Assembly (NCBI RefSeq): GCF_034190915.1
Contig: NW_026947506.1
Coordinates: 11,965,501-12,029,500, forward strand
Source: Cavia porcellus
Lineage: Eukaryota > Chordata > Mammalia > Rodentia > Caviidae
DNA length: 64,000 bases
Reading direction: 5' to 3'
Shown here: one piece after another, positions 1-64,000 of the stretch
How positions within the stretch are numbered: the stretch's first letter is position 1
Layout: each line of letters opens with the position of its first letter
Made by a program: the position numbers and the translations under genes
The notes under the pieces: generated by a model
Seen by the model: the letters and a program-made list of their open reading frames with translations, nothing else
Told to the model about the DNA's origin: nothing
The model's database searches: none

Positions 1-121
1 TCACTGTTATTCCAGTAACCTGCTGTGAAGTTGTATACCAATTTCACTGTACAATCTTAGTTGGCCTTATTCTGTCTTGTACTGTTGTATTGCACCACTT
101 TCAAAATTAAAAATAGGAAAA
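1..121 (+). repeat. 3' end of an 836-bp VNTR-type retroposon (unit A copy)
   Basis: This stretch matches 60507-60625, the A-rich 3' end of an insertion that is complete at 59790-60625. The right-hand target duplication follows at about 122-135. The 5' part lies outside the window. Confidence 0.6.
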
Positions 122-656
122 AATCTTATCAACCACTTTGATAGACTATAGATGATGTCTCTTCAAGTCTGACTTAGGCCACTGAGTCCTTAGTTCTCAA
201 TAAACTTAAGCAGCATTTTGAAATATGAAATTGGTTACATAGAACAAAACATAAATAACATCAAATATGGTACATAAATCATAACTCAAGTGTTAGTGGA
301 AAAAAGATGTATTTTTAAAAAATGTATATAAAATGAAACCAGGCCCAAGCTGTAAATTATAGCTCAATGTCACCAAGTGATTACTTTCCATTCATTATAA
401 GAAATATATCTTGGGAGGCTGGTGAAGGAATTCTTCCTTGAATTGGGGTTATCCTAAGTTACAGAGCTGTCTAAAATAGAGAAAACTTGACTGAGACACC
501 CCACAGACAATGTGAAACTTGAAAAGAGACTGCATAAGACACCTTTGGTTTGCTTTAAAAATTATAGCCATACAATACAGAAAAATTCCAACAGTATTCA
601 AAGCTTTCTGGGCAACAAGGTGGATATCTTCCATACTATACAGAAAACACTTTCAT

Positions 657-735
657 AGCTGGGTATTTAGCTCAGTGGAATGAACACCTCCCTGGCAAGC
701 ATAGGTCATGAGTTTGATCCTTGGTACAAAAAAAT
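657..735 (+). mobile_element. ID-type SINE, old copy
   Basis: The tRNA-like core has an A box (TATTTAGCTCAGTGG) and a B box resembling GTTTGATCC, followed by an A-run. Paralogous copies lie at 21752 and 61159, so this insertion predates the segmental duplication. Confidence 0.75.
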
Positions 736-2214
736 TCAAATTTCACCTTCAAGACAGTGGGGCATAATTAGAGATAATCAAAATTAGATCTCAAGTATGG
801 AACAAAAAGTTCCTGCATTGACAGGAATGTGGAATACTGATTGTTGCCAGAGCTGGTGTTATTCTCCTCAAGGAAGCAATCAGAACCCAACTTTAACTTC
901 ATACCTACTCTAAGATCTACCTGATTTTCAGCAAAAGACCCTCTCTGTTGTATGTCCTGCTCTTGGCACCCTGCATCCTGTTAGTCACTTCCACATTTTT
1001 TCCATGCTCCTCTGATCTACCCTGAGTATCAAACCCTTCATGTCTAACTATTCATATCCCAGCACAATTTCATTTTAGGGCTTCTCCTTTACACCACTTA
1101 GTAAAGTCCATTGCAGAGCATTTCCATATTTAAACTCTCTATGATCAATCAAGCTACTAAATCAACTCTTAATTCAGAGATGACACACCTATTCCTTTCC
1201 ATTTAGAAGGATATCACGTGTATATGTCGAGGCAAAAGCCTAAATTTTGGCATTTTTCAATGAGGATTTAACAGGTAACCCTTTCTGGAATTTGTCCTTC
1301 GTAAATTTTTTTCCTGTCCTTGATAACACTTTCATATTTTCTTCATTTTTCTCAGACTTCAAAACTCTATGGCTGGTCTCACAAACCTAGTCTGTGACAA
1401 GGGGTGCCACCTAAATAATTAAGTATGTTCAGAAATTATTTTGCACTGTTCTTTGTAATACGCAAGAGTTCACTGGGTGTTTGGAAAGCCTTTCTCCACT
1501 GAGGCACATCACTACACATCTCTGAATTCTCAGGGCCTTTGCTGCTACCTGTCATGAGGATGGAAATATGAGAACGTACTATAAATTTAGGCAATCACTA
1601 TAAATACAAAATGCACAAGTTTAAGTTGAGCCATTGTGACTATGAGGTCCTGCATTACAGACATTCATAAACTTTGAACATTCTAGATCGGCTACTCAGA
1701 GGAAAGAGAGCAGAGACCTAGATCATTACTGCTCTACAAGCTACAAAATGCATCAGAGTCAGGATCTTCCCAAGCTCCTTCCAATGTCTAAGATTGTGGA
1801 GTTACCAGGCCAGCAGTGAATTTCAAAGATGTTACTCGAGTCTGCTGCTGTCATTGTGAAGCCAGGGTTCTTGGGACCCAAAATGACCCTTGCCAACAGC
1901 AAGAGGCAAATGGACAGTGAGTCACCCATGGCCAATGCTGGAAGAACTCAGGAGGGGAAACTAATTACCTGAAGCTCCAGGCATGGGAACTACTCCTAAA
2001 CACTTGTAACTGGTTTCACCCAATCCACCCTATTTCTGGGCTCCCATCACAACCTTAGCATTCCATGGCTCCATGGTCTCTTAGGTTTTTTGCTAATCAG
2101 GCCACAGGAGATCAAAAGTACTAAGTGAGATCCAGCAAGCGTTTTTCTACCAGTATTGCACTCAGAACAGGTAAATCATGCTGAGACACCAGAAGAGACA
2201 GAAGTCACAATAAG
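736..2214. other. Intergenic part of unit A, no gene seen
   Basis: No ORF with recognisable domains and no RNA gene. The sequence is conserved in the paralogous blocks 21833-23144 and 61240-62739 only as duplicated noncoding DNA. Confidence 0.6.
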
Positions 2215-2300
2215 CAATGGCTCGGCTGATTTGACAGTTCATATAACCCGCCTCTTCATCACTGATTGACTCCTGCTCTACTACCCTCCTTCTGAGTCAA
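2215..2300 (-). promoter_or_regulatory. Promoter-like block, copy A
   Basis: The block is richer in GC than its surroundings and is conserved at 23145-23215 and 62740-62805. It carries GATTGA/ATTGG-type motifs (CCAAT on the minus strand) next to an ACCCGCCTC element. In unit C the equivalent block lies about 3.5 kb upstream of a minus-strand KRAB exon, which suggests a KRAB-ZNF promoter or first exon. Any downstream exons of this copy would lie left of position 1. Inference only. Confidence 0.4.
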
Positions 2301-2611
2301 GAATAAACAGGGAAAGAATCCCTCACTGCAAGAGAGTATCCCAAATGATAGACTGCAGTGCAGAGACTTCTGGAGCTGCCATTCCCTCTACAGTGGTGAA
2401 CTTAGCTCGATAGAGCAGTTTTGTACTGAAGAGCTTTACCTCATGCTTTTATTTTCCAAATCCATTTTATTTCAAGGAAAAAAATAATTCAACTAAAATG
2501 ATATACAGAAAGGTCAATCAGGGGGCAACACTGGTATATACATTGCACATTGTCATCCCCAGAGCATTCACCCAGAGCAAGTCATCTGTAAACAAATTTC
2601 CAAATAATACT

Positions 2612-3290
2612 GTTACAGACACCTGAGTTACTTAAATAGTATTGGCATTGAGACAGGGCTAGGTCTTCGAAAGAGCTCATGCAGGAGCCCAGATACCTTG
2701 TAAATATAGGGAAGACAGACATCTCATGCTACGCACCAAGGCTCAAGACAAATGATAAGCAAATTCATCCATATCCTAAGGATTGATATTCTAAATAGGT
2801 CCACAGTAGTCTGAGGAAGTCAGGAGTCACCATTTAAAGGAATGTATCCTTATCCTAAACACTGACATTCTAAATAGTTCCTATCATCCTGATGAACTCA
2901 GGAGTCACCCTCCCAAACCCCTAAGGGAAGGGTCACAGCTGCCTAAGAATGCTTGCTTTCTATGTGACTCCATTCCCCCTTTGTTCCCAATTTAATCAAC
3001 TTTACCTGAACTTATAATCTTGTTGGTTACCATAGCTCTGTCCCATCTTATGCCCATCTGCATTTTGAATTCCTAGTTTTCCCCACCTTAAACTCATCTC
3101 ACCACATGATTTTATTCTACAAAGGTACCTAGGAATGACAGTGTTTGGCAATGCACTCAGGACCCCTTCTCTCTCTCAGGAAGTTTTCTTTCTCTCCATA
3201 AGTATATTCTTCTCTTAATCTCTGTTGTTCCTAAAATTCATTCTTTGACTCAGAGAATACAAACTCATATCAGACATAGTATACTGGGAG
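2612..3290 (+). repeat. LTR-like repeat with two ~75-bp internal repeats
   Basis: The segment begins near TGTTACAG. It contains two similar blocks (about 2757-2834 and 2840-2911, each with ATTCTAAATAG and CAGGAGTCACC) and ends in a CT-rich run followed by CTGTTGTTCCTAAAATTCATTC. That 3' end is shared with 4390-4510, 18130-18260 and 63700-63810. The layout of enhancer-like repeats followed by a shared terminal block suggests an LTR. I did not resolve its ends. Confidence 0.35.
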
Positions 3291-3899
3291 ATTTATTCCC
3301 CTATAGCAATATCAGTATAAATTTTTGTCTTTCTTGAAGTCAGAGAAATCAGTAGTAGTTTGTATTCTACAATGGTGATCTCACCTCTCCAGGGATACTT
3401 GCATTGAAGTGCTTTATCCCTGCCTTTAAATGGTGCTTCTGTTTTCTGAAAGTGAACTGATCTGTAATTTTGGTTATGGTATCTAAAATGCATTAATGAA
3501 ATGACTCAAAATATTTCTTATGAATGGTTTGCCACCAGCCATGGAGGAAGACTGATACCAAAAATTCTTTGTTTTGATTTCTTCATTCAAACCAAATGAT
3601 GTACTTGAAAGAGTTTTGCCCTAGAAACAATTACAGTATCTCATGATGGTAGTTCAAGGAGGAAGAAGGTAAAATCAGGGATGCTTATCCATGTGGCCAC
3701 TTCCAGGTTTTTCCTTGATTACAACTTCCTCTTTCTTACTGAGGGGCCTAAAGAAAATTCCCATCACCCTCATGCATGACATCAGTGTCCCCTCCAAACA
3801 CCACATGCAGTCAAAATTCACATATACACCAGAACCCCATAGTCAGAAAAAAGAAAAGAAAAACCCTTGGTGTCTGTGTGCTCCTCTCCACATTCTTTA

Positions 3900-4510
3900 A
3901 ATAAAAGGCCACTTTTACATTTCTTATATTATGCTTCTCTATTGTACTAATTTACGTCCTCACTAACCTCAGTAATCTTACACACTTTAAACATATCTCA
4001 CATGATTTTATTCTTTAAAATCCCTAGAAAATTCATATCCTTTGCTACTGGCTCAGAACTCCTCCTGTTTCTCTCAGACAGAAACTTTCTGTTAGAATTT
4101 TTGGTGTAGTATACAAGAGAATATAAAGTAAAAATTGCCTTTATTCTAAGACCATGGAGAGAATCCCATGAGCACTGGGAGTCTGGCTTTTTCTTCTGGA
4201 AATGTGTGGGGGGCATACATATAGTTTTTGACTTGGGTGATGCTTAAAGGTGGCATTGCTGATATGCAAGTAGCTGAGTGAGACTCTTTTCAGGCCACAG
4301 GTAAGTTGCATAAGGGAGGGAAAGTGACCTCAAGATAAAAGTCCCCTGGTTCCACATCCCACTGCCAAAATATCCTATTTAGGGCAAAATACTTTCACTT
4401 TCTTTCTCTCAGTATCTCAATAAATACATTCTGCTTTCACCTCTGTTGTTCCTAAAATTTATTCTTCCATTTTAGAGAACACAAACTCATACCAGACATA
4501 GACGTTCAGG
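3900..4510 (+). repeat. LTR-like repeat sharing its 3' end with 2612-3290
   Basis: It has AATAAA-like motifs near 4420, the common terminal block (CTGTTGTTCCTAAAATT), and a paralog at 17630-18260 in unit B. No target duplication was resolved. It could instead be a MaLR or other LTR fragment. Confidence 0.3.
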
Positions 4511-4748
4511 AATTTCATTCCACTATATCACAGTATGGCTGCCTGTATTTCTAACTAACTCAGCTGCCTGTAACTTTAAGAATTGTTTATCAGTTTCACT
4601 TGAAATAATTGCAGCAAATAAAATGTTCTTAATGGATATAGGGAAATATATCAAGTTGAAAAATGATTATCACAGATTTTCTACCTAGCATTAGCCAACA
4701 TTTTCAACTTTCAAGTATGTGGGAAAAGAAAAAATAAACACAACTCAG

Positions 4749-4910
4749 TGTTACAACTCAGGCCCCAGAATAAAATCCAAGGAAGCAAGAGACCAAAAAA
4801 TTAGGTAGCAAAGGCTTTATTGAGCCAGTCCTGGAGGCACAGTCTCTCACAGATCAACCCAGAGACTACGCGCCCCAAGACTGGGAAAAGGGGTTTTTAA
4901 AAGTAAGGAA

Positions 4911-4954
<44 letters not shown>

Positions 4955-5868
4955 AGGAAACCAAAGGCCATTAAACCTGTTGACCTGCATCTGGAAACTG
5001 TATTGCTGTCCACTTAGCTCTGACAATCTCAGGAGTTCTTGGTGTTTCTCAAATTACTCCCATCCTACAGACTGACATTATCTCAGAGTGGCACATCTGC
5101 AGCACTATTTGGAGAAGAAAGTGGAGAGTTAATTATCCCAGGACAGCTCATTTTCGCTAGTGGGTGCGAAGGGGTCAAGAGTTACAAGAAGCTGAATCTT
5201 AAGTTTTTACAAAGATCTGATATCTAACTCATTCGATGCATACAGAACAAAAGGAGAGCACCGATTGGGGTTTGGGCCATAGTATTTCCCAGTAATTTCT
5301 TTGAAGCTAAACAGTTCTTAAAATTGGAGCAGGCTCATTTTATGACAGATCATCACCAGGTTGGGAAGTGGTCACCAGAAACCGAAATTCTTTATGGCCT
5401 AGATAGATAGGTGAGGGGAGGCAATAAGGCATGCTATAGAACAGGAAATGGCAGTTATGTTTATCTATCTTTCTGGGGAGGGGAATCAAGGTCAGGTAAA
5501 GGGTTAAACTAATATGCAAATCTCCCTGCACACAAGCAAGTTACTTCAAACAAGTGTAAATTAGTGGGCCATCCTAGTTTTCTTTAGCTCTTTAGTGGAG
5601 ACTAGAGGCACCTAACCGTGATTATCAACCCTTGTTAGCTTGTTTTAGCACCACTCTTCTTGTTTGTAGAGGGCAGCTCTGGTTAACATATCAATTAGGT
5701 GAGATTCTTGCAATTCTTTACAGAGGAGAGTATTGCTCAACATATCAATTAGGTCACTTAACATATCAGTTAGGGAAAAAGGATTTAAAAAAAACCACAT
5801 TTAGTAAGCCACTTTGCAGGTTTGCTATAATACACAAAATAATGAAGCTATTTTCTTAGAGTACAACA
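4749..5868 (-). mobile_element. Solo LTR (1120 bp) with 5-bp target duplication
   Basis: The element runs from TGTTACAACTC to GTACAACA and is flanked by CTCAG at 4744-4748 and 5869-5873. The paralogous site at about 18500 has a single uninterrupted copy, so the ends are secure. On the minus strand an AATAAA lies near 4820 and a TATA-like TTTTAAAAA near 4893. Part of the presumed U3 repeats the motif ACATATCAATTAG three times (about 5686-5775). No internal retroviral sequence remains, so it formed by LTR-LTR recombination. Confidence 0.75.
4913..4953. repeat. (GT)n microsatellite
   Basis: About 20 uninterrupted GT units lie inside the solo LTR, near its predicted promoter end. Confidence 0.95.
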
Positions 5869-6033
5869 CTCAGAAAATAGCAATCCTATAGGGGACAGTA
5901 TATCATTTACTGTAATTGCCATGTTATCTGTAGGTATTTCATAGACCACAAAAGAAACATTGAGCTTATTAATTAACAAGTATCAGTTTCAATAAATGTG
6001 CTCATAGTGCTGCATCATTGACAACTGTGAATT

Positions 6034-6117
6034 TTTTTTTTTGTATGACAGAGTGACCTCAAGACCTTGTGCTTTCCAGGCAGTTCCTTGTACCACTGAG
6101 CTCAATCCCAGCCCCAA
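6034..6117 (-). mobile_element. ID-type SINE, old
   Basis: A T-run is followed by the reverse complement of an ID tRNA-like core (CCACTGAGCTCAATCCCAGCC). The paralog at 18663-18752 shows that it predates duplication. Confidence 0.7.
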
Positions 6118-6233
6118 CAACTTTAGATACTAAATATAACAATGTTTAATTTGTCATTGACATATTTAGTTGTAAATTTTGTAAACCTACATTTTCACAA
6201 ATGAAATTGTTTTCTTTCCTTGAAGTTTAAATT

Positions 6234-6325
6234 ACTTTTTTTGTTTTTTAGGTACCAGGGATCAAAGTTACAACCTAACACTTTCCAGGCAGGTGTTTCT
6301 GCCTGCTAAGCTAAATCCCTGGCCT
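6234..6325 (-). mobile_element. ID-type SINE, old
   Basis: It carries GGTACCAGGGATCAAAGTT (reverse B-box end) and GCTAAGCTAAATCCCTGGCC (reverse A-box end) after a T-rich run. The paralog is at 18877-18972. Confidence 0.65.
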
Positions 6326-7317
6326 CTATTAATGAATATTTTTGATTGTATAAGCATCACTTTATCCATTCAAATAGTATTGTGATTTTAGCAAAGGATG
6401 TCAATGTAGACAGAAAGTAATATACAATCAGAGAGGAACTGGAAACTCAGAGTCAATGCAAAAAAATAAATACAACAATCACTGCTACAGGCACAGGTGA
6501 AGAAAGCCAGACCTGAAGGTGAAGATGCAGTGACCATGTCTACATGTTCCTGAACAGAAAAGGAACAGCTTGGTATGTACTACAGTTACCACCACCTCCT
6601 CCAGGAAGTCCTGATAGGCATCAATTACCATACTCAATGACCAGAACAACTGGACTATTGCTCCCACAAAATGCCTTGGCTCTTTCAACATACCTTTTCT
6701 AGCTGACTTGTTCCCCTGCTGAATAATATTAGTTAAGTAGCTATAAGCTTATAAGTTGATTGTAGTTTGAGACCCACTCTGTACCCACATTGTGACTTTC
6801 CTGTATAAGTGACCCCTCACAATAGGTCTGTGTCCAAAACACTGAAGACCACTCTTGAAAATTCAGGGTATTCTTCTCTCTTTTTTTTTTTCTAAGAAAA
6901 TTTTTTGACTTTTGTTTTGTGACTTCATTTCTCAAAGTTGTGAGGCAACAAAGGACTTCAAACAGGGCAGGACTATATTTCTCCTATTTCAAATTGAATA
7001 TGAAATGTCTGCTAAAGGCCAAGTTCCAAAGTCTGGATTTCAAGCTGCTTGTTTGCCATGAGTTTAACATTTCCATGGGCTTTTAGAAGTCCTCAGTCTA
7101 GTGAATTGCAGATGTCTTGAAAGAAGGTCACTGTTGTGCTTTAGCACAAGAGGTGTCATTCCTAAATCTGTATTTGTCACTGCATCCTAGATGCCACTAC
7201 GTGGCCTTCTTTCCTCTGCAGCATCATTCAATAATTCTTATTTTAGATAAGTCAACTTTCACTCAGCTGTATTATTGTTTTTTTTTTTTTAAATAGTCTT
7301 TCTCTCTCCTTGGTTGT

Positions 7318-7445
7318 TTATTTTTTTATTTTAGTTTTTTGATTTAAAGGCATAGTCTCATTTTGGAGTTCTGGCTGGCCTTGCACTCACTGTGTAGGTT
7401 GGGCTGTCCTTGAATACATGGCCATACTCCTGTTTCAGCCACTTT
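7318..7445 (-). mobile_element. B1-like SINE (7SL-derived), degraded
   Basis: The order of motifs (CATAGTCTCA, GGCTGGCCTTGCACTCA, GTAGGTTGGGCTGTCCTTGAA, then AATGCTGGGG) is a reverse-oriented B1. The paralog is at 20000-20120. Confidence 0.65.
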
Positions 7446-8019
7446 AATGCTGGGGAAAGGAAGTGGGCTTTGTCACCCATGGGGTTTGTCTTTTTTCTCC
7501 CCACATTTTCACTACTATGCTTTCATTTCAGTGGCACTGGCATTTTATCCAGGTATTTGCTTGTGTCAGTAAAGGTTTCTGCAGCTTAAGTTGAGTTTGT
7601 GAGCAACAACATAGGAATTGAAGCAGCCAAATTGAGAAATGTGGAATTTCATTAGCTGGTCTCAGGACCACTTGTATACAGAACCCCCACACCCATTTCA
7701 GGATCTAAACAAGAGGCTCTGAACTAGAAAGTTACAGACATTTTAAAAGATAGAATCACAAAAAGATCCTGTTGGAAACCATTTAGCTAGAATCTTAAAA
7801 TAACATTTGGATGACACCTGTAGTCTGCTTCTTTTGTTGAGAAGTTTCATTTTTTTCTTTGGGTACAGCTCATTTTGCTTCTCTCCTGGGACTTCTACCC
7901 TGAGTGATTTTCCATTTTTCTGGGTGAAATACAGGGCACTGTTTAAATGCAAAGCTCAAAATGGCATCTATTATGCCAGGCTACAACACAGCTGAGTTAC
8001 AAGCCTCAGTATTTTATAG

Positions 8020-8165
8020 GATAAAAAAACACATATCTATAATCACAGCATTCAAGAGACTGAGACAGGAGTGCTGCTTTGAGGTTACAGCAATTCTGCA
8101 CTCCATAAGGGGGGTCAAATATGGCTGATATACATAGAGAAAAACTGTCTCAATAAAACAAAATT
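8020..8165 (+). mobile_element. B1-like SINE, degraded
   Basis: ATAATCACAGCATTC, AGACTGAGACAGGAG and CTGTCTCAATAAAAC follow the B1 order. Paralogs occupy the same place in the duplication at 20690-20830 and 59356-59520. Confidence 0.65.
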
Positions 8166-8726
8166 AACTAAACAAATAAAACCAAACAAAACAACTGAAT
8201 ATAGACTGATTTCTTCAAATCTTAATTCCATTTCTTGTAGGTTAATTTTTTTGTATATACATATTTTTTGAGACAGCAAATTTGATGCTAAATTGCAACT
8301 CACTGCTAATGGAACAGCCAAATAGGAGCACTGATTCTTGTGCTGAGTCACTGCAAGAGTCCCTGTTCATGGTCTCTAAAGCAGAGCTCATAGTGGGAGT
8401 TTGCAGGACCAGCATTCATAAAGCACAGAGGCAGACAAAAATCTCATCAATCACTTTGATATACTACAAATGATATCTCTTCAAATCTCATTTAGGCCAC
8501 TGAGTCCTTTGTTCTTAATATACTTAAGCAGGTTTTGATACTTGAATTTGGTTTCAAAGAACAAAAAATAAATAATGTCAAGTATGGTATGTAAATAATA
8601 ACTCTAATATTCATGGAAAAATGATGTATGTAAAAAATGTATAAACAATGAAACCAGGCCCAAGCTACAAACTATAGCTCAGTGTCACCAAATGATCACT
8701 ATCCACTCAGATATAAGAAATATATC

Positions 8727-10886
8727 GGGGAGCTCTCTGAAAGGCTCGGCTCAGAGACCAGGAATGATGCGGACTAAGGAGACACGGACTGGTAGAGATA
8801 TGCTCTGCTGACTCAGGAATGAACTGGGCTGAGAGAAACCAACTTAGAATACAGTCCTGGTGCTAAAATAGGAACAGAAAAGTCTCAGTGTGGAGGCTCG
8901 ACCCCGCACCATTGGAAGCCGCAGTTTGGATTTCCTGCCACCCGGCAGCTGGCTGCCTCTGCAAGCGGCTCGGCAAGGAGAGATGCGCAGAAGCTCTGGG
9001 AACGGGAGTCTGCGAACGGAGTCGAAAACAGGACGGACAAGGAGGCGTACACGAAAACAGACTTGTGGTGAGGTGAGTGAGAAACTGACCCCCTACCACA
9101 GTTTGACTCCAGCGGAGGACTTTCTGGGCTCTGGCAGTCCTGTAAGAGCAGGGCGCGGTGGCGAATCCAGCCACACATTCCCCTCTCGGACGGGATTGGT
9201 AAAAAGTGCCTGGCCTGCGTGACACTGCTGCCAGACTCCCTAGGCTGGCCTAACCCAGATCCCAGAGCTTGACGGTGGCCCGGAGGAGCGACTGACTCCC
9301 GCATAGGCTGCCTCCTCCGCAACTCCTTGGTGCGCAGCGATGGGCAGGAACAACTAGCCAGCGCAATTTGATCAGGCTGTGGCTGACAGGCAGGGAAGCC
9401 GGGCCTCCTATGTAAGCTTGCATTTTATAAGGAACAGAAAATATGGGGAAGGGAAGCAACAAAAAAGGCTCCTCGGCCCCCAATCCTGAGAAACAGGCAA
9501 TAGTGGACACCGCACCAATATACATTAAGCGCCATATAGAGAGCCTCATAGACCAATTCAGGAATGAAGTTATCAACGACCTGAAGCTAGAAGTATGCAG
9601 AATAGTTAGATAAATGCTAAGCACCACCCAGGAAAAAACAGATAGTGGAATGGAAGAACAGAAAAAGAGGGGAGAATTGCTTGATGGAGAAAACGGAGAA
9701 AGCATTGAGTATGTGAAGCAGGTTCAAAGGGACTATCAAGAAATTAAGAAATCTATCCAAGACTGGCATAACAGCTTGAAAGAAACTAAGGACAGACTAT
9801 CTGAACTGGAGGGCAGACTTGTAATATGGGAGAAGGAAATGAAAAACTTCTTAAAAATAACAAAGAAACAAACAGCAATAATACAAAGACAAGAAGATGA
9901 TAAGAGGAGCCATAACTTAAGGATTAAGAACATAAAAGAAGAAGTAGGGACACAAACAAGTGAACTACAAAAGCTACTCACAGAAATAATCCAGGAGAAT
10001 TTTCCTAATTTAGCAAAAGGTAAAGTTACTCACATGTATGAGGCATACAGGACCCCAGCTCCCTACAACCCTAACAGAGAAACACCCAGGCATATAATAA
10101 TAAAAATTCCAGAAATTCAATACAAGAACAGAATATTAAAAGCTGTAAGAGACAAGAAACAGACTGCTTACAAGGGAACACCCATCAGAATTACAGCAGA
10201 TTTCTCTTCACAAACCATCAAATCACGAAGAGCATGGGGGGAAATAATTCAAGCTTTGAAAGATAATAATCTCCAGCCAAGATTGAGATATCCTGCACAA
10301 CTGTCCCTGGAAATTGATGGACAAACGAGGTGCTTCCAGGATAAAGAGGAACTGGGGGAATTTGCAACCACCAATTCAACCCTACAGAGAGTATTGCAGG
10401 ATATTCTAAAAAAAGAAAAATACAAAGAACCCAGAAATAGTGGTGGGGAGGCCACAATGAATGGAGCAGAGAACAAAATGAAGAAGACAAACCAACAGCT
10501 ACTGACAGAAAAAGAGCTCAACAGAAATGAGGCAGAGAAGATTGGATGATAGGAACAGCTATTTTGGAGAAAATGACATCTTAATAGGTAATACTGATTT
10601 AATACCATCTTGTTTTGAAGTCTCATCTAGCCTTTGTTCTTCTGTCTCCAATGGTCTAAACAGGTTGTATCTTATTGGATTTTATTATGTACAATAGTAT
10701 AAGCAAAAACCTTTTAAAGACAAGGAGATTATACAGAAACCATTGTTCATTTTCTGTTAGTCGATTCTAAATACTCTATAATGCTGTCATTCTCTTAAAT
10801 GCTTTTACATTGTTTTGATATACTTAATGCTACAGTATACGAAGTTGTACTCAAGGACTTCAAGGAAAGAGTCAATATGGTAACTA
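8727..10886 (+). mobile_element. HAL1-like (ORF1-only LINE) element 1, 5' portion
   Basis: A GC-rich 5' UTR (8727-9442) is followed by ORF1 (9443-10549) and about 340 bp of noncoding sequence. The post-ORF1 sequence matches that of the complete element at 51032-54257, so no ORF2 ever followed ORF1 here. At 10886 it abuts an inverted copy of its own 3' region. The 5' end lies a few tens of bases inside the start of element 2. Confidence 0.75.
9443..10549 (+). pseudogene. LINE ORF1p, full length but for one stop codon
   Basis: The frame opens at ATG 9443 (MGKGSNKKGSS...), meets a single TAA at 9611-9613 (codon 57), and then stays open to TGA 10547-10549, 369 codons in all. The part after the stop is 311 codons. 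It has a long polar coiled-coil (about residues 60-165), an RRM-like region (HIIIKIPE, KNRILKAVRDKK) and the ORF1 C-terminal domain (GTPIRITADFS, SRRAWGEI, PRLRYPAQLS). ORF1p is the trimeric RNA-binding chaperone that packages LINE RNA in the cytoplasm. The premature stop should prevent full-length product; internal initiation at 9614 would lose only the N-terminus. The frame has far less damage than the other LINE ORFs here, so it is relatively young. Confidence 0.8.
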
Positions 10887-11612
10887 CTTTTTTTTATTAC
10901 TTCTTAGTGCTTATTACTTTTTGGGGGGGGGAAGAATACAGTCAAATATGGCAAAACAAAGCTGTCAGTCAATACCAAGGATAGACATAGCACATGGTGT
11001 AGAACAGAGTACAAGTTTATCAACGATGGTTATCAACGTTGTACCTTGTTTCCTTAAAAAGAATTGTCTATCTCATTAGATATTATAAAGTTGGACAAAA
11101 CAGTAGAGAACAAGACCAATAAAACTTAGGCATTGTAAACATTACAGGATTTCCAAAGAAGACAATAGTCAAACCAGAATGGGTATCTTAGTGAATCTTA
11201 TTGTTTTCAAAGTAGTTGCCTATGTCTTCAAACTTGATACTATCATATAGAATGGAACAGAGTCTAATCAGTCAAAACAAGATCGTGGGAGTACCACAGT
11301 ACTTCAAAACAAGTTAATAGGAAATCAAAAAGAGTTACTATTTATATATCCTAATTTTTTGAATTTTTTCTTTAATTAAGACAAACATAAGAAATGACTA
11401 AATAATTTTTTTAAAACAATAAGGGGGAGATTGTGATAAAACAGGACATAACAATATAACAATAGAGGTCACAGCATGACTGTTTCAACAACCTAGTACT
11501 TCACCACCATATAACCAGACTTAATAGTAGTTAGCATAGTGTCTTTTTCCTTGAAATATTTGGATAAAACTTCATATACTCTAGCTTCAAATATTTTCAT
11601 ATCAAGAAGCCC
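10886..11612 (-). mobile_element. HAL1-like 3'-region fragment, inverted relative to element 1
   Basis: It matches 51400-52090, the noncoding 3' half of HAL1-like element 2, in minus orientation. Its upstream end (about 11528-11606) overlaps element 1's 10815-10886 in inverted orientation, making a fold-back repeat with arms of about 70-80 bp. The terminal ~350 bp and poly(A) seen in element 2 are missing. Confidence 0.65.
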
Positions 11613-11716
11613 AGAATAAAGCCTTTCTAATTAATGAGTGAAAACTTTATAAGGCTGCAAGGCCACATAATGGGGAATCATGATTACCACATATTTTTAT
11701 ATATTTGAATCATTAC

Positions 11717-14700
11717 TTACATTAGGGAAACTATTCGGTATTCACACATGCGAGATTGATTTATTTCCCTTATGAGTATGGTCTCAAGCTGCGCCCATTT
11801 ATTGATAAATATCTCGATGTGATCCTTCTTTATAGCTGAATAATACTCCATTGTATAGAAATACCACAACTTTTTTATCCATTCCTCAGTTGATGGACAC
11901 TTGGGTTGTTTCCAAGATCTGGCGATTACAAATTGTGCTGCTATAAACATAGGTGCACATATATCACTGTGGTATGATGCTTTCAGTTCTTCTGGGAATA
12001 TGCCTAGAAATGGAATAGCTGGAATAAATGGGATTTCCAGTCCCAACTTTTTGAGAAATCTCCAGACAGATCTACACAAAGGCTGTACCAGTCTACACTC
12101 CCACCAGCAGTGCAGGAGAGTTCCTTTTTCCCCACAGCCTCTCCAGCATTTGTTGTCGGTTTTCTTGATCCTGGCCATTCTTTCAGGAGTGAGATGGTAT
12201 CTCAGCGTGGTTTTAATTTGCATTTCTCTAATGACCAATGATGATGAGCATTTTTTCATGTATTTATTTTCCATTTGCATTTCTTCATCTGAGAATTGCG
12301 TATTCATCTCAGATGCCCATTTTTGGATTGGATCTTTGAATTTTGGAGGTCTGAGTTTCTTTAATTCTTTATATGTTTTAGACAAGAGGCCCTTGTCTGA
12401 GAGAGAGTTCACTAAAATCTTTTCCCAGTTTGTGGGTTTTCTTTTCACTATGCTGGAGATTTCTTTTGACATGCAGAAACTTTTTAATAAGAAGTGGTCC
12501 CAGTTATTGATTCTGGGAAGTATTTCCCGTGCGGTTTGAGTCCTATTCATGAATTCTTTACCTACTCCTATGTCTCCAAGGTTTCTACCCAATTTGTCTT
12601 CCAATAGATTTAGTGTTTCTGTTTTAATATTCAGATCTTTGACCCATTTAGATTTTAATTTAGTACATGGTGATAGACATGGGTCTAGCTTTAGTTTTTG
12701 GCAAATGGAGAGCCAGTTTTTCCAGCACCATTTATTAAAGAGACTGTCGTTCTTCCAGTGAACCTGCTTGGCTCCTTTATCAAAGATAAGGTGGTTGAGT
12801 GTGTTCGTAGTTGTGGTTGTATCTTCTAATCTATTCCACTGATCTTCGGCTCTGTTTTGATTCCAATACCATGTTGATTTTACTACTGTTGCTTTGTAGT
12901 ATAACTTCAAGTCAGGGATTGTGATGCCTCCTGCTTTGTCTTTGCTGCTTAGAATTGCCTTTGCGATTCTAGGTCTCTTCTGGTTCCAGATGAAATTTAG
13001 GAGTGATTTCTCTAGATCTATAAGGTATGTTGATGGTATTTCTATTGGGATTGCATTGAATCTGTATAACAGTTTTGGGAGAATGGCCATTTTCACAATG
13101 TTTGTTCTTCCTATCCATGAGCAAGGGATATCTTTCCGTTTTCTGAGATCATCTTCAATTTCCTTTTTCAGTGTATTATAATTTTCACTGTATAAGTCTT
13201 TCACTTCTTTCGTAAGAGTAATTCATAAATATTTCATTTTTTTGCTTGCTAATGTGAATAGTCCAGTTTCTCTTATTTCCCTCTCTGTAATTTTGTTGTT
13301 CGTGTATAGGAATGCTATTGATTTCTGAGTATTGATTTTGTATCCAGCCACATTACTGAATTTATTTATTGTATCTAAGAGTCTTTCAATGGAGTTTAGG
13401 GGGTCTTCTATGTAGAGTATCATGTCATCTGCAAACAATGATAATTTAACTTCTTCTTTTCCTATCTTTACCCCTTTTATTTCTCTTTCTTGCCTAATTG
13501 CTCTGGCTAGTACTTCCAGTACTATATTAAATAGGAGTGGTGATAAAGGACATCCATGTCTTGTGCCCGATTTTAAAGTAAAGGCTTTCAATTTTTGGCC
13601 ATTTAGTATGATGCTGGCTGTTGGTTTGTCATAAATGGCCTTTATTATATTGAGGTAAAGACCATTTATTCCAATTTTCTGTAAAGTTCTTAACATGAAT
13701 AAGTGTTGGACCTTATCGAAGGCTTTTTCTGCATCTATAGAAATGATCATGTGATTCTTATTTTTGGCTTTATTGATATGGTGGATTACATTTATTGATT
13801 TGCGTATGTTGAACCATCCTTGCATTCCTGGGATGAATCCCACTTGGTCATGGTGTATAATCTTCTTGATGATTTGCTGCATCCTATTTGCCAATATTTT
13901 ATTGAGGATTTTTGCATCTGTGTTCATTAGGGAGATCGGTCTATAGTTCTCTTTTATAGTTGGGTCTTTCTCAGGTTTTGGTACTAGAGTAATATTTGCT
14001 TCCAGGAATGACTTAGGAAGGATTGCTTCCCTTTCAATTTCATTGAATAGTTTGAGGAGTGTCGGCATTAGGTGTTCTTTATATTTGTTGTAGAATTCTG
14101 CAGTGAATCCATCTGGGCCTGGGCTCTTCTTGGTGGGTAAGGACTTAATTACATTTTCAATTTCATTAGCAGAGATTGGGTTATGCAACAGTTTTATATC
14201 CTCTTGATCTAGCTTTGGTACTTCATATGCTTCTAAGAATCTGTCTATTTCTTCTGTGTTATCAAACTTTTGAGAGTAGAGGTTTTCGAAATAGGTGTTG
14301 ATGATCCTCTGTATTTCTATTGGGTCTGTAGTGATTTCTCCTTTTTCATTTCTTATTGCATGAATTTGAGCTTTTTCTTCCCTTTTTAAAATAAAGTTGG
14401 CTAGGGGCTTATCAATTTTATTTATTCTTTCAAAGAACCAACTCTTTGATTCGTTGATTCTTTGGATTGTTTTCTTAGTCTCTATTGCATTGATTTCTGC
14501 TTTGATTTTTATAATTTCCTCTCTTCTTTTGGCTTTGGGCTTGACTTGCTCTTCTTTTTCTAGCTGTTTGAGGTGTAGCATCAAGTTATTTATTTGTATT
14601 CATTCTGTTTTCCTGATGTGGGAACTCAGTGCAATACATTTTCCTCTCAGAACGGCTTTCATTGCATCCCACAGATTCCGGTAAGTTGTATCTGCATTTT

Positions 14701-15554
14701 CATTTTCTTTTAGGTATTGTTTAATTTCTTCTTTAATTTCTTCTGTGACCCACTGATTACTCAAGAGTGTGTTATTTAGTTTCCATGTGTTTGCGGAATT
14801 TTTGCAGTATCTTTTGTCATTAATTTCTAATTTCAGAGCGCTATGATCCGATAATATGCAAGGGATGATTTCAACTCTTTTCCATTTGCTTAAATATGTA
14901 CTGTGAGCTAATATATGGTCTATTTTAGAAAATGATCCATGTACTGCTGAGAAGAATGTGTATTCTGATGTTGTTGGGTGGAACATTCTGTATATGTCTA
15001 TCAAACCCATTTGTTCACAGGTGTGATTCAGTTCTGTTATTTCTTTGCTCATTTTCTGTCTGGTTGATCTGTCCCTTGGTGTCAGTGGTGTATTAAGGTC
15101 TCCTGTTACAATTGTGTTATTGGTAATTTGAGTTTTCATTTCTGTTAATAATTGTTTTATATAACTGGGTGCTCTGGAGTTTGGTGCGTATATATTTAAG
15201 ATAGTTATCTCTTCCTCTTGGAGTTTTCCCCTTACGAGTATGTAGTGACCTTCTTTGTCCTTTATGGTCATTGTTGTTTTAAAGTTCACGTTGTCTGCAA
15301 ACAGAATGGCTACTCCTGCCTTTTTTTTGGATTCCTGCTGCATGAAAAATTCTTTTCCTTCCTTTGACTTTCAGTCTGTGAGTATCCTTCTGGGTTAGAT
15401 GGGTTTCCTGTAAACAGCATAGGGTTGGATTTTGTTTCTTGATCCATTCTGCTAGTCTGTTTCTTTTGATTGGTGCATTGAGACCATTTACATTAATGGT
15501 TATTGCTGTTAAATGCTGGTTAATTGTAGGAATGTTATCTCTCTGCTGTTGCAT
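11717..15554 (-). pseudogene. L1 ORF2 (endonuclease-reverse transcriptase), broken
   Basis: The region spans about 1279 codons, normal for L1 ORF2p. The AP-like endonuclease is at the N-terminus ([34 protein letters not shown]). The reverse transcriptase shows [26 protein letters not shown] and the catalytic FADDMILY. The C-terminus (WYFYTMEYYSAIKK) is present. It is inactivated by a frameshift near 15300-15340 and by in-frame TGA stops at 14602-14600 and 13225-13223. The segments on each side of both stops are in the same frame, so damage is light: a fairly recent but dead element. Confidence 0.9.
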
Positions 15555-15573
15555 CTTTATCTTTCTGTTCTGT

Positions 15574-16627
15574 TTAATTATTTGCTTTGCTTAGTGGTTT
15601 TTTCCTTTGTGTATCTAAACTGTCTTTCAATATTTTTTGCAGGGTTGGTTTGGTGTTCATGAAGTTCTTCAGCTGTTCTTTGTCATGGAAGTATCGTATT
15701 GCACCATCTATTTTGAATGATAGTTTTGCAGGATATATCAGTCTTGGTTGGAAATCATTTTGCTTTAGGATCTGGAATACTTCACTCCATGCTCTTCTTG
15801 ACTTTATCGTTTGTGCTGAGAAGTCTGCTGTGATTCTGATAGGTTTTCCTTTATAAGTGATCTGTCTTTTCTCTCTGACAGCTTTTAATAATCTATTCTT
15901 GTGTTGGATTTCTGGGATGGTGATTATTATATGTCTGGGTGTAGTTTTATTTTAGTTATGACTGTTTGGAGTTCTATATGCTTCACTGATCCTGATGTCA
16001 GTTTCTGATCTCATGCTTGGGAAATTTTCAGCTATTACTTCTCTAAATATCCTCCTGACATCCTTCATGTTGTCTCCCTCTCTTTCATTAATCCCTATCA
16101 TTCTTATGTTATTCTTCTTTGCATCGTCTTGCAGTTGTTGAATTGTTGTTTCCTGATTCCTTGTTATTTTCAAAAGATCTTTCCTTTCCTGTTCACTAGC
16201 TGCAATCCTGTCTTCAAGGTCTGAAATTCTATCTTCACTTTCATTAAGGCGGTTTTTACAACTTTCAGTGGAATTTTTTTATTTCTTGTATATCTCTGTG
16301 CATCCGCATTATGTATTTTGTTTGTTTCTTATATTGCTCGTCTAGGGATTCTATCTTTTTGTTTAGTTCCTCCAATTTTTTATCTGTGTTTTCTTTAGAT
16401 ATATTTAGAATATCTTTCATTTCTTGTATCATTTCTTCTTTTATCTGGGAGATTATTTCGAGTTTGAATTTCTTTAAAGCTTCCTGGAGTTGCTTGTCAA
16501 TTTCAGTGGCTATTGTGTCCAATATATGAGGTGGATGGGATATATTTTCTTCTATATACATCGCTCCTAGGGTTTCTTGAGATGGGCTGGAGGTTTGAGG
16601 TTGTAATTTGGTCTTTTGTTTTGTCAT
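15574..16627 (-). pseudogene. L1 ORF1, degraded
   Basis: The N-terminal piece (16627-16265) is a Gln/Lys-rich coiled-coil (KKLEELNKKIESLDEQYKK). Further pieces (16173-15952, then out of frame to TAA at 15576-15574) carry RMIGINEREGD, ISEAYRTPN and a C-terminal LQKILKDSLDTQRKK. At least one frameshift and several stops interrupt it. Its N-terminus is unlike that of the HAL1-like ORF1 at 9443, so these are two LINE lineages. Confidence 0.8.
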
Positions 16628-17267
16628 TTTCCTATATTTCTGCGTTTCAAGTGTTATTTGAAAGCTTCCTCAGGATCTTTTGATAATCCCCTTCTATGTT
16701 TGGAGCTACTGAGACTCTGGCACCACGCTACCCCAAGCCATTGGGCCTACAGAACCAGTGTCCCTCCTCTGCCTGCTCAGAACTCCACAGTTCCAGACAA
16801 GCTGAGCCTCAAGGATACTGTGCGCCCACCTGCCCCTTGGAAGCTCCACAGTTCTTCAATTGTAGCCGGGTTAGGGTACTCACCACAGGCCGCAGTGCTT
16901 CAGGAACCTGTGGACCCTCCCTGGTTGCAGAGATATCCACAGTCCTCCAGACACATGGAGAGGCCGATGCAGGAACCCCAAATCTTCCCACCTCCTCCTC
17001 TGCAGACCAATGGCCAGGCACGGCAGCTAAACAGGCTGGGCTAGGCTGATAGTGTGGGCCCGCCCACCCCTCGGCAGCTCAGCAATTCTCCAAGTGTAAC
17101 CAGAATGGGGAGGCTGATGTGGAAGCCTCAAACCCACCTCTCACCTTCACTGCACCTGGAAGCCTGGGGTTACTCCAGCAGTCTGGGTGGAGATATCCAG
17201 AGTCCTCCAGACACGTAGAGAGGCTGGTGAGGGCACCCCAGATCTGCCCAGCTCCTCCTCTGCCAGC
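16628..17267 (-). promoter_or_regulatory. L1 5' UTR with about two tandem promoter monomers
   Basis: Two related blocks each contain AGATATCCA, GTCCTCCAGACAC, GGAGAGGC or AGAGAGGCTG, and CTCCTCCTCTGC. The AGATATCCA starts are at 16931 and 17191, a period of about 260 bp. Tandem 5' monomers act as the promoter in mouse L1, and the same is inferred here. Confidence 0.6.
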
Positions 17268-17629
17268 AAAAATTCTTTATTTTCATTTCTTCATTCAAAC
17301 TGAAGGGTGTTTTTGAAAGAGTTTTTCCCTAAAAACAATTAAAGGACCTCATGGTGGTAGTTCAAAAAGGTGGAAGGCCAAACCAGGGATGCTTACCCAT
17401 ATGGTCACTTCCTCTTTTTTCCATGATTACACCTTCCTCATTCATTTCCCAATTTCCCAGGGACCTAAAGAAAATTCCCATCAGCTCCCTGCATGACATC
17501 AATGTCCCATCCAAGCACCACATCCAGTCAAAAGTCACGTATACCCCATAGTCAGTCAGAAAAAAAAAGGCAAACCCTTGGTGGCTATGGGCTCCTCTCC
17601 ATATTCTTTAAATAAAAAGGCCAGTTTTA

Positions 17630-18260
17630 TTTTTTCTTATATTCCACTTCTCTATTACACAAGAAATTGCTAATAGAACTCATTCTTGTGTACCTATGAA
17701 ACTAATTTACTTCCTCAGTAACCTCACTAACCTAACCCATCTTAAACATATCTCACCACATAATTTTATTCTATAAAGTCCCTAGAAAAGACAGAGTCCC
17801 TTGCAACTAGCTCAGAACCCCTCCACTTTCACTCAGACAGAAGCTTCCAATAAGATTGTTGGTGTAGTAAAGAAGAGAATATAAAGTCAAAATGGCCTTT
17901 ATTCTAAGACCATGGAGAGAACCCCATGAACACTTGGGGTCTGGCTTTCTGGGGGTCTGGAAAAGTGTGGGGGGGCATACATATAGTTGTCAACTGGGGT
18001 GTTGTTTAATTGGGGCACTGCTAATATGCAAGCAGCTGATTGGGACTCTTTTCCCACCACAGGTAAGTTGGATAGTGGAGGGGAAATTGACCTCAAGGTA
18101 AAAGTCCCCTGGTTTCACATCCCACTGCCAAAATATCCTATTTAGGGAAAAATACTTTCACTTTCTTTCTCTCAATAAATATATTCTGCTCTTCAACTCT
18201 GTTGTTCCTAAAATTCATTCTTCCATTTTAGAGAACACAAACTCATACCATACATAGAAG
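17630..18260 (+). repeat. LTR-like repeat, unit B paralog of 3900-4510
   Basis: It has the same terminal block (CTGTTGTTCCTAAAATTC, then GAACACAAACTCATACCA). It came with the segmental duplication and is not an independent insertion. Confidence 0.3.
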
Positions 18261-18662
18261 ATCAGGTGTTTCATTCCACTGTATCACGGTACAGATGTCT
18301 GGACTTCTAAATAAGTCAGCTGCCTGTAACATTAAGAATTGTTTATCAATTTCACTTGGCATAATTGTAGCAAAGAAAATATTCTTAATGGATATAGTGA
18401 GATATATCATTAAATCGAAAAAATAATTATCAGTTTTTCTACCTAGCATCAGCCAACATTTTCACCTTACAAGTATGTGGAAAACAAAAAATAAAAACAA
18501 CTCAGAAAATAACAACCCTGTAGGGGACAATATATCATTCACTGTAATTGCCCTGTTATCCATAGATATTTTGTAGATCACAAAAAAAATTGAGCTTTTT
18601 AATTAACAAGTATCAGTTTCAATAATTGTGCTCATAGCACTGCATCATTGACAAATGTCGAT

Positions 18663-18752
18663 TTTTTTTTTTTTTTTGGATGAGGGATTGAACTCATGAC
18701 CTTGTACCTGCGAGGAACCTCCTTGTACCACTGAGCTCAATGCCTAGCCCCA
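18663..18752 (-). mobile_element. ID-type SINE, old
   Basis: A T-run, then GGGATTGAACTCATGACC and CCACTGAGCTCAATGCC, is a reversed ID core. It is the paralog of 6034-6117. Confidence 0.7.
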
Positions 18753-18876
18753 ATCACTTTAGATACTAAATAGGACTATTACCAATATTTAATTTGCCAT
18801 TGACATATTTAGTTCTAAATCTTATTAAACTATATTTTCAAAAATGAAATTATTTTCTCTTTTGCAGTTTAAGTTA

Positions 18877-18972
18877 CTTTTTTTTTTTTTTAGGTAACAG
18901 GGATCAAAGTTACAACAGAGCACTTGCCAGGTAGAAGAAAGAAGCACTTCTGAGCTAAATCTCTGTCCTCTA
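18877..18972 (-). mobile_element. ID-type SINE, old
   Basis: A T-run, then GGTAACAGGGATCAAAGTT and CTGAGCTAAATCTCTGTCC. It is the paralog of 6234-6325. Confidence 0.65.
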
Positions 18973-19999
18973 TTAAAGAATATTTTTAAATGTATAAACA
19001 TCATTTTATCCATTCAAATAATATTGTGGTTTTAGCAAAGGATGTCAATGTAGACAGAAATTGATATACCATCAGAGGGGATCTGGAACCTCAAAGAGTC
19101 AATGAAAAAACTAAATACAAAAATCACTGCTAGAGGCACAGCTGAAGAAAGCCAGACCTGAAGGAGAAGATGCAGTGACCATGTCTACATGCCTCCTGAA
19201 GAGAAAAATGATAGCTTGAAATGTACTACACTTACCACCACCCCCTCCAGGAAGTCCAGATAGGCATCAATTACCATACTCAGTGACCAGAACAACTGGA
19301 CTATTGTTCACACAAAAATGTCTTGGTTCTTTCCACACACCTTTTCTGGGTGACTCCTTCCCCTGCTGAATAATATTAGTTAGGCAGCTATAAGCTTATA
19401 GGTTGACTGTAGTTAGAGACCCACATTGTACCCACATTGTGACTTTGCTGTATAAATGACCCCTGACAATAGGTCTGTGGCCAAAACACTGAAGATAATT
19501 CCTTAAAATCCAGGGCTATTCTTCTCTCTTTTTTTCCAAAAAAAATTTTTGAACCACTTTTGGTTTGTGACTTCATTCCTCAATGTCGTGAGCCAACCAA
19601 CTTGGTGCATTTGACATCAAACAGGATAGGATTATATTTCTGTTTCAATACGAATATTAAATGTCTGCTAAAGGCCATGTTCCAAAGCCTAGATTTCAAG
19701 CTGCTTGTTTGCTGTTAGTTTAACATTTCCATGAGTTTTTGGAAGTCCTCAGTCTTGTAAATTCAGATGTATTGAAGGAAGGAGATCACTGTTGTGCTGC
19801 AGCACAATAGGTGCTATTCTTAACTCTGTATTTGTCACTGCCTCCTAGATGCCACCACATGGCCTTCTTTCCTTTGCAGCATCATTGGATAATTCCCATT
19901 TTAGGTAAGTCAACTTTCTACTACTATGGTTTTTCTATTGTTTCTCTACTATTTTTTTAAATAGTCTTTCTCTCTTGTATATTTTTTTCATTTTAGTTT

Positions 20000-20120
20000 T
20001 TTGTTTTTAAAGACATAGTCTCACTTTGGAGTTGTGGCTGGGTTTGCTCTCAGTATTTGGTTAGGCTGTCCTTGAATACATGGCCATTCTCCAGTTTCAG
20101 CCTCTTCATTGCTGGGGAAG
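20000..20120 (-). mobile_element. B1-like SINE, degraded
   Basis: ACATAGTCTCACTTTGGAG, GTTAGGCTGTCCTTGAATA and CATTGCTGGGG show a reversed B1. It is the paralog of 7318-7445. Confidence 0.6.
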
Positions 20121-20689
20121 AGAGGTGGGCATTATAATCCATGGTGTATGTCTTTTTTCTCTTCTCCTTTCACTACTATTCTTTCATTTCAGTGGCACTG
20201 GCATTTTATCATGGTGTTTGCTTGTGTCAGTAAAGGTTTCTGCACCTTGAGTTGAGTTTGTGAACAATATAGGAATTCATGCAGACAAATTGAAAAATGT
20301 GGACTTTCATTAGCTGGTCTCAGGACCACTTGTATACCAACCCCCACCCTCCATTTCCGGATCTAAACAAGAGGCTCTGAACTGGAAAGTTACCGATGTT
20401 TTAAAAGACAGAATCACAAAAACATCCTGTTGGAAATCATTTACTTAGAATCTTATAATAATTTTTGGATGACAACTGTATTCTGTTTCTTTTGTTGAGC
20501 AGGTTAATTTTTTTCTTTGGGCACATATCACTTTGCTTTTCTCTTGGGACTTATACCCTGAGTAATTTTTTATTTTTCTGGGTCAAATACATGGCACTAA
20601 TTAAATGCACACCTCAAGATGCAATCTATTATGCCAAGGTACCACACAGCTAAGTTTCAATTTCAAAGTCTCAATATTTTCTAGGCTAC

Positions 20690-20830
20690 AAAACACATAT
20701 CTATAATCCCAGTAGTCAAGAGGCTGAGACAGGAGTGCTGCTTTCAGGTTAGGGAAATTCCACATACCATAAGGGGTACAAATCTAGCTGATATACATAG
20801 AGAAAACCTGTCTCAATAAAACAAAACTAA
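20690..20830 (+). mobile_element. B1-like SINE, degraded
   Basis: TATAATCCCAGTAGTCAAG, GAGGCTGAGACAGGAG and CCTGTCTCAATAAAAC follow the B1 order. It occupies the same duplicated position as 8020 and 59356. Confidence 0.65.
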
Positions 20831-20883
20831 CTAAACAAATAAAACCAAACAAAACAGCTGAATAGAGACTGATTTCTTCAAAC

Positions 20884-20973
20884 CTTTTTTTTTTTTTGTC
20901 TTTTTCATTTTTATCGGTACCAAAGATCGAACTCACGACTGCCTGCTTGCAAGGCAGGCGCTTATGCTGCTGT
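20884..20973 (-). mobile_element. ID-type SINE, young subfamily, 5'-truncated
   Basis: A pure T-run is followed by GTCTTTTTCATTTTTATCGG and a well preserved reversed B box. It interrupts a sequence that is continuous at 8215 and 59555, and is flanked by TTCAAA-type repeats. Insertion therefore postdates the duplication. Confidence 0.85.
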
Positions 20974-21751
20974 TCAAATCTTAATTCCATGTCTTGGGGG
21001 TTAATTTTGTGTATGTACACATTTTTTGAGACAGCAAATTTGATGCCAGATTGCAACTCGTTGCTAATGTAACAGCCAAATAGGAGCACTGATTCAGGTG
21101 CTGAGTCACTGCAAGAGTCCCTGTGCAATGTCTCTAAAGCAAAGCTCCCAGAAGGAGCCTGCAGGACAAGCATCCACAAAGCACAGAACCAGAAAAATAT
21201 CTCATGAATCACTTTGATAGACTACAGATGATATCTCTTCAAATATCATTTAGGCCACTGAGCCCTTTGTTCTTGATATACTTATATTATTGATATACTT
21301 ATGCAGCATTTTGATATTTGAACTTAGTCTCATAGAACAAAACACAACATCAAATATGGTACATAAATAATAACTCAAATGTTAGTGGAAAACAGCTGTA
21401 TGTAAAAATGTATAAACAATGAAAGTAGGCCCAAGCTGCAAACTATATATATAGCTCAGTGTCACCAAGTGATCACTTTTCATTCAGATATAAGAAAAAT
21501 ATCTTGGGAGGCTGATGCATGACAACTGTCTTGAGTTTGGAGCTAGGATAAGTTACAGAGCTGCCTGAAAGAGAAAAACCCTGACTGAGACGCCACACAG
21601 ACAATGTTAAATTTTAAAAATGACTGCATACGACACGTTTGGTATGCTTTAAAAAAAATATAGGCATATAATATAGAAAATTTCCACAATATTCAATACC
21701 TTCTGAGGAACAATGTTGATATCTTCCATGTTATGCAGAAAGCACTTTCAT

Positions 21752-21832
21752 GGCTGGGTATTTAGCTCAGGGGAATGAACGCCTATCTGGAAAGCATGAG
21801 GTCATAAGTTCGATCGCTAGTACAAAAAAATT
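21752..21832 (+). mobile_element. ID-type SINE, old
   Basis: GGCTGGGTATTTAGCTCAGG and AAGTTCGATCGCTAG show A and B boxes, followed by an A-run. It is the paralog of 657 and 61159. Confidence 0.75.
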
Positions 21833-23144
21833 TCAGATTTCACCTTCATGGCACTGAGGCATAATTACAGATAATCAAAATCAGATCTCAAGTATGGAAC
21901 ACAGAATTCATGGGTGGACAGGGATGAGGAATTTTGATTGTTGCCAGAGCTGGTGTTATTCACCTCAAGGAAGAACTCAGAACCCAACTTTAACTTCATG
22001 CCTACCCTAAGAACTAATTGATTTTCAGTGAAATTTCTCTCTGCTGTAAGTCCTGCTACTGGCACCCTGCATCCTGCCAGTCACTTCCACATCTTTTCCA
22101 TGCTGCTCTGATCCAAACTAAGTAGAAAACCTTTCATGCCTAACTATTAATATCCCTGAACAATTTCTATTTAGGTCTTCTCTTTTCCACCACTTAGTAA
22201 AGTCCATTGCAGAGCATTTCAATATTTAAACAATGTCTATGATTAGCCAAGCTATTAAATCAGCTGTTAATTCAGAGATGACACCCTTATTCTTTTCCAT
22301 TCAGAAGCATATCACATGTATACGTTCATGTAAATGCCTTAATTTTAGGTAACACATAATAATTAAATGTGTTCAGAAATTCTTTTGCATTGCTCTGTAT
22401 GCTGAACAGGAATTTACCAGGTGTTTGGGAAGCCTTCTTCCACTGAGGCACATCAATACAAATCTTTGACTTCTCAGGACCTCTGCCACCACCTTTAATG
22501 AGCATGCAAATACGAGTACATAGTATAAATTTAGGCAATCACTATAAATACATAAAAGCATAAGTTTAAGAAGAGCAGTTGTGACTATGAGGTCCTGCAT
22601 CACAAACATTTATAAAGTTCTGGATTCCAGATCTGTTGCTGACAGGAATGGGAGCAGAGACCTAGCTTATTACAGCTGCACCCAGCTCGAAACCACATAG
22701 CAATCAGGGTCTCCTGACTCCCCTTCCTGTGCCCCAGACTGCTGGAGGAGCAAGGGCAGCAGGTGATTTCAAAATTGAAATTGTGGCCTGGTGGTGTCAC
22801 AGTGACGACAGTGTTCTAGGGACCCAGAACTGTCCTGGCCCCAATGAGAGGTAAAAGTGACAGAGGATGACTCACTGCTAGCCCTAGAGGACCCAATGGT
22901 CTGAGGCTAAGCACGCAGACTCTAGACAGGACAACTGCTTCTCACCACTTCTAACTGGTCTCAACCTGATTCCACCCCATTTCACTGCTCCCATCCCATA
23001 ACTTCACCATTGTGTAGCTCAGAGGTCTCCCAGGTTATTTCTAAGCAGTCCACAGCGAATAGAAGCCACAAAATGCGGTCTAGCAAAAATCTAGCTCTCC
23101 CTGTTTTGACGCTGTGACATCGCAAAAGAACGCCTACCTTGCCT

Positions 23145-23215
23145 GCCTGATTGGACAGTTCATACAACCCGCCTCTTCATCACTGATTGGCTCCTGCTCT
23201 CCTGTCTGCCTTTCC
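23145..23215 (-). promoter_or_regulatory. Promoter-like block, copy B'
   Basis: Two ATTGG motifs (CCAAT on the minus strand) flank ACCCGCCTCTTCATCACTG. This is the best preserved of three paralogous blocks. No KRAB exon is found within 4 kb downstream on the minus strand, so any transcript from it would be noncoding here. Confidence 0.4.
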
Positions 23216-23420
23216 CACCAAGAATAATTACAGAAAAAAAATCCACCCTGTAACTGTGGCTCTCCAATGAAAGAGCATGGAGACTTCTGGAGCTGGGTCT
23301 GTTCTGGAATGTTCACCTCAGCTCATCTGATGTGTATATGCACTGAAGGGTTTTACCTCAGCTCTTGTATTTTCCCCCAAACCCATTTTATTTCAAAGAT
23401 AAAAAGTAAAAAAAAAAAAT

Positions 23421-23487
23421 GTGGTCCGGTATTTTAGCTCAGCAGCATAAGCACCTGCCTGGCAAGCTCAAGTTCTTGCATTCCATC
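23421..23487 (+). mobile_element. ID-type SINE fragment
   Basis: TATTTTAGCTCAGCAGCATA and CACCTGCCTGGCAAGC match the 5' ID core. The B-box end is poor, and L1 sequence follows directly. Confidence 0.55.
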
Positions 23488-25800
23488 CAAGATCTGGCTA
23501 CCACAAACTGTGCTGCTATAAACATGGGTGCAAATATATCACCGTGGTATGATGTTTTTTATTCTTTGGGGCAGATACCCAGAAGGGGAATAGCTGAGTT
23601 GAGTGAGGCCTCTAGACCTAGTTTGTGCGGAATCTCCACACTGATTTCCACAGTGGTTGCATTACCACCAACAATGGAGAAGGGTTTCTTTTTCCCCCCA
23701 CTCCCCCTCCAGCATTCGTTATTGCTTGATTTCTTGACAGTAGGCATTTTTTCTGGGGCAAGGTGAAATCTCAGTGTTGTTTTAATTTGCATCGGTTAAA
23801 TGACTGGTGATGTAGAACATTTTGTCACATATTTATTTGCTGTTTCTATTTCTTCATCTGAGAACTGTGTATTTCATCTCGGATGCAAATTTTTGGATTG
23901 GGTATTTAAATCTGGGAAGACTGAATTTTTTGAGTTTTCCGTGTTCTCAATAGTAATCCTTTGTCTGAGGAACAGCTAGCAAACATTTTCTCCCACTTTG
24001 TGGGTTGTCTCTTCACTCTGTGGTTTCTCTTGCTGTTAAAAAGCTTTTCAGTCGGGTGAGATCCCACTTGATTCTCTGTGATTGTTCCTGTTCAATTCAT
24101 GTTTTCTTCATAAATTCTTTGCTTACATCAATGTTTTCAAGAGTTTTACTTAATCTACCTTCCAGCAGATTTAATGTGTCTGCTTTAATGTAAGATCTTT
24201 GATCTATTCTGATCTTAGCTTAATACACGTTGAAAGATATGTGTCCAGTTTTAATATTCAGCATGTGTAGAACCTGTTTTTCTAGCACCATTTATTAAAG
24301 AGACTGTCTGACTTCCAGTGACTGTGTTTGGCACGTTTGTCAAAGATAAGATGGTTTAGTGTGTCTGGGGTTGTGTCTCCATCTTCTAATTTGTTCCTCT
24401 AATCTTTAGGTCTGGTTCTGTTTTGTTTTGTTTTTTGTCAGTACCACACCTTTTTTTTTTTTTTTTGTCTTTTTCCTTTTTATCAGTACCAGGGATCGAA
24501 CTCACGATGCCTGCTTGCAAGGCAGGCACTTATGCCGCTGAGCTAAATCCTCAGCCCCTAGTATCACACCTTTTTTTTTTAATCACAGAACCTTTATAGT
24601 ATAATTCCAAGTCAGGAATTATGATGAACCTTGTCTTTTCTTTGTTGCCCAGGATCACCTTTGCTATTCTATGTCTCTTCTGGTTCCAGATGAATTTTAG
24701 GATTTATTTTGTGTAATTCTTTGAGATATGCTATTGGTGCTTTTATTGGCATTGCACTGAATCACTACAATAGATTTGGAAGTATGGCCATTTTCAATTA
24801 TATTGAATTTTCCTACCCAAGACTATGGGATTGCTCTCCATTTTATAATATCTTCTTTAATGTCCTTTTTGAGAGTACTGCTGTTTTCAGTGTAGAGGCC
24901 ATATACATCCTTTGTTAGATTAATTCCTAAGTATTTCATTTTGTTAGATGCTATTGTAAAAGTTATTGTTTCCTTGATTTCTCTTTCATGAGTTCTTTAT
25001 TCTTGTATATGAAGTCTATTGATTATTGAGTGTTGACTTTGTAACCAGCTACATTACTAAATTTGCTTATTAAACTATAAGTCTTTTGGTGGAATTTTTA
25101 GGGTCTTCTAAGGAGAGGATCATGTCTTCTGCAAATAATGATAGTTTAAGATTTTCCTTTCCTATCTTTATTCCTTTTATTTTTTTCTCTTGTCTAATTG
25201 CTCCAGCTAGTTTCCGGGACTATATTGAATAAGAGTGGAGACAGTGGACATGCTTGTTTTATTCCTGACTTTAGAGTGAAAGCTTTCAGTTTTTGTTCAA
25301 TTAGTATGAGGTTGGCTTTTGGTTTGTCATAAAAGGCTTTTAACAGATTGAGATAAAGATCATCTCTCCCAATTTTTGTAGGGTATTTATTATGAATTAG
25401 TGCTGGACTTTGTCAAAATCTTTTTCTGCATCTATTGAAATGATCAAGTGATTTTTACCTTTGGATTTGCCAGTATGGTGTATTATATGTATGGATTTAT
25501 GTATGTTGAACCAACCCTGCATCCTAGGTAAAAATTCCACTTGATCATGGTGTACAATCTTCTTGATGATATTCTGCAGTCTGTTTGCCAGTATCTTATT
25601 GAGGATTTTTTCTTCAATGTTCATTAGGCAGAATGGCCTGTAATTCTTTTTCTTTTTTGCATTCTTCTCTGGTTTTGTATCAGGGTAATGCTTGCTTCCA
25701 GGAATGAATTGGGAAGTACCACTTCCCATTCTATTTCATTAAAAATTTTGAGAAGTAGTGGTGCTAGGTCTTCTCTAAATTTCTTGTTTAACCCTGCCAT
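23488..25800 (-). pseudogene. Old L1 ORF2 relic
   Basis: The minus strand aligns with the L1 ORF2 at 11900-14100 but with many stops and indels. The clearest piece is 25729-25397, with [40 protein letters not shown] and [13 protein letters not shown] from the reverse transcriptase. The C-terminal part is at 23792-23559. It lacks ORF1 and most of the endonuclease. A later SINE sits at 24451-24559. Confidence 0.85.
24451..24559 (-). mobile_element. ID-type SINE, young, full length
   Basis: A T-run, a GTCTTTTTCCTTTTTATCAG tail, a reversed B box (ATCGAACTCACGATGCC) and a reversed A box ending in CAGCCCC. It is flanked by AGTACCACACC (24440-24450) and AGTATCACACC (24560-24570), an 11-bp target duplication with one mismatch. 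Confidence 0.92.
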
Positions 25801-27326
25801 TTCATGGCTACCCCTTCTTTCTTTCAGGGCTCAGTAGACTCTTTCCATAATGGGCTGCAAATGTTTTCAAGATTTACGTTCAATCATCCAGGAACAAAAA
25901 AATCCTCCGATTTTAGAATACATTCTGAGCCCAGGCCAGGGCAGGACACAACAGAATAGAGAGTGGGAAGGCCATGTGAGAGGCATCAGACTTCATTTTC
26001 AAAATTTTCACTGTCATCTCTATTAATTTTCCACCTAGAAAGGCAGTTTGTGAACACAAAAGGAGCCCAGTTACTGTGTGAAGTGAAGACATTACATTTA
26101 AATGATACTAATAGTCTGCAATTGAGTAAACATGAAAGAAATGCAAACATGAATTGTCCAAGACAAGCTTGATACTCATTCAGACTCATAAAAATCCTGA
26201 ATTCTGAAAGTAATCATATTGCCAACCATGGGGGCACAATTATTGCTGAAATGGAACCAAATTCCTAATCCAATTAAACATTTCCTTCTGATGGGGCAGT
26301 GACCCCTAAGAACTTCAAACTCTAAGTTCCCCTTGCCCTATAGTTCCCTTGTTACAAATTGTCACTCTGCTCTTCAGGATTTTAATATCCCTAGAGCCAT
26401 GTGATCCATTTGTTAACAACTTGTTTGGCGTCAGAGATGTGTAGGATATTAGTATAATCACTTACTTATGTGTAGATTGGAGCCATATGAGTTGGAACCC
26501 ATGAACCAAATCTGGTCCCTGGGTCCTTTCTCTCAGGCTTTTTAACTCTTCTCTGGCTCCTTGACCTCATAATAAAACTAACCTTTTTCTTTTCACTTCT
26601 ATTTTCCAAGATATTTCTGTATTGGAAGCAGTCAAAATCAAACTTCCCTCATAGAAACAATGACATAAAAGAATATATTTTTATTAAATTCTGTAGGACA
26701 GATATTTTATACCTGTATAAAAGTAAAGAAATAAATATCTAATATAATTCAGCAAGGTGTATGTCCTAAATAATCTTCCAAATGTATCAACTCATTCTTC
26801 AACTATTTATGTAAATGAGTTTTTAATCTATGAATACCCTGACAGTGTTTAGCATGTGTCTATTTCAGTTTGACTCCAGCAATTCTTTGCAGATGAAAAC
26901 CACTAATTTCCTGTAGAACCCATTCTCTGCCAAGCAGGCAGAACAGGCCTCTGGTGATGCACTCATGGTTGAAACAAATGAACTGCTAGAAACACCTACA
27001 CTCATGTTATGTAGTGCTTAACAAATTGATGGATGCCTACTATATCATCTAACAAATTCACTTGTAAGTTCTGACTTAGAAAACTTTATGCAGAATATTC
27101 ATAATGATGTGAAAGGTTGTGTGATCATGCCCTCTGAGAAATTAATATAATACCTCTCAATATGTTAATAAGAGAATATATGTTAATACGGTAGGAATAT
27201 ATTGATAAGGTAGTAATATGTTTTGTTGATAGGTAGTATAACACTTCCATCATCAGGTACAGAAAAGTTTACATATAGTAGTCTTTTCAGGAAACTTACA
27301 GTTATCCTATTTGAAAGTCAATTTTC
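25801..27326. other. No gene recognised
   Basis: AT-rich sequence with only short random ORFs. An AATAAAAC-type motif near 26570 after a CT-rich run hints at an old LTR, without boundaries. Confidence 0.5.
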
Positions 27327-27739
27327 TGTTTGGGCCTATGCCTAAATCTCGAGTACCCAAAATTGTGCAGCAAATGACCAAGTGGCATTGGATGAAACAA
27401 GTGGCATTCTCTTGAGGGCAGCAGGAAGAGTGAAATCCTCTTCAGAGCTCATAATGCTGCTAGCAGGCCAGCCAACTGTCACTAGTCAGTGTGTATTTAA
27501 TCAGAACAAGCAATGAATTGAGTGGACAATGGAGGAAACCTGTGCATGTTCCTGGGAGAGGATCAAGGAACCCTCAAAAGAACAGATGATGCTAATTAAG
27601 GAAAACTATCTAGGAAGTCTCCAGGTGGTCTCAGCAGTGGCCTATCTTGTTCCTTGAGGTGTCTCCTCATTCTCAATTCTATCATGCCCAGGCCAAACCA
27701 CAGCCCTACACATGTATTCAGCTTCAACGCTTTCCAACA
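27327..27739 (-). repeat. 3' LTR of the old ERV2 provirus
   Basis: It runs from TGTTTGGGCC to TTTCCAACA, about 413 bp, and aligns along its length with 34804-35210. A clear target duplication and polypurine tract were not found, consistent with age. Confidence 0.65.
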
Positions 27740-29161
27740 TCTATCTCTTTATTGGTTTTGTTGGTTCCCAGGATTGGTGGCCAGCTCAAGATGGGGAAGG
27801 TTTGAGGAGATGAGATGAGGAGTTTGAGGAGATGCGATTTAACTCATCATAGTTCATCAGTTCATAACAGTAGTCAGTTACCAGCATAGACAGCAATTGT
27901 CAGATGATGTCAGTGATCCGAGATTCTCCCAAGGCCAAAATTTTACATTGCACTGTATCTACAGAGGCCAGATTTTTCTGCAGGAGGTTCAAGACCAAGC
28001 TAACATGAGACCTACATTAACTACAATCAGTTCCTTAGTTCCTATAAAGGTCACTTAGGTCTACTCAGGAGTTATCTTAGAACTATGCATAGCACCTCAT
28101 GGCTCTTCTGTCAGTGTCAGCCACCTGGAAGAGTCACAGCCATTGCTTGACCACATTGTTCTCTGTGAAAGCTTGGGAGATTTCCCATGGTCACTCTTCT
28201 TAGGCAAACCTTGCATTCAAGATGACTTTCCTCTGTGATCTCATCATCTTCTTGATAAGACAACCAGGGACTCACTGAGTATCCTAGGGTGATGCAATCA
28301 GAGATTATTTTATGTTCTGGGTCTCCACCAACCTTGAAGGGCTGGGACCAAAATATTGGCTACCCATTTAGGCCATCTGTCGGAGTTTTGGCTTCTAAGC
28401 CTTAGCTATTGAACATCCAGAAGTTTTTGGTAACAATACAGTATATTAGAGGCAGTAAGCTTTAACATTACTATTTTATCTAAACATGAAGCAAATTAGA
28501 ACATTAAATGAACACTATTTTCTTCTATCCATGGACAATTTAGGATTTGAATACCTACAGTGTTAACATTTCCATATTTTACATAGTATATGAGGATTCA
28601 GAACCATACATAGTATTGCATCATGACAATCATGAGATTCTTGCAATAATCTAAATTCCTCATTTGACATAAAATATTTCTTCAGTCAATCACCCTTATC
28701 TAATAGATAAGAAGTTTTTGTGTATTATTGACCAACTTATTGATCTTTAGGTGAATGTGAATCTCACAAATCTTTGGTTTCAGCAGAGGTGTGCACATGA
28801 CACAAAAATCTGTTACCACAAGTAATACCCATTTTACAATCATGGAGTCTTATGCATCCAGAAATATGAATGTATGCAATACAACATGAAGTTGATTACA
28901 ATCAACTGTCATAAACATGTGAAACATTTATACAGGATCTTCAAACCAAAAATATGTATTACTTCTTTTCATAATGACCAATGTGTACATTTAGGAATAC
29001 ATTTCATAAATTTATTTGAGGTGTCTCCTATAATGCTCTGGAGATCACTGCAGTCTCTACTCAATGAATAAGAACTGGTTAAAAATGTTACCAAGCAACT
29101 ACTTTCTTATTTATCAGTCAGAGTTCAGTCCAGCAAACTCATTGCTAAGAGAGTTTGTTGG
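27740..29161. other. Internal region of the old ERV2, not recognisable
   Basis: By position this would be pol/env 3' sequence, but no conserved motif survives in any frame. The small ORF at 28874-29071 has no recognised domain. Confidence 0.4.
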
Positions 29162-29170
29162 TTTATTTAT

Positions 29171-31551
29171 CTTTTTAAATTTATTTTTATTTAAAGAAAG
29201 ACAAAACAAAACAGAAAACAGGTTGAAATAGTACATACTTTTAAAGAAAAAAATAAACTGTAATAAATCACTAGTTTGTGATTACATATTGTCCTCTTAC
29301 AAATAATTGTTCAAGATACAAAAGTGGAACATGTAAATGGGAATTCAAACAGGGAGACTGCAAAGAGTTCTGTTCAACTATCTAATACAAACTAATTAAT
29401 ACGGCTATCAGTCCTATACACTTAAACATGTACGCATTTATCCATATTTTCATTTATGTTGAGTTTAAACAAACCAAAGCAGATTAAAATCACTCTGATC
29501 AAAGATTAATAGTATTGCTGAATTTCACATCATGGCACTAAAGAATCAGCACTGGGTACTGTAGTGCCTTTTTTTCCCTTCAAAGTATTTGTTCATTTCA
29601 CCATGTGTCATAAGATCAGTTCTTGTAAACTGTTGATAGGTTTTATGGAAGCATGCGTCTTAACATGTATTTCTATTCTTTCTATATTAGAGGGAGAAAC
29701 AGAAAAAAGCAGGACAGAGCAAAACATAATCCTAGAGATACATAAAACTAAAAAGATATGTAAAAGTGCTGTACAAGGATTTCTACCATGGTTACTATGT
29801 TGTCTCTTGTTATCATCAATAGAAATGGCTATATCATTAGATAAAGTATAATTGAATATATCAGTGCATGACAGTATAACAGAAATACAGCTTTATAGAT
29901 AGTATGGAGCTACAAAAACAGGACTTGGAATGATTCATTCTATTGTCTTCTTGATTTGATGGTTTGTGCTGAGAAGTCTGATGCAATTCTGATGGTATTT
30001 TCCTTATAAATGATCTGTTTCTTGTCTCTGACAGCTTTTAATATTCTGTTATTATATTGGATTTCTGGGATCTTGATTATTATATGCCTATATGTAGTTC
30101 TGCTTTGGTTTAGGTGGCTGGAGTTCTGTATGCCTGATACACCTGGATATCTTTTCCTTTTCCTATTCTTGGGAAGTTTTCCTTTACTGTTTTTGTGAAT
30201 AGACTTTGTAGTTCCTTTGCTTGTACCCCTCCTTCTTCATTCACATTAGTTATTATTAAGTTATAAAACTTCTTGTCATCTTTTAACCTTTGTAATGTTA
30301 CTGCGTTTCCTTGTTATTTTTAAGAACTTTTTCCTTTCATGATCCCACAGTGCCAACCTGTCCTCTAGTATGGATAATCTATCCTTAGTTTCTTTCAAGC
30401 AGTTTTGCTAGCTTTCAATGGAGTTTTAAAATTCCTGGTAGTCTCTTTGAACCAGCTTCCTTTATTCTATCTTTTCTCTATTTTCCTCATGAAACATTTC
30501 TCCTCTTTTTTGGAAGATGGTTTTTCTTTTCTTCCAAGTTTTTGCTTGAGAGGTGCTTAGCATTTCATTAATTATTCTATTTGTATCTTGCTTTACATTG
30601 TTAAATACTTCACCTTTGAAATTGTCTATGAGTTCCTGAAGATATTGCTTTATGTCTACTGGTGCCATGTCTGATATTGCATGTTTGCTGTCTTCATTTT
30701 CCTTTGCATTTACTTTTCCTGGATCAATGTTCTCAGGATTGGGGAGTGGGGACTCTTTCTTTTGCTGCCTCTTTTCATATATTTTGTTCCTTCCCTACAG
30801 GTGTATATAGGAGGCCCATCTTCTTTGTTGGTTACAGTTTGTCTGAAGTGCTGACTACACTGCACTAGGCAAGAACATGGAGATACAGACCAGGGCAGTC
30901 TATGCTGGGCCTGCCCATCTGGGTTAGTCAACCTGTTGGAGGCTTCACTGCATTATCGTGTACTTACAGGCATTGGTACTGGTACAGGCTAGCCTATTGG
31001 TCTCAGTCTGAGGTGTGACCCAGGTCAGGTGCTCCCCACCAGTCCCACTTGAAAAGGGAGAAACTGACTGAAGTCACTGCAGCCTCTTGTCCTGTCCAAT
31101 TTTCCTGGTAGAAGAATGTCATCTGTTGGAGCTCCTTTTTCTCTATGGAAGGGTTTTTATTCCTGTCACTCACTGAAGGTCAATGCAGGGTTTCCTGCCA
31201 GCTTAGCTCTCAGTTCAGATCACTGGCTCCCATCCTCAGTGCAAATGTGTCTCCAGTGAATTGAAACTGGTGAGCTTTGGTGTAGTTCCATAAATCTTGG
31301 CTGCATGAGATCAAGTGTAGCAGTGGCAGTGAGTTCAAGTGGCAGCTCCAAGACTGTAGCTGTTCCAATAGTAACACTGGGACTGTATTTTTAAATGGTT
31401 TCTCTTCTTAGTTTTCATTAGGGTTGTGAGGGTCTATCTCCCTCTGTCTGAGACTCACTATGCCATATTGTTTTTGTGATTCCAAGTTGACTATCTCAGA
31501 GAGCTTCTGTACCCTGCTGTTATCTATCCACCACCATTTCTCCCCTGGGAC
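29171..31551 (-). mobile_element. HAL1-like element 3, internally deleted
   Basis: The 5' UTR (31551-30779), a partial ORF1 (30778-29935) and the 3' noncoding region (29934-29171) are in the same order as element 2 (51032-54257). The C-terminal part of ORF1 and the adjoining sequence are deleted at about 29935. The flanks TTTATTTAT at 29162-29170 and 31552-31560 are a plausible but low-complexity 9-bp target duplication. Confidence 0.65.
29935..30778 (-). pseudogene. HAL1-like ORF1 remnant in element 3
   Basis: The start region (ATG near 30778) aligns with ORF1 at 9443. A piece at 30668-30462 reads IKQYLQELIDNFKGEVFNNV. Later pieces retain the RRM and C-terminal words but in shifted frames. 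It is non-coding now. Confidence 0.65.
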
Positions 31552-31560
31552 TTTATTTAT

Positions 31561-32659
31561 TCATCCTAATAATATAATTTCTAAATAATGAGACTATAAA
31601 GTCAGCGATGAATAACACCATATTGCATTCCTATTCCCAGTCTTTGTGACATTTCGAGGAGCTGGCAACCAATGTGAAACCATGCATTGTAAATTCACAA
31701 CCCAAACAAATCTTTGATCAAAAAATACAAACATGTAAAAAGAGAAAATTTACTGAGCTTAAAATGAAAGGAACAGCTGTTCACAGAGTGGACAAATGGA
31801 CAAACAGACAGATGATCTATGTGGATTTAAACAAACACAGAAATCAGCACACAACTTGTAGGGGTCTGTGAGAACATTTAAGTTCCCCAGAGGCCATTTA
31901 TGTACCTGCACCATTCCCCTTTGTTAAACTAGCTGCCCTTGTACACCCCATGCTCCCAGTGCTGGAACACCTGGTCACCTCAAGCACCCCATACCCTCAG
32001 GTTGTTTCACAGATGTTCTTTGCCACTTGAGCACTTCTGTATGGCCATTTTTGCTTTCTGATTCACAGGTATGAACAATCACTAGCTGAGCAACTCCCAG
32101 CTACTGCTTACAAACATACTGGACAAACAGGCAACTGATATATGTCCAGACTAACAAACATCTTACAAAATCAGAGTACAATCAAGCATATCCTTAATCA
32201 AGCCAAATTACAATAGCTTCCTACAAATTTAGAATCTACAACTATAAATCAACCAGTTGGATTTGTTTTAGACTAACTAGCAGAGATATTGTAAAAAAGG
32301 ATCCAAGGCCTGATTCAGGGAGAGGTGAAATTTTGGAATTACGTTGTGTAGCCCATGATGCCAACTCATTCCATGCAGGGCAAACACAATCAGCAGGAAC
32401 CCACACAAGGCCTTAGCAAAACACAGAGGGTCCCCCTTCCCCAGATCAGCAGAGGCATCAGCCCCAGCCCCCATGGGTCTTGGGGAGTTTTGTATAATAC
32501 AAAAGGCTTTGTCAGAAGTATACACTAGTAAGAATGTATTTGAATCAGGGAAGAAGACAGCCTCATTGGGACAGACAACTGAGTTACAGTAAATAGCACC
32601 ATGAAGAGAATAGTAAAAACCTGTGCAGGAAGTTCATTTTTCTTCTTTAACTGTTTAAA
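31561..32659. other. Internal ERV2 sequence, unrecognised
   Basis: It lies between the HAL1-like insertion and the protease remnant. The ORF at 32525-32277 (82 codons) has no family motif that I recognise. Confidence 0.4.
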
Positions 32660-32855
32660 GAGAAGAGATACTCTTTTTTATTTTTTAAATTAAAACAGAG
32701 TAAACAAAACATGTAGAAAGAATATATGCTTTCAAAGAAAAACTAAACTGTAAGAAATCACGGGTTGATGTTTACATATTGTCCTCTTACAAATAAGTGT
32801 TCAAGATAAAAGAGTGGATTACATAAAGTTTGGATTCAAAGAGCAGTGGAACAAA
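32660..32855 (-). mobile_element. HAL1-like 3' end fragment
   Basis: A T-rich run is followed by AAGAAATCACGGGTTGATG and ACATATTGTCCTCTTACAAA, matching 51049-51230 and 29171-29330. This is a severely 5'-truncated insertion. Confidence 0.6.
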
Positions 32856-32915
32856 ATCATGACTGTCCACTTGCAAGGCAGTTATGCATGCCACAGAGCT
32901 AAATCCCCAGCCCTG
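32856..32915 (-). mobile_element. ID-type SINE fragment
   Basis: CCACTTGCAAGGCAG and CACAGAGCTAAATCCCCAGCC correspond to the reversed A-box half of an ID element. Confidence 0.6.
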
Positions 32916-33596
32916 TGTTTGCAGAGGGAACAGCAGAGGCCAGCAAAAAGGAAAACTCAGCCTTGGTAAGTGATAAGACAGTACTGATTAAATCAATTCT
33001 AAGGACTCTAGGTGTTCCAGTACATCTCAAGAGATGAGAGGGAATAGCACTGACAATGTCAAATAAAGTATCACCAGATGAGTGAAGTAAAAGGGAAACC
33101 TCAGCTCCAGTGTGTAGCAAACCTGAAAAGGAAAGGTTGTCAATAGTTAAAGAGAGGCTTTGGCATGCATCTGCTAGGGCAATAGCAGTAGAAACCAGAG
33201 TGCAGCCAAATCCTTGATTTCCACAAATAGCATGACAAGCTTTAAAGGAGATATAAGACAAGACAATTAGTTGAGCTACAGATTCAGAAACATTTAGTTG
33301 AATGGGTAAGAGAGATCACAGTTGAACAACAATATGCCTGTTTAATCAGCATCAATGACACCAGGAATCACAAAAGTGCCTGTTTTTGATGCATGTGAAC
33401 AGGAAAGAACCAGGCCAGCTGTCACAGGAGGCAAAGAATCATGAAAAGTAGTAGAGACCTTATAAAACTTACTAGGGATTTCCAATGCAGTGTCAGGTTT
33501 CATAGAAATGTCTTTTAAAGCATTTTTGTAGTCTTGGTTTGCATTTTTGTATGTTAATTTCTTTAACAAGATATACGCTGCTGCTGTGTTTTCCAC
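32899..33596 (-). pseudogene. ERV2 dUTPase-protease remnant
   Basis: The piece at 33596-33342 ends in GTFVIPGVIDAD, the retroviral dUTPase signature. The piece at 33261-32899 contains FSGLLHTGAEVSLL, the retroviral aspartic protease active-site region with the catalytic Asp of DTGA replaced by His, so it is catalytically dead. dUTPase fused ahead of protease is typical of betaretroviruses. Frames are interrupted between the pieces. Confidence 0.7.
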
Positions 33597-33599
33597 ATG

Positions 33600-34770
33600 G
33601 CCTTCACTAGATTAATTTATCATTGTATAAAGGTAAGGCAAGGTTCAGTGTCCTCCTGTTTAATAGTGCTAAAGGAACCTTTTGTACACAGGCCTTCAAG
33701 GATTCTTTTTCAAGCTTTTAAAGCAATTTAAGCCATTTGAAGGTAAGAGCCTCAGGGTGGCAATGAATTTGTTGGCAAATTTCTGAAAAAGCTCTCTCCC
33801 CATAATTCAGTAGCTCCTATAGCATTATTGCAATATAAATTATTTATAGCTTGCTTGCCCACAGCATCAGTATATTCTTAGAGCCACACCTGATGTTGGG
33901 TTTGAATGACAATAGTATGCACTAAGGCTTTCCACTCCAAAGGGTTCATTTCATAACCATGACTGATACCCTCAATAATGCCTATTACAAAAGTACTTTT
34001 AAGTCCATATTCCTTGACAGCCTTTTTAAAACTCTTTATCTTTTTTGTTTTTCTCTTTTGGAAGAGGGGATTCAATTTATAATCTTGCAGTTTCCAGGTA
34101 GGTGTTTATGCCACTGAGCTTAATTTGCAGGCCATTTTAACTCTTCAAACTGTTACTGAAAACCTTCAAAGTGGGGCTCTTGTCACTGATGCAAAATAGG
34201 ACAAGCAATTAATTCCCCATGTTGTTTAGCTTCTTGAGCCCCCTTTTGCATGGGAGTTAGAACAGGTAAAGTGTTGCCCAGAGGTTTTTCAAGGTTTGCC
34301 TCTTGTGGAGGCAGTGCCAGGGGAGGTGGAGAAGCACCAGAAGTGGTGCATCCATGAAAACTGGGAATCCAACCATGGCATGTTCCATGTGCCTGCCTGC
34401 CAAATATCACCTCAGCAAAGATACCAGGTGTGCAAGACAGAGATCAGAGCTCAAGGCTCCTCAATGCAGCAGTTTACCTATTTTTCCCAAACTCTCATAG
34501 TGACCACACCCACCTTAAGAACAATGATCTAGAATTTCCCACAAGAGCTGCACCAAAATATCTTTGGAAGTAACAGGGCTCACCTTCCTAAAGAAAAGCA
34601 GTTCTTTGATATGTTTCTGTTGCATTTCAGATATAGGATTCATCATGAATTCACAGGTGAAGGGATTTTTTTTAAGAAAATGAAGGGATTTTCCAAACAA
34701 AATGAAATAGACATGCTTTGGGGGCGATTTACTACCCCAGCAAAAGTAAGTCACCATTGAGAGCAGCCAT
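33600..34770 (-). pseudogene. ERV2 gag remnant (capsid region)
   Basis: The ORF at 34075-33878 reads STFVIGIIEGISHGYEMN, PLEWKALVHT and QHQVWL, which resembles the capsid region of betaretroviral gag. The upstream piece 34410-34183 is proline-rich, as expected for the matrix-capsid spacer. Stops and an ID insertion (34047-34134) break it. Confidence 0.6.
34047..34134 (-). mobile_element. ID-type SINE, degraded, within gag remnant
   Basis: GAGGGGATTCAATTTATAA, TTCCAGGTAGGTGTTTATGC and CACTGAGCTTAATTTGCAGG resemble a reversed ID core. Confidence 0.5.
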
Positions 34771-34782
34771 CTTCACTTTACA

Positions 34783-34800
34783 GTCCCTGTTTAGGTATCA
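34783..34800 (-). other. Decayed primer-binding site, tRNA-Lys type
   Basis: Three bases below the 5' LTR the minus strand reads TGATACCTAAACAGGGAC. Thirteen of 18 positions, including the last nine, agree with the tRNA-Lys3 primer site as I remember it, and the mismatches are transitions. Confidence 0.65.
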
Positions 34801-34803
34801 AGC

Positions 34804-35210
34804 TGTTGGGGTCCAGGCCTAGATCCTCAACCCCTCAAACAGGTGCAATGTGAAGGCCCAAAAGAATGAAACAAGTGATAAAATCTTTAGCGATGCAGGA
34901 GGATTAAATCCTTGGCAGAGCTCATAACTATTCAGGCCAGCTGGCTGACTGATGCTGAGCACCCCATATTTAATCAGAACAGGGAAGTAGTTGAGTGGAC
35001 AATGGAGAAAACCTGAGCAGGGTCTTGGGAGGGTTTCAAGGAACCTTCAGAGCAACAAATGATGCTAATTAAGGAAAACTATCCAGCAATTCTCCAGGTG
35101 GCCTCAGCTATGACCTATCATGCTCACTGAGTGTCTCCTCATTCTCAGATCAATCCTGCTCAGGCTATGCCAGAGCCCTGCACGTGTACTCAGCTTCAAT
35201 GGCTCTAACA
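34804..35210 (-). repeat. 5' LTR of the old ERV2 provirus
   Basis: It runs from TGTTGGGGTCC to GGCTCTAACA, 407 bp, with the primer site directly inside. It is the partner of 27327-27739. Confidence 0.7.
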
Positions 35211-35920
35211 AGTTTTTAAATAACTGCATGAATCACAAGTGCACATCACTCATGTCTCATTCAAACACCGCCACCTTCTGTCACTCCCAAACATAGCCTT
35301 TCTATCTTACTGAATACTGACAGACATTTGCCCTACCTCATCACATTCATGCTTAGTCACCATGCTCACCAGAAGAGAATATGGCAGTGTGAGCCAGGCG
35401 ATGCTGAGACCCAGGTAAAACTTTGTTTTTGGTCAATACTCTTTCTCAGCATGCATAATATTTTCATACCAAATGAGTATGAAATTCACTGTGGTGATAA
35501 TATGGAAAAATGAAAAATACAAGATGCTATAAGAAAATGAGAAAAGGTAATGTGAAATTCATTAGCTTAATTGAAGAGATGACATTTTACCTAGAGCTGT
35601 TTGAGTAACATAAGGAAGTTACTCCCACAATGTTAAAATTGCATTGATGGAAGAAGCAGTAGTTTGAAGCAAAGACATGAGGTTCTGCTGAGCACAGAAA
35701 CAGGTCATTGTTACACCTGTCTAAATGTGAACCCAAAAGGAGCAGGGAGGCTCTGAGAAACTTATCCCTCTTGTGCTTGTAGAAGTCTAGCAAACATTGC
35801 ACAGCCACTTAGGTTCAAGGCAAATTCTCGATGGAATAAGGGCAACCTATAGCTGAATTTTCATGAGTTCAGATAGGTCTATGCTGCTATCATAATTATT
35901 TTTGGGAAATCAGGTTGTGC
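35211..35920. other. No gene recognised
   Basis: Single-copy-looking sequence between the old ERV2 LTR and the young provirus. Only short random ORFs. Confidence 0.6.
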
Positions 35921-36570
35921 TGTTAGGGCCAACGCCGCAGGGAAAGAGACCCCAAGGACTCAGCTCTTGGTGAGGAAAAGAAAGTTTATTTCCATGCGCA
36001 TGGGGTCCCTCAGGCAAACGTGTGTGGAGGGGCCCCGAGGGGAATTTGTGTAGGGTTTTTAAAGGTACACGCAGGAGGCAAGCAAGTTTACAGAAGCAAA
36101 TCGCATTGGTTAATTTTGAGCGGCGCAGGACCTGGCTAATGCTGATTTGAGGGTCTGGGGCTGAGTAACCATGGAGACCGAGGGTCTTGGGTTGACCTTA
36201 GAGTGCCAGGTGCTCCCTGGTCCTGTTTATACAGTACATTCTTTTGCTTATCTCTATCTTTACAAAGAACAGAACATCTAGTGGCTAATGACTAGCAGAG
36301 ACATTCCTTTTGGCCCCGCTCTGACTATCTCCTGGGAAAAGGTTTAGGGAGTGAAGCACTCTTTACTGCTCTGTTTTGATAGCTCTGGGAAGTTAGGGAG
36401 TCAACTCTTTTATTCCCCGCTCTGGGGAGTTAGGGAGTTAACCCTTTTATTCCCCGCTCTGGGGAGTTAGGGAGTTAACCCTTTCATTCCCCGCTCTGGG
36501 GAGTTAGGGAGTTAACCCTTTCATTCCCCGCTCTGGGGAGGGGGTTGTAGCAGGGGGGTCGACTCTCACA
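35921..36570 (-). repeat. 3' LTR
   Basis: It starts TGTGAGAGTCGAC and ends GGCCCTAACA on the minus strand. U3 holds four 37-bp repeats, a CCAAT box at 36109-36105 and a TATA-like TTTAAAAA at 36063-36056. R/U5 holds AATAAA at 35990-35985. It differs from the 5' LTR at 36026, 36051 and 36241 by my alignment. Confidence 0.95.
36384..36531 (-). repeat. Four 37-bp direct repeats in U3 (3' LTR)
   Basis: Unit starts are at 36384, 36421, 36458 and 36495. Each unit carries GGGAGTTAGGGAGTTAACC-type sequence (the first is diverged). Repeats at this place in U3 are the usual site of retroviral enhancers. The units contain GTTAAC palindromes. Confidence 0.9.
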
Positions 36571-36582
36571 CTCCCCCCTTTT
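36571..36582 (-). other. Polypurine tract
   Basis: The minus strand reads AAAAGGGGGGAG directly against the 3' LTR start. It primes plus-strand DNA synthesis during reverse transcription. Confidence 0.92.
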
Positions 36583-36604
36583 ATTTTTCCAATGACTTTT
36601 AATC

Positions 36605-38374
36605 CTAAAGGTCCTGTATAGGTAAGGGGTCATATTGTTGGCGTAGCACCATAACTTTTACCTGAGAGATCTGAGCCCTCACAAATTGGGTTACTCGGTT
36701 AATGAGGCAAGGGGCTATAGCCATGACTATAATGAATCCGGCCAGGGGTCCCAGTAAAGGGAGAACATAGGGCAGGATTGATTCCCAGAAGGAAAACATT
36801 TTGGCTTCACTTGAAGGGGGCTCTCGAGATTTGATTTTCTCTCTCAGCTTTTCCATTGCATCTTTTACAATCCCAGTATGATCAGTGTAGAAACAACATT
36901 CTTCTCTAAGTGCAGCGCAGAGACCGCCTTTTTTTAAAAATAGAAGATCTAAGCCTCTTCTGTTCTGTAACACTACTTCAGATAGAGACGAGAGAGATTG
37001 TTGTAACGCAGTTATAGAAGTTTCTAAGGCCTGTAAATCTTGGTTTACTACTGCAAGAAGCTGTTGGCGAGACTGATGCCCAGTAATGAGGGCTGCTGTG
37101 TCAGTTCCTATCCCCCCAGCCACACCTATCCCCAATAGGACTGCTAGGGTCAGGGAGACAGGTTCTCGTTTATATCGACCTCCCATGAGGGGGAGTGTGT
37201 TAGGGGGGAGATATTTAATGCGTGGCATAAGGTCTATAAGGATGCAGGAGCTGCTGTCTGCAAGGAGGACGTTAGTGGAGACACAAGGAGTGAGCCCATT
37301 GGTACATAGCCAAAAGGCTCCAGTAGGAGGGACGAGGTACTGATCTTTGGGAAAGGAATTAGTGTGTGTGAGGCAAAGATGTTGCAAGCTTGTTGGCCAG
37401 TTATCAACTGCTCCTATACAAGTTTCTTGACCAGCGAGGCCAGGAAGGGGGAGAGTGTGGTATACTTGATTCCAATCGCATTGGCCGGGGTTGGGGGTTA
37501 GTGTATAAGAGTCATTTAGAGCGGTTCCCTCATAATATGGGGGATTAGGACTTAGACATAGCCAACAGGATTGGGGGAGATCAGGTCGGGTATGATTTAA
37601 AGCCATGTATGCTCCTTTAATCAAACTGAGTAGGTTAGAATGTGAATATTGAGGGACAGGTACGTGATCTGTCTGGAGTAGTGGAGCTTGAGAAACTGTT
37701 ATGGCTGAGGGACTTACTATGGTTGTTTGAACAGTAGTAACAGGATCTATAGTAGGCTGATTATATTTTGGCTTTAGAGTAAAGTTTGGGCCTATGGGCA
37801 CAAATGGGGCCTGCAGGGGAACCTTTTTTATAAGAATAAGGCTTCCCCTGTCTTTACCTGGCTCATAGACTCGAAGTCCCCAGGTGCGTCCTGTCAGCCA
37901 ACCTGGGTCCTCAGGAGTGGTGACAGTGATATTTAGAACCTGACAGGATCTCTGACCAGCCGGTGGGTAGTTATCTAGGCTGCATCTCGGCGGCCCCCAT
38001 GTCATTTTAAGGTGTTTATCGGGGAAGGCGGGTTGCCACCCTGTTGCAGCGGTTTCACAGCCCCAATAAGCACAAAAATATTCTCCTGGGGAATTACAAT
38101 ATGATCTACTCCCGGTTGGTGCGGGACAAAGATAAAAATGACTTTGTTTGGGACATTGGAGCCCTGGAAAGAACCAACAGGGTGTGGGCGCAAACCATGG
38201 ACTTCCTGATCCTTCCCAGGTGCTACCCACACGTGAGTCCCCCCATCGTATTAACGACCATTTCCAGGGGCGATGGGGGCTAGCTACAGTGGGGATTATT
38301 AATATAAGTAATCCCATTAGAGCCCGGAGGGTTAAAGTCTGGGGTCCCATACGGGTCATCTCAGAGGGACACAT
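36605..38374 (-). CDS. env: Env glycoprotein, intact
   Basis: The 589-codon precursor of a membrane fusion glycoprotein begins with a hydrophobic signal peptide (to about residue 31), followed by SPH at 32-34, a motif place important for fusion in gammaretroviruses. The surface subunit has FCAYWGCET (100-108), four N-glycosylation sites (148, 197, 260, 287) and the CWLC isomerase motif (270-273). RYKR at 400-403 is a furin-type cleavage site. The transmembrane subunit has a Gly/Ala-rich fusion peptide, the conserved immunosuppressive-domain region (about 469-486), CX6CC at 486-494, an anchor at about 533-557, and a tail with YDPL. It is somewhat short for the family, with a compact N-terminal domain. 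Translation would be from a spliced RNA. The ATG lies 22 bp beyond the pol stop, without the usual overlap. Confidence 0.95.
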   Translation of the reverse strand: MCPSEMTRMGPQTLTLRALMGLLILIIPTVASPHRPWKWSLIRWGDSRVGSTWEGSGSPWFAPTPCWFFPGLQCPKQSHFYLCPAPTGSRSYCNSPGEYFCAYWGCETAATGWQPAFPDKHLKMTWGPPRCSLDNYPPAGQRSCQVLNITVTTPEDPGWLTGRTWGLRVYEPGKDRGSLILIKKVPLQAPFVPIGPNFTLKPKYNQPTIDPVTTVQTTIVSPSAITVSQAPLLQTDHVPVPQYSHSNLLSLIKGAYMALNHTRPDLPQSCWLCLSPNPPYYEGTALNDSYTLTPNPGQCDWNQVYHTLPLPGLAGQETCIGAVDNWPTSLQHLCLTHTNSFPKDQYLVPPTGAFWLCTNGLTPCVSTNVLLADSSSCILIDLMPRIKYLPPNTLPLMGGRYKREPVSLTLAVLLGIGVAGGIGTDTAALITGHQSRQQLLAVVNQDLQALETSITALQQSLSSLSEVVLQNRRGLDLLFLKKGGLCAALREECCFYTDHTGIVKDAMEKLREKIKSREPPSSEAKMFSFWESILPYVLPLLGPLAGFIIVMAIAPCLINRVTQFVRAQISQVKVMVLRQQYDPLPIQDL

Positions 38375-38396
38375 AAGGGTAGTACTCTGAATAATC

Positions 38397-41300
38397 TCAG
38401 GGGGTCCTTCGGCGCAACTTTAGCTTTAGGGGGTTATCAGACCGTTTGAGTTCCCAGGAGCCGTCCACTGGTGCCGAGGCAGGCTTTAGGTGTGACGCGT
38501 GGATCCAAGAGGCGACTCCGTCAACCTTTACCGCTGTAGGAGTAGTCAATAGGACCTGATACGGTCCTTTCCAGCGAGGCTGTAGAGTCTCTTGTTGGTG
38601 GCGCCGGACGAACACAAAGTCTCCCACCTGGTACGGATGTGGCGCGGGGAACTCACTGGGAGCATAGGCCGAGGCTAGCTGCGTCCACACGTCCCTCTGC
38701 AGGTTGTCAAGGGCGATGAGCCTGTCAGACAGGGAGGTTGGCAACAAGGCAGCATGCTCAGTTAAGGGAGTGAGATCTCGAATGGGGGGTGGAGTGCCAA
38801 AAAGGACTTCGAAGGGAGTAAGGTTAGGGGGTTTGGTGGACGGGGTGTTTCGCGCGCGAAAAAGGGCATACGGCAGGAGCATCGTCCAATCTTTTAAGCC
38901 AGTCTCATGAGCCAATTTAGTGAGGGTCTCTTTAATAGTTCTATTCATTCTCTCTACCTGTCCTGAACTTTGGGGTCTATAAGCACAATGTAATTTCCAA
39001 TCAATCCCCAATATGTTGGCCAGTCCCTGACTTACCTTAGCCACAAACGCCGGTCCATTATCAGACCCTATTACCTTTGGCAATCCGAACCGGGGAAATA
39101 TTTCTTCCATCAATTTTTTTGTTACCACGGCAGCGGTTTCCTTTTTGGTAGGAAAAGCCTCAGTCCATCCAGAAAAGGTGTCTACAAAAACTAGCAGATA
39201 TTTTAGTCCGCATCGGGCAGGCTTAACTTCTGTAAAGTCCACTTCCCAGTATTGTCCAGGTCTGGTGCCGCGTAGCCTTTTGCCGGGGGCCAGCTTGGCA
39301 GGGTAGGCATTGGTCAATTGACATGCCTCACAATTAGCCACCACCCGATTGGCGACCTGACGTATGGCAGTGGGGGATGCCCCTGGGAAGTCTTGGCGTT
39401 GGGCCAGTAGGCTTAGCTTTTTAGCTCCCAAATGAGTGAGCCGGTGGGCCTGTTGTATGTAAGCAGTCAAATCAGGTGTTTTAGGGGTTTGGTTAATCTG
39501 AGCTTTCTCCTTTTGAGGAGAATCTTTGACATCAGTCACCAACATCTGTGAGTCTCCCATGGCTGCAGATTTTGCTGCCTGATCGGCCAGGTTGTTTCCC
39601 CTTGTGACGGGATCAGTCCCTTTCTGGTGGCTGTTACAGTGTATTATCGCCACCTTCTGGGGCAACATAACTGCAGCGAGCAACTGGAGGATTTCCTGTT
39701 TGTGTTTTATTTCTTTTCCTGCGGAGGTCAGAAGCCCCCGCTGGCGGTATATGGCCCCGTGGATGTGGGCCGTTGCAAAAGCATATCGGCTATCCGTGTA
39801 AATGTTCGCTCGCTTTCCTTTAGCGAGCTCTAGAGCCTTAGTCAAAGCAATCAGTTCGGCCTTTTGGGCCGAGGACCCGTCCTCTAGTCTGGCTGTCCAT
39901 ATAACATTGGAATAATCAGTCACAGCCGCCCCCGCATACCGCTTACCTTGAATCAAAAAGCTACTCCCGTCAGTGAAGTAGGTCACCTCTGCATTGGGTA
40001 GGGGGCAATCCAATAAGTCCGGTCGTATTCCGGCCTCTTCCGCCAAGACGTCCTGGCAGGTATGGAGGACGGGTTCCGAAGCTTCTTCCGGCAGCAGGGT
40101 CGCCGGGTTGAGAGTCACCGGGGGTCCAAAAGTTATCTTGTCCTTGTTGAGCAAGAGGCTCTGATAATGAGTAACTCTGGCATTTGAGAGCCACCTGTCT
40201 GGAGGCTGGCGGATGATGCTTTCTAGCGTGTGCGGGGCAATGATTGTTATTTTCTGTCCCAAAGTCAATTTGTCAGCGTCTTTAATGAGCAAGGCAGCTG
40301 CTGCGATGGCCTTTAGGCAGGGTGGCCACCCGCTTGCCACAGTGTCCAGTCTTTTTGAGAGGTAAGCCACCGGACGCCTCCATGGCCCAAAGGTCTGGGT
40401 CAGCACTCCTCTCGCTATTCCTTTTTTTTCTTCCATGAAGAGAGTAAAGGGCTTATCCACATTAGGAAGAGCCAGGGCCGGAGCGGACAGGAGAGCCCGC
40501 TTGATGGCATCAAAGGCCTGCTGGTGATCTTTTTTCCAGATAAAGGGAGATCCCCCCTTCAGTAACGGATATAGGGGAGCTGCCAAAGTTGCGAATCCGG
40601 GGATCCATAACCGGCAGAACCCCGCAGTGCCCAGGAACTCTCGTAATTGTTTTTGACTCTTTGGAGGGGGAATCTGGACCACAGTCTGTTTTCTGGCCTC
40701 AGTGAGCCACCTTTGTCCCCCTTTTAAGGAGTAGCCCAGAAAAATTACCTCTCGCTTACAAATTTGAGCCTTTTTTGCTGATGCCCTATACCCCAGGATA
40801 GCCAACTCACGTAAAAGGTCCTGAGTTCCGCTTGTGCAGTCACCCTCAGAGTCCGCAGCCAGCAGCAAGTCATCTACATATTGAAGAAGGGTGAGGCTTG
40901 GGTGTTGAGCCCGAAAGGGGGCTAAATCCTTATGTAGGGCTTCATCAAAGATGGTTGGGCTGTTTTTGAAGCCCTGTGGGAGGCGCGTCCAGGTTAGTTG
41001 TCCGGCGGACCCAGTCTCAGGGTCCGTCCATTCAAATGCAAATAAGGGCTGGCTATCTTTGTGTAAAGGCAAACAGAAAAAGGCATCCTTTAAATCCAGA
41101 ACAGTATACCAAGTCCTTGACGGATTTAACCCGCAGAGGAGATTATAGGGATTGGGTACGGTGGGGTGAATGTCTTCTACCCTACTATTGACCTCCCTTA
41201 GGTCCTGTACCGGTCTGTAGTCATTCGTCCCGGGCTTTTTGACCGGGAGTAACGGAGTATTCCATGCAGACCGACAAGGAGTTAATACCCCTTGGTCTAA

Positions 41301-41909
41301 AAGTCTCTGTATGTGCACCTTAATCCCTAGGTGAGCTTCTCTATTAATGGGATATTGCTTGACCCGAATAGGGGAGGCAGTGGTTTTTAAAGTAACCACT
41401 ACAGGCGGTTGCTGGCTTGCCAGCCCAAGTCCAGCCGTCTCGGCCCAGGATTCTTTAAAATCAGTTAGCCAGGCTGGGGCGATAGGCTGGGGATCCTGGT
41501 GGTCGTAGAGCCTATATTCATCTTCCAGTTTTAGAGATAACACCGTAACCATAGGTTGCCCAACCTTTGGGTTACGGAATGTTACTTGAGGTCCTTGGGG
41601 CTCAAAGGAAATCTTTGCCCCCAGTTTGGTTAATAAGTCCCGTCCCAGGAGGGGAGCAGGACATTCGGGAATAACCAGAAAGGAGTGTTTTACTTTTCCC
41701 TTGCCTAAGTCAACTGTGCGCTCAGTGGTCCACGAGCGATATTTGCTCCCGTTAGCCCCTTGAACTAATGATTTCTTAGTTGAAAGGGCCCCTAAGGGGG
41801 CTTGTAAGGCCGAATAAACAGCTCCCGTATCGACCTCGAATTCCACGGGAGTCCCCTCCACTTTAAACATTACCCTGAGCTCGGGGAGGGGATCCGAGCC
41901 CCGAAGTCT
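38397..41909 (-). CDS. pol: Pol: protease, reverse transcriptase, RNase H, integrase, intact
   Basis: Pol is read in the gag frame past UAG at 41912-41910. The first ATG is at 41870 (residues numbered from there; 1157 codons). Protease: VDTGA with Asp14, LLGRDLL 74-80. Reverse transcriptase: VLDLKDAFF (Asp259), LPQGF 297-301, YVDD 331-334. RNase H: Asp634, Glu672, Asp693, Asp763. Integrase: zinc site His809, His813, Cys847, Cys850; catalytic Asp878, Asp937, Glu973, with 35 residues between the last two. The GPY/F-type module (KGPY near 1101-1104) is at the C-terminus. No stop or frameshift occurs. It ends with TGA at 38399-38397, before env begins. Confidence 0.96.
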
Positions 41910-41912
41910 CTA
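41880..41912 (-). promoter_or_regulatory. Gag-Pol UAG readthrough signal
   Basis: The gag frame ends in an amber codon (GAC TAG AGA). About six bases later comes CGGGGCTCGG, and CCCCTCCCCGAG follows, able to pair as a GC-rich stem. Gammaretroviruses use a 3' pseudoknot at this place to insert an amino acid at UAG in a minority of translations. The pseudoknot itself is inferred and was not folded. Confidence 0.8.
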
Positions 41913-43544
41913 GTCTTCTTCATCTAGGGCGAGCATGGGGGCTCGGGATTGCTGTGAGGACTGTCTTTCTCGTTCTTCTTTGGCCCGTTTCTTTTTTAAC
42001 TTTTCACAGTCTTTGATCAGGTGTCCTTTTTCCTTACAATATGCACATTGATCAGGGTCTAATGGAGGGCGAGTGGGCTTTCCCTTTTCTGGCTCAGGTT
42101 TTCCCTGAATAACTGTGGCCAACATCTTAGTTAATTCCTTGTTTCGTCTTTTGTCCCTAGCTAACTCTTTCTCTTCCTCTGTCTCCCGCTTATAGTAGAC
42201 CTTTTCAGCTTCCTTAACAAGATCCCTCAGAGTCAGGTCTTGGAGACCATCTAGCCTTTGGAGCTTACGTCTTATATCAGGGGCCGATTGTCCTATAAAG
42301 GCCATAGCTATCGAGCCTTTTCGGCCTTCCTCCTCAGGGTTAAAAGGCGTATATCGCCAGTAAGCTTCCATCAGGCATTCTAGAAAAACTGAGGGAGTCT
42401 CAGTAGGTCCTTGGGTAACTTCTCTTACCTTGGCCAGATTAGTGGGGCGCCTTGCGGCCGCCCGGAGACCTGCCATTAGAGTCTGGCGATAGATAGAAAG
42501 ATGCTGCCTACCAGCAGGTGAGTTGGGGTCCCAGTTGGGGCGCTTTAAGGGGAAGAAGTCATCGATCTGGTCTGGTCTCTGGGTGGGTCTGCCATCCTCT
42601 CCGGGAACAGCTTTCCGGGCTTCCAGGAGGATGCGGTCTCTTTCCTCGGTGGTGAACAGGACCCCTGGGAGCTGTTGACAGTCGTCCCATGTGGGTTGGT
42701 GGGAGAACATAACAGAATCCATTAGACCTGTTAGCTTAGAAGGATCATCAGAAAAAGGAGGGTTATTGTTTTTCCAGTTATAGAGATCTGAGGTAGAAAA
42801 AGGCCAGTACTGTAAAGCGGGCATCTGCCCTCCATCTGTCCCATCGTCTATCATGGGCCCATAGGGACGGAGAGGGAGGGCAACGACTGGATCCTCAGGC
42901 CGTAGCTTGCTCCGAGTGTTCTGGGCTGGGCCCGTGGGCCCCGGAGGTGTGGGCTCGGGGCAAGCCATCGCAGGGAGTGGGGGATATAGAGGGGACGTGG
43001 GTACCGGAGGAGAAGAGGAATTTAGCTCAGGTGAAGAGGGGGCTGACGGAGAAGCAGCACTCGATTCGGACGAGGAGGCTGGAGGAGAGAGTGGGTACGG
43101 GGGAGGTTGAGTCGGCTGAGAAGGAGGAGGCTGGTCATAGTCGAGTAAGGGTAGATCAGGCTGAGACTCGGGCAGGACCGGAGCCGAAGTGGGAGGTCCT
43201 TTCAGAGCTAAAAGCTTTGGTACAGATGAGTCAGAAGGGGGAAGAAAGGATTTTACCCATAATGGGGGTTCCTCCCTGAGGTCCTGCCATACCAGGATGT
43301 AAGCGACTTGATCAGGGTGCCCCCTTCGTCCGGGGCGGAAGATGACGTCCTTAACTGCTAGAATGAGGGGCAGATGAAAAGTCCCCTCTGGTGGCCACCC
43401 CACAGAGAAAGCAGGCCACTCAGTCGAGCAGAAATCCTGCCACTTACTCTTCTTGACCTGCAAGGAGAGATCGTGAGCCCTCTTCCGCACCTCCGACCAA
43501 TGGTCGAGGGTGAGGGACAATGGGGATGAGGTCGACTGTCCCAT
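41910..43544 (-). CDS. gag: Gag polyprotein, intact
   Basis: The 544-codon structural polyprotein begins MGQ, an N-myristoylation signal for membrane targeting. Matrix is followed by a proline-rich spacer with two late-domain motifs, PPPY (147-150) and PSAP (166-169), which recruit NEDD4-type ligases and TSG101. Capsid starts near 225. It contains LQYWPFSTSDLYNWK and the major homology region (about 378-402, QGPTETPSVFLECLMEAYW). Nucleocapsid has one CCHC knuckle, Cys500, Cys503, His508, Cys513, in a Lys/Arg-rich stretch after a charged helix (452-470). ATG 43544 is the first ATG of this frame, because TAG stands three codons upstream. That stop also rules out a direct in-frame N-terminal extension from the leader. 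Confidence 0.96.
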   Translation of the reverse strand: MGQSTSSPLSLTLDHWSEVRKRAHDLSLQVKKSKWQDFCSTEWPAFSVGWPPEGTFHLPLILAVKDVIFRPGRRGHPDQVAYILVWQDLREEPPLWVKSFLPPSDSSVPKLLALKGPPTSAPVLPESQPDLPLLDYDQPPPSQPTQPPPYPLSPPASSSESSAASPSAPSSPELNSSSPPVPTSPLYPPLPAMACPEPTPPGPTGPAQNTRSKLRPEDPVVALPLRPYGPMIDDGTDGGQMPALQYWPFSTSDLYNWKNNNPPFSDDPSKLTGLMDSVMFSHQPTWDDCQQLPGVLFTTEERDRILLEARKAVPGEDGRPTQRPDQIDDFFPLKRPNWDPNSPAGRQHLSIYRQTLMAGLRAAARRPTNLAKVREVTQGPTETPSVFLECLMEAYWRYTPFNPEEEGRKGSIAMAFIGQSAPDIRRKLQRLDGLQDLTLRDLVKEAEKVYYKRETEEEKELARDKRRNKELTKMLATVIQGKPEPEKGKPTRPPLDPDQCAYCKEKGHLIKDCEKLKKKRAKEERERQSSQQSRAPMLALDEED

Positions 43545-43683
43545 GACGTTCTATTGTCACAGGGCGGTTAACGCAAGCGCGGTACAACAAATAACCTAAC
43601 ACAGCACCCACGACACACAAAACAATCAGGCCGGCCACTTCATTCACATGCATACGCATCAGTTTCACTCCAAATGAGACACC
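43444..43683 (-). CDS. Small leader ORF with one transmembrane segment, overlapping gag
   Basis: The frame is open from 43683 to a stop at 43446-43444, with ATGs at 43659 and 43653 (about 71 codons). It encodes a hydrophobic run VAGLIVLCVVGAVLGYLLY followed by basic and proline-rich sequence. It overlaps the first ~100 bases of gag in a different frame. Gammaretroviruses such as MuLV make an N-terminally extended membrane form of Gag from the leader. Here the membrane segment is not in frame with gag, so it is either a separate small protein or a relic of that leader. Expression is unproven. Confidence 0.45.
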   Translation of the reverse strand, partial: GVSFGVKLMRMHVNEVAGLIVLCVVGAVLGYLLYRACVNRPVTIERHGTVDLIPIVPHPRPLVGGAEEGSRSLLAGQEE

Positions 43684-43813
43684 TTACAGGGTGTCTCCAG
43701 ATTGGCCCGGGCGGACCACAGACTGGGAATCGAAATCCCCCAGATGAGTCACCTCAAAGGGTGTCTCCAGATTGGCCCAGACGGACCACAGATTGGGAAT
43801 CGAAATCCCCCAG
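43674..43813. repeat. 70-bp tandem duplication in the proviral leader
   Basis: 43674-43743 and 43744-43813 share GTGTCTCCAGATTGGCCC, GGACCACAGA and GGGAATCGAAATCCCCCAG. They differ at a handful of sites, so the duplication is older than this integration. It lies in the region where packaging and dimerisation signals and the splice donor are expected. A donor-like GTAAGG is at 43687-43682 on the minus strand. Confidence 0.9.
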
Positions 43814-44019
43814 ATCGATAGGGAGACCCTATCGCAGATGGTGAACCACGGAAACCGTGTGGGGCGTCCCCCAGTCACCAGGGAACAGAGTATGAAACAG
43901 ATAACAAAAATTGCCCCTAGATTGGAGCCGTATGGCTCGGGGCGTAAACACCGGTGGTATGAAAAGCGACCAGTCGTACTCACCCGTAGAGCCGTTGGGG
44001 TCACCTCCCGTGAGACGTG
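43684..44019 (-). other. Open leader frame without ATG, with a signal-like hydrophobic run
   Basis: The frame is open from 44019 to TAA at 43686-43684 but has no ATG (GTG at 44004). It contains LGAIFVICFILCSLVTGG. It is in the same frame as the small transmembrane ORF just downstream, separated by that TAA, which lies inside a splice-donor-like GTAAGG. Non-AUG initiation in the leader is known in MuLV, but nothing here proves translation. Confidence 0.25.
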
Positions 44020-44022
44020 CTA

Positions 44023-44040
44023 ATCTCGCTGGAGCCTCCA
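44023..44040 (-). other. Primer-binding site, best match tRNA-Thr
   Basis: Three bases inside the 5' LTR the minus strand reads TGGAGGCTCCAGCGAGAT. From memory of mammalian tRNA 3' ends this fits tRNA-Thr(UGU) with at most one mismatch. tRNA-Gln fits with about two, and tRNA-Pro, common in gammaretroviruses, fits poorly. Confidence 0.7.
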
Positions 44041-44043
44041 AGA

Positions 44044-44693
44044 TGTTAGGGCCAACGCCGCAGGGAAAGAGACCCCAAGGACTCAGCTCTTGGTGAGGAA
44101 AAGAAAGTTTATTTCCATGCGCATGGGGTCCCTCAGGCAAACGTGTGCGGAGGGGCCCCGAGGGGAATTTGTGCAGGGTTTTTAAAGGTACACGCAGGAG
44201 GCAAGCAAGTTTACAGAAGCAAATCGCATTGGTTAATTTTGAGCGGCGCAGGACCTGGCTAATGCTGATTTGAGGGTCTGGGGCTGAGTAACCATGGAGA
44301 CCGAGGGTCTTGGGTTGACCTTAGAGTGCCAGGTGCTCCCTGGTCCTGTTTATACAGTACATTTTTTTGCTTATCTCTATCTTTACAAAGAACAGAACAT
44401 CTAGTGGCTAATGACTAGCAGAGACATTCCTTTTGGCCCCGCTCTGACTATCTCCTGGGAAAAGGTTTAGGGAGTGAAGCACTCTTTACTGCTCTGTTTT
44501 GATAGCTCTGGGAAGTTAGGGAGTCAACTCTTTTATTCCCCGCTCTGGGGAGTTAGGGAGTTAACCCTTTTATTCCCCGCTCTGGGGAGTTAGGGAGTTA
44601 ACCCTTTCATTCCCCGCTCTGGGGAGTTAGGGAGTTAACCCTTTCATTCCCCGCTCTGGGGAGGGGGTTGTAGCAGGGGGGTCGACTCTCACA
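44044..44693 (-). repeat. 5' LTR with promoter
   Basis: Its sequence equals the 3' LTR except for three substitutions. On the minus strand the order is U3 repeats (44654-44507), CCAAT at 44232-44228, TATA-like TTTAAAAA at 44186-44179, a predicted start about 30 bp later, and AATAAA at 44113-44108. It drives genomic RNA synthesis towards lower coordinates. Confidence 0.95.
44507..44654 (-). repeat. Four 37-bp direct repeats in U3 (5' LTR)
   Basis: Same four units as at 36384-36531, offset by exactly 8123 bp, with no copy-number difference between the two LTRs. Confidence 0.9.
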
Positions 44694-44697
44694 GTGC

Positions 44698-45369
44698 ATC
44701 CTACATTTTTCTTCGTATCAGCAACATCACTAAAATACCTGAGAGACTTGCAAATTATTTGTCAATATAAAATGACTGCCACTGTGAGTGCATCCTTTAG
44801 TGATAATTTAGGTACACAGAGGTCAGACAGCATAGGCTGCAAAGGCTGATTTTCAGGTGACTGGCAGCACCATGCCAGGCTCCTAACACACCTACTTCTT
44901 GCCCGTGCAACACACAAGGTAATGGCTTGATAGTGGTGGAGGATCTATCAACAGTCTTCAAAACCAAATTATTCATATAGCTGGGTTTCACTAAAGAGAA
45001 AAATGACATATAACATTAGGTAACTAAATACTTTCTCATGTCTCAAAAATGTCACATCCTATGCTTTCCCATCTGTTATAGTCAGGGTTTGCAAGGAAAG
45101 AGGCTTAATATGGAACTTATAATTGATAAGATAATTTTAAAATATTCACCACAGAAAGTCAGATTGAGAGAGATGTAGAGCTTTTCAGATACTAGAGACC
45201 AAAAAATACAGCTGAGCAATTGAATGCTATGACAATATCCAGGACAATTACAGCTGAAGAATTAGAGCCCATGGCAAGGACCATCAAAAGTTTACTTGGA
45301 GACCTAGAGGCACTTACAATGTCTCATGCAAATTTCAGTTAAGGTTGTACACTAGGAAGGCTCAAAGTT
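44698..45369. other. No gene recognised
   Basis: Provirus flank with short random ORFs only. Confidence 0.5.
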
Positions 45370-45800
45370 CAGTGTTGGAGGCTAGAAACTCTGTTCCCTT
45401 GGTCATAGGATCTGTGCCACCATGCTGAGTGATCAGTACTGGAGCCAAAATATGAAGCTCAAGATAAGGGCCAAAGATCTGCTAAAGGGAACAGTAGCCA
45501 TGCAAAGTAAAAATGAGGATCTGACCTCCTCCTCTGATGATGATGGCTGAGTTCATATCTGGAAAACCAGTGTTACCAGCTTCTCCATGAAAATCAACAG
45601 CCCAGCTGCTTTCCCTATAGTTCTTTAATGCTGTTTTAAATAATCCTTCAATGGATGTTCTGTCCCAAAACCATGATGACTTCATTCACTGGGTGATCCA
45701 AGTTGACCATTACTAAGCGGGCCACAGCACCAGAGCACTTCTTTAGATACTTAAAATCCAAAACAGACTTTATACCACTTAATATATTATAGTGGTCATC
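45370..45800 (-). pseudogene. Processed-pseudogene-like fragment, parent not recognised
   Basis: Minus-strand frames give protein-like stretches KKCSGAVARLVMVNLDHPVN, then TALKNYRESSWAVDFHGEAG and FPDMNSAIIIRGGGQI, and after an in-frame stop FGPYLELHILAPVLITQHGG and DPMTKGTEF. The run of ordinary-looking globular sequence across stops and a frameshift, without introns, suggests a retrocopy. I do not recognise the family. Confidence 0.4.
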
Positions 45801-46261
45801 AGGTCTGCTTCACATAAACAACAGTGACAAAACCTGAGGCTCATTCTAATGAAATAATCAGGAACACAAATCTTCACAAAGTAGTCTTCACATCTGTTTT
45901 GACAAACCTCTCACTGAAACTATGTGATATGTTTCCATCTGTGTGTCCTACATACTACATAAATGTGGGCATTTGAATGAAACTATAGACAGGGTTATTG
46001 ACCCTCTGATTATCCCAGGAAATTTTAAAAATCTTTTCTAAGGAAAGTAGAAAAAGAAACAGTTATGTACACCTATGTTTCACTGCAGTACAGTGACAGC
46101 GCTGAACCCAGGAGAGAATGTCACGAGGATGTGGTATGCACATCACCACCTCAACAAGGCTGAGGTTTCTACAGATGCTGGAGGTAAAAGGTGGAAATAG
46201 TTTAAGAGCAAAAACAGTTGAAATAAAATATGCTAAATATGCAGTTACTACACCAAATCTA

Positions 46262-46400
46262 AACTAGGCCTGGTGGCTCTTGTGTGGTGCCCAGTATTTG
46301 AGACACTGAGGAAGAATTGTTTGAGACCACTCTGGGTTATAAAATGATTTCAAAGGCAGCCTGAACTTAACAGCAACATGCTTCCTCCAAAAGAAAAATA
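46262..46400 (+). mobile_element. B1-like SINE, degraded
   Basis: AGGCCTGGTGGCTCTTGTG, CAGTATTTGAGACACTGAGG and GGCAGCCTGAAC follow the order of a B1/Alu-type left arm, ending in an A-rich tail. Confidence 0.65.
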
Positions 46401-47884
46401 TATCAAATCTAATGAACATAGTAGTGTACTAGTGATGGCCTTGTGACATTAGCATGACTATCACATTTATAATGATCTGTAGTCTACTAGGAAACCTAAC
46501 TTACAGCCCATTTCACAATAAAATGTCACTCCATTTACCAAATGGAGTACACTGGTGAGTATTTATTGTTCTTCATTGGTATTTGGTGGTGATGGTGCAG
46601 TGCTTGCAGCTGCTCTCCACAGAAAAATGACTATTGCTGCAGTAACAGGAATCTGCATGAATCACTGCAATATGTCCTTAACTCTTTGGGGAAGAGATAC
46701 CCTAAAGGAAGCACTGCATTAATTAGAATTACTAATTTTAGTCTTTTGAATACTTTAAAAACTGACTTCACAAGTAATTGAACTGCTTACCTACATTTCC
46801 ACCAAAAAGGTTAAATGGTCCCTTTTCTCCTGTAGTCTCAGGTAGGTACCTTAGATCTTGTGGTGATTTGTTCTCTCTGCAATGAAATGGTGTCCATAAT
46901 TGTGTTTCTCTATTGTGCAAAAATGCTCATTAGTTCTTCTGGTATTTCTTGGCAATTTGTACATATTCTGAAAAATGTGTGTTCCTTTCACGTTCCTATT
47001 GGTTTTACATGTTAGCTGTCAGGGAGTAACAGGCAAAATTTCTCTCATTCTGTAGTTTATTTCTTCATTTTTTGGTTTGAATTTTGTGGCTTCTATGTTT
47101 ATGCAGGAGGATTAATATCTTACAAAGTCTTTTTGCTTGTTGTCACTCTATCTTATTTTCTACACAAAATAGCAGCAATAGCATTAAGAAAAATGTTTTT
47201 TAATACCTCTACATTCAGAACATGGAAAGTGGCACTTTCATATTTCACTATGTTTTGCTCTACTAGAGGCATATTTGAAAATGCTGCACAAATTACCAAA
47301 AAAGTACATTTCATGAGTGAAAGAAAAACCACAATTTGTATTGGTGATTCTTTTGTCCTACTGTACATTTATATTCTTGACCTCAACTTACTTGTTTACC
47401 TAAACTTCAAATGCAGGGATAAAAACAACTGCTTCACACTCTGCTAAATCATTTAGCAGTTGCCTCCCGAAGTCAGCTTCAAAGCCGTGATCATCCCATC
47501 TCATCCTCTACTGATGCTGGGTCTAAAGGAATCACCTTTAGCATGATCTTTATAGGTAACTCCTTACGAATGCAATTATTTAAATACAACATGATCAAAA
47601 ATTGCATACTTTTTGTTAATTTTTATAAAATAACAAGGAATATAAAAGTGACAATTCCACTGTATTCAATACAAGAACGAATGGGTTAAATTGAGAACTG
47701 CTCCAATAATGCTCAGGATGGTCATTGCATAAACAAATGTGCTTCCCAAACGATGCTTGGGGATAACTGCTAGGTGTCCAAGTGACAAAAGGACAACTAC
47801 TGATGTGTAATTGTGAGTATTAAAAAATGTTGACGCTGGGGGGAAAGGGAAGAGAACTAAAGCATTAGTCTATATCTGCAGAAC
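46401..47884. other. No gene recognised
   Basis: AT-rich. The 104-codon ORF at 47133-47447 is low-complexity and has no domain. Confidence 0.5.
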
Positions 47885-47995
47885 TTGAAGATATATTGTG
47901 AGACAGGGTCACACTAATTGTGTAGGTTGGGCTCAACTTCCTCTTCCACTAATTTAAGCCCCCTGAGGTGCTAGGATTACAAGCATGCATCAACC
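47885..47995 (-). mobile_element. B1-like SINE fragment
   Basis: GTGAGACAGGGTCACACTA, GTGTAGGTTGGGCTCAACTT and GGTGCTAGGATTACAAGCAT are reversed B1-type words. Confidence 0.6.
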
Positions 47996-49199
47996 AGAAA
48001 AATTTACTTTCATGGTAAAATGAGAAAGTCCATGCACTCAAGATACATGTCTTATAGATTCAGTATTCTAATATGAGCTATAAACAAACTCCAAATTTTC
48101 CCATTGATGGTAAGCAGAAATGTGCTGCACGGAATCTGGCCACATACTGTAGTGCATAGAGGTTGACAATGTGCTTTGTGAAGTATATCAGGTACTTCAG
48201 GTAAAAAATAGATATAGTTTTAGTGATGATTATACAACAGGTGAGTAATTTATTTTTCCAAAGGTAACTGAGACTTGGGCAAGCTATCTTCACTGGATTA
48301 GGGGTACTATGCATTGTTCACTTGTGTTTTCATGACACCACAGTTTTTAACAACACAATTCCATTGGAACCTAAGTAGATTTTGCATTCATCCACACTGC
48401 ATTAAACACTTTACAAATTACAGGAATGTTAAAATGGAAGTGAAAATCACAGGCCACAGGAAACCAACTGTGATTCATAGTCCAGTGTATGTGTTTCAAG
48501 ATAATCAGCACACACCACAACCATCAGGCACTGGTCCTTATAAATAAAGAGATATGCCATTGTATAAATTCACAATTCAGTAAATCAGAACACAATCTGA
48601 ACCTTAATTTAGCAAATTTACTTTTTACTGTGCTGACAGCTCAAAATTGAGGCTTCCCTTCATGCAATTATTTCCATGTCTGAGGAAAAAACAGTAATAA
48701 TTACAAAATATATATAATGTGTTCACAGCACCAAGGAATAAAATAAAGGCATTTGCATGATACATCGAATAACAACATTTTTTCACAAAACATCTCCACA
48801 TTGAAGAAAAATTCATTTCAAAGTAAGGTTACTCATAAATCATGCCAAATTTTATAATTTCTGGGGATATTAATATATTTTTTGATATGCTTTTGGAGAC
48901 AAGGTATGGTTCTGTCAGTATGGGGCAATCAGAAATTAACAGTAGTATGCTTTACTTTTGGTGCATGGGGGAAAAACTTAATAGCAAAGTAAAGATGTAA
49001 TGTAAACATAACAGTTAAATTCTGATGATTAGGAAAACAAGGGTTTACTTAAATGCCAAATATTGGCTCCAGTGAGAAAGAAAATCAGGCAACATAATGT
49101 ACATGGTATGATATGAAGTGATGTTAGGAAATCATCAGGTATCTCATCACAGCATGGAAAACATAGCAGCATGTAGTATATAACTTATTCCCATAAATA
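47996..49199. other. No gene recognised
   Basis: AT-rich sequence with short random ORFs and no SINE core that I can identify. Confidence 0.5.
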
Positions 49200-49760
49200 G
49201 TTTAGCAGTTCTTCCCATGTGTGAATCTCTACATATATCTATCCATTTTTATTATTGGGAAAAACAGATCAAAACAAGACAACAAAACAAATTCCTAGAA
49301 AAACGTGATATGAAAAAGACACATAAGACCACAATATTAGGTGACCTTCAGTAGTTACTATGCTTTCTCTTGTTATTTTCACTAGAATTTTCCACATCAT
49401 CAGGCATTACATCATTAAGCATAGCAATACATCGCTATTTTTATGAAAGTACAACATTGAAGACATTGTAGGACTTGAAAACAATTAATAATCAAAACTG
49501 GAATGGACATCTTTTACATCTTGTCATCTTCAGAGTAGTTGCCTTTGCTCTTAGACCTGATACTAGAAAGCATAGCAAATGTTAATAAAATCAGCAAGGC
49601 AAAATAGCATTCAAACAAACCAGCTCCAAATAAGATCAGTCATAATAAGACAATATAAGTAATACAGGGTTTCAGTTTAAGTTAATAGGAAATTAAGGAT
49701 AGTTAACATGGTACAACCTGCTATTATTGGGTTATATGTCTGTGCCATCAAATCTAATCT
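49200..49760 (-). mobile_element. HAL1-like 3'-region fragment
   Basis: Words such as ATACAGGGTTTCA, AAGTTAATAGGAAAT and GAGTAGTTGCCT align with 51340-51850 and 11170-11330 in the same orientation. No ORF1 is attached. It is diverged. Confidence 0.5.
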
Positions 49761-50608
49761 GAGTAGACAGACCAGAACAAAATATAGTCAAAGTACACAG
49801 AGCAATAAGACTATTGTAGCTTTTAAATCCTGATATACTTTTAACAATGTCCTCTGTCTCCTTTGTTTAGGCAATTCCTCACCTTTCTCCTTCTCAGGAT
49901 ACTATTATTCACTCTTCAGAGTGATATTAGTCTAGTTTATTATGTTCAATTTCAGCACACATAAAGATAAAGACAGCTACTATGAAGAAAATGAGAGACA
50001 TTATTTTAGTCATTATCAACTTCCCCCAAATCAGGTCTTGAACACCAAAAAAAGCCTTCATCATCCTGTAATTATTTATTACTTCTATAATGTTCAGTAT
50101 ATATTCAATGCATGTGAAGATGGGAACAGCTATTTGGAAGAAAATCAGAGATAGAAAGATAGACAGTGAACATCTCCAGTGGACTTGCTTTGCTCCAGTG
50201 GACTTGCTTGTTTTCTTATGAACTGTTCTGTTCTGTCATGTTTAATCTTACCCTCTTTAAGATAAAAAACAAGTGTGTAGGGCAGATAAGTATATACTAA
50301 GTTTTTGTGAGATCACTGAACAGAACTGTTTGCAGTGTTATTATTTGAATGTCACTTTGTATACTTTAATTTTGTAACTTCAACAAATATTTCTAAGATG
50401 ACAATATGTAACTTATCAACTAGTGATTTCTTATTGTTTATTTTTCTGAAATTCTGTATTATTTCTACCCTTTTTTCTGTTTTTTTCTCTTTAAATAAAA
50501 ACATTACAATTCACCAAAAAATATAAAAATTAAGTTTTAAAGACAAACATTAAGTACATAGACATTGTTTTGGATTAAGAACTGGTGATCAACTTAGCAC
50601 CAGCTGGA
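49761..50608. other. No gene recognised
   Basis: AT-rich. A short direct repeat CTCCAGTGGACTTGCTT occurs twice at about 50175-50210. Confidence 0.5.
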
Positions 50609-51015
50609 TTACATCAGCATGGCATTGAATGAAGATGCTCCACCTGAGGAAAGTTGCCAGGATAAATAGGTGGTGAAGAAGGGAGGTGATGAGGGTTGAG
50701 GTGCTAAGGAGGCATTGTGGGTTCTCCTATGAGTTGTTGTCTGAGCTGTTGGTTCTCCTTGAGAAGCCTTGGTCCTCACATCGAGCATTGCTTCCTGGCT
50801 CTGGAGGCAAAGACAGGTGCTGCTTGGTCTCCAGGATGAGCTTGTCATGCTGCTTCCTGGCATGTATCCAACTGTGCTTGTCCTCGAAGGAGCTTGTGGC
50901 CTCCATGTCGCTGAGGACAGCGATGTTGCCTTTCAGGATATCCCTTTTCTTTGTTGTGTGACTTCTCAGCTACAGCATAGAACACTCATCCCACTAGCAC
51001 AGCTCTTTCATCCTG
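50609..51015 (-). pseudogene. Retrocopy-like fragment of an unidentified protein
   Basis: The minus strand gives LKGNIAVLSDMEATSSFEDK and KQHDKLILETKQHLSL (charged, coiled-coil-like), then after frame changes a proline-rich end PPIYPGNFPQVEHLHSMP. It is markedly richer in GC than its surroundings and without introns. HAL1-like element 2 inserted directly beside it. The parent gene is not recognised. Confidence 0.4.
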
Positions 51016-54000
51016 CTGGCATAGACTTTCTTTCTTTTTTTTTTTTTTACATTTTTAAAAAATTTTATTTAAAGAGATAAAGAATAAAACAGAAAAAGAG
51101 TACAATATACACAGAATTTCAGAAAAAATAAACAGTAGGAAATCACTAGTTAATAGATTACATATTGTCATCTTAGAAATAGTTGTTCAAGTTACAAAAT
51201 TAAAGCATATAAAGTGGACTTTCAAACAGTGAGACTGCAAACAGTTCTGTTCAATGATCCAACAAAACTCAGTAATATGTTAATGTATCTTATACATTTA
51301 AATATACATGCTGTTATATCCTTTAGAGCATTTTCTTTTTCTCTCTTTTGTAGAATGACAATTACACATTTCGGTTTTTATTACTCCCACAGTGCTTATT
51401 ACTTTTTTTTTTTTGAACAGAGTAAAATCAAATGTGACATAACAAAACAGAGTCAGTCAAATCAAAAGGATGGACATAATGCATAATGTAAAAACAAAAT
51501 ACAAAGTGATCAACAATGGTTACCATACTGCCTCTTGCTATCTTAAAAATAATTGCCTATATCATCAGTTATAATAAAATTGAACAAAAGAGTAAAGAAC
51601 AAAAGCAATAAAGCCAAAACATTGGAAACATTACAGGACTTCATAAGAAGATAATAGTTAACCAGAATGAACATCATAATGATCCTTATTGTCTTCACAG
51701 TTGTTGCCTATACTTTTAGATATAACTTGGTACTATCAAGCAAAACAGAATAGAGGAAAATCAGTCAAAACAAGATGGTGAGAGCAATACAGGGTTTCAA
51801 ATCAAGTTAATAGGAAATCAAAGTGGATTACTATAATATATCCTGCTATTTTTTATTTACCTTTCCCTTAATTAAAAAGATAAAAATAAAAAAGTAAATA
51901 ATAAAAAAAAGAGATTGAGATAAAAGAGGGCATAACAACAAAACAGCACAGGTCAAAACATAACCATTTAAGCAAAATAGTGTTTCGCCACAAGATATCC
52001 CAACATAAAGGTAGTTACCATATTGTCTCTTTCCTTGAGATCTTTGAGTATAACTTCGTATACTGTAGCATCAAATATATCAGCACAATGTATAACCATT
52101 CAAGAGAATGACAGTATTACAGGATATTTAGAATCAACTAACAGATAATGAACTATGGTTTGTGTATAATCTCCTTGTCTATAGAAGTTTTTGTTTATAT
52201 TATCACATATAATAAAACCCAATAAGATACAACATATTAAGACTGATGGAGACAGAAGAACAAAAGCTTGATGGGACTTCAAAACAAGATGACATTAAAT
52301 CAGCACTAGCTATTATGATGTCTTGTTTTCTCCAAAATAGCTTTCCAAGCATCCAACATTCTCTGCCTCGTTTCTGTGGAGCTCTTTTTATGTCATTAGT
52401 TGTCAGTTTATCTTCTTCATTTCACATTCTGCTCGATTCATTGTGGCCTCTGTTTCTGGAATCTTGGTATTTTTCTTTTTTTAGAATATCCTGCAGTATC
52501 CTCTGTAGAGTTGAATTGGTGGTTGCAAATTCCCCTAGTTCCTCTTTATCCTAAAAGCACCTTGTTTTTCCATCAATTTCTAGGGACAGTTGTGCAGGAT
52601 ATATCAGTCTTGTCTGGAGGTTATTATCTTTCAAAGCTTAAATTATTTCCCCCCACACTCTTCATGATTTGATGGTTTGTACCGAGAAGTCTGCTGTAAT
52701 TCTGATGGGCGTTCCTTTGTAAGTGATCTGTTTCTTGTCTCTGATGGCTTTTAAGATTCTGTTCTCATATTGGATTTCTGTAATTTTGATTATTATATGC
52801 CTGGGTGTAGCTCTGTTTGGGTTGTAGATGGCTGGGGTCCTGTATGCCTCATACATCTGAGTATCTTTACCTTTTGCTAAATTAGGGAAATTCTCCTGGA
52901 TTATTTCTGTGAATAGCTTTGGTAGTTCATTTGTTTGTGTCTCTATTTCTATTATATTCTTAATTCTAAAGTTATAGATCCTCTTATCATCTTCTAGCCT
53001 TTGTATTATTGCTGTTTGTTTTCTTGTTATTTTTAAGAAGTTATCATTTTATGCTCCTGCATTACAAATCTGCCCTCTAGTTCAGATAATCTATCCTTAG
53101 TTTTTTCAAGCTGTTATGCCAGCTTTCAATAGAGTTTTTAGTTTCCTTGTAATCTCTGTGAATTTTCTTCATGTATTCCATGTTTTCTCTACTTTCTCCA
53201 TCAAGCAATTCTCCCCTTTTTTTTCTGTTTTTCCATTCTACTATCTGTTTTTTTCTTGGGTGGTGCTTAGCATTTCCCTTAAGTATTCTACTTATGTGTT
53301 GCTTTATTTCATTAAATATTTCACTTTTGAACTCGTCTATGAGGCTCCAGAGATATCACTTTATGTCTATTGTTGCCATGTCTGATATTGCATGTTTTTT
53401 CTCCTCATTCTCCTTTGCATTTACCTTTCTTGGATCAGTGTTCTCAGGATTGGGGACTGAAACCCCTTTCTTCTTGCTCCCTCTTCCCATACTTTTTGTT
53501 CCTTCCATACAAGTGTTTATATAGGAGGCCCAATTTTTTTCTTTGTGGGTTACTGTTTGTTTGAATCTGCTGGCTAGGTGTTCCCACCCACTGCAGTGTA
53601 CTAGGGAAACACAGACCTGGGCAAACTTCTCTGGGCCTGCCCCTCCAGGACAACCTAGTGAAGGCTTGACTGATAGGGTGCACCGCCAGGCACTGGTACC
53701 TGGTTTGAGTTAGCCTACAGGGTCTTAATCAGTGGCGTCATCTAGGCCAAACACTCTGCACCAATCCCGCTTGAGAGGGGAATATGTGACTAAAGTCACT
53801 GCAGTGTCCAGTTCTGGCTAGCCTGCCAAGTCCTGGAATGTACTCTTATGAAGCCTCCTAGTCTATGGAAGGGTCCCCACTCCTTTCACTCACCACAGGT
53901 CAATGCAGGGCTCCTGCTAGTCCTGCTCTCAACTCCATTCACTGATTCCCACTATCAGAGCTTTTGTGCATCTCTCTCCCTGCTGTGGGATCCAGCAGCA

Positions 54001-54273
54001 GTGGAGGCAGGAAATTCAAATCGCGATTTCCAGAGGTGTGGGTTCAAGCTTCCCTGCTGTAATTTTATCTGTTCCGGTTATAGCACCAGGATTGCATTTC
54101 CAGTTGGTTTCTCTCAGTGTAGTTTTTTCCTGTGTTGGCAGGGTATATCTCCCCTTGCTTAGGAGTCCTCACAATGCACCATTCCTAGATTCTAAGCTGC
54201 GTATATCAGAGAACCTCCGTAACTGCTGTTATTTATCTGCCACATTCTCCTGGAAGTCTGGCATAGACTTTCT
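51016..54273 (-). mobile_element. Complete HAL1-like element 2 with 16-bp target duplications
   Basis: CTGGCATAGACTTTCT occurs at 51016-51031 and 54258-54273, perfectly matched. Between them (51032-54257, 3226 bp, minus strand) are a 5' UTR (54257-53491), ORF1 (53490 to about 52385), about 1.3 kb of AT-rich noncoding 3' region and an oligo(A) end (T-run at 51034-51052). There is no endonuclease or reverse transcriptase. The junction from ORF1 into the 3' region is the same as in element 1 at 10549, so it is a family trait and not a private deletion. This matches the known half-L1 (HAL1) design, which is mobilised by L1 enzymes. Confidence 0.88.
52385..53490 (-). pseudogene. HAL1-like ORF1 in element 2, degraded
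   Basis: The frame starts at ATG 53490. Surviving words include MYEAYRTPAIYNPNRATPRH, IIIKITEIQYENRILKAIRD and GTPIRITADFSVQTIKS (52856-52662). It has several stops and frameshifts. It aligns along its length with ORF1 at 9443-10549 and has about 50 bp more near the N-terminus. Confidence 0.75.
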
Positions 54274-55036
54274 AGCTTCCACCACTGACCCTTGGGTCCT
54301 CCTAGAATGGATCCATAAAAGAGACTCCATGAGTCCTTCTTGTGGGCTCTGGACCTCCGGTAGGACTCATGAGAGGCATTGTCCTGAGCTCTGGATTTTT
54401 ATCTGGACTCATGTGGGATGCTGCTGTGGGAGTTAGTCTCTTGAATAAATAATCCATGTCTTTGGTGTTGCAGATACACTTCCTGCATTTTCCTGTGTTA
54501 ACTCCTGGTATTATAAAAATAATATTATAAACTCCTGTCAATCCAATTGTTCTCTGTGCACAATCCCTGACTATAACAGTCAGTTTCCACACTTGAAAGT
54601 GAAAAGCACATTTCAGTTTACCATGTTTAATTACAAGATGCCATGTTGAAGCACAAGGACACTTTAAAATATCTAGAGAGGTACAAGTGATTAACAGAAA
54701 ACCATACAACATGTGCACTAGAGGAGAGCTCCACCTCAGATTTGTCATTTATGAAAAATTTGTGAAGAAATGTTGACATCAAACTTCTGTATTATTTCTT
54801 CATGTCTCCTGGGGATATTTAAGTAAACTTAGATCTAAACTGTTGGACCAGGGACACTTTTTCTATGTATTTAACAACAAATATGGATTGCTGTATTTCT
54901 CACATTGCAAATCCAAAGAGGATCTCAGGCCAGTGAGCTCTTTCAGATATGTAACAATTATGATGGGTGTTGAGAGGATTCCCATAACACATAGGATTTA
55001 TCTCTAGTGTGAGTTTCTTCGTGTATTTCACTTACA
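54274..55036 (-). other. Downstream flank of the zinc-finger exon, no gene recognised
   Basis: It may hold the zinc-finger 3' UTR. The 148-codon ORF at 54748-54302 has no recognisable domain; part of it may continue the retrocopy-like segment split by the HAL1-like insertion. Confidence 0.4.
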
Positions 55037-55858
55037 CTATGGCTGCTGAATGAGTCTCCACTTGCTTACATAGCCAGTAGTTCTTCCCAGTGCAAATTCT
55101 TTTATGTGTTTTGCAATGACTGTATGTGGTAAAAGCTTTGCCACATTGTTATATACATAGGATTTCTCCCCAGTGTGAAGTCTTTGATGTATTTTAGAAT
55201 ATCCATATGTGGCGAAAGCTTCCCCACATTCTTTACATACATACGGTTTCTCAAAAGTGTCAATTCTTTCATGTATTGGACAATGAGCATTTCTGCTGAA
55301 ACCTTTCCCACATTCCTTACATAATATAAGTTTTCTGCCCAGTGTGAAGATTTCCATGCATTATGCAATATGTACGTGTGCTCAAACCATTCTCACAATG
55401 CTTATATACACTGGGTTTATCTTGAGTGTGAACTTTCATGATGCTTACAATGTCCATGCTGGGTAAAAACTTTCCCACATTACTTACATAGGGTTTCTCT
55501 CCAGTGTGAATTTTTTCATGCTGTTTACAAACTCTGTGTGTGGTAAAAGCTTTTCCACATTGCTTACATACATAGCATTTCTCTCCAGTATGAATACTTT
55601 CATGTTCCTTACAATGTCCATGTGTGGTAAATGCCTTCCCACATTGCTTACATACATAGGGTTTCTCTCCAGTGTGAATTTTTTCGTGTTGCTTACAAAC
55701 TCCATGTGGTTTAAAAGCTTTTCCACATTGCTTACATACATAGGGTTTTTCTCCTGTGTGAAATTTTTCGTGTTGCTTACAAACTCCATGTGGGTTAAAA
55801 GCTTTTCCACATTGCTTACATACATAAGGTTTCTCTCGTGTGAATTCCTTCATGTTTC
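55037..55858 (-). pseudogene. Decaying C-terminal zinc-finger tail
   Basis: After the frame break at about 55838, four good fingers continue in a second frame (for example KPYVCKQCGKAFNPHGVCKQ). Near 55480 a 4-bp loss and near 55435 a 2-bp loss scramble one finger. A finger lacking its first Cys pair follows, and then, in a third frame (55357-55037), ILCKECGKGFSRNAHCPIHE and YVCKECGEAFATYGYSKIHQ. These fingers cannot be part of the protein from the main frame. Confidence 0.8.
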
Positions 55859-57293
55859 TTACAATATGCATGTGTGATAAAAGCTTTCCCACATTGCTTA
55901 CATACATACGGTTTCTCTCCAGTGTGAACTCTTTCATGATATTTACAATATGCATGTGTGTTAAAAGCTTTCCCACATTGCCTACATACATAGGGTTTCT
56001 CTCCAGCGTGAATTCTTTCATGTATCTTACAATATGCACGTGTGGTAAAAGCTTTCCCACATTGCTTACATACATAGGGTTTCTCTCCAGTGTGAATTCT
56101 TTCATGTTCCTTACAACTTCCAGGTTGGCTGAAACCTTTTCCACATTGCTTACATACATAGGGTTTCTCTCCTGTGTGAATTCTTTCATGTATCTTACAA
56201 TATGCACGTCTGGTAAAAGCTTTCCCACATTGCTTACATACATAGGGTTTCTCTCCAGTGTGAACTCTTTCATGATATTTACAATATGCATGAGTGTTAA
56301 AAGCTTTCCCACATTGACTACATACATAGGGTTTCTCTCCGGTGTGAATTCTTTCATGTTCCTTACACTGTCTAAGTGTGGTAAAAGCTTTCCCACATTG
56401 CTTACATACATAGGGTTTCTCTCCAGTGTGAATTCTTTCATGCTCTTTACAATGTCTATGTTTGGTAAATGTTTTCCCACATTGCTTACATACATAGGGT
56501 TTCTCTCCAGTGTGAATTCTTTCATGTTCCTTACAACTTCCAGATTGGCTGAAACCTTTCCCACATTGTTTACATACATAGGGCTTCTCTCCTGTGTGAA
56601 TTCTTTCATGTTTCTTACAATATGCACGTCTGGTAAAAGCTTTCCCACATTGCTTACATACATAGGGTTTCTCTCCAGTGTGAAGTCTTTCATGATCCTT
56701 ACAATATGCATGTGTGTTGAAAGCTTTTCCGCATTGCTTACAGACATAGTGTTTCTCTCCAGTGTGAATTCTTTCATGATTTTTAAAATATTCACATGTG
56801 TTAAAAGCTTTCCCAAGTTGCTTACATATATACAATTTCTGCCCATTGTGAAGTTTTTCATGGATTACACAATAAGTACGTGTGCTGAAAGCTTTCTCAC
56901 AGTGCTTACACTTATAACGTTTTTCTCCAGAGTGAAGCCTTTCATGTACTTGACAATATGTACGTGTTGTAAAAGCTTTACCACATTGCTTACATATGTA
57001 GGGTCTCTCTTCTCTGTGAATTCTTTCATGTTTCTTACAAATTCTATGTGTGGTAAAACCTTTCCCGCATTGCTTACATACATAGCATTTCCCTCCACTG
57101 CAATATTTTTTAGTGATCTGAACACTGTGGTCTGTTTCTTTCACATCCACATTACCTTCTGCAGTACAAAGGAATCCTTCTTTACACTGATTCCAAGATG
57201 TATGTCCATAGGATTTCCCTAACGTGTTATTTCTGTAAAGAGATAAATCACATATAGTATTGACAACCATATTACTAAGCTTTTTTTGGAGAG
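55816..57293 (-). CDS. C2H2 zinc-finger exon, 15 in-frame fingers, truncated by frameshift
   Basis: The last exon of a KRAB zinc-finger gene (DNA-binding nuclear repressor family). The ORF has ATG at 57270. Just above lies a possible splice acceptor (TTTTGTTCAG, exon from about 57293) and in-frame QKKLSN. A linker region of about 60 residues (SLYRNNTLGKSYGHTSWNQC) is typical for the family. Fifteen C2H2 fingers follow with HTGEKPY linkers; finger 4 has lost its second Cys (CKQLGKAF). Nearly every finger has Cys at the position of the conserved Leu, as in FTTHAYCKKHERIH. Fingers 5-9 and 10-14 are near copies. A 2-bp deletion at about 55838 (CTCTCGTG where others have CTCTCCAGTG) ends the frame at 55818-55816. 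The protein may still be functional. Confidence 0.85.
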
Positions 57294-59265
<1,972 letters not shown>

Positions 59266-59355
59266 CTAAAGGATCATACATATATTTATCAAAGGATGGT
59301 TGAGACCCCAGGTCTGGGATATCTTAAGTTGTCTCCTACAAATCTGAATCAAAAG

Positions 59356-59520
59356 CAAAGTGTGGTGGTATATATCTATAATCCCAGCACTCAAAAGGCT
59401 AAGAGGACATCTTTGGTGAGGTCAGGGCAATTATAGGCTCCATTGGGTGTTAAAATTCAGCTGATATATATATACAGAAAGCTTGTCTCAAAAACCAAAA
59501 CTAAACTAAACAAATAAGAC
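59356..59520 (+). mobile_element. B1-like SINE, degraded
   Basis: GTGTGGTGGTATATATCTAT, AATCCCAGCACTCAAAAGGC and CTTGTCTCAAAAACC in B1 order. It is homologous in position to 8020 and 20690, and marks the start of unit C similarity. Confidence 0.7.
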
Positions 59521-59776
59521 CAAACCAAAAAGCTGAATTGAGACTGATTTCTTCATATCTTAAATCCATGTCGTGGTCATTAATTTTGTATATATACACA
59601 TTTTTGGAGACAGCAAATTTGATGCTATATTGCAACTCATTGCTAATGTAACAGCCAAATAGGAGCACTGATTCTTGTGCTGTGTCTGCAAGATTCCTTG
59701 TGTACTGTCTCTAAAGCAGAGCTCACAGTGAGAAGCCTGTAGGACCAGCATCTCCAAAGCACAGAGACAGATAAAT

Positions 59777-60638
59777 ATCTCATCAATCAACTGGGAAGCC
59801 AAGCAAGCACATCCCCTCCCTGGTAAGTGGTGGCAGTCTGGCAGACTGCAGCCTCCTGAGATCCATGCCATGTTGCTACTTGGGACACTGGGAAGCCAAG
59901 GAAGCACCTCTCCTCCCTGGTAAGCAGTGGCAGTCTACCAAACTGTGGTCCTTCCAGGGGGAGAACCAGCAGCACTCCTGAGATCCACGCCATGTTGGAA
60001 CTTAGGATGCTGGGAAGCCAAGCAAGCACTACCCCTCTCTGGTATGCAATGGCAGTGTGACAGACTATGGGCCTTCCAGAGCAGAACCAACAGTAGCTCC
60101 TGAGATCTGCACCATGATGGAACTTAGAATGCTGTGAAACCAATCAGCCTGCCTCACTGCTAAGCAATAGTGAACCTACTGATGCACAGCCCAGAATCAA
60201 CCATTCCACTTCCCCTACCCCTCTTCTCCTAACCACCCCCCCCCTGTTAACAAATAGGAACCAGAAATCTGAGTGTCTCCTGGGAAGTTGACCATATCAA
60301 ATAAGAGGGACTTTCTTCTACTATCTCTTTGATATTGTTATTACTGTAGCAAATATTGTTATAACTGTTTTGCTTCATTCTGATTAATGTCACTGATCTA
60401 TTCAATATTGTCTTTTGATGAGTTCCATAATGTTCTATATTTCATCTCATTTTGATATATGTGATTGAAAGAACAACTATGACAAAGATAACAAAATATA
60501 CTGATACCTATTACTGTTATCCCAGTAACATGCTGTGAAGTTCTGTACCAATTTCACTGTACAATCTTCATTGGCCTTATTCTGTCTTATTCTGTTGTAT
60601 TTTACCACTTTCACAATTAAAAGAAATTTCTTCAATCA
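59777..60638 (+). mobile_element. 836-bp retroposon with 122-bp VNTR, flanked by 13-bp repeats
   Basis: ATCTCATCAATCA (59777-59789) and ATTTCTTCAATCA (60626-60638) bracket 59790-60625. The same site is uninterrupted at 8437 and 21190. The 5' part has tandem units starting CTGGGAAGCCAAG at 59791, 59888 and 60010, with a decayed fourth at 60132 (period about 122; the first is 25 bp shorter). A unique AT-rich part and an A-rich end (CACAATTAAAAG) follow. No ORF. The family is not recognised; a 5'-truncated LINE or a composite retroposon would both fit. Confidence 0.6.
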
Positions 60639-61158
60639 CTTTGATAGACTACAGATGATGTCTCTTCAAATCTCATTTAAGCCACTGAGTACTTTGTTCT
60701 TAACATACTTAAGTAGTATTTTGAAATATGAATTTGGTTTCATAGAACAAAACATAAATAGCATCAAATGTGGTACATAAACAATAACTCAAATGTTAGT
60801 GGAAAACAGCTGTATTTAAAAAAAAAGTTTATAAAATGAAACCAGGCCCAAGCTATAAATTATACCTCACTGTCACCAAGCAACCAATTTCCATTCAGGT
60901 ATAAGAAATATATCTTGGGAGGCTGGTGAAAGAGTTCTTCCTTGAATTTGGGGCTATCCTGAGTTATAGAGCTGTCTAAAATAGAGAAACTCTGACTGAG
61001 ACACCCCACAAAGTGAAACTTGAAAAGAGACTGCATAAGACCCCTTTGGTTGGTTTTTAAAAATTATAGCCATACAATAGAGAAAAATTCTAACAATATT
61101 CAACACTTTCTGAGGAACAATGTGGATATCTTCCATACTATACAGTAAACACTTTCAT

Positions 61159-61238
61159 AGCTGAGTATTTAGCTAAGTGGCATGAATGCCTCCCTGGAAA
61201 GCATAAGTCATGAGTTCAATCCATGTTTTAAAAAAATT
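61159..61238 (+). mobile_element. ID-type SINE, old
   Basis: GCTGAGTATTTAGCTAAGTG and CATGAGTTCAATCCATG, then an A-run. It is the paralog of 657 and 21752. Confidence 0.7.
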
Positions 61239-62739
61239 CAAATTTCAACTTCATGACAATGAGGCATTATTAGAGATAATCAAAACTAGATCTCAAGTAT
61301 GGAACACAAAATTCATGGGTTGACAGGGAGGTGGAATACTGACTGTTGCCAGAGCTGGTGTTATTCACCTCAGAGAAGGATTCAGAACCCAGCTTTAACT
61401 TCATACCTGCTCTAAGAACTACCTGACTTTCAGTGAAGACCCCCTCTGTTGTATGCCCTGCTATTGGCACCCTGTATTATACCAATCACATCCACATGCT
61501 TTTGACACTCCTCTGATCCATTCCAAACAGAAAACCCTTCATGCCTAACTATTGATATCCCTGCAAAGTTTCTATTGAGGCCCTCTCCTTTACGGAATTT
61601 AGTAAAGTCCATTGAAGAGCATTTCCATATTTAAACAATGTGTGTGATCAAACTGTCTATGATCAACCAAGCTACTAAATTAGCTCTTAATTCAGAGATG
61701 ACACCCCTATTTCTTTCCATTCAGAAGGATATCACATGTATATGTCCATGAAAATGCCTGAATTTAGGCATTTTTCAATGAGAATTTAACAGATAGCCCT
61801 TTCTGGAATTTGTCCTTTGCAAATTTTTACACTGTCTTTGATAACACTTTTATATTTGCTTCATTTTTCTCAGACTTCAAAACTCTATGATGCTTCTCAC
61901 AAACCTAGTCTGTGAGTAGGGTTGCCACCTAAATAATTAAGTATGTTCAGAAATTATTTTGCACTGTTCTGTATAATACACAGGAGTTCACCAGGTGTTT
62001 GGGAAGCTTTTCTCCACTGAGGCACATCACTACATATCTCTGAATTCTCAGGAACTTAGCCACTACCTGTCATGAGGATGGAAATATGAGAACTTACTCT
62101 ACATTTAGGCGATCACTATAAGTACAAAAAATCCCGTTTAAGTTGAGCCATTGTGACTATGAGGCCCTGCATTACAGACATTCATAAACTTCGGACATTC
62201 CAGATCTGCTACTCAGAGGAAAAAGAGCAGAGATCTAACTTATTACTGCTCTACAAGCTACAAAATGCATCAGAGTCAGGGTCTTCCCAAGCTCCTTCCA
62301 ATTCCTAAGATGGTAAAGTTACCAGGCCAGCAGGGAATTTCAAAGATGATACTCAAGTCTGCTCCTGTCATAGTGAAGGCAGGGCTCTAGGGACCCCAAA
62401 TCACCCTTGCCAACAGGAAGAGGCAAAAGGGACAGTGAATGACCCACGGCCAATGCTGGAGGAACTCAGTAGCTGAAGCTGAAGCTGAGGCTCCAGACAC
62501 CAGAACTACTCCTAAACACTGTTAATTGTTTTTCCCCTATGCACCCTAATTCTGGGCTCCCATTCACAACCTCACCATTCCATGGCTCCAGGGTCTCTCA
62601 GGTTCTTTTCTAATCAGGCCACATGACATTGAAAGTACTAAAAGAGATCCAGCAAGTGTTTTGCTACCAGTATTGTGCTCAGAACAGGTAAATCATGCTG
62701 GGACACCAGAAGAGACAGAAGTCACAGCCAGCAATGGCC

Positions 62740-62805
62740 GCCTGATTGGACAGTGCATATAGCCCGCCTCCACATTTCGGACTGACTCTTGCTCCACTGC
62801 CCTCC
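62740..62805 (-). promoter_or_regulatory. Promoter-like block, copy C, candidate promoter of the KRAB-ZNF gene
   Basis: GCCTGATTGGACAGTGCATA gives a CCAAT box on the minus strand, next to GCCCGCCTCC. It lies about 3.5 kb upstream of the KRAB exon on the same strand. The first exon and transcription start are not defined by sequence alone. Confidence 0.45.
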
Positions 62806-63149
62806 TTAAAAGTCAAGAATAAACAGGAAATGGAACCCCACCCTGCAAAATATGATTCTAAATGATAAACTGCAGTGCAGAGACTTCGGGAGCTGCCATT
62901 CTTCTACAGTAGTGAACTCAGCTCGACAGAGGAGTGTTTGTACTGAAGAGCTTTACCTTAGGCTTTTAATTTTCAAATCCATTTTATTTCAAGAAAAAAA
63001 CAACAAATCAACTAAAATTAAATTTCAAAACATGTCATTCAGGGGGCAACACTGGTATATACATTGCACATTGTCATCCCCAGATCATCCAACCAGAGCA
63101 TAAGACATCTTTAATAAATTTTCCAAACAATACTGTTACAGGCAGCTGA

Positions 63150-63815
63150 GTTATTTAAATACCATTGGCAATGAGACAGGGCTAGGTCCTCCAAGGAGCC
63201 CATGCAGGAGCCCAGATAACTTGCAACTAAGAGGAAGACACATACCTCATGCTATGGGCCAAGGCTCAAGACAAATGATAAGCAAATTCATCCATGTCCT
63301 AAGGACTGATATTCTAAATAGTTCCATAGCACTCTGAGGAAGTCAGGAGTCACCATTGAAAGAAATGTATCCTTATCCTAAAGACTGACATTCTAAATAG
63401 TTCCTACCATCCTGATGAACTTAAGAGTCACCCTCCCAAACACATAAGGAAAGATTTACAGCTGCCTAATAATGCCTGCTTTTTGTGTGACTCCCTTCCC
63501 AGTTTGTTCCCAATTTAATCAACTTTACCTGAACTTATAATTTTATTGGCTACCATAGCTCTGTCCCATCTTATGCCGATCTACATTGTGAGTTCCTAGT
63601 TTTCCCCACCTTAAACTCATCTCACCAAATGATTTTACTCTATAAAGGTCCCTAGAAAGGACAATGTTTAGCAACCTGCTCAGGACCCCTTGTCTATCTC
63701 AGGGAGCTTTCTTTTTCTCAGTAAGTATATTCTTATCTTAATGTCTGTTGTTCCTAAAATTCATTATTTGACTTTAGAGAACACAAATTCATATCAGACA
63801 TAGTAGACTTTTGTA
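63150..63815 (+). repeat. LTR-like repeat, unit C paralog of 2612-3290
   Basis: It has two similar blocks with ATTCTAAATAGTTCC and the terminal CTGTTGTTCCTAAAATTCAT. It came with the duplication. Confidence 0.35.
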
Positions 63816-64000
63816 AACTAGTTCTAACCAATGTACCTCCTTTCTGTTCTGTATTCGCCGTTTCAATAGAGATTAAAATTCCATCTCCAGTAAAGACTTA
63901 AGTTTCAGCTCCTTGCAAATCTCCCTCCCCTCCCCATTCTTTTTAGGTTAAGTCTGCATTTCCCATAAAAGATTTAAGTTTCAGTTTCTTGTAATCCTCC
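63816..64000. repeat. Edge sequence with a repeated motif
   Basis: GACTTAAGTTTCAGCTCCTTG (about 63894) recurs as GATTTAAGTTTCAGTTTCTTG (about 63970), period about 76 bp. This may be the start of another LTR that runs off the window. Confidence 0.35.

What the first reader, a model, noticed from the sequence alone, without database searches (positions are those of the whole stretch)
35921..44693. Apparently coding-complete young gammaretrovirus-like provirus
Gag, pol and env are each open from start to stop. All the catalytic and structural motifs I checked are in place: DTGA, YVDD, four RNase H acids, HHCC and D,D-35-E integrase residues, CCHC, furin site, CX6CC. LTRs, primer site and polypurine tract are present, and the 4-bp target duplication is exact. 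Most genomic ERVs are broken. This one may be expressed and may be polymorphic in the species.
Basis: partly seen in the sequence, partly recalled or inferred. Interest (0 to 1): 0.9.

Follow-up and report, generated by a model that had tools for sequence, protein, structure and literature searches.

The report
Guinea pig retrovirus with swapped spikes
The guinea pig genome holds dozens of nearly identical young copies, many of them unbroken, of a mouse-leukaemia-type retrovirus, including the one in this window, and some copies pair nearly the same core protein and membrane anchor with a very different, predicted receptor-binding region, which likely means that the virus changed its cell receptor while it was infecting the germ line.

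Summary
On the minus strand at 35921-44693 lies a complete gammaretrovirus-type provirus: 650-bp LTRs with 3 differences, exact 4-bp duplication, open gag, pol in frame after a UAG, and env. Contig lengths identify the assembly as Cavia porcellus. It is not a lone survivor: of 74 scored env matches, 57 are full length at 96-100% identity (52 stop-free). In 36 LTR pairs, substitutions range from 0 to 1.6% (11 pairs none), and 30 insertion sites show exact 4-bp duplications. Seven paralogous empty sites show the pre-integration state. The window copy lies in a ~13-kb near-identical tract shared with paralogs, so it probably spread there by gene conversion; its LTR differences are not a safe clock. 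Elsewhere the family was amplified inside a macrosatellite. Strikingly, two proviruses with 97% identical Gag and 97-98% identical TM carry a predicted receptor-binding region only 45% identical; synonymous divergence jumps from 0.09 (TM) to 1.4-2.2, so the surface region was exchanged by recombination. Expression, infectivity, receptor use and polymorphism between animals are untested. The kind is known (PERV, MLV, KoRV); this guinea pig family is an unusually rich new example.

The parts
44694..44697 (.). target-site duplication (5' LTR side), GTGC
   Evidence: 4-bp overlap of flank matches in empty paralogs
44044..44693 (-). 5' LTR, 650 bp
   Evidence: identical over 649 compared columns to the 5' LTR of the provirus at C23:12.04 Mb
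44505..44663 (-). 37-bp tandem repeats in U3 (about 4 units; 1-5 counted by motif in the LTRs)
44023..44040 (-). primer binding site, tRNA-Thr type (identity of the tRNA recalled)
   Evidence: sequence
43978..43986 (-). splice-donor-like site in the leader
   Evidence: pattern match only
43670..43815 (-). 70-bp direct repeat (2.1 copies) in the leader
41910..43544 (-). gag, 544 aa, ends in UAG
38397..41909 (-). pol (protease, RT, RNase H, integrase), 1170 codons in the gag frame after the UAG
36605..38374 (-). env, 589 aa (compact SU, RYKR cleavage site, TM with CX6CC)
37676..38275 (-). N-terminal SU region (residues 34-233), predicted receptor-binding part, exchanged between copies
   Evidence: fold matches
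36571..36582 (-). polypurine tract
35921..36570 (-). 3' LTR, 650 bp
36382..36540 (-). 37-bp tandem repeats in U3
35917..35920 (.). target-site duplication (3' LTR side), GTGC
33800..47215 (.). near-identical tract shared with the copy at C23:12.27 Mb (and, right of the provirus, with 12.65 Mb, whose left flank is partly deleted), inside a segmental duplication that differs by about 1.4-1.8% outside it
   Evidence: flanks and LTRs compared base by base, the inner part by gag, pol and env protein identity only

Best explanation
This is a coding-complete provirus of a gammaretrovirus family that has dozens of young, often open copies in the guinea pig genome, some of which pair nearly the same Gag and TM with a strongly different, predicted receptor-binding region, which likely reflects repeated germline infection by a virus that swapped its surface region by recombination. 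Shown: intact reading frames, LTRs and target duplications at many sites, empty paralogous sites, LTR pairs with 0-1.6% substitutions, a mosaic env, and copies in a segmental duplication and in a macrosatellite. Inferred: that the virus works like other gammaretroviruses (UAG read-through for Pol, cleaved Env, TM-driven fusion), that it moved between cells as an infectious virus and not only by retrotransposition, and that the exchanged region changed receptor use. The window copy probably reached its three paralogous positions by gene conversion and duplication of a single insertion, not by three integrations.
For: Structure and frames. Host: contig lengths of C8, C33, C16 and C2 equal those of Cavia porcellus contigs of four protein hits. 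Copies: of 74 scored env rows 57 are full length at 96-100%, 52 of these stop-free; gag 80 scored; pol 40 scored, each covering at least residues 2-1170, 37 stop-free. LTR pairs: 36 measured, 11 without substitutions, range 0-1.6%, gaps and repeat number not counted. Exact 4-bp duplications at 30 distinct sites by my reading. Empty sites. SU exchange: dS 1.39 and 2.21 in residues 34-200, 0.97 and 1.15 in 243-403, 0.09 in TM between the window env and two type-2 env, while Gag at those loci is 97% identical. Purifying selection in env: 30 nonsynonymous to 24 synonymous biallelic changes against 2.4 to 1 expected, P 0.013.
Against: The 20 env copies fetched for the selection test, of 56 other full-length young rows, were taken mostly from the top of the list, which favours conserved copies; split by frequency the test is weak (P 0.043 shared, 0.078 singletons). 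Pol of the type-2 loci was not compared, because they were not among the 40 scored. The fold downstream of the UAG is not better than shuffles. No env acceptor was found by my pattern. Complementation or retrotransposition could also give many young copies. No expression, particle or population data.
Confidence: 0.85

Rival explanations
1. A retrotransposing ERV family with no extracellular phase: copies spread within germ cells, and env is merely carried along and still young enough to be open.
For: LTR pairs are so young that few stops are expected anyway; four LTR pairs are only 5.7-6.0 kb apart, so copies with shortened bodies exist, and the one measured has 3 of 576 substitutions, so it was recently mobilised by others.
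Against: Nonsynonymous env changes are depleted (biased sample); recombinant SU types imply co-packaging of different viruses.
Confidence: 0.2
2. The different SU is the product of rapid adaptive change in one lineage, not of recombination.
For: Receptor-binding regions evolve fast in gammaretroviruses (general knowledge).
Against: Synonymous divergence, which selection on the protein should not raise, is 15-24 times higher in residues 34-200 than in TM of the same gene.
Confidence: 0.03
3. Falsely duplicated assembly: the copies at C23:12.27 and 12.65 Mb and the C226 array are assembly artefacts.
For: The two C23 copies are 99.97-99.98% identical over flanks; C226 is a 315-kb contig made, where sampled, of repeats.
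Against: The 12.65-Mb copy has its own 4.3-kb flank deletion; array units differ, and the 39.8-Mb contig C33 carries the same satellite with proviruses; about 29 other sites have their own flanks and duplications.
Confidence: 0.1
4. The provirus was inserted before the segmental duplication and the three copies were later homogenised, so the insertion is older than its sequence suggests.
For: The near-identical tract (2 mismatches in 2,500 bp on one side) lies in a duplication with about 1.4-1.8% differences.
Against: The two next-closest paralogs, at 97-98%, lack the provirus, and the LTR pairs of the two other copies differ by 1 and 0, though homogenisation could hide age.
Confidence: 0.3

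Closest known systems
Porcine endogenous retroviruses (PERV-A, -B, -C)
   Same: Gammaretroviral backbone, U3 repeats, several intact copies in one domestic species, and env classes that differ in SU (PERV facts recalled; a PERV-B Pol is 74% identical in RT).
   Different: The guinea pig Pol falls in a separate clade with rabbit, bat, anteater and shrew ERVs; Env is 589 aa against 638-659 aa for most PERV or pig entries (one has 566); copies also lie in a macrosatellite.
Murine leukaemia viruses (ecotropic, xenotropic, polytropic)
   Same: Gene order, UAG between gag and pol in one frame (recalled for MLV), all enzymes; exchange of the env receptor-binding region by recombination is described for polytropic MuLV (PMC10536682, passages seen).
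   Different: Env about 41% identical; RT about 71%; another primer tRNA (recalled).
Koala retrovirus and gibbon ape leukaemia virus
   Same: Young invasion with receptor subtypes (general knowledge; starts of abstracts).
   Different: Env 38-40% identical; their Pol was not placed by name in my tree.
ERVi elements (Wang and Han 2023, PMC10435555)
   Different: The window copy fails their identical-LTR rule (3 of 650 differ) and its polymorphism is untested.
env-Cav1 syncytin-like gene of guinea pig (Vernochet 2011)
   Same: Retroviral env in the same host (reference and table entry seen in PMC9367772; the paper itself not read).
   Different: Its title describes it as conserved in Caviomorpha; not compared by sequence here.

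Membership tests
Gammaretrovirus (genus-level type) | RT within the gammaretroviral clade with MLV and PERV | tested here: met
   (46 rows): 9-row clade with Oryctolagus, Eptesicus, Tamandua, Sorex, an unnamed contig and two ENA contigs, SH-aLRT 97, within larger starred sets that hold PERV-B and Rauscher MLV
Gammaretrovirus (genus-level type) | gag and pol in one frame separated by a UAG | tested here: met
Gammaretrovirus (genus-level type) | read-through structure downstream of the UAG | tested here: inconclusive
   z-score +0.32; pseudoknots are not scored by the tool
Gammaretrovirus (genus-level type) | Env with CXXC in SU and CX6CC in TM, furin site | tested here: met
Gammaretrovirus (genus-level type) | 4-bp target duplication | tested here: met
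Gammaretrovirus (genus-level type) | production of infectious particles | not testable with these tools
   no expression or culture data
ERVi (actively invading ERV, PMC10435555) | identical LTRs | tested here: not met
   3 of 650 differ in the window copy; 11 of 36 family pairs have no substitution, though 7 of these 11 differ in length
ERVi (actively invading ERV, PMC10435555) | intact gag, pro, pol, env | tested here: met
ERVi (actively invading ERV, PMC10435555) | insertional polymorphism among individuals | not testable with these tools
   empty sites found are paralogs, not alleles
Receptor-switching gammaretrovirus group (works like PERV or MLV subgroups) | different SU on one backbone through recombination | tested here: met
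   (Gag and TM; pol of type-2 loci not compared)
Receptor-switching gammaretrovirus group (works like PERV or MLV subgroups) | different receptors used by the SU types | not tested
   needs binding assays

The most novel reading that the evidence does not exclude
The guinea pig germ line is in the middle of an invasion by a receptor-switching gammaretrovirus: at least three receptor-binding regions, compact and nearest in sequence to those of bird-genome retroviruses, ride on one mammalian Gag-Pol-TM backbone, and the host genome multiplies the proviruses further through gene conversion in zinc-finger clusters and through a 12.7-kb macrosatellite unit.
Probability: 0.3. Interest if true: 0.8.

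Novelty: new member of a known kind. Interest (0 to 1): 0.57.

Why it matters
Guinea pigs are common laboratory and pet animals; a 2015 survey listed no active ERV for the species (PMC4333357, Table 1, passages seen). A young family with many open copies, several surface types, empty paralogous sites and copying routes that need no infection lets one ask directly how receptor switching, reinfection and host recombination each contribute to germline invasion, and whether laboratory guinea pigs express retroviral proteins. It also suggests that LTR divergence can mislead as a clock inside recombining clusters.

Tried and rejected
Searching env in viral contigs found nothing. A read-through structure by simple folding: not supported. 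GlycoGag upstream of gag: an in-frame stop follows after 2 open codons. LTR clock for the window copy (point estimates 1.05 and 0.51 My at two recalled rates): not used as a date because of the shared 5' LTR; but the match to the neighbouring provirus does not run on cleanly, since LTR plus leader have 3 mismatches in 1,020 bp, so conversion of the 5' LTR is likely, not shown. A bird-type origin of the receptor-binding region: free trees put it next to bird-genome Env and TM next to mammalian Env, and its best hits among the listed Env are of that set, but AU tests reject neither alternative (RBD held with mammals p 0.63, with a higher likelihood than the free tree; TM held with birds p 0.32), so it is only a lead. 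Identity of the 3,854-bp satellite: no Rfam match, no open stretch over 103 codons. Papers on a guinea pig gammaretrovirus: none found in this open-access library.
Full report
The observation. The element is on the minus strand: 5' LTR 44044-44693, gag 43544-41910, pol 41909-38397, env 38374-36605, 3' LTR 35921-36570. The LTRs are 650 bp, begin TG and end CA, and differ at 3 of 650 positions, all transitions; GTGC flanks both sides. Gag ends in UAG and Pol continues in the same frame for 1170 codons without a stop. Pfam finds matrix, capsid, protease, RT, RNase H, integrase core, MLV-type integrase C-terminus and the TLV_coat envelope. Sequence comparison with solved structures covers matrix, capsid, nucleocapsid, protease, RT, RNase H, integrase, part of SU and TM. 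G+C and CpG of the provirus stand out from the flanks. Small extras: about four 37-bp repeats in U3, two 70-bp repeats in the leader, a splice-donor-like site at 43986. Against a perfect picture: folding downstream of the UAG is no better than shuffles, and my strict pattern found no splice acceptor before env.

Host. Gag matches Cavia porcellus LOC134474549 at 537 of 544 residues, and Pol matches Cavia LOC106026990 at 940 of 945 aligned residues. The window lies in contig C23 of a 3.145-Gb assembly. Contigs C8, C33, C16 and C2 have exactly the lengths that the protein searches give for the Cavia porcellus contigs holding LOC106026990, LOC134474549, LOC111753915 and LOC134473219. The assembly is therefore the guinea pig's.

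The family. An env search of the genome scored 74 of 5,175 candidates: 57 rows cover residues 1-589 at 96-100% identity (52 without a stop), 2 are partial at 97%, and 15 have 69-71% identity. A gag search scored 80 of 15,990 candidates; a pol search scored 40 of 18,199, each covering at least residues 2-1170 at 99-100% identity, 37 without a stop. All counts are lower bounds. Of the 57 env rows, 43 have a scored gag row in the expected place; leaving out contigs C226 and C33 and three duplicate copies gives 33 loci, of which 23 have both gag and env full length and open. Reading against these by hand, 13 of the 33 also have a scored, open pol. No copy is singled out here.

Age and mode of spread. 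LTR pairs were compared at 36 proviruses (10, counting one tandem provirus; 26 of 31 tried): 11 pairs have no substitution and the range is 0-1.6%. Gaps were not counted; repeat number often differs, and only 4 of the 11 pairs have equal length. The 36 are not all independent: three share the C23 insertion and five the satellite insertion on C33. Five of the 31 gave no pair (a missing, truncated, cut-off or deviant LTR). By my reading of the printed flanks, exact 4-bp duplications are found at 25 of 31 loci (four of them one satellite site) and at 7 further distinct loci, so with the window's own there are 30 distinct sites. Of the rest, one has a 5-bp repeat, one mismatched flanks, and four could not be read. 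At recalled neutral rates of 2.2 and 4.5 per billion sites and year, a 650-bp pair without substitutions has an upper bound of about 1.3 or 0.6 My. Among 21 env copies (the window's and 20 fetched of 56 other full-length young rows, mostly high-scoring ones; two of the 20 have a stop) there are 30 nonsynonymous and 24 synonymous biallelic changes where 2.4 to 1 is expected under neutrality (P 0.013; shared changes alone 0.043, singletons 0.078). This favours reinfection over pure retrotransposition, with the caveat of biased sampling.

The window locus. The provirus sits in a segment with many paralogs, next to a zinc-finger array. Its right flank (1,500 bp; 40 scored of 3,517) has matches at C23:12.01 (itself), 12.26, 12.65, 12.83 and 12.46 Mb at 97-100%, then at 88-90%. 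The left flank (40 scored of 2,226) behaves alike, except that 12.65 Mb is missing, as its deletion predicts. At 12.83 and 12.46 Mb the two flank matches overlap by exactly 4 bp, and the same holds for five paralogs at 87-89% on C53 (two), C42, C123 and C5: seven unoccupied sites with one copy of the target. The copies at 12.27 and 12.65 Mb carry the provirus. Against the first of them the window shows 2 mismatches in 2,500 bp to the right of the provirus and 6 in 1,963 bp to the left, but about 1.4% and 1.8% further out on the two sides. The 12.65-Mb copy lacks about 4.3 kb next to its 3' LTR, and the 12.27 and 12.65 copies are 99.97-99.98% alike in their flanks. The simplest reading is one insertion in one paralog, transfer of a tract of about 13 kb to another by gene conversion, and a later duplication; homogenisation of older copies is the rival. 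The window's 5' LTR is identical over 649 compared columns to that of an inverted provirus 24 kb away (C23:12.04 Mb), while its 3' LTR equals those of the 12.27 (5') and 12.65 copies. In LTR plus leader the match to the neighbour has 3 mismatches in 1,020 bp. So the three LTR differences are likely imported and not a safe clock.

The satellite. Contig C226 (315 kb) consists, in the stretches sampled, of a 3,854-bp repeat. In this repeat the family inserted with ATTT duplications; the combined unit then repeats: of 16 steps between 17 env rows, 14 are 12,672-12,712 bp. The three scored gag rows on C226 all have stops, while 12 of its 14 scored pol rows are open. A related array with proviruses lies on C33. 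A tandem LTR-body-LTR-body-LTR provirus occurs on C36. Expansion of an HERV-K provirus through human pericentromeres is a precedent (PMC4425911, title and start of abstract seen); amplification of MuRVY on the mouse Y is recalled.

The surface swap. Eleven of the 15 loci with a 69-71% env have a scored gag row, at 88-97% identity. For two of them (C41 and C17, Gag 97%) env DNA was compared with the window's. TM is 97-98% identical in protein and dS is 0.09; residues 243-403 are 77-78% identical with dS 0.97-1.15; residues 34-200 are 45% identical with dS 1.39 and 2.21. C41 and C17 also differ from each other in residues 34-200 (59%, dS 1.68) while TM is 98%. A jump in synonymous divergence within one gene means exchange by recombination. 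At least three types of this region thus share nearly one Gag and TM; pol of these loci was not compared. The predicted structure (46 sequences, mean pLDDT 69.9; 13 of the 16 ten-residue blocks of residues 31-190 at 75 or more) has the receptor-binding domains of FeLV-B and Friend MLV as best solved matches, so the region is most likely the receptor-binding domain; that the types use different receptors is inferred.

Relatives. In RT the guinea pig family lies in a clade with ERVs of rabbit, big brown bat, anteater and shrew, an unnamed contig and two ENA contigs of 8.6-8.9 kb (81% in RT), beside the set with PERV-B. Env is 35-43% identical to the 45 other Env aligned with it and sits on a long branch. 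Free trees place the receptor-binding region near bird-genome Env and TM near mammalian Env, but AU tests do not reject the alternatives.

What is known. The 2023 genome-mining paper on invading ERVs (PMC10435555; passages seen) reports 412 elements in 123 vertebrates and thanks DNA Zoo for Cavia porcellus data, so guinea pig elements may be in its supplements, which I could not read. A 2015 survey lists five guinea pig ERV entries and none active (PMC4333357, passages seen). Searches of this library for a guinea pig gammaretrovirus found no description; most subscription journals are not held. Verdict: real, ordinary in kind, unusual in copy state and in its exchange of the surface region.

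Noticed in passing
window 55125-57097 (minus): Array of about 23 C2H2 zinc-finger units of 84 bp whose frame changes between ORFs 55816-57315 and 55317-56864, so probably a decayed zinc-finger gene.
   Followed up: no
window 9614-10549 (+) and 11717-15370 (-): L1 elements in opposite orientation: a 311-aa open ORF1-like frame and ORF2-like pieces (names recalled).
   Followed up: no
window 57671-57743 (+): tRNA-Ala-like stretch read as a tRNA by ARAGORN and Rfam; looks like an ID-type SINE (SINE type recalled).
   Followed up: partly
L028, L095-L103 (C226) and L105 (C33): 3,854-bp macrosatellite of unknown identity that hosts proviruses; no Rfam match.
   Followed up: partly
L021-L023 (C36:1.528-1.545 Mb): Tandem provirus with three LTRs and two bodies between one pair of TAAT duplications.
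   Followed up: partly
proteins P0247, P0248, P0130, P0132: Gag and Pol of two unnamed ENA contigs of 8,607 and 8,870 bp; their Pol is the nearest found outside the guinea pig in RT; their source is unknown.
   Followed up: no
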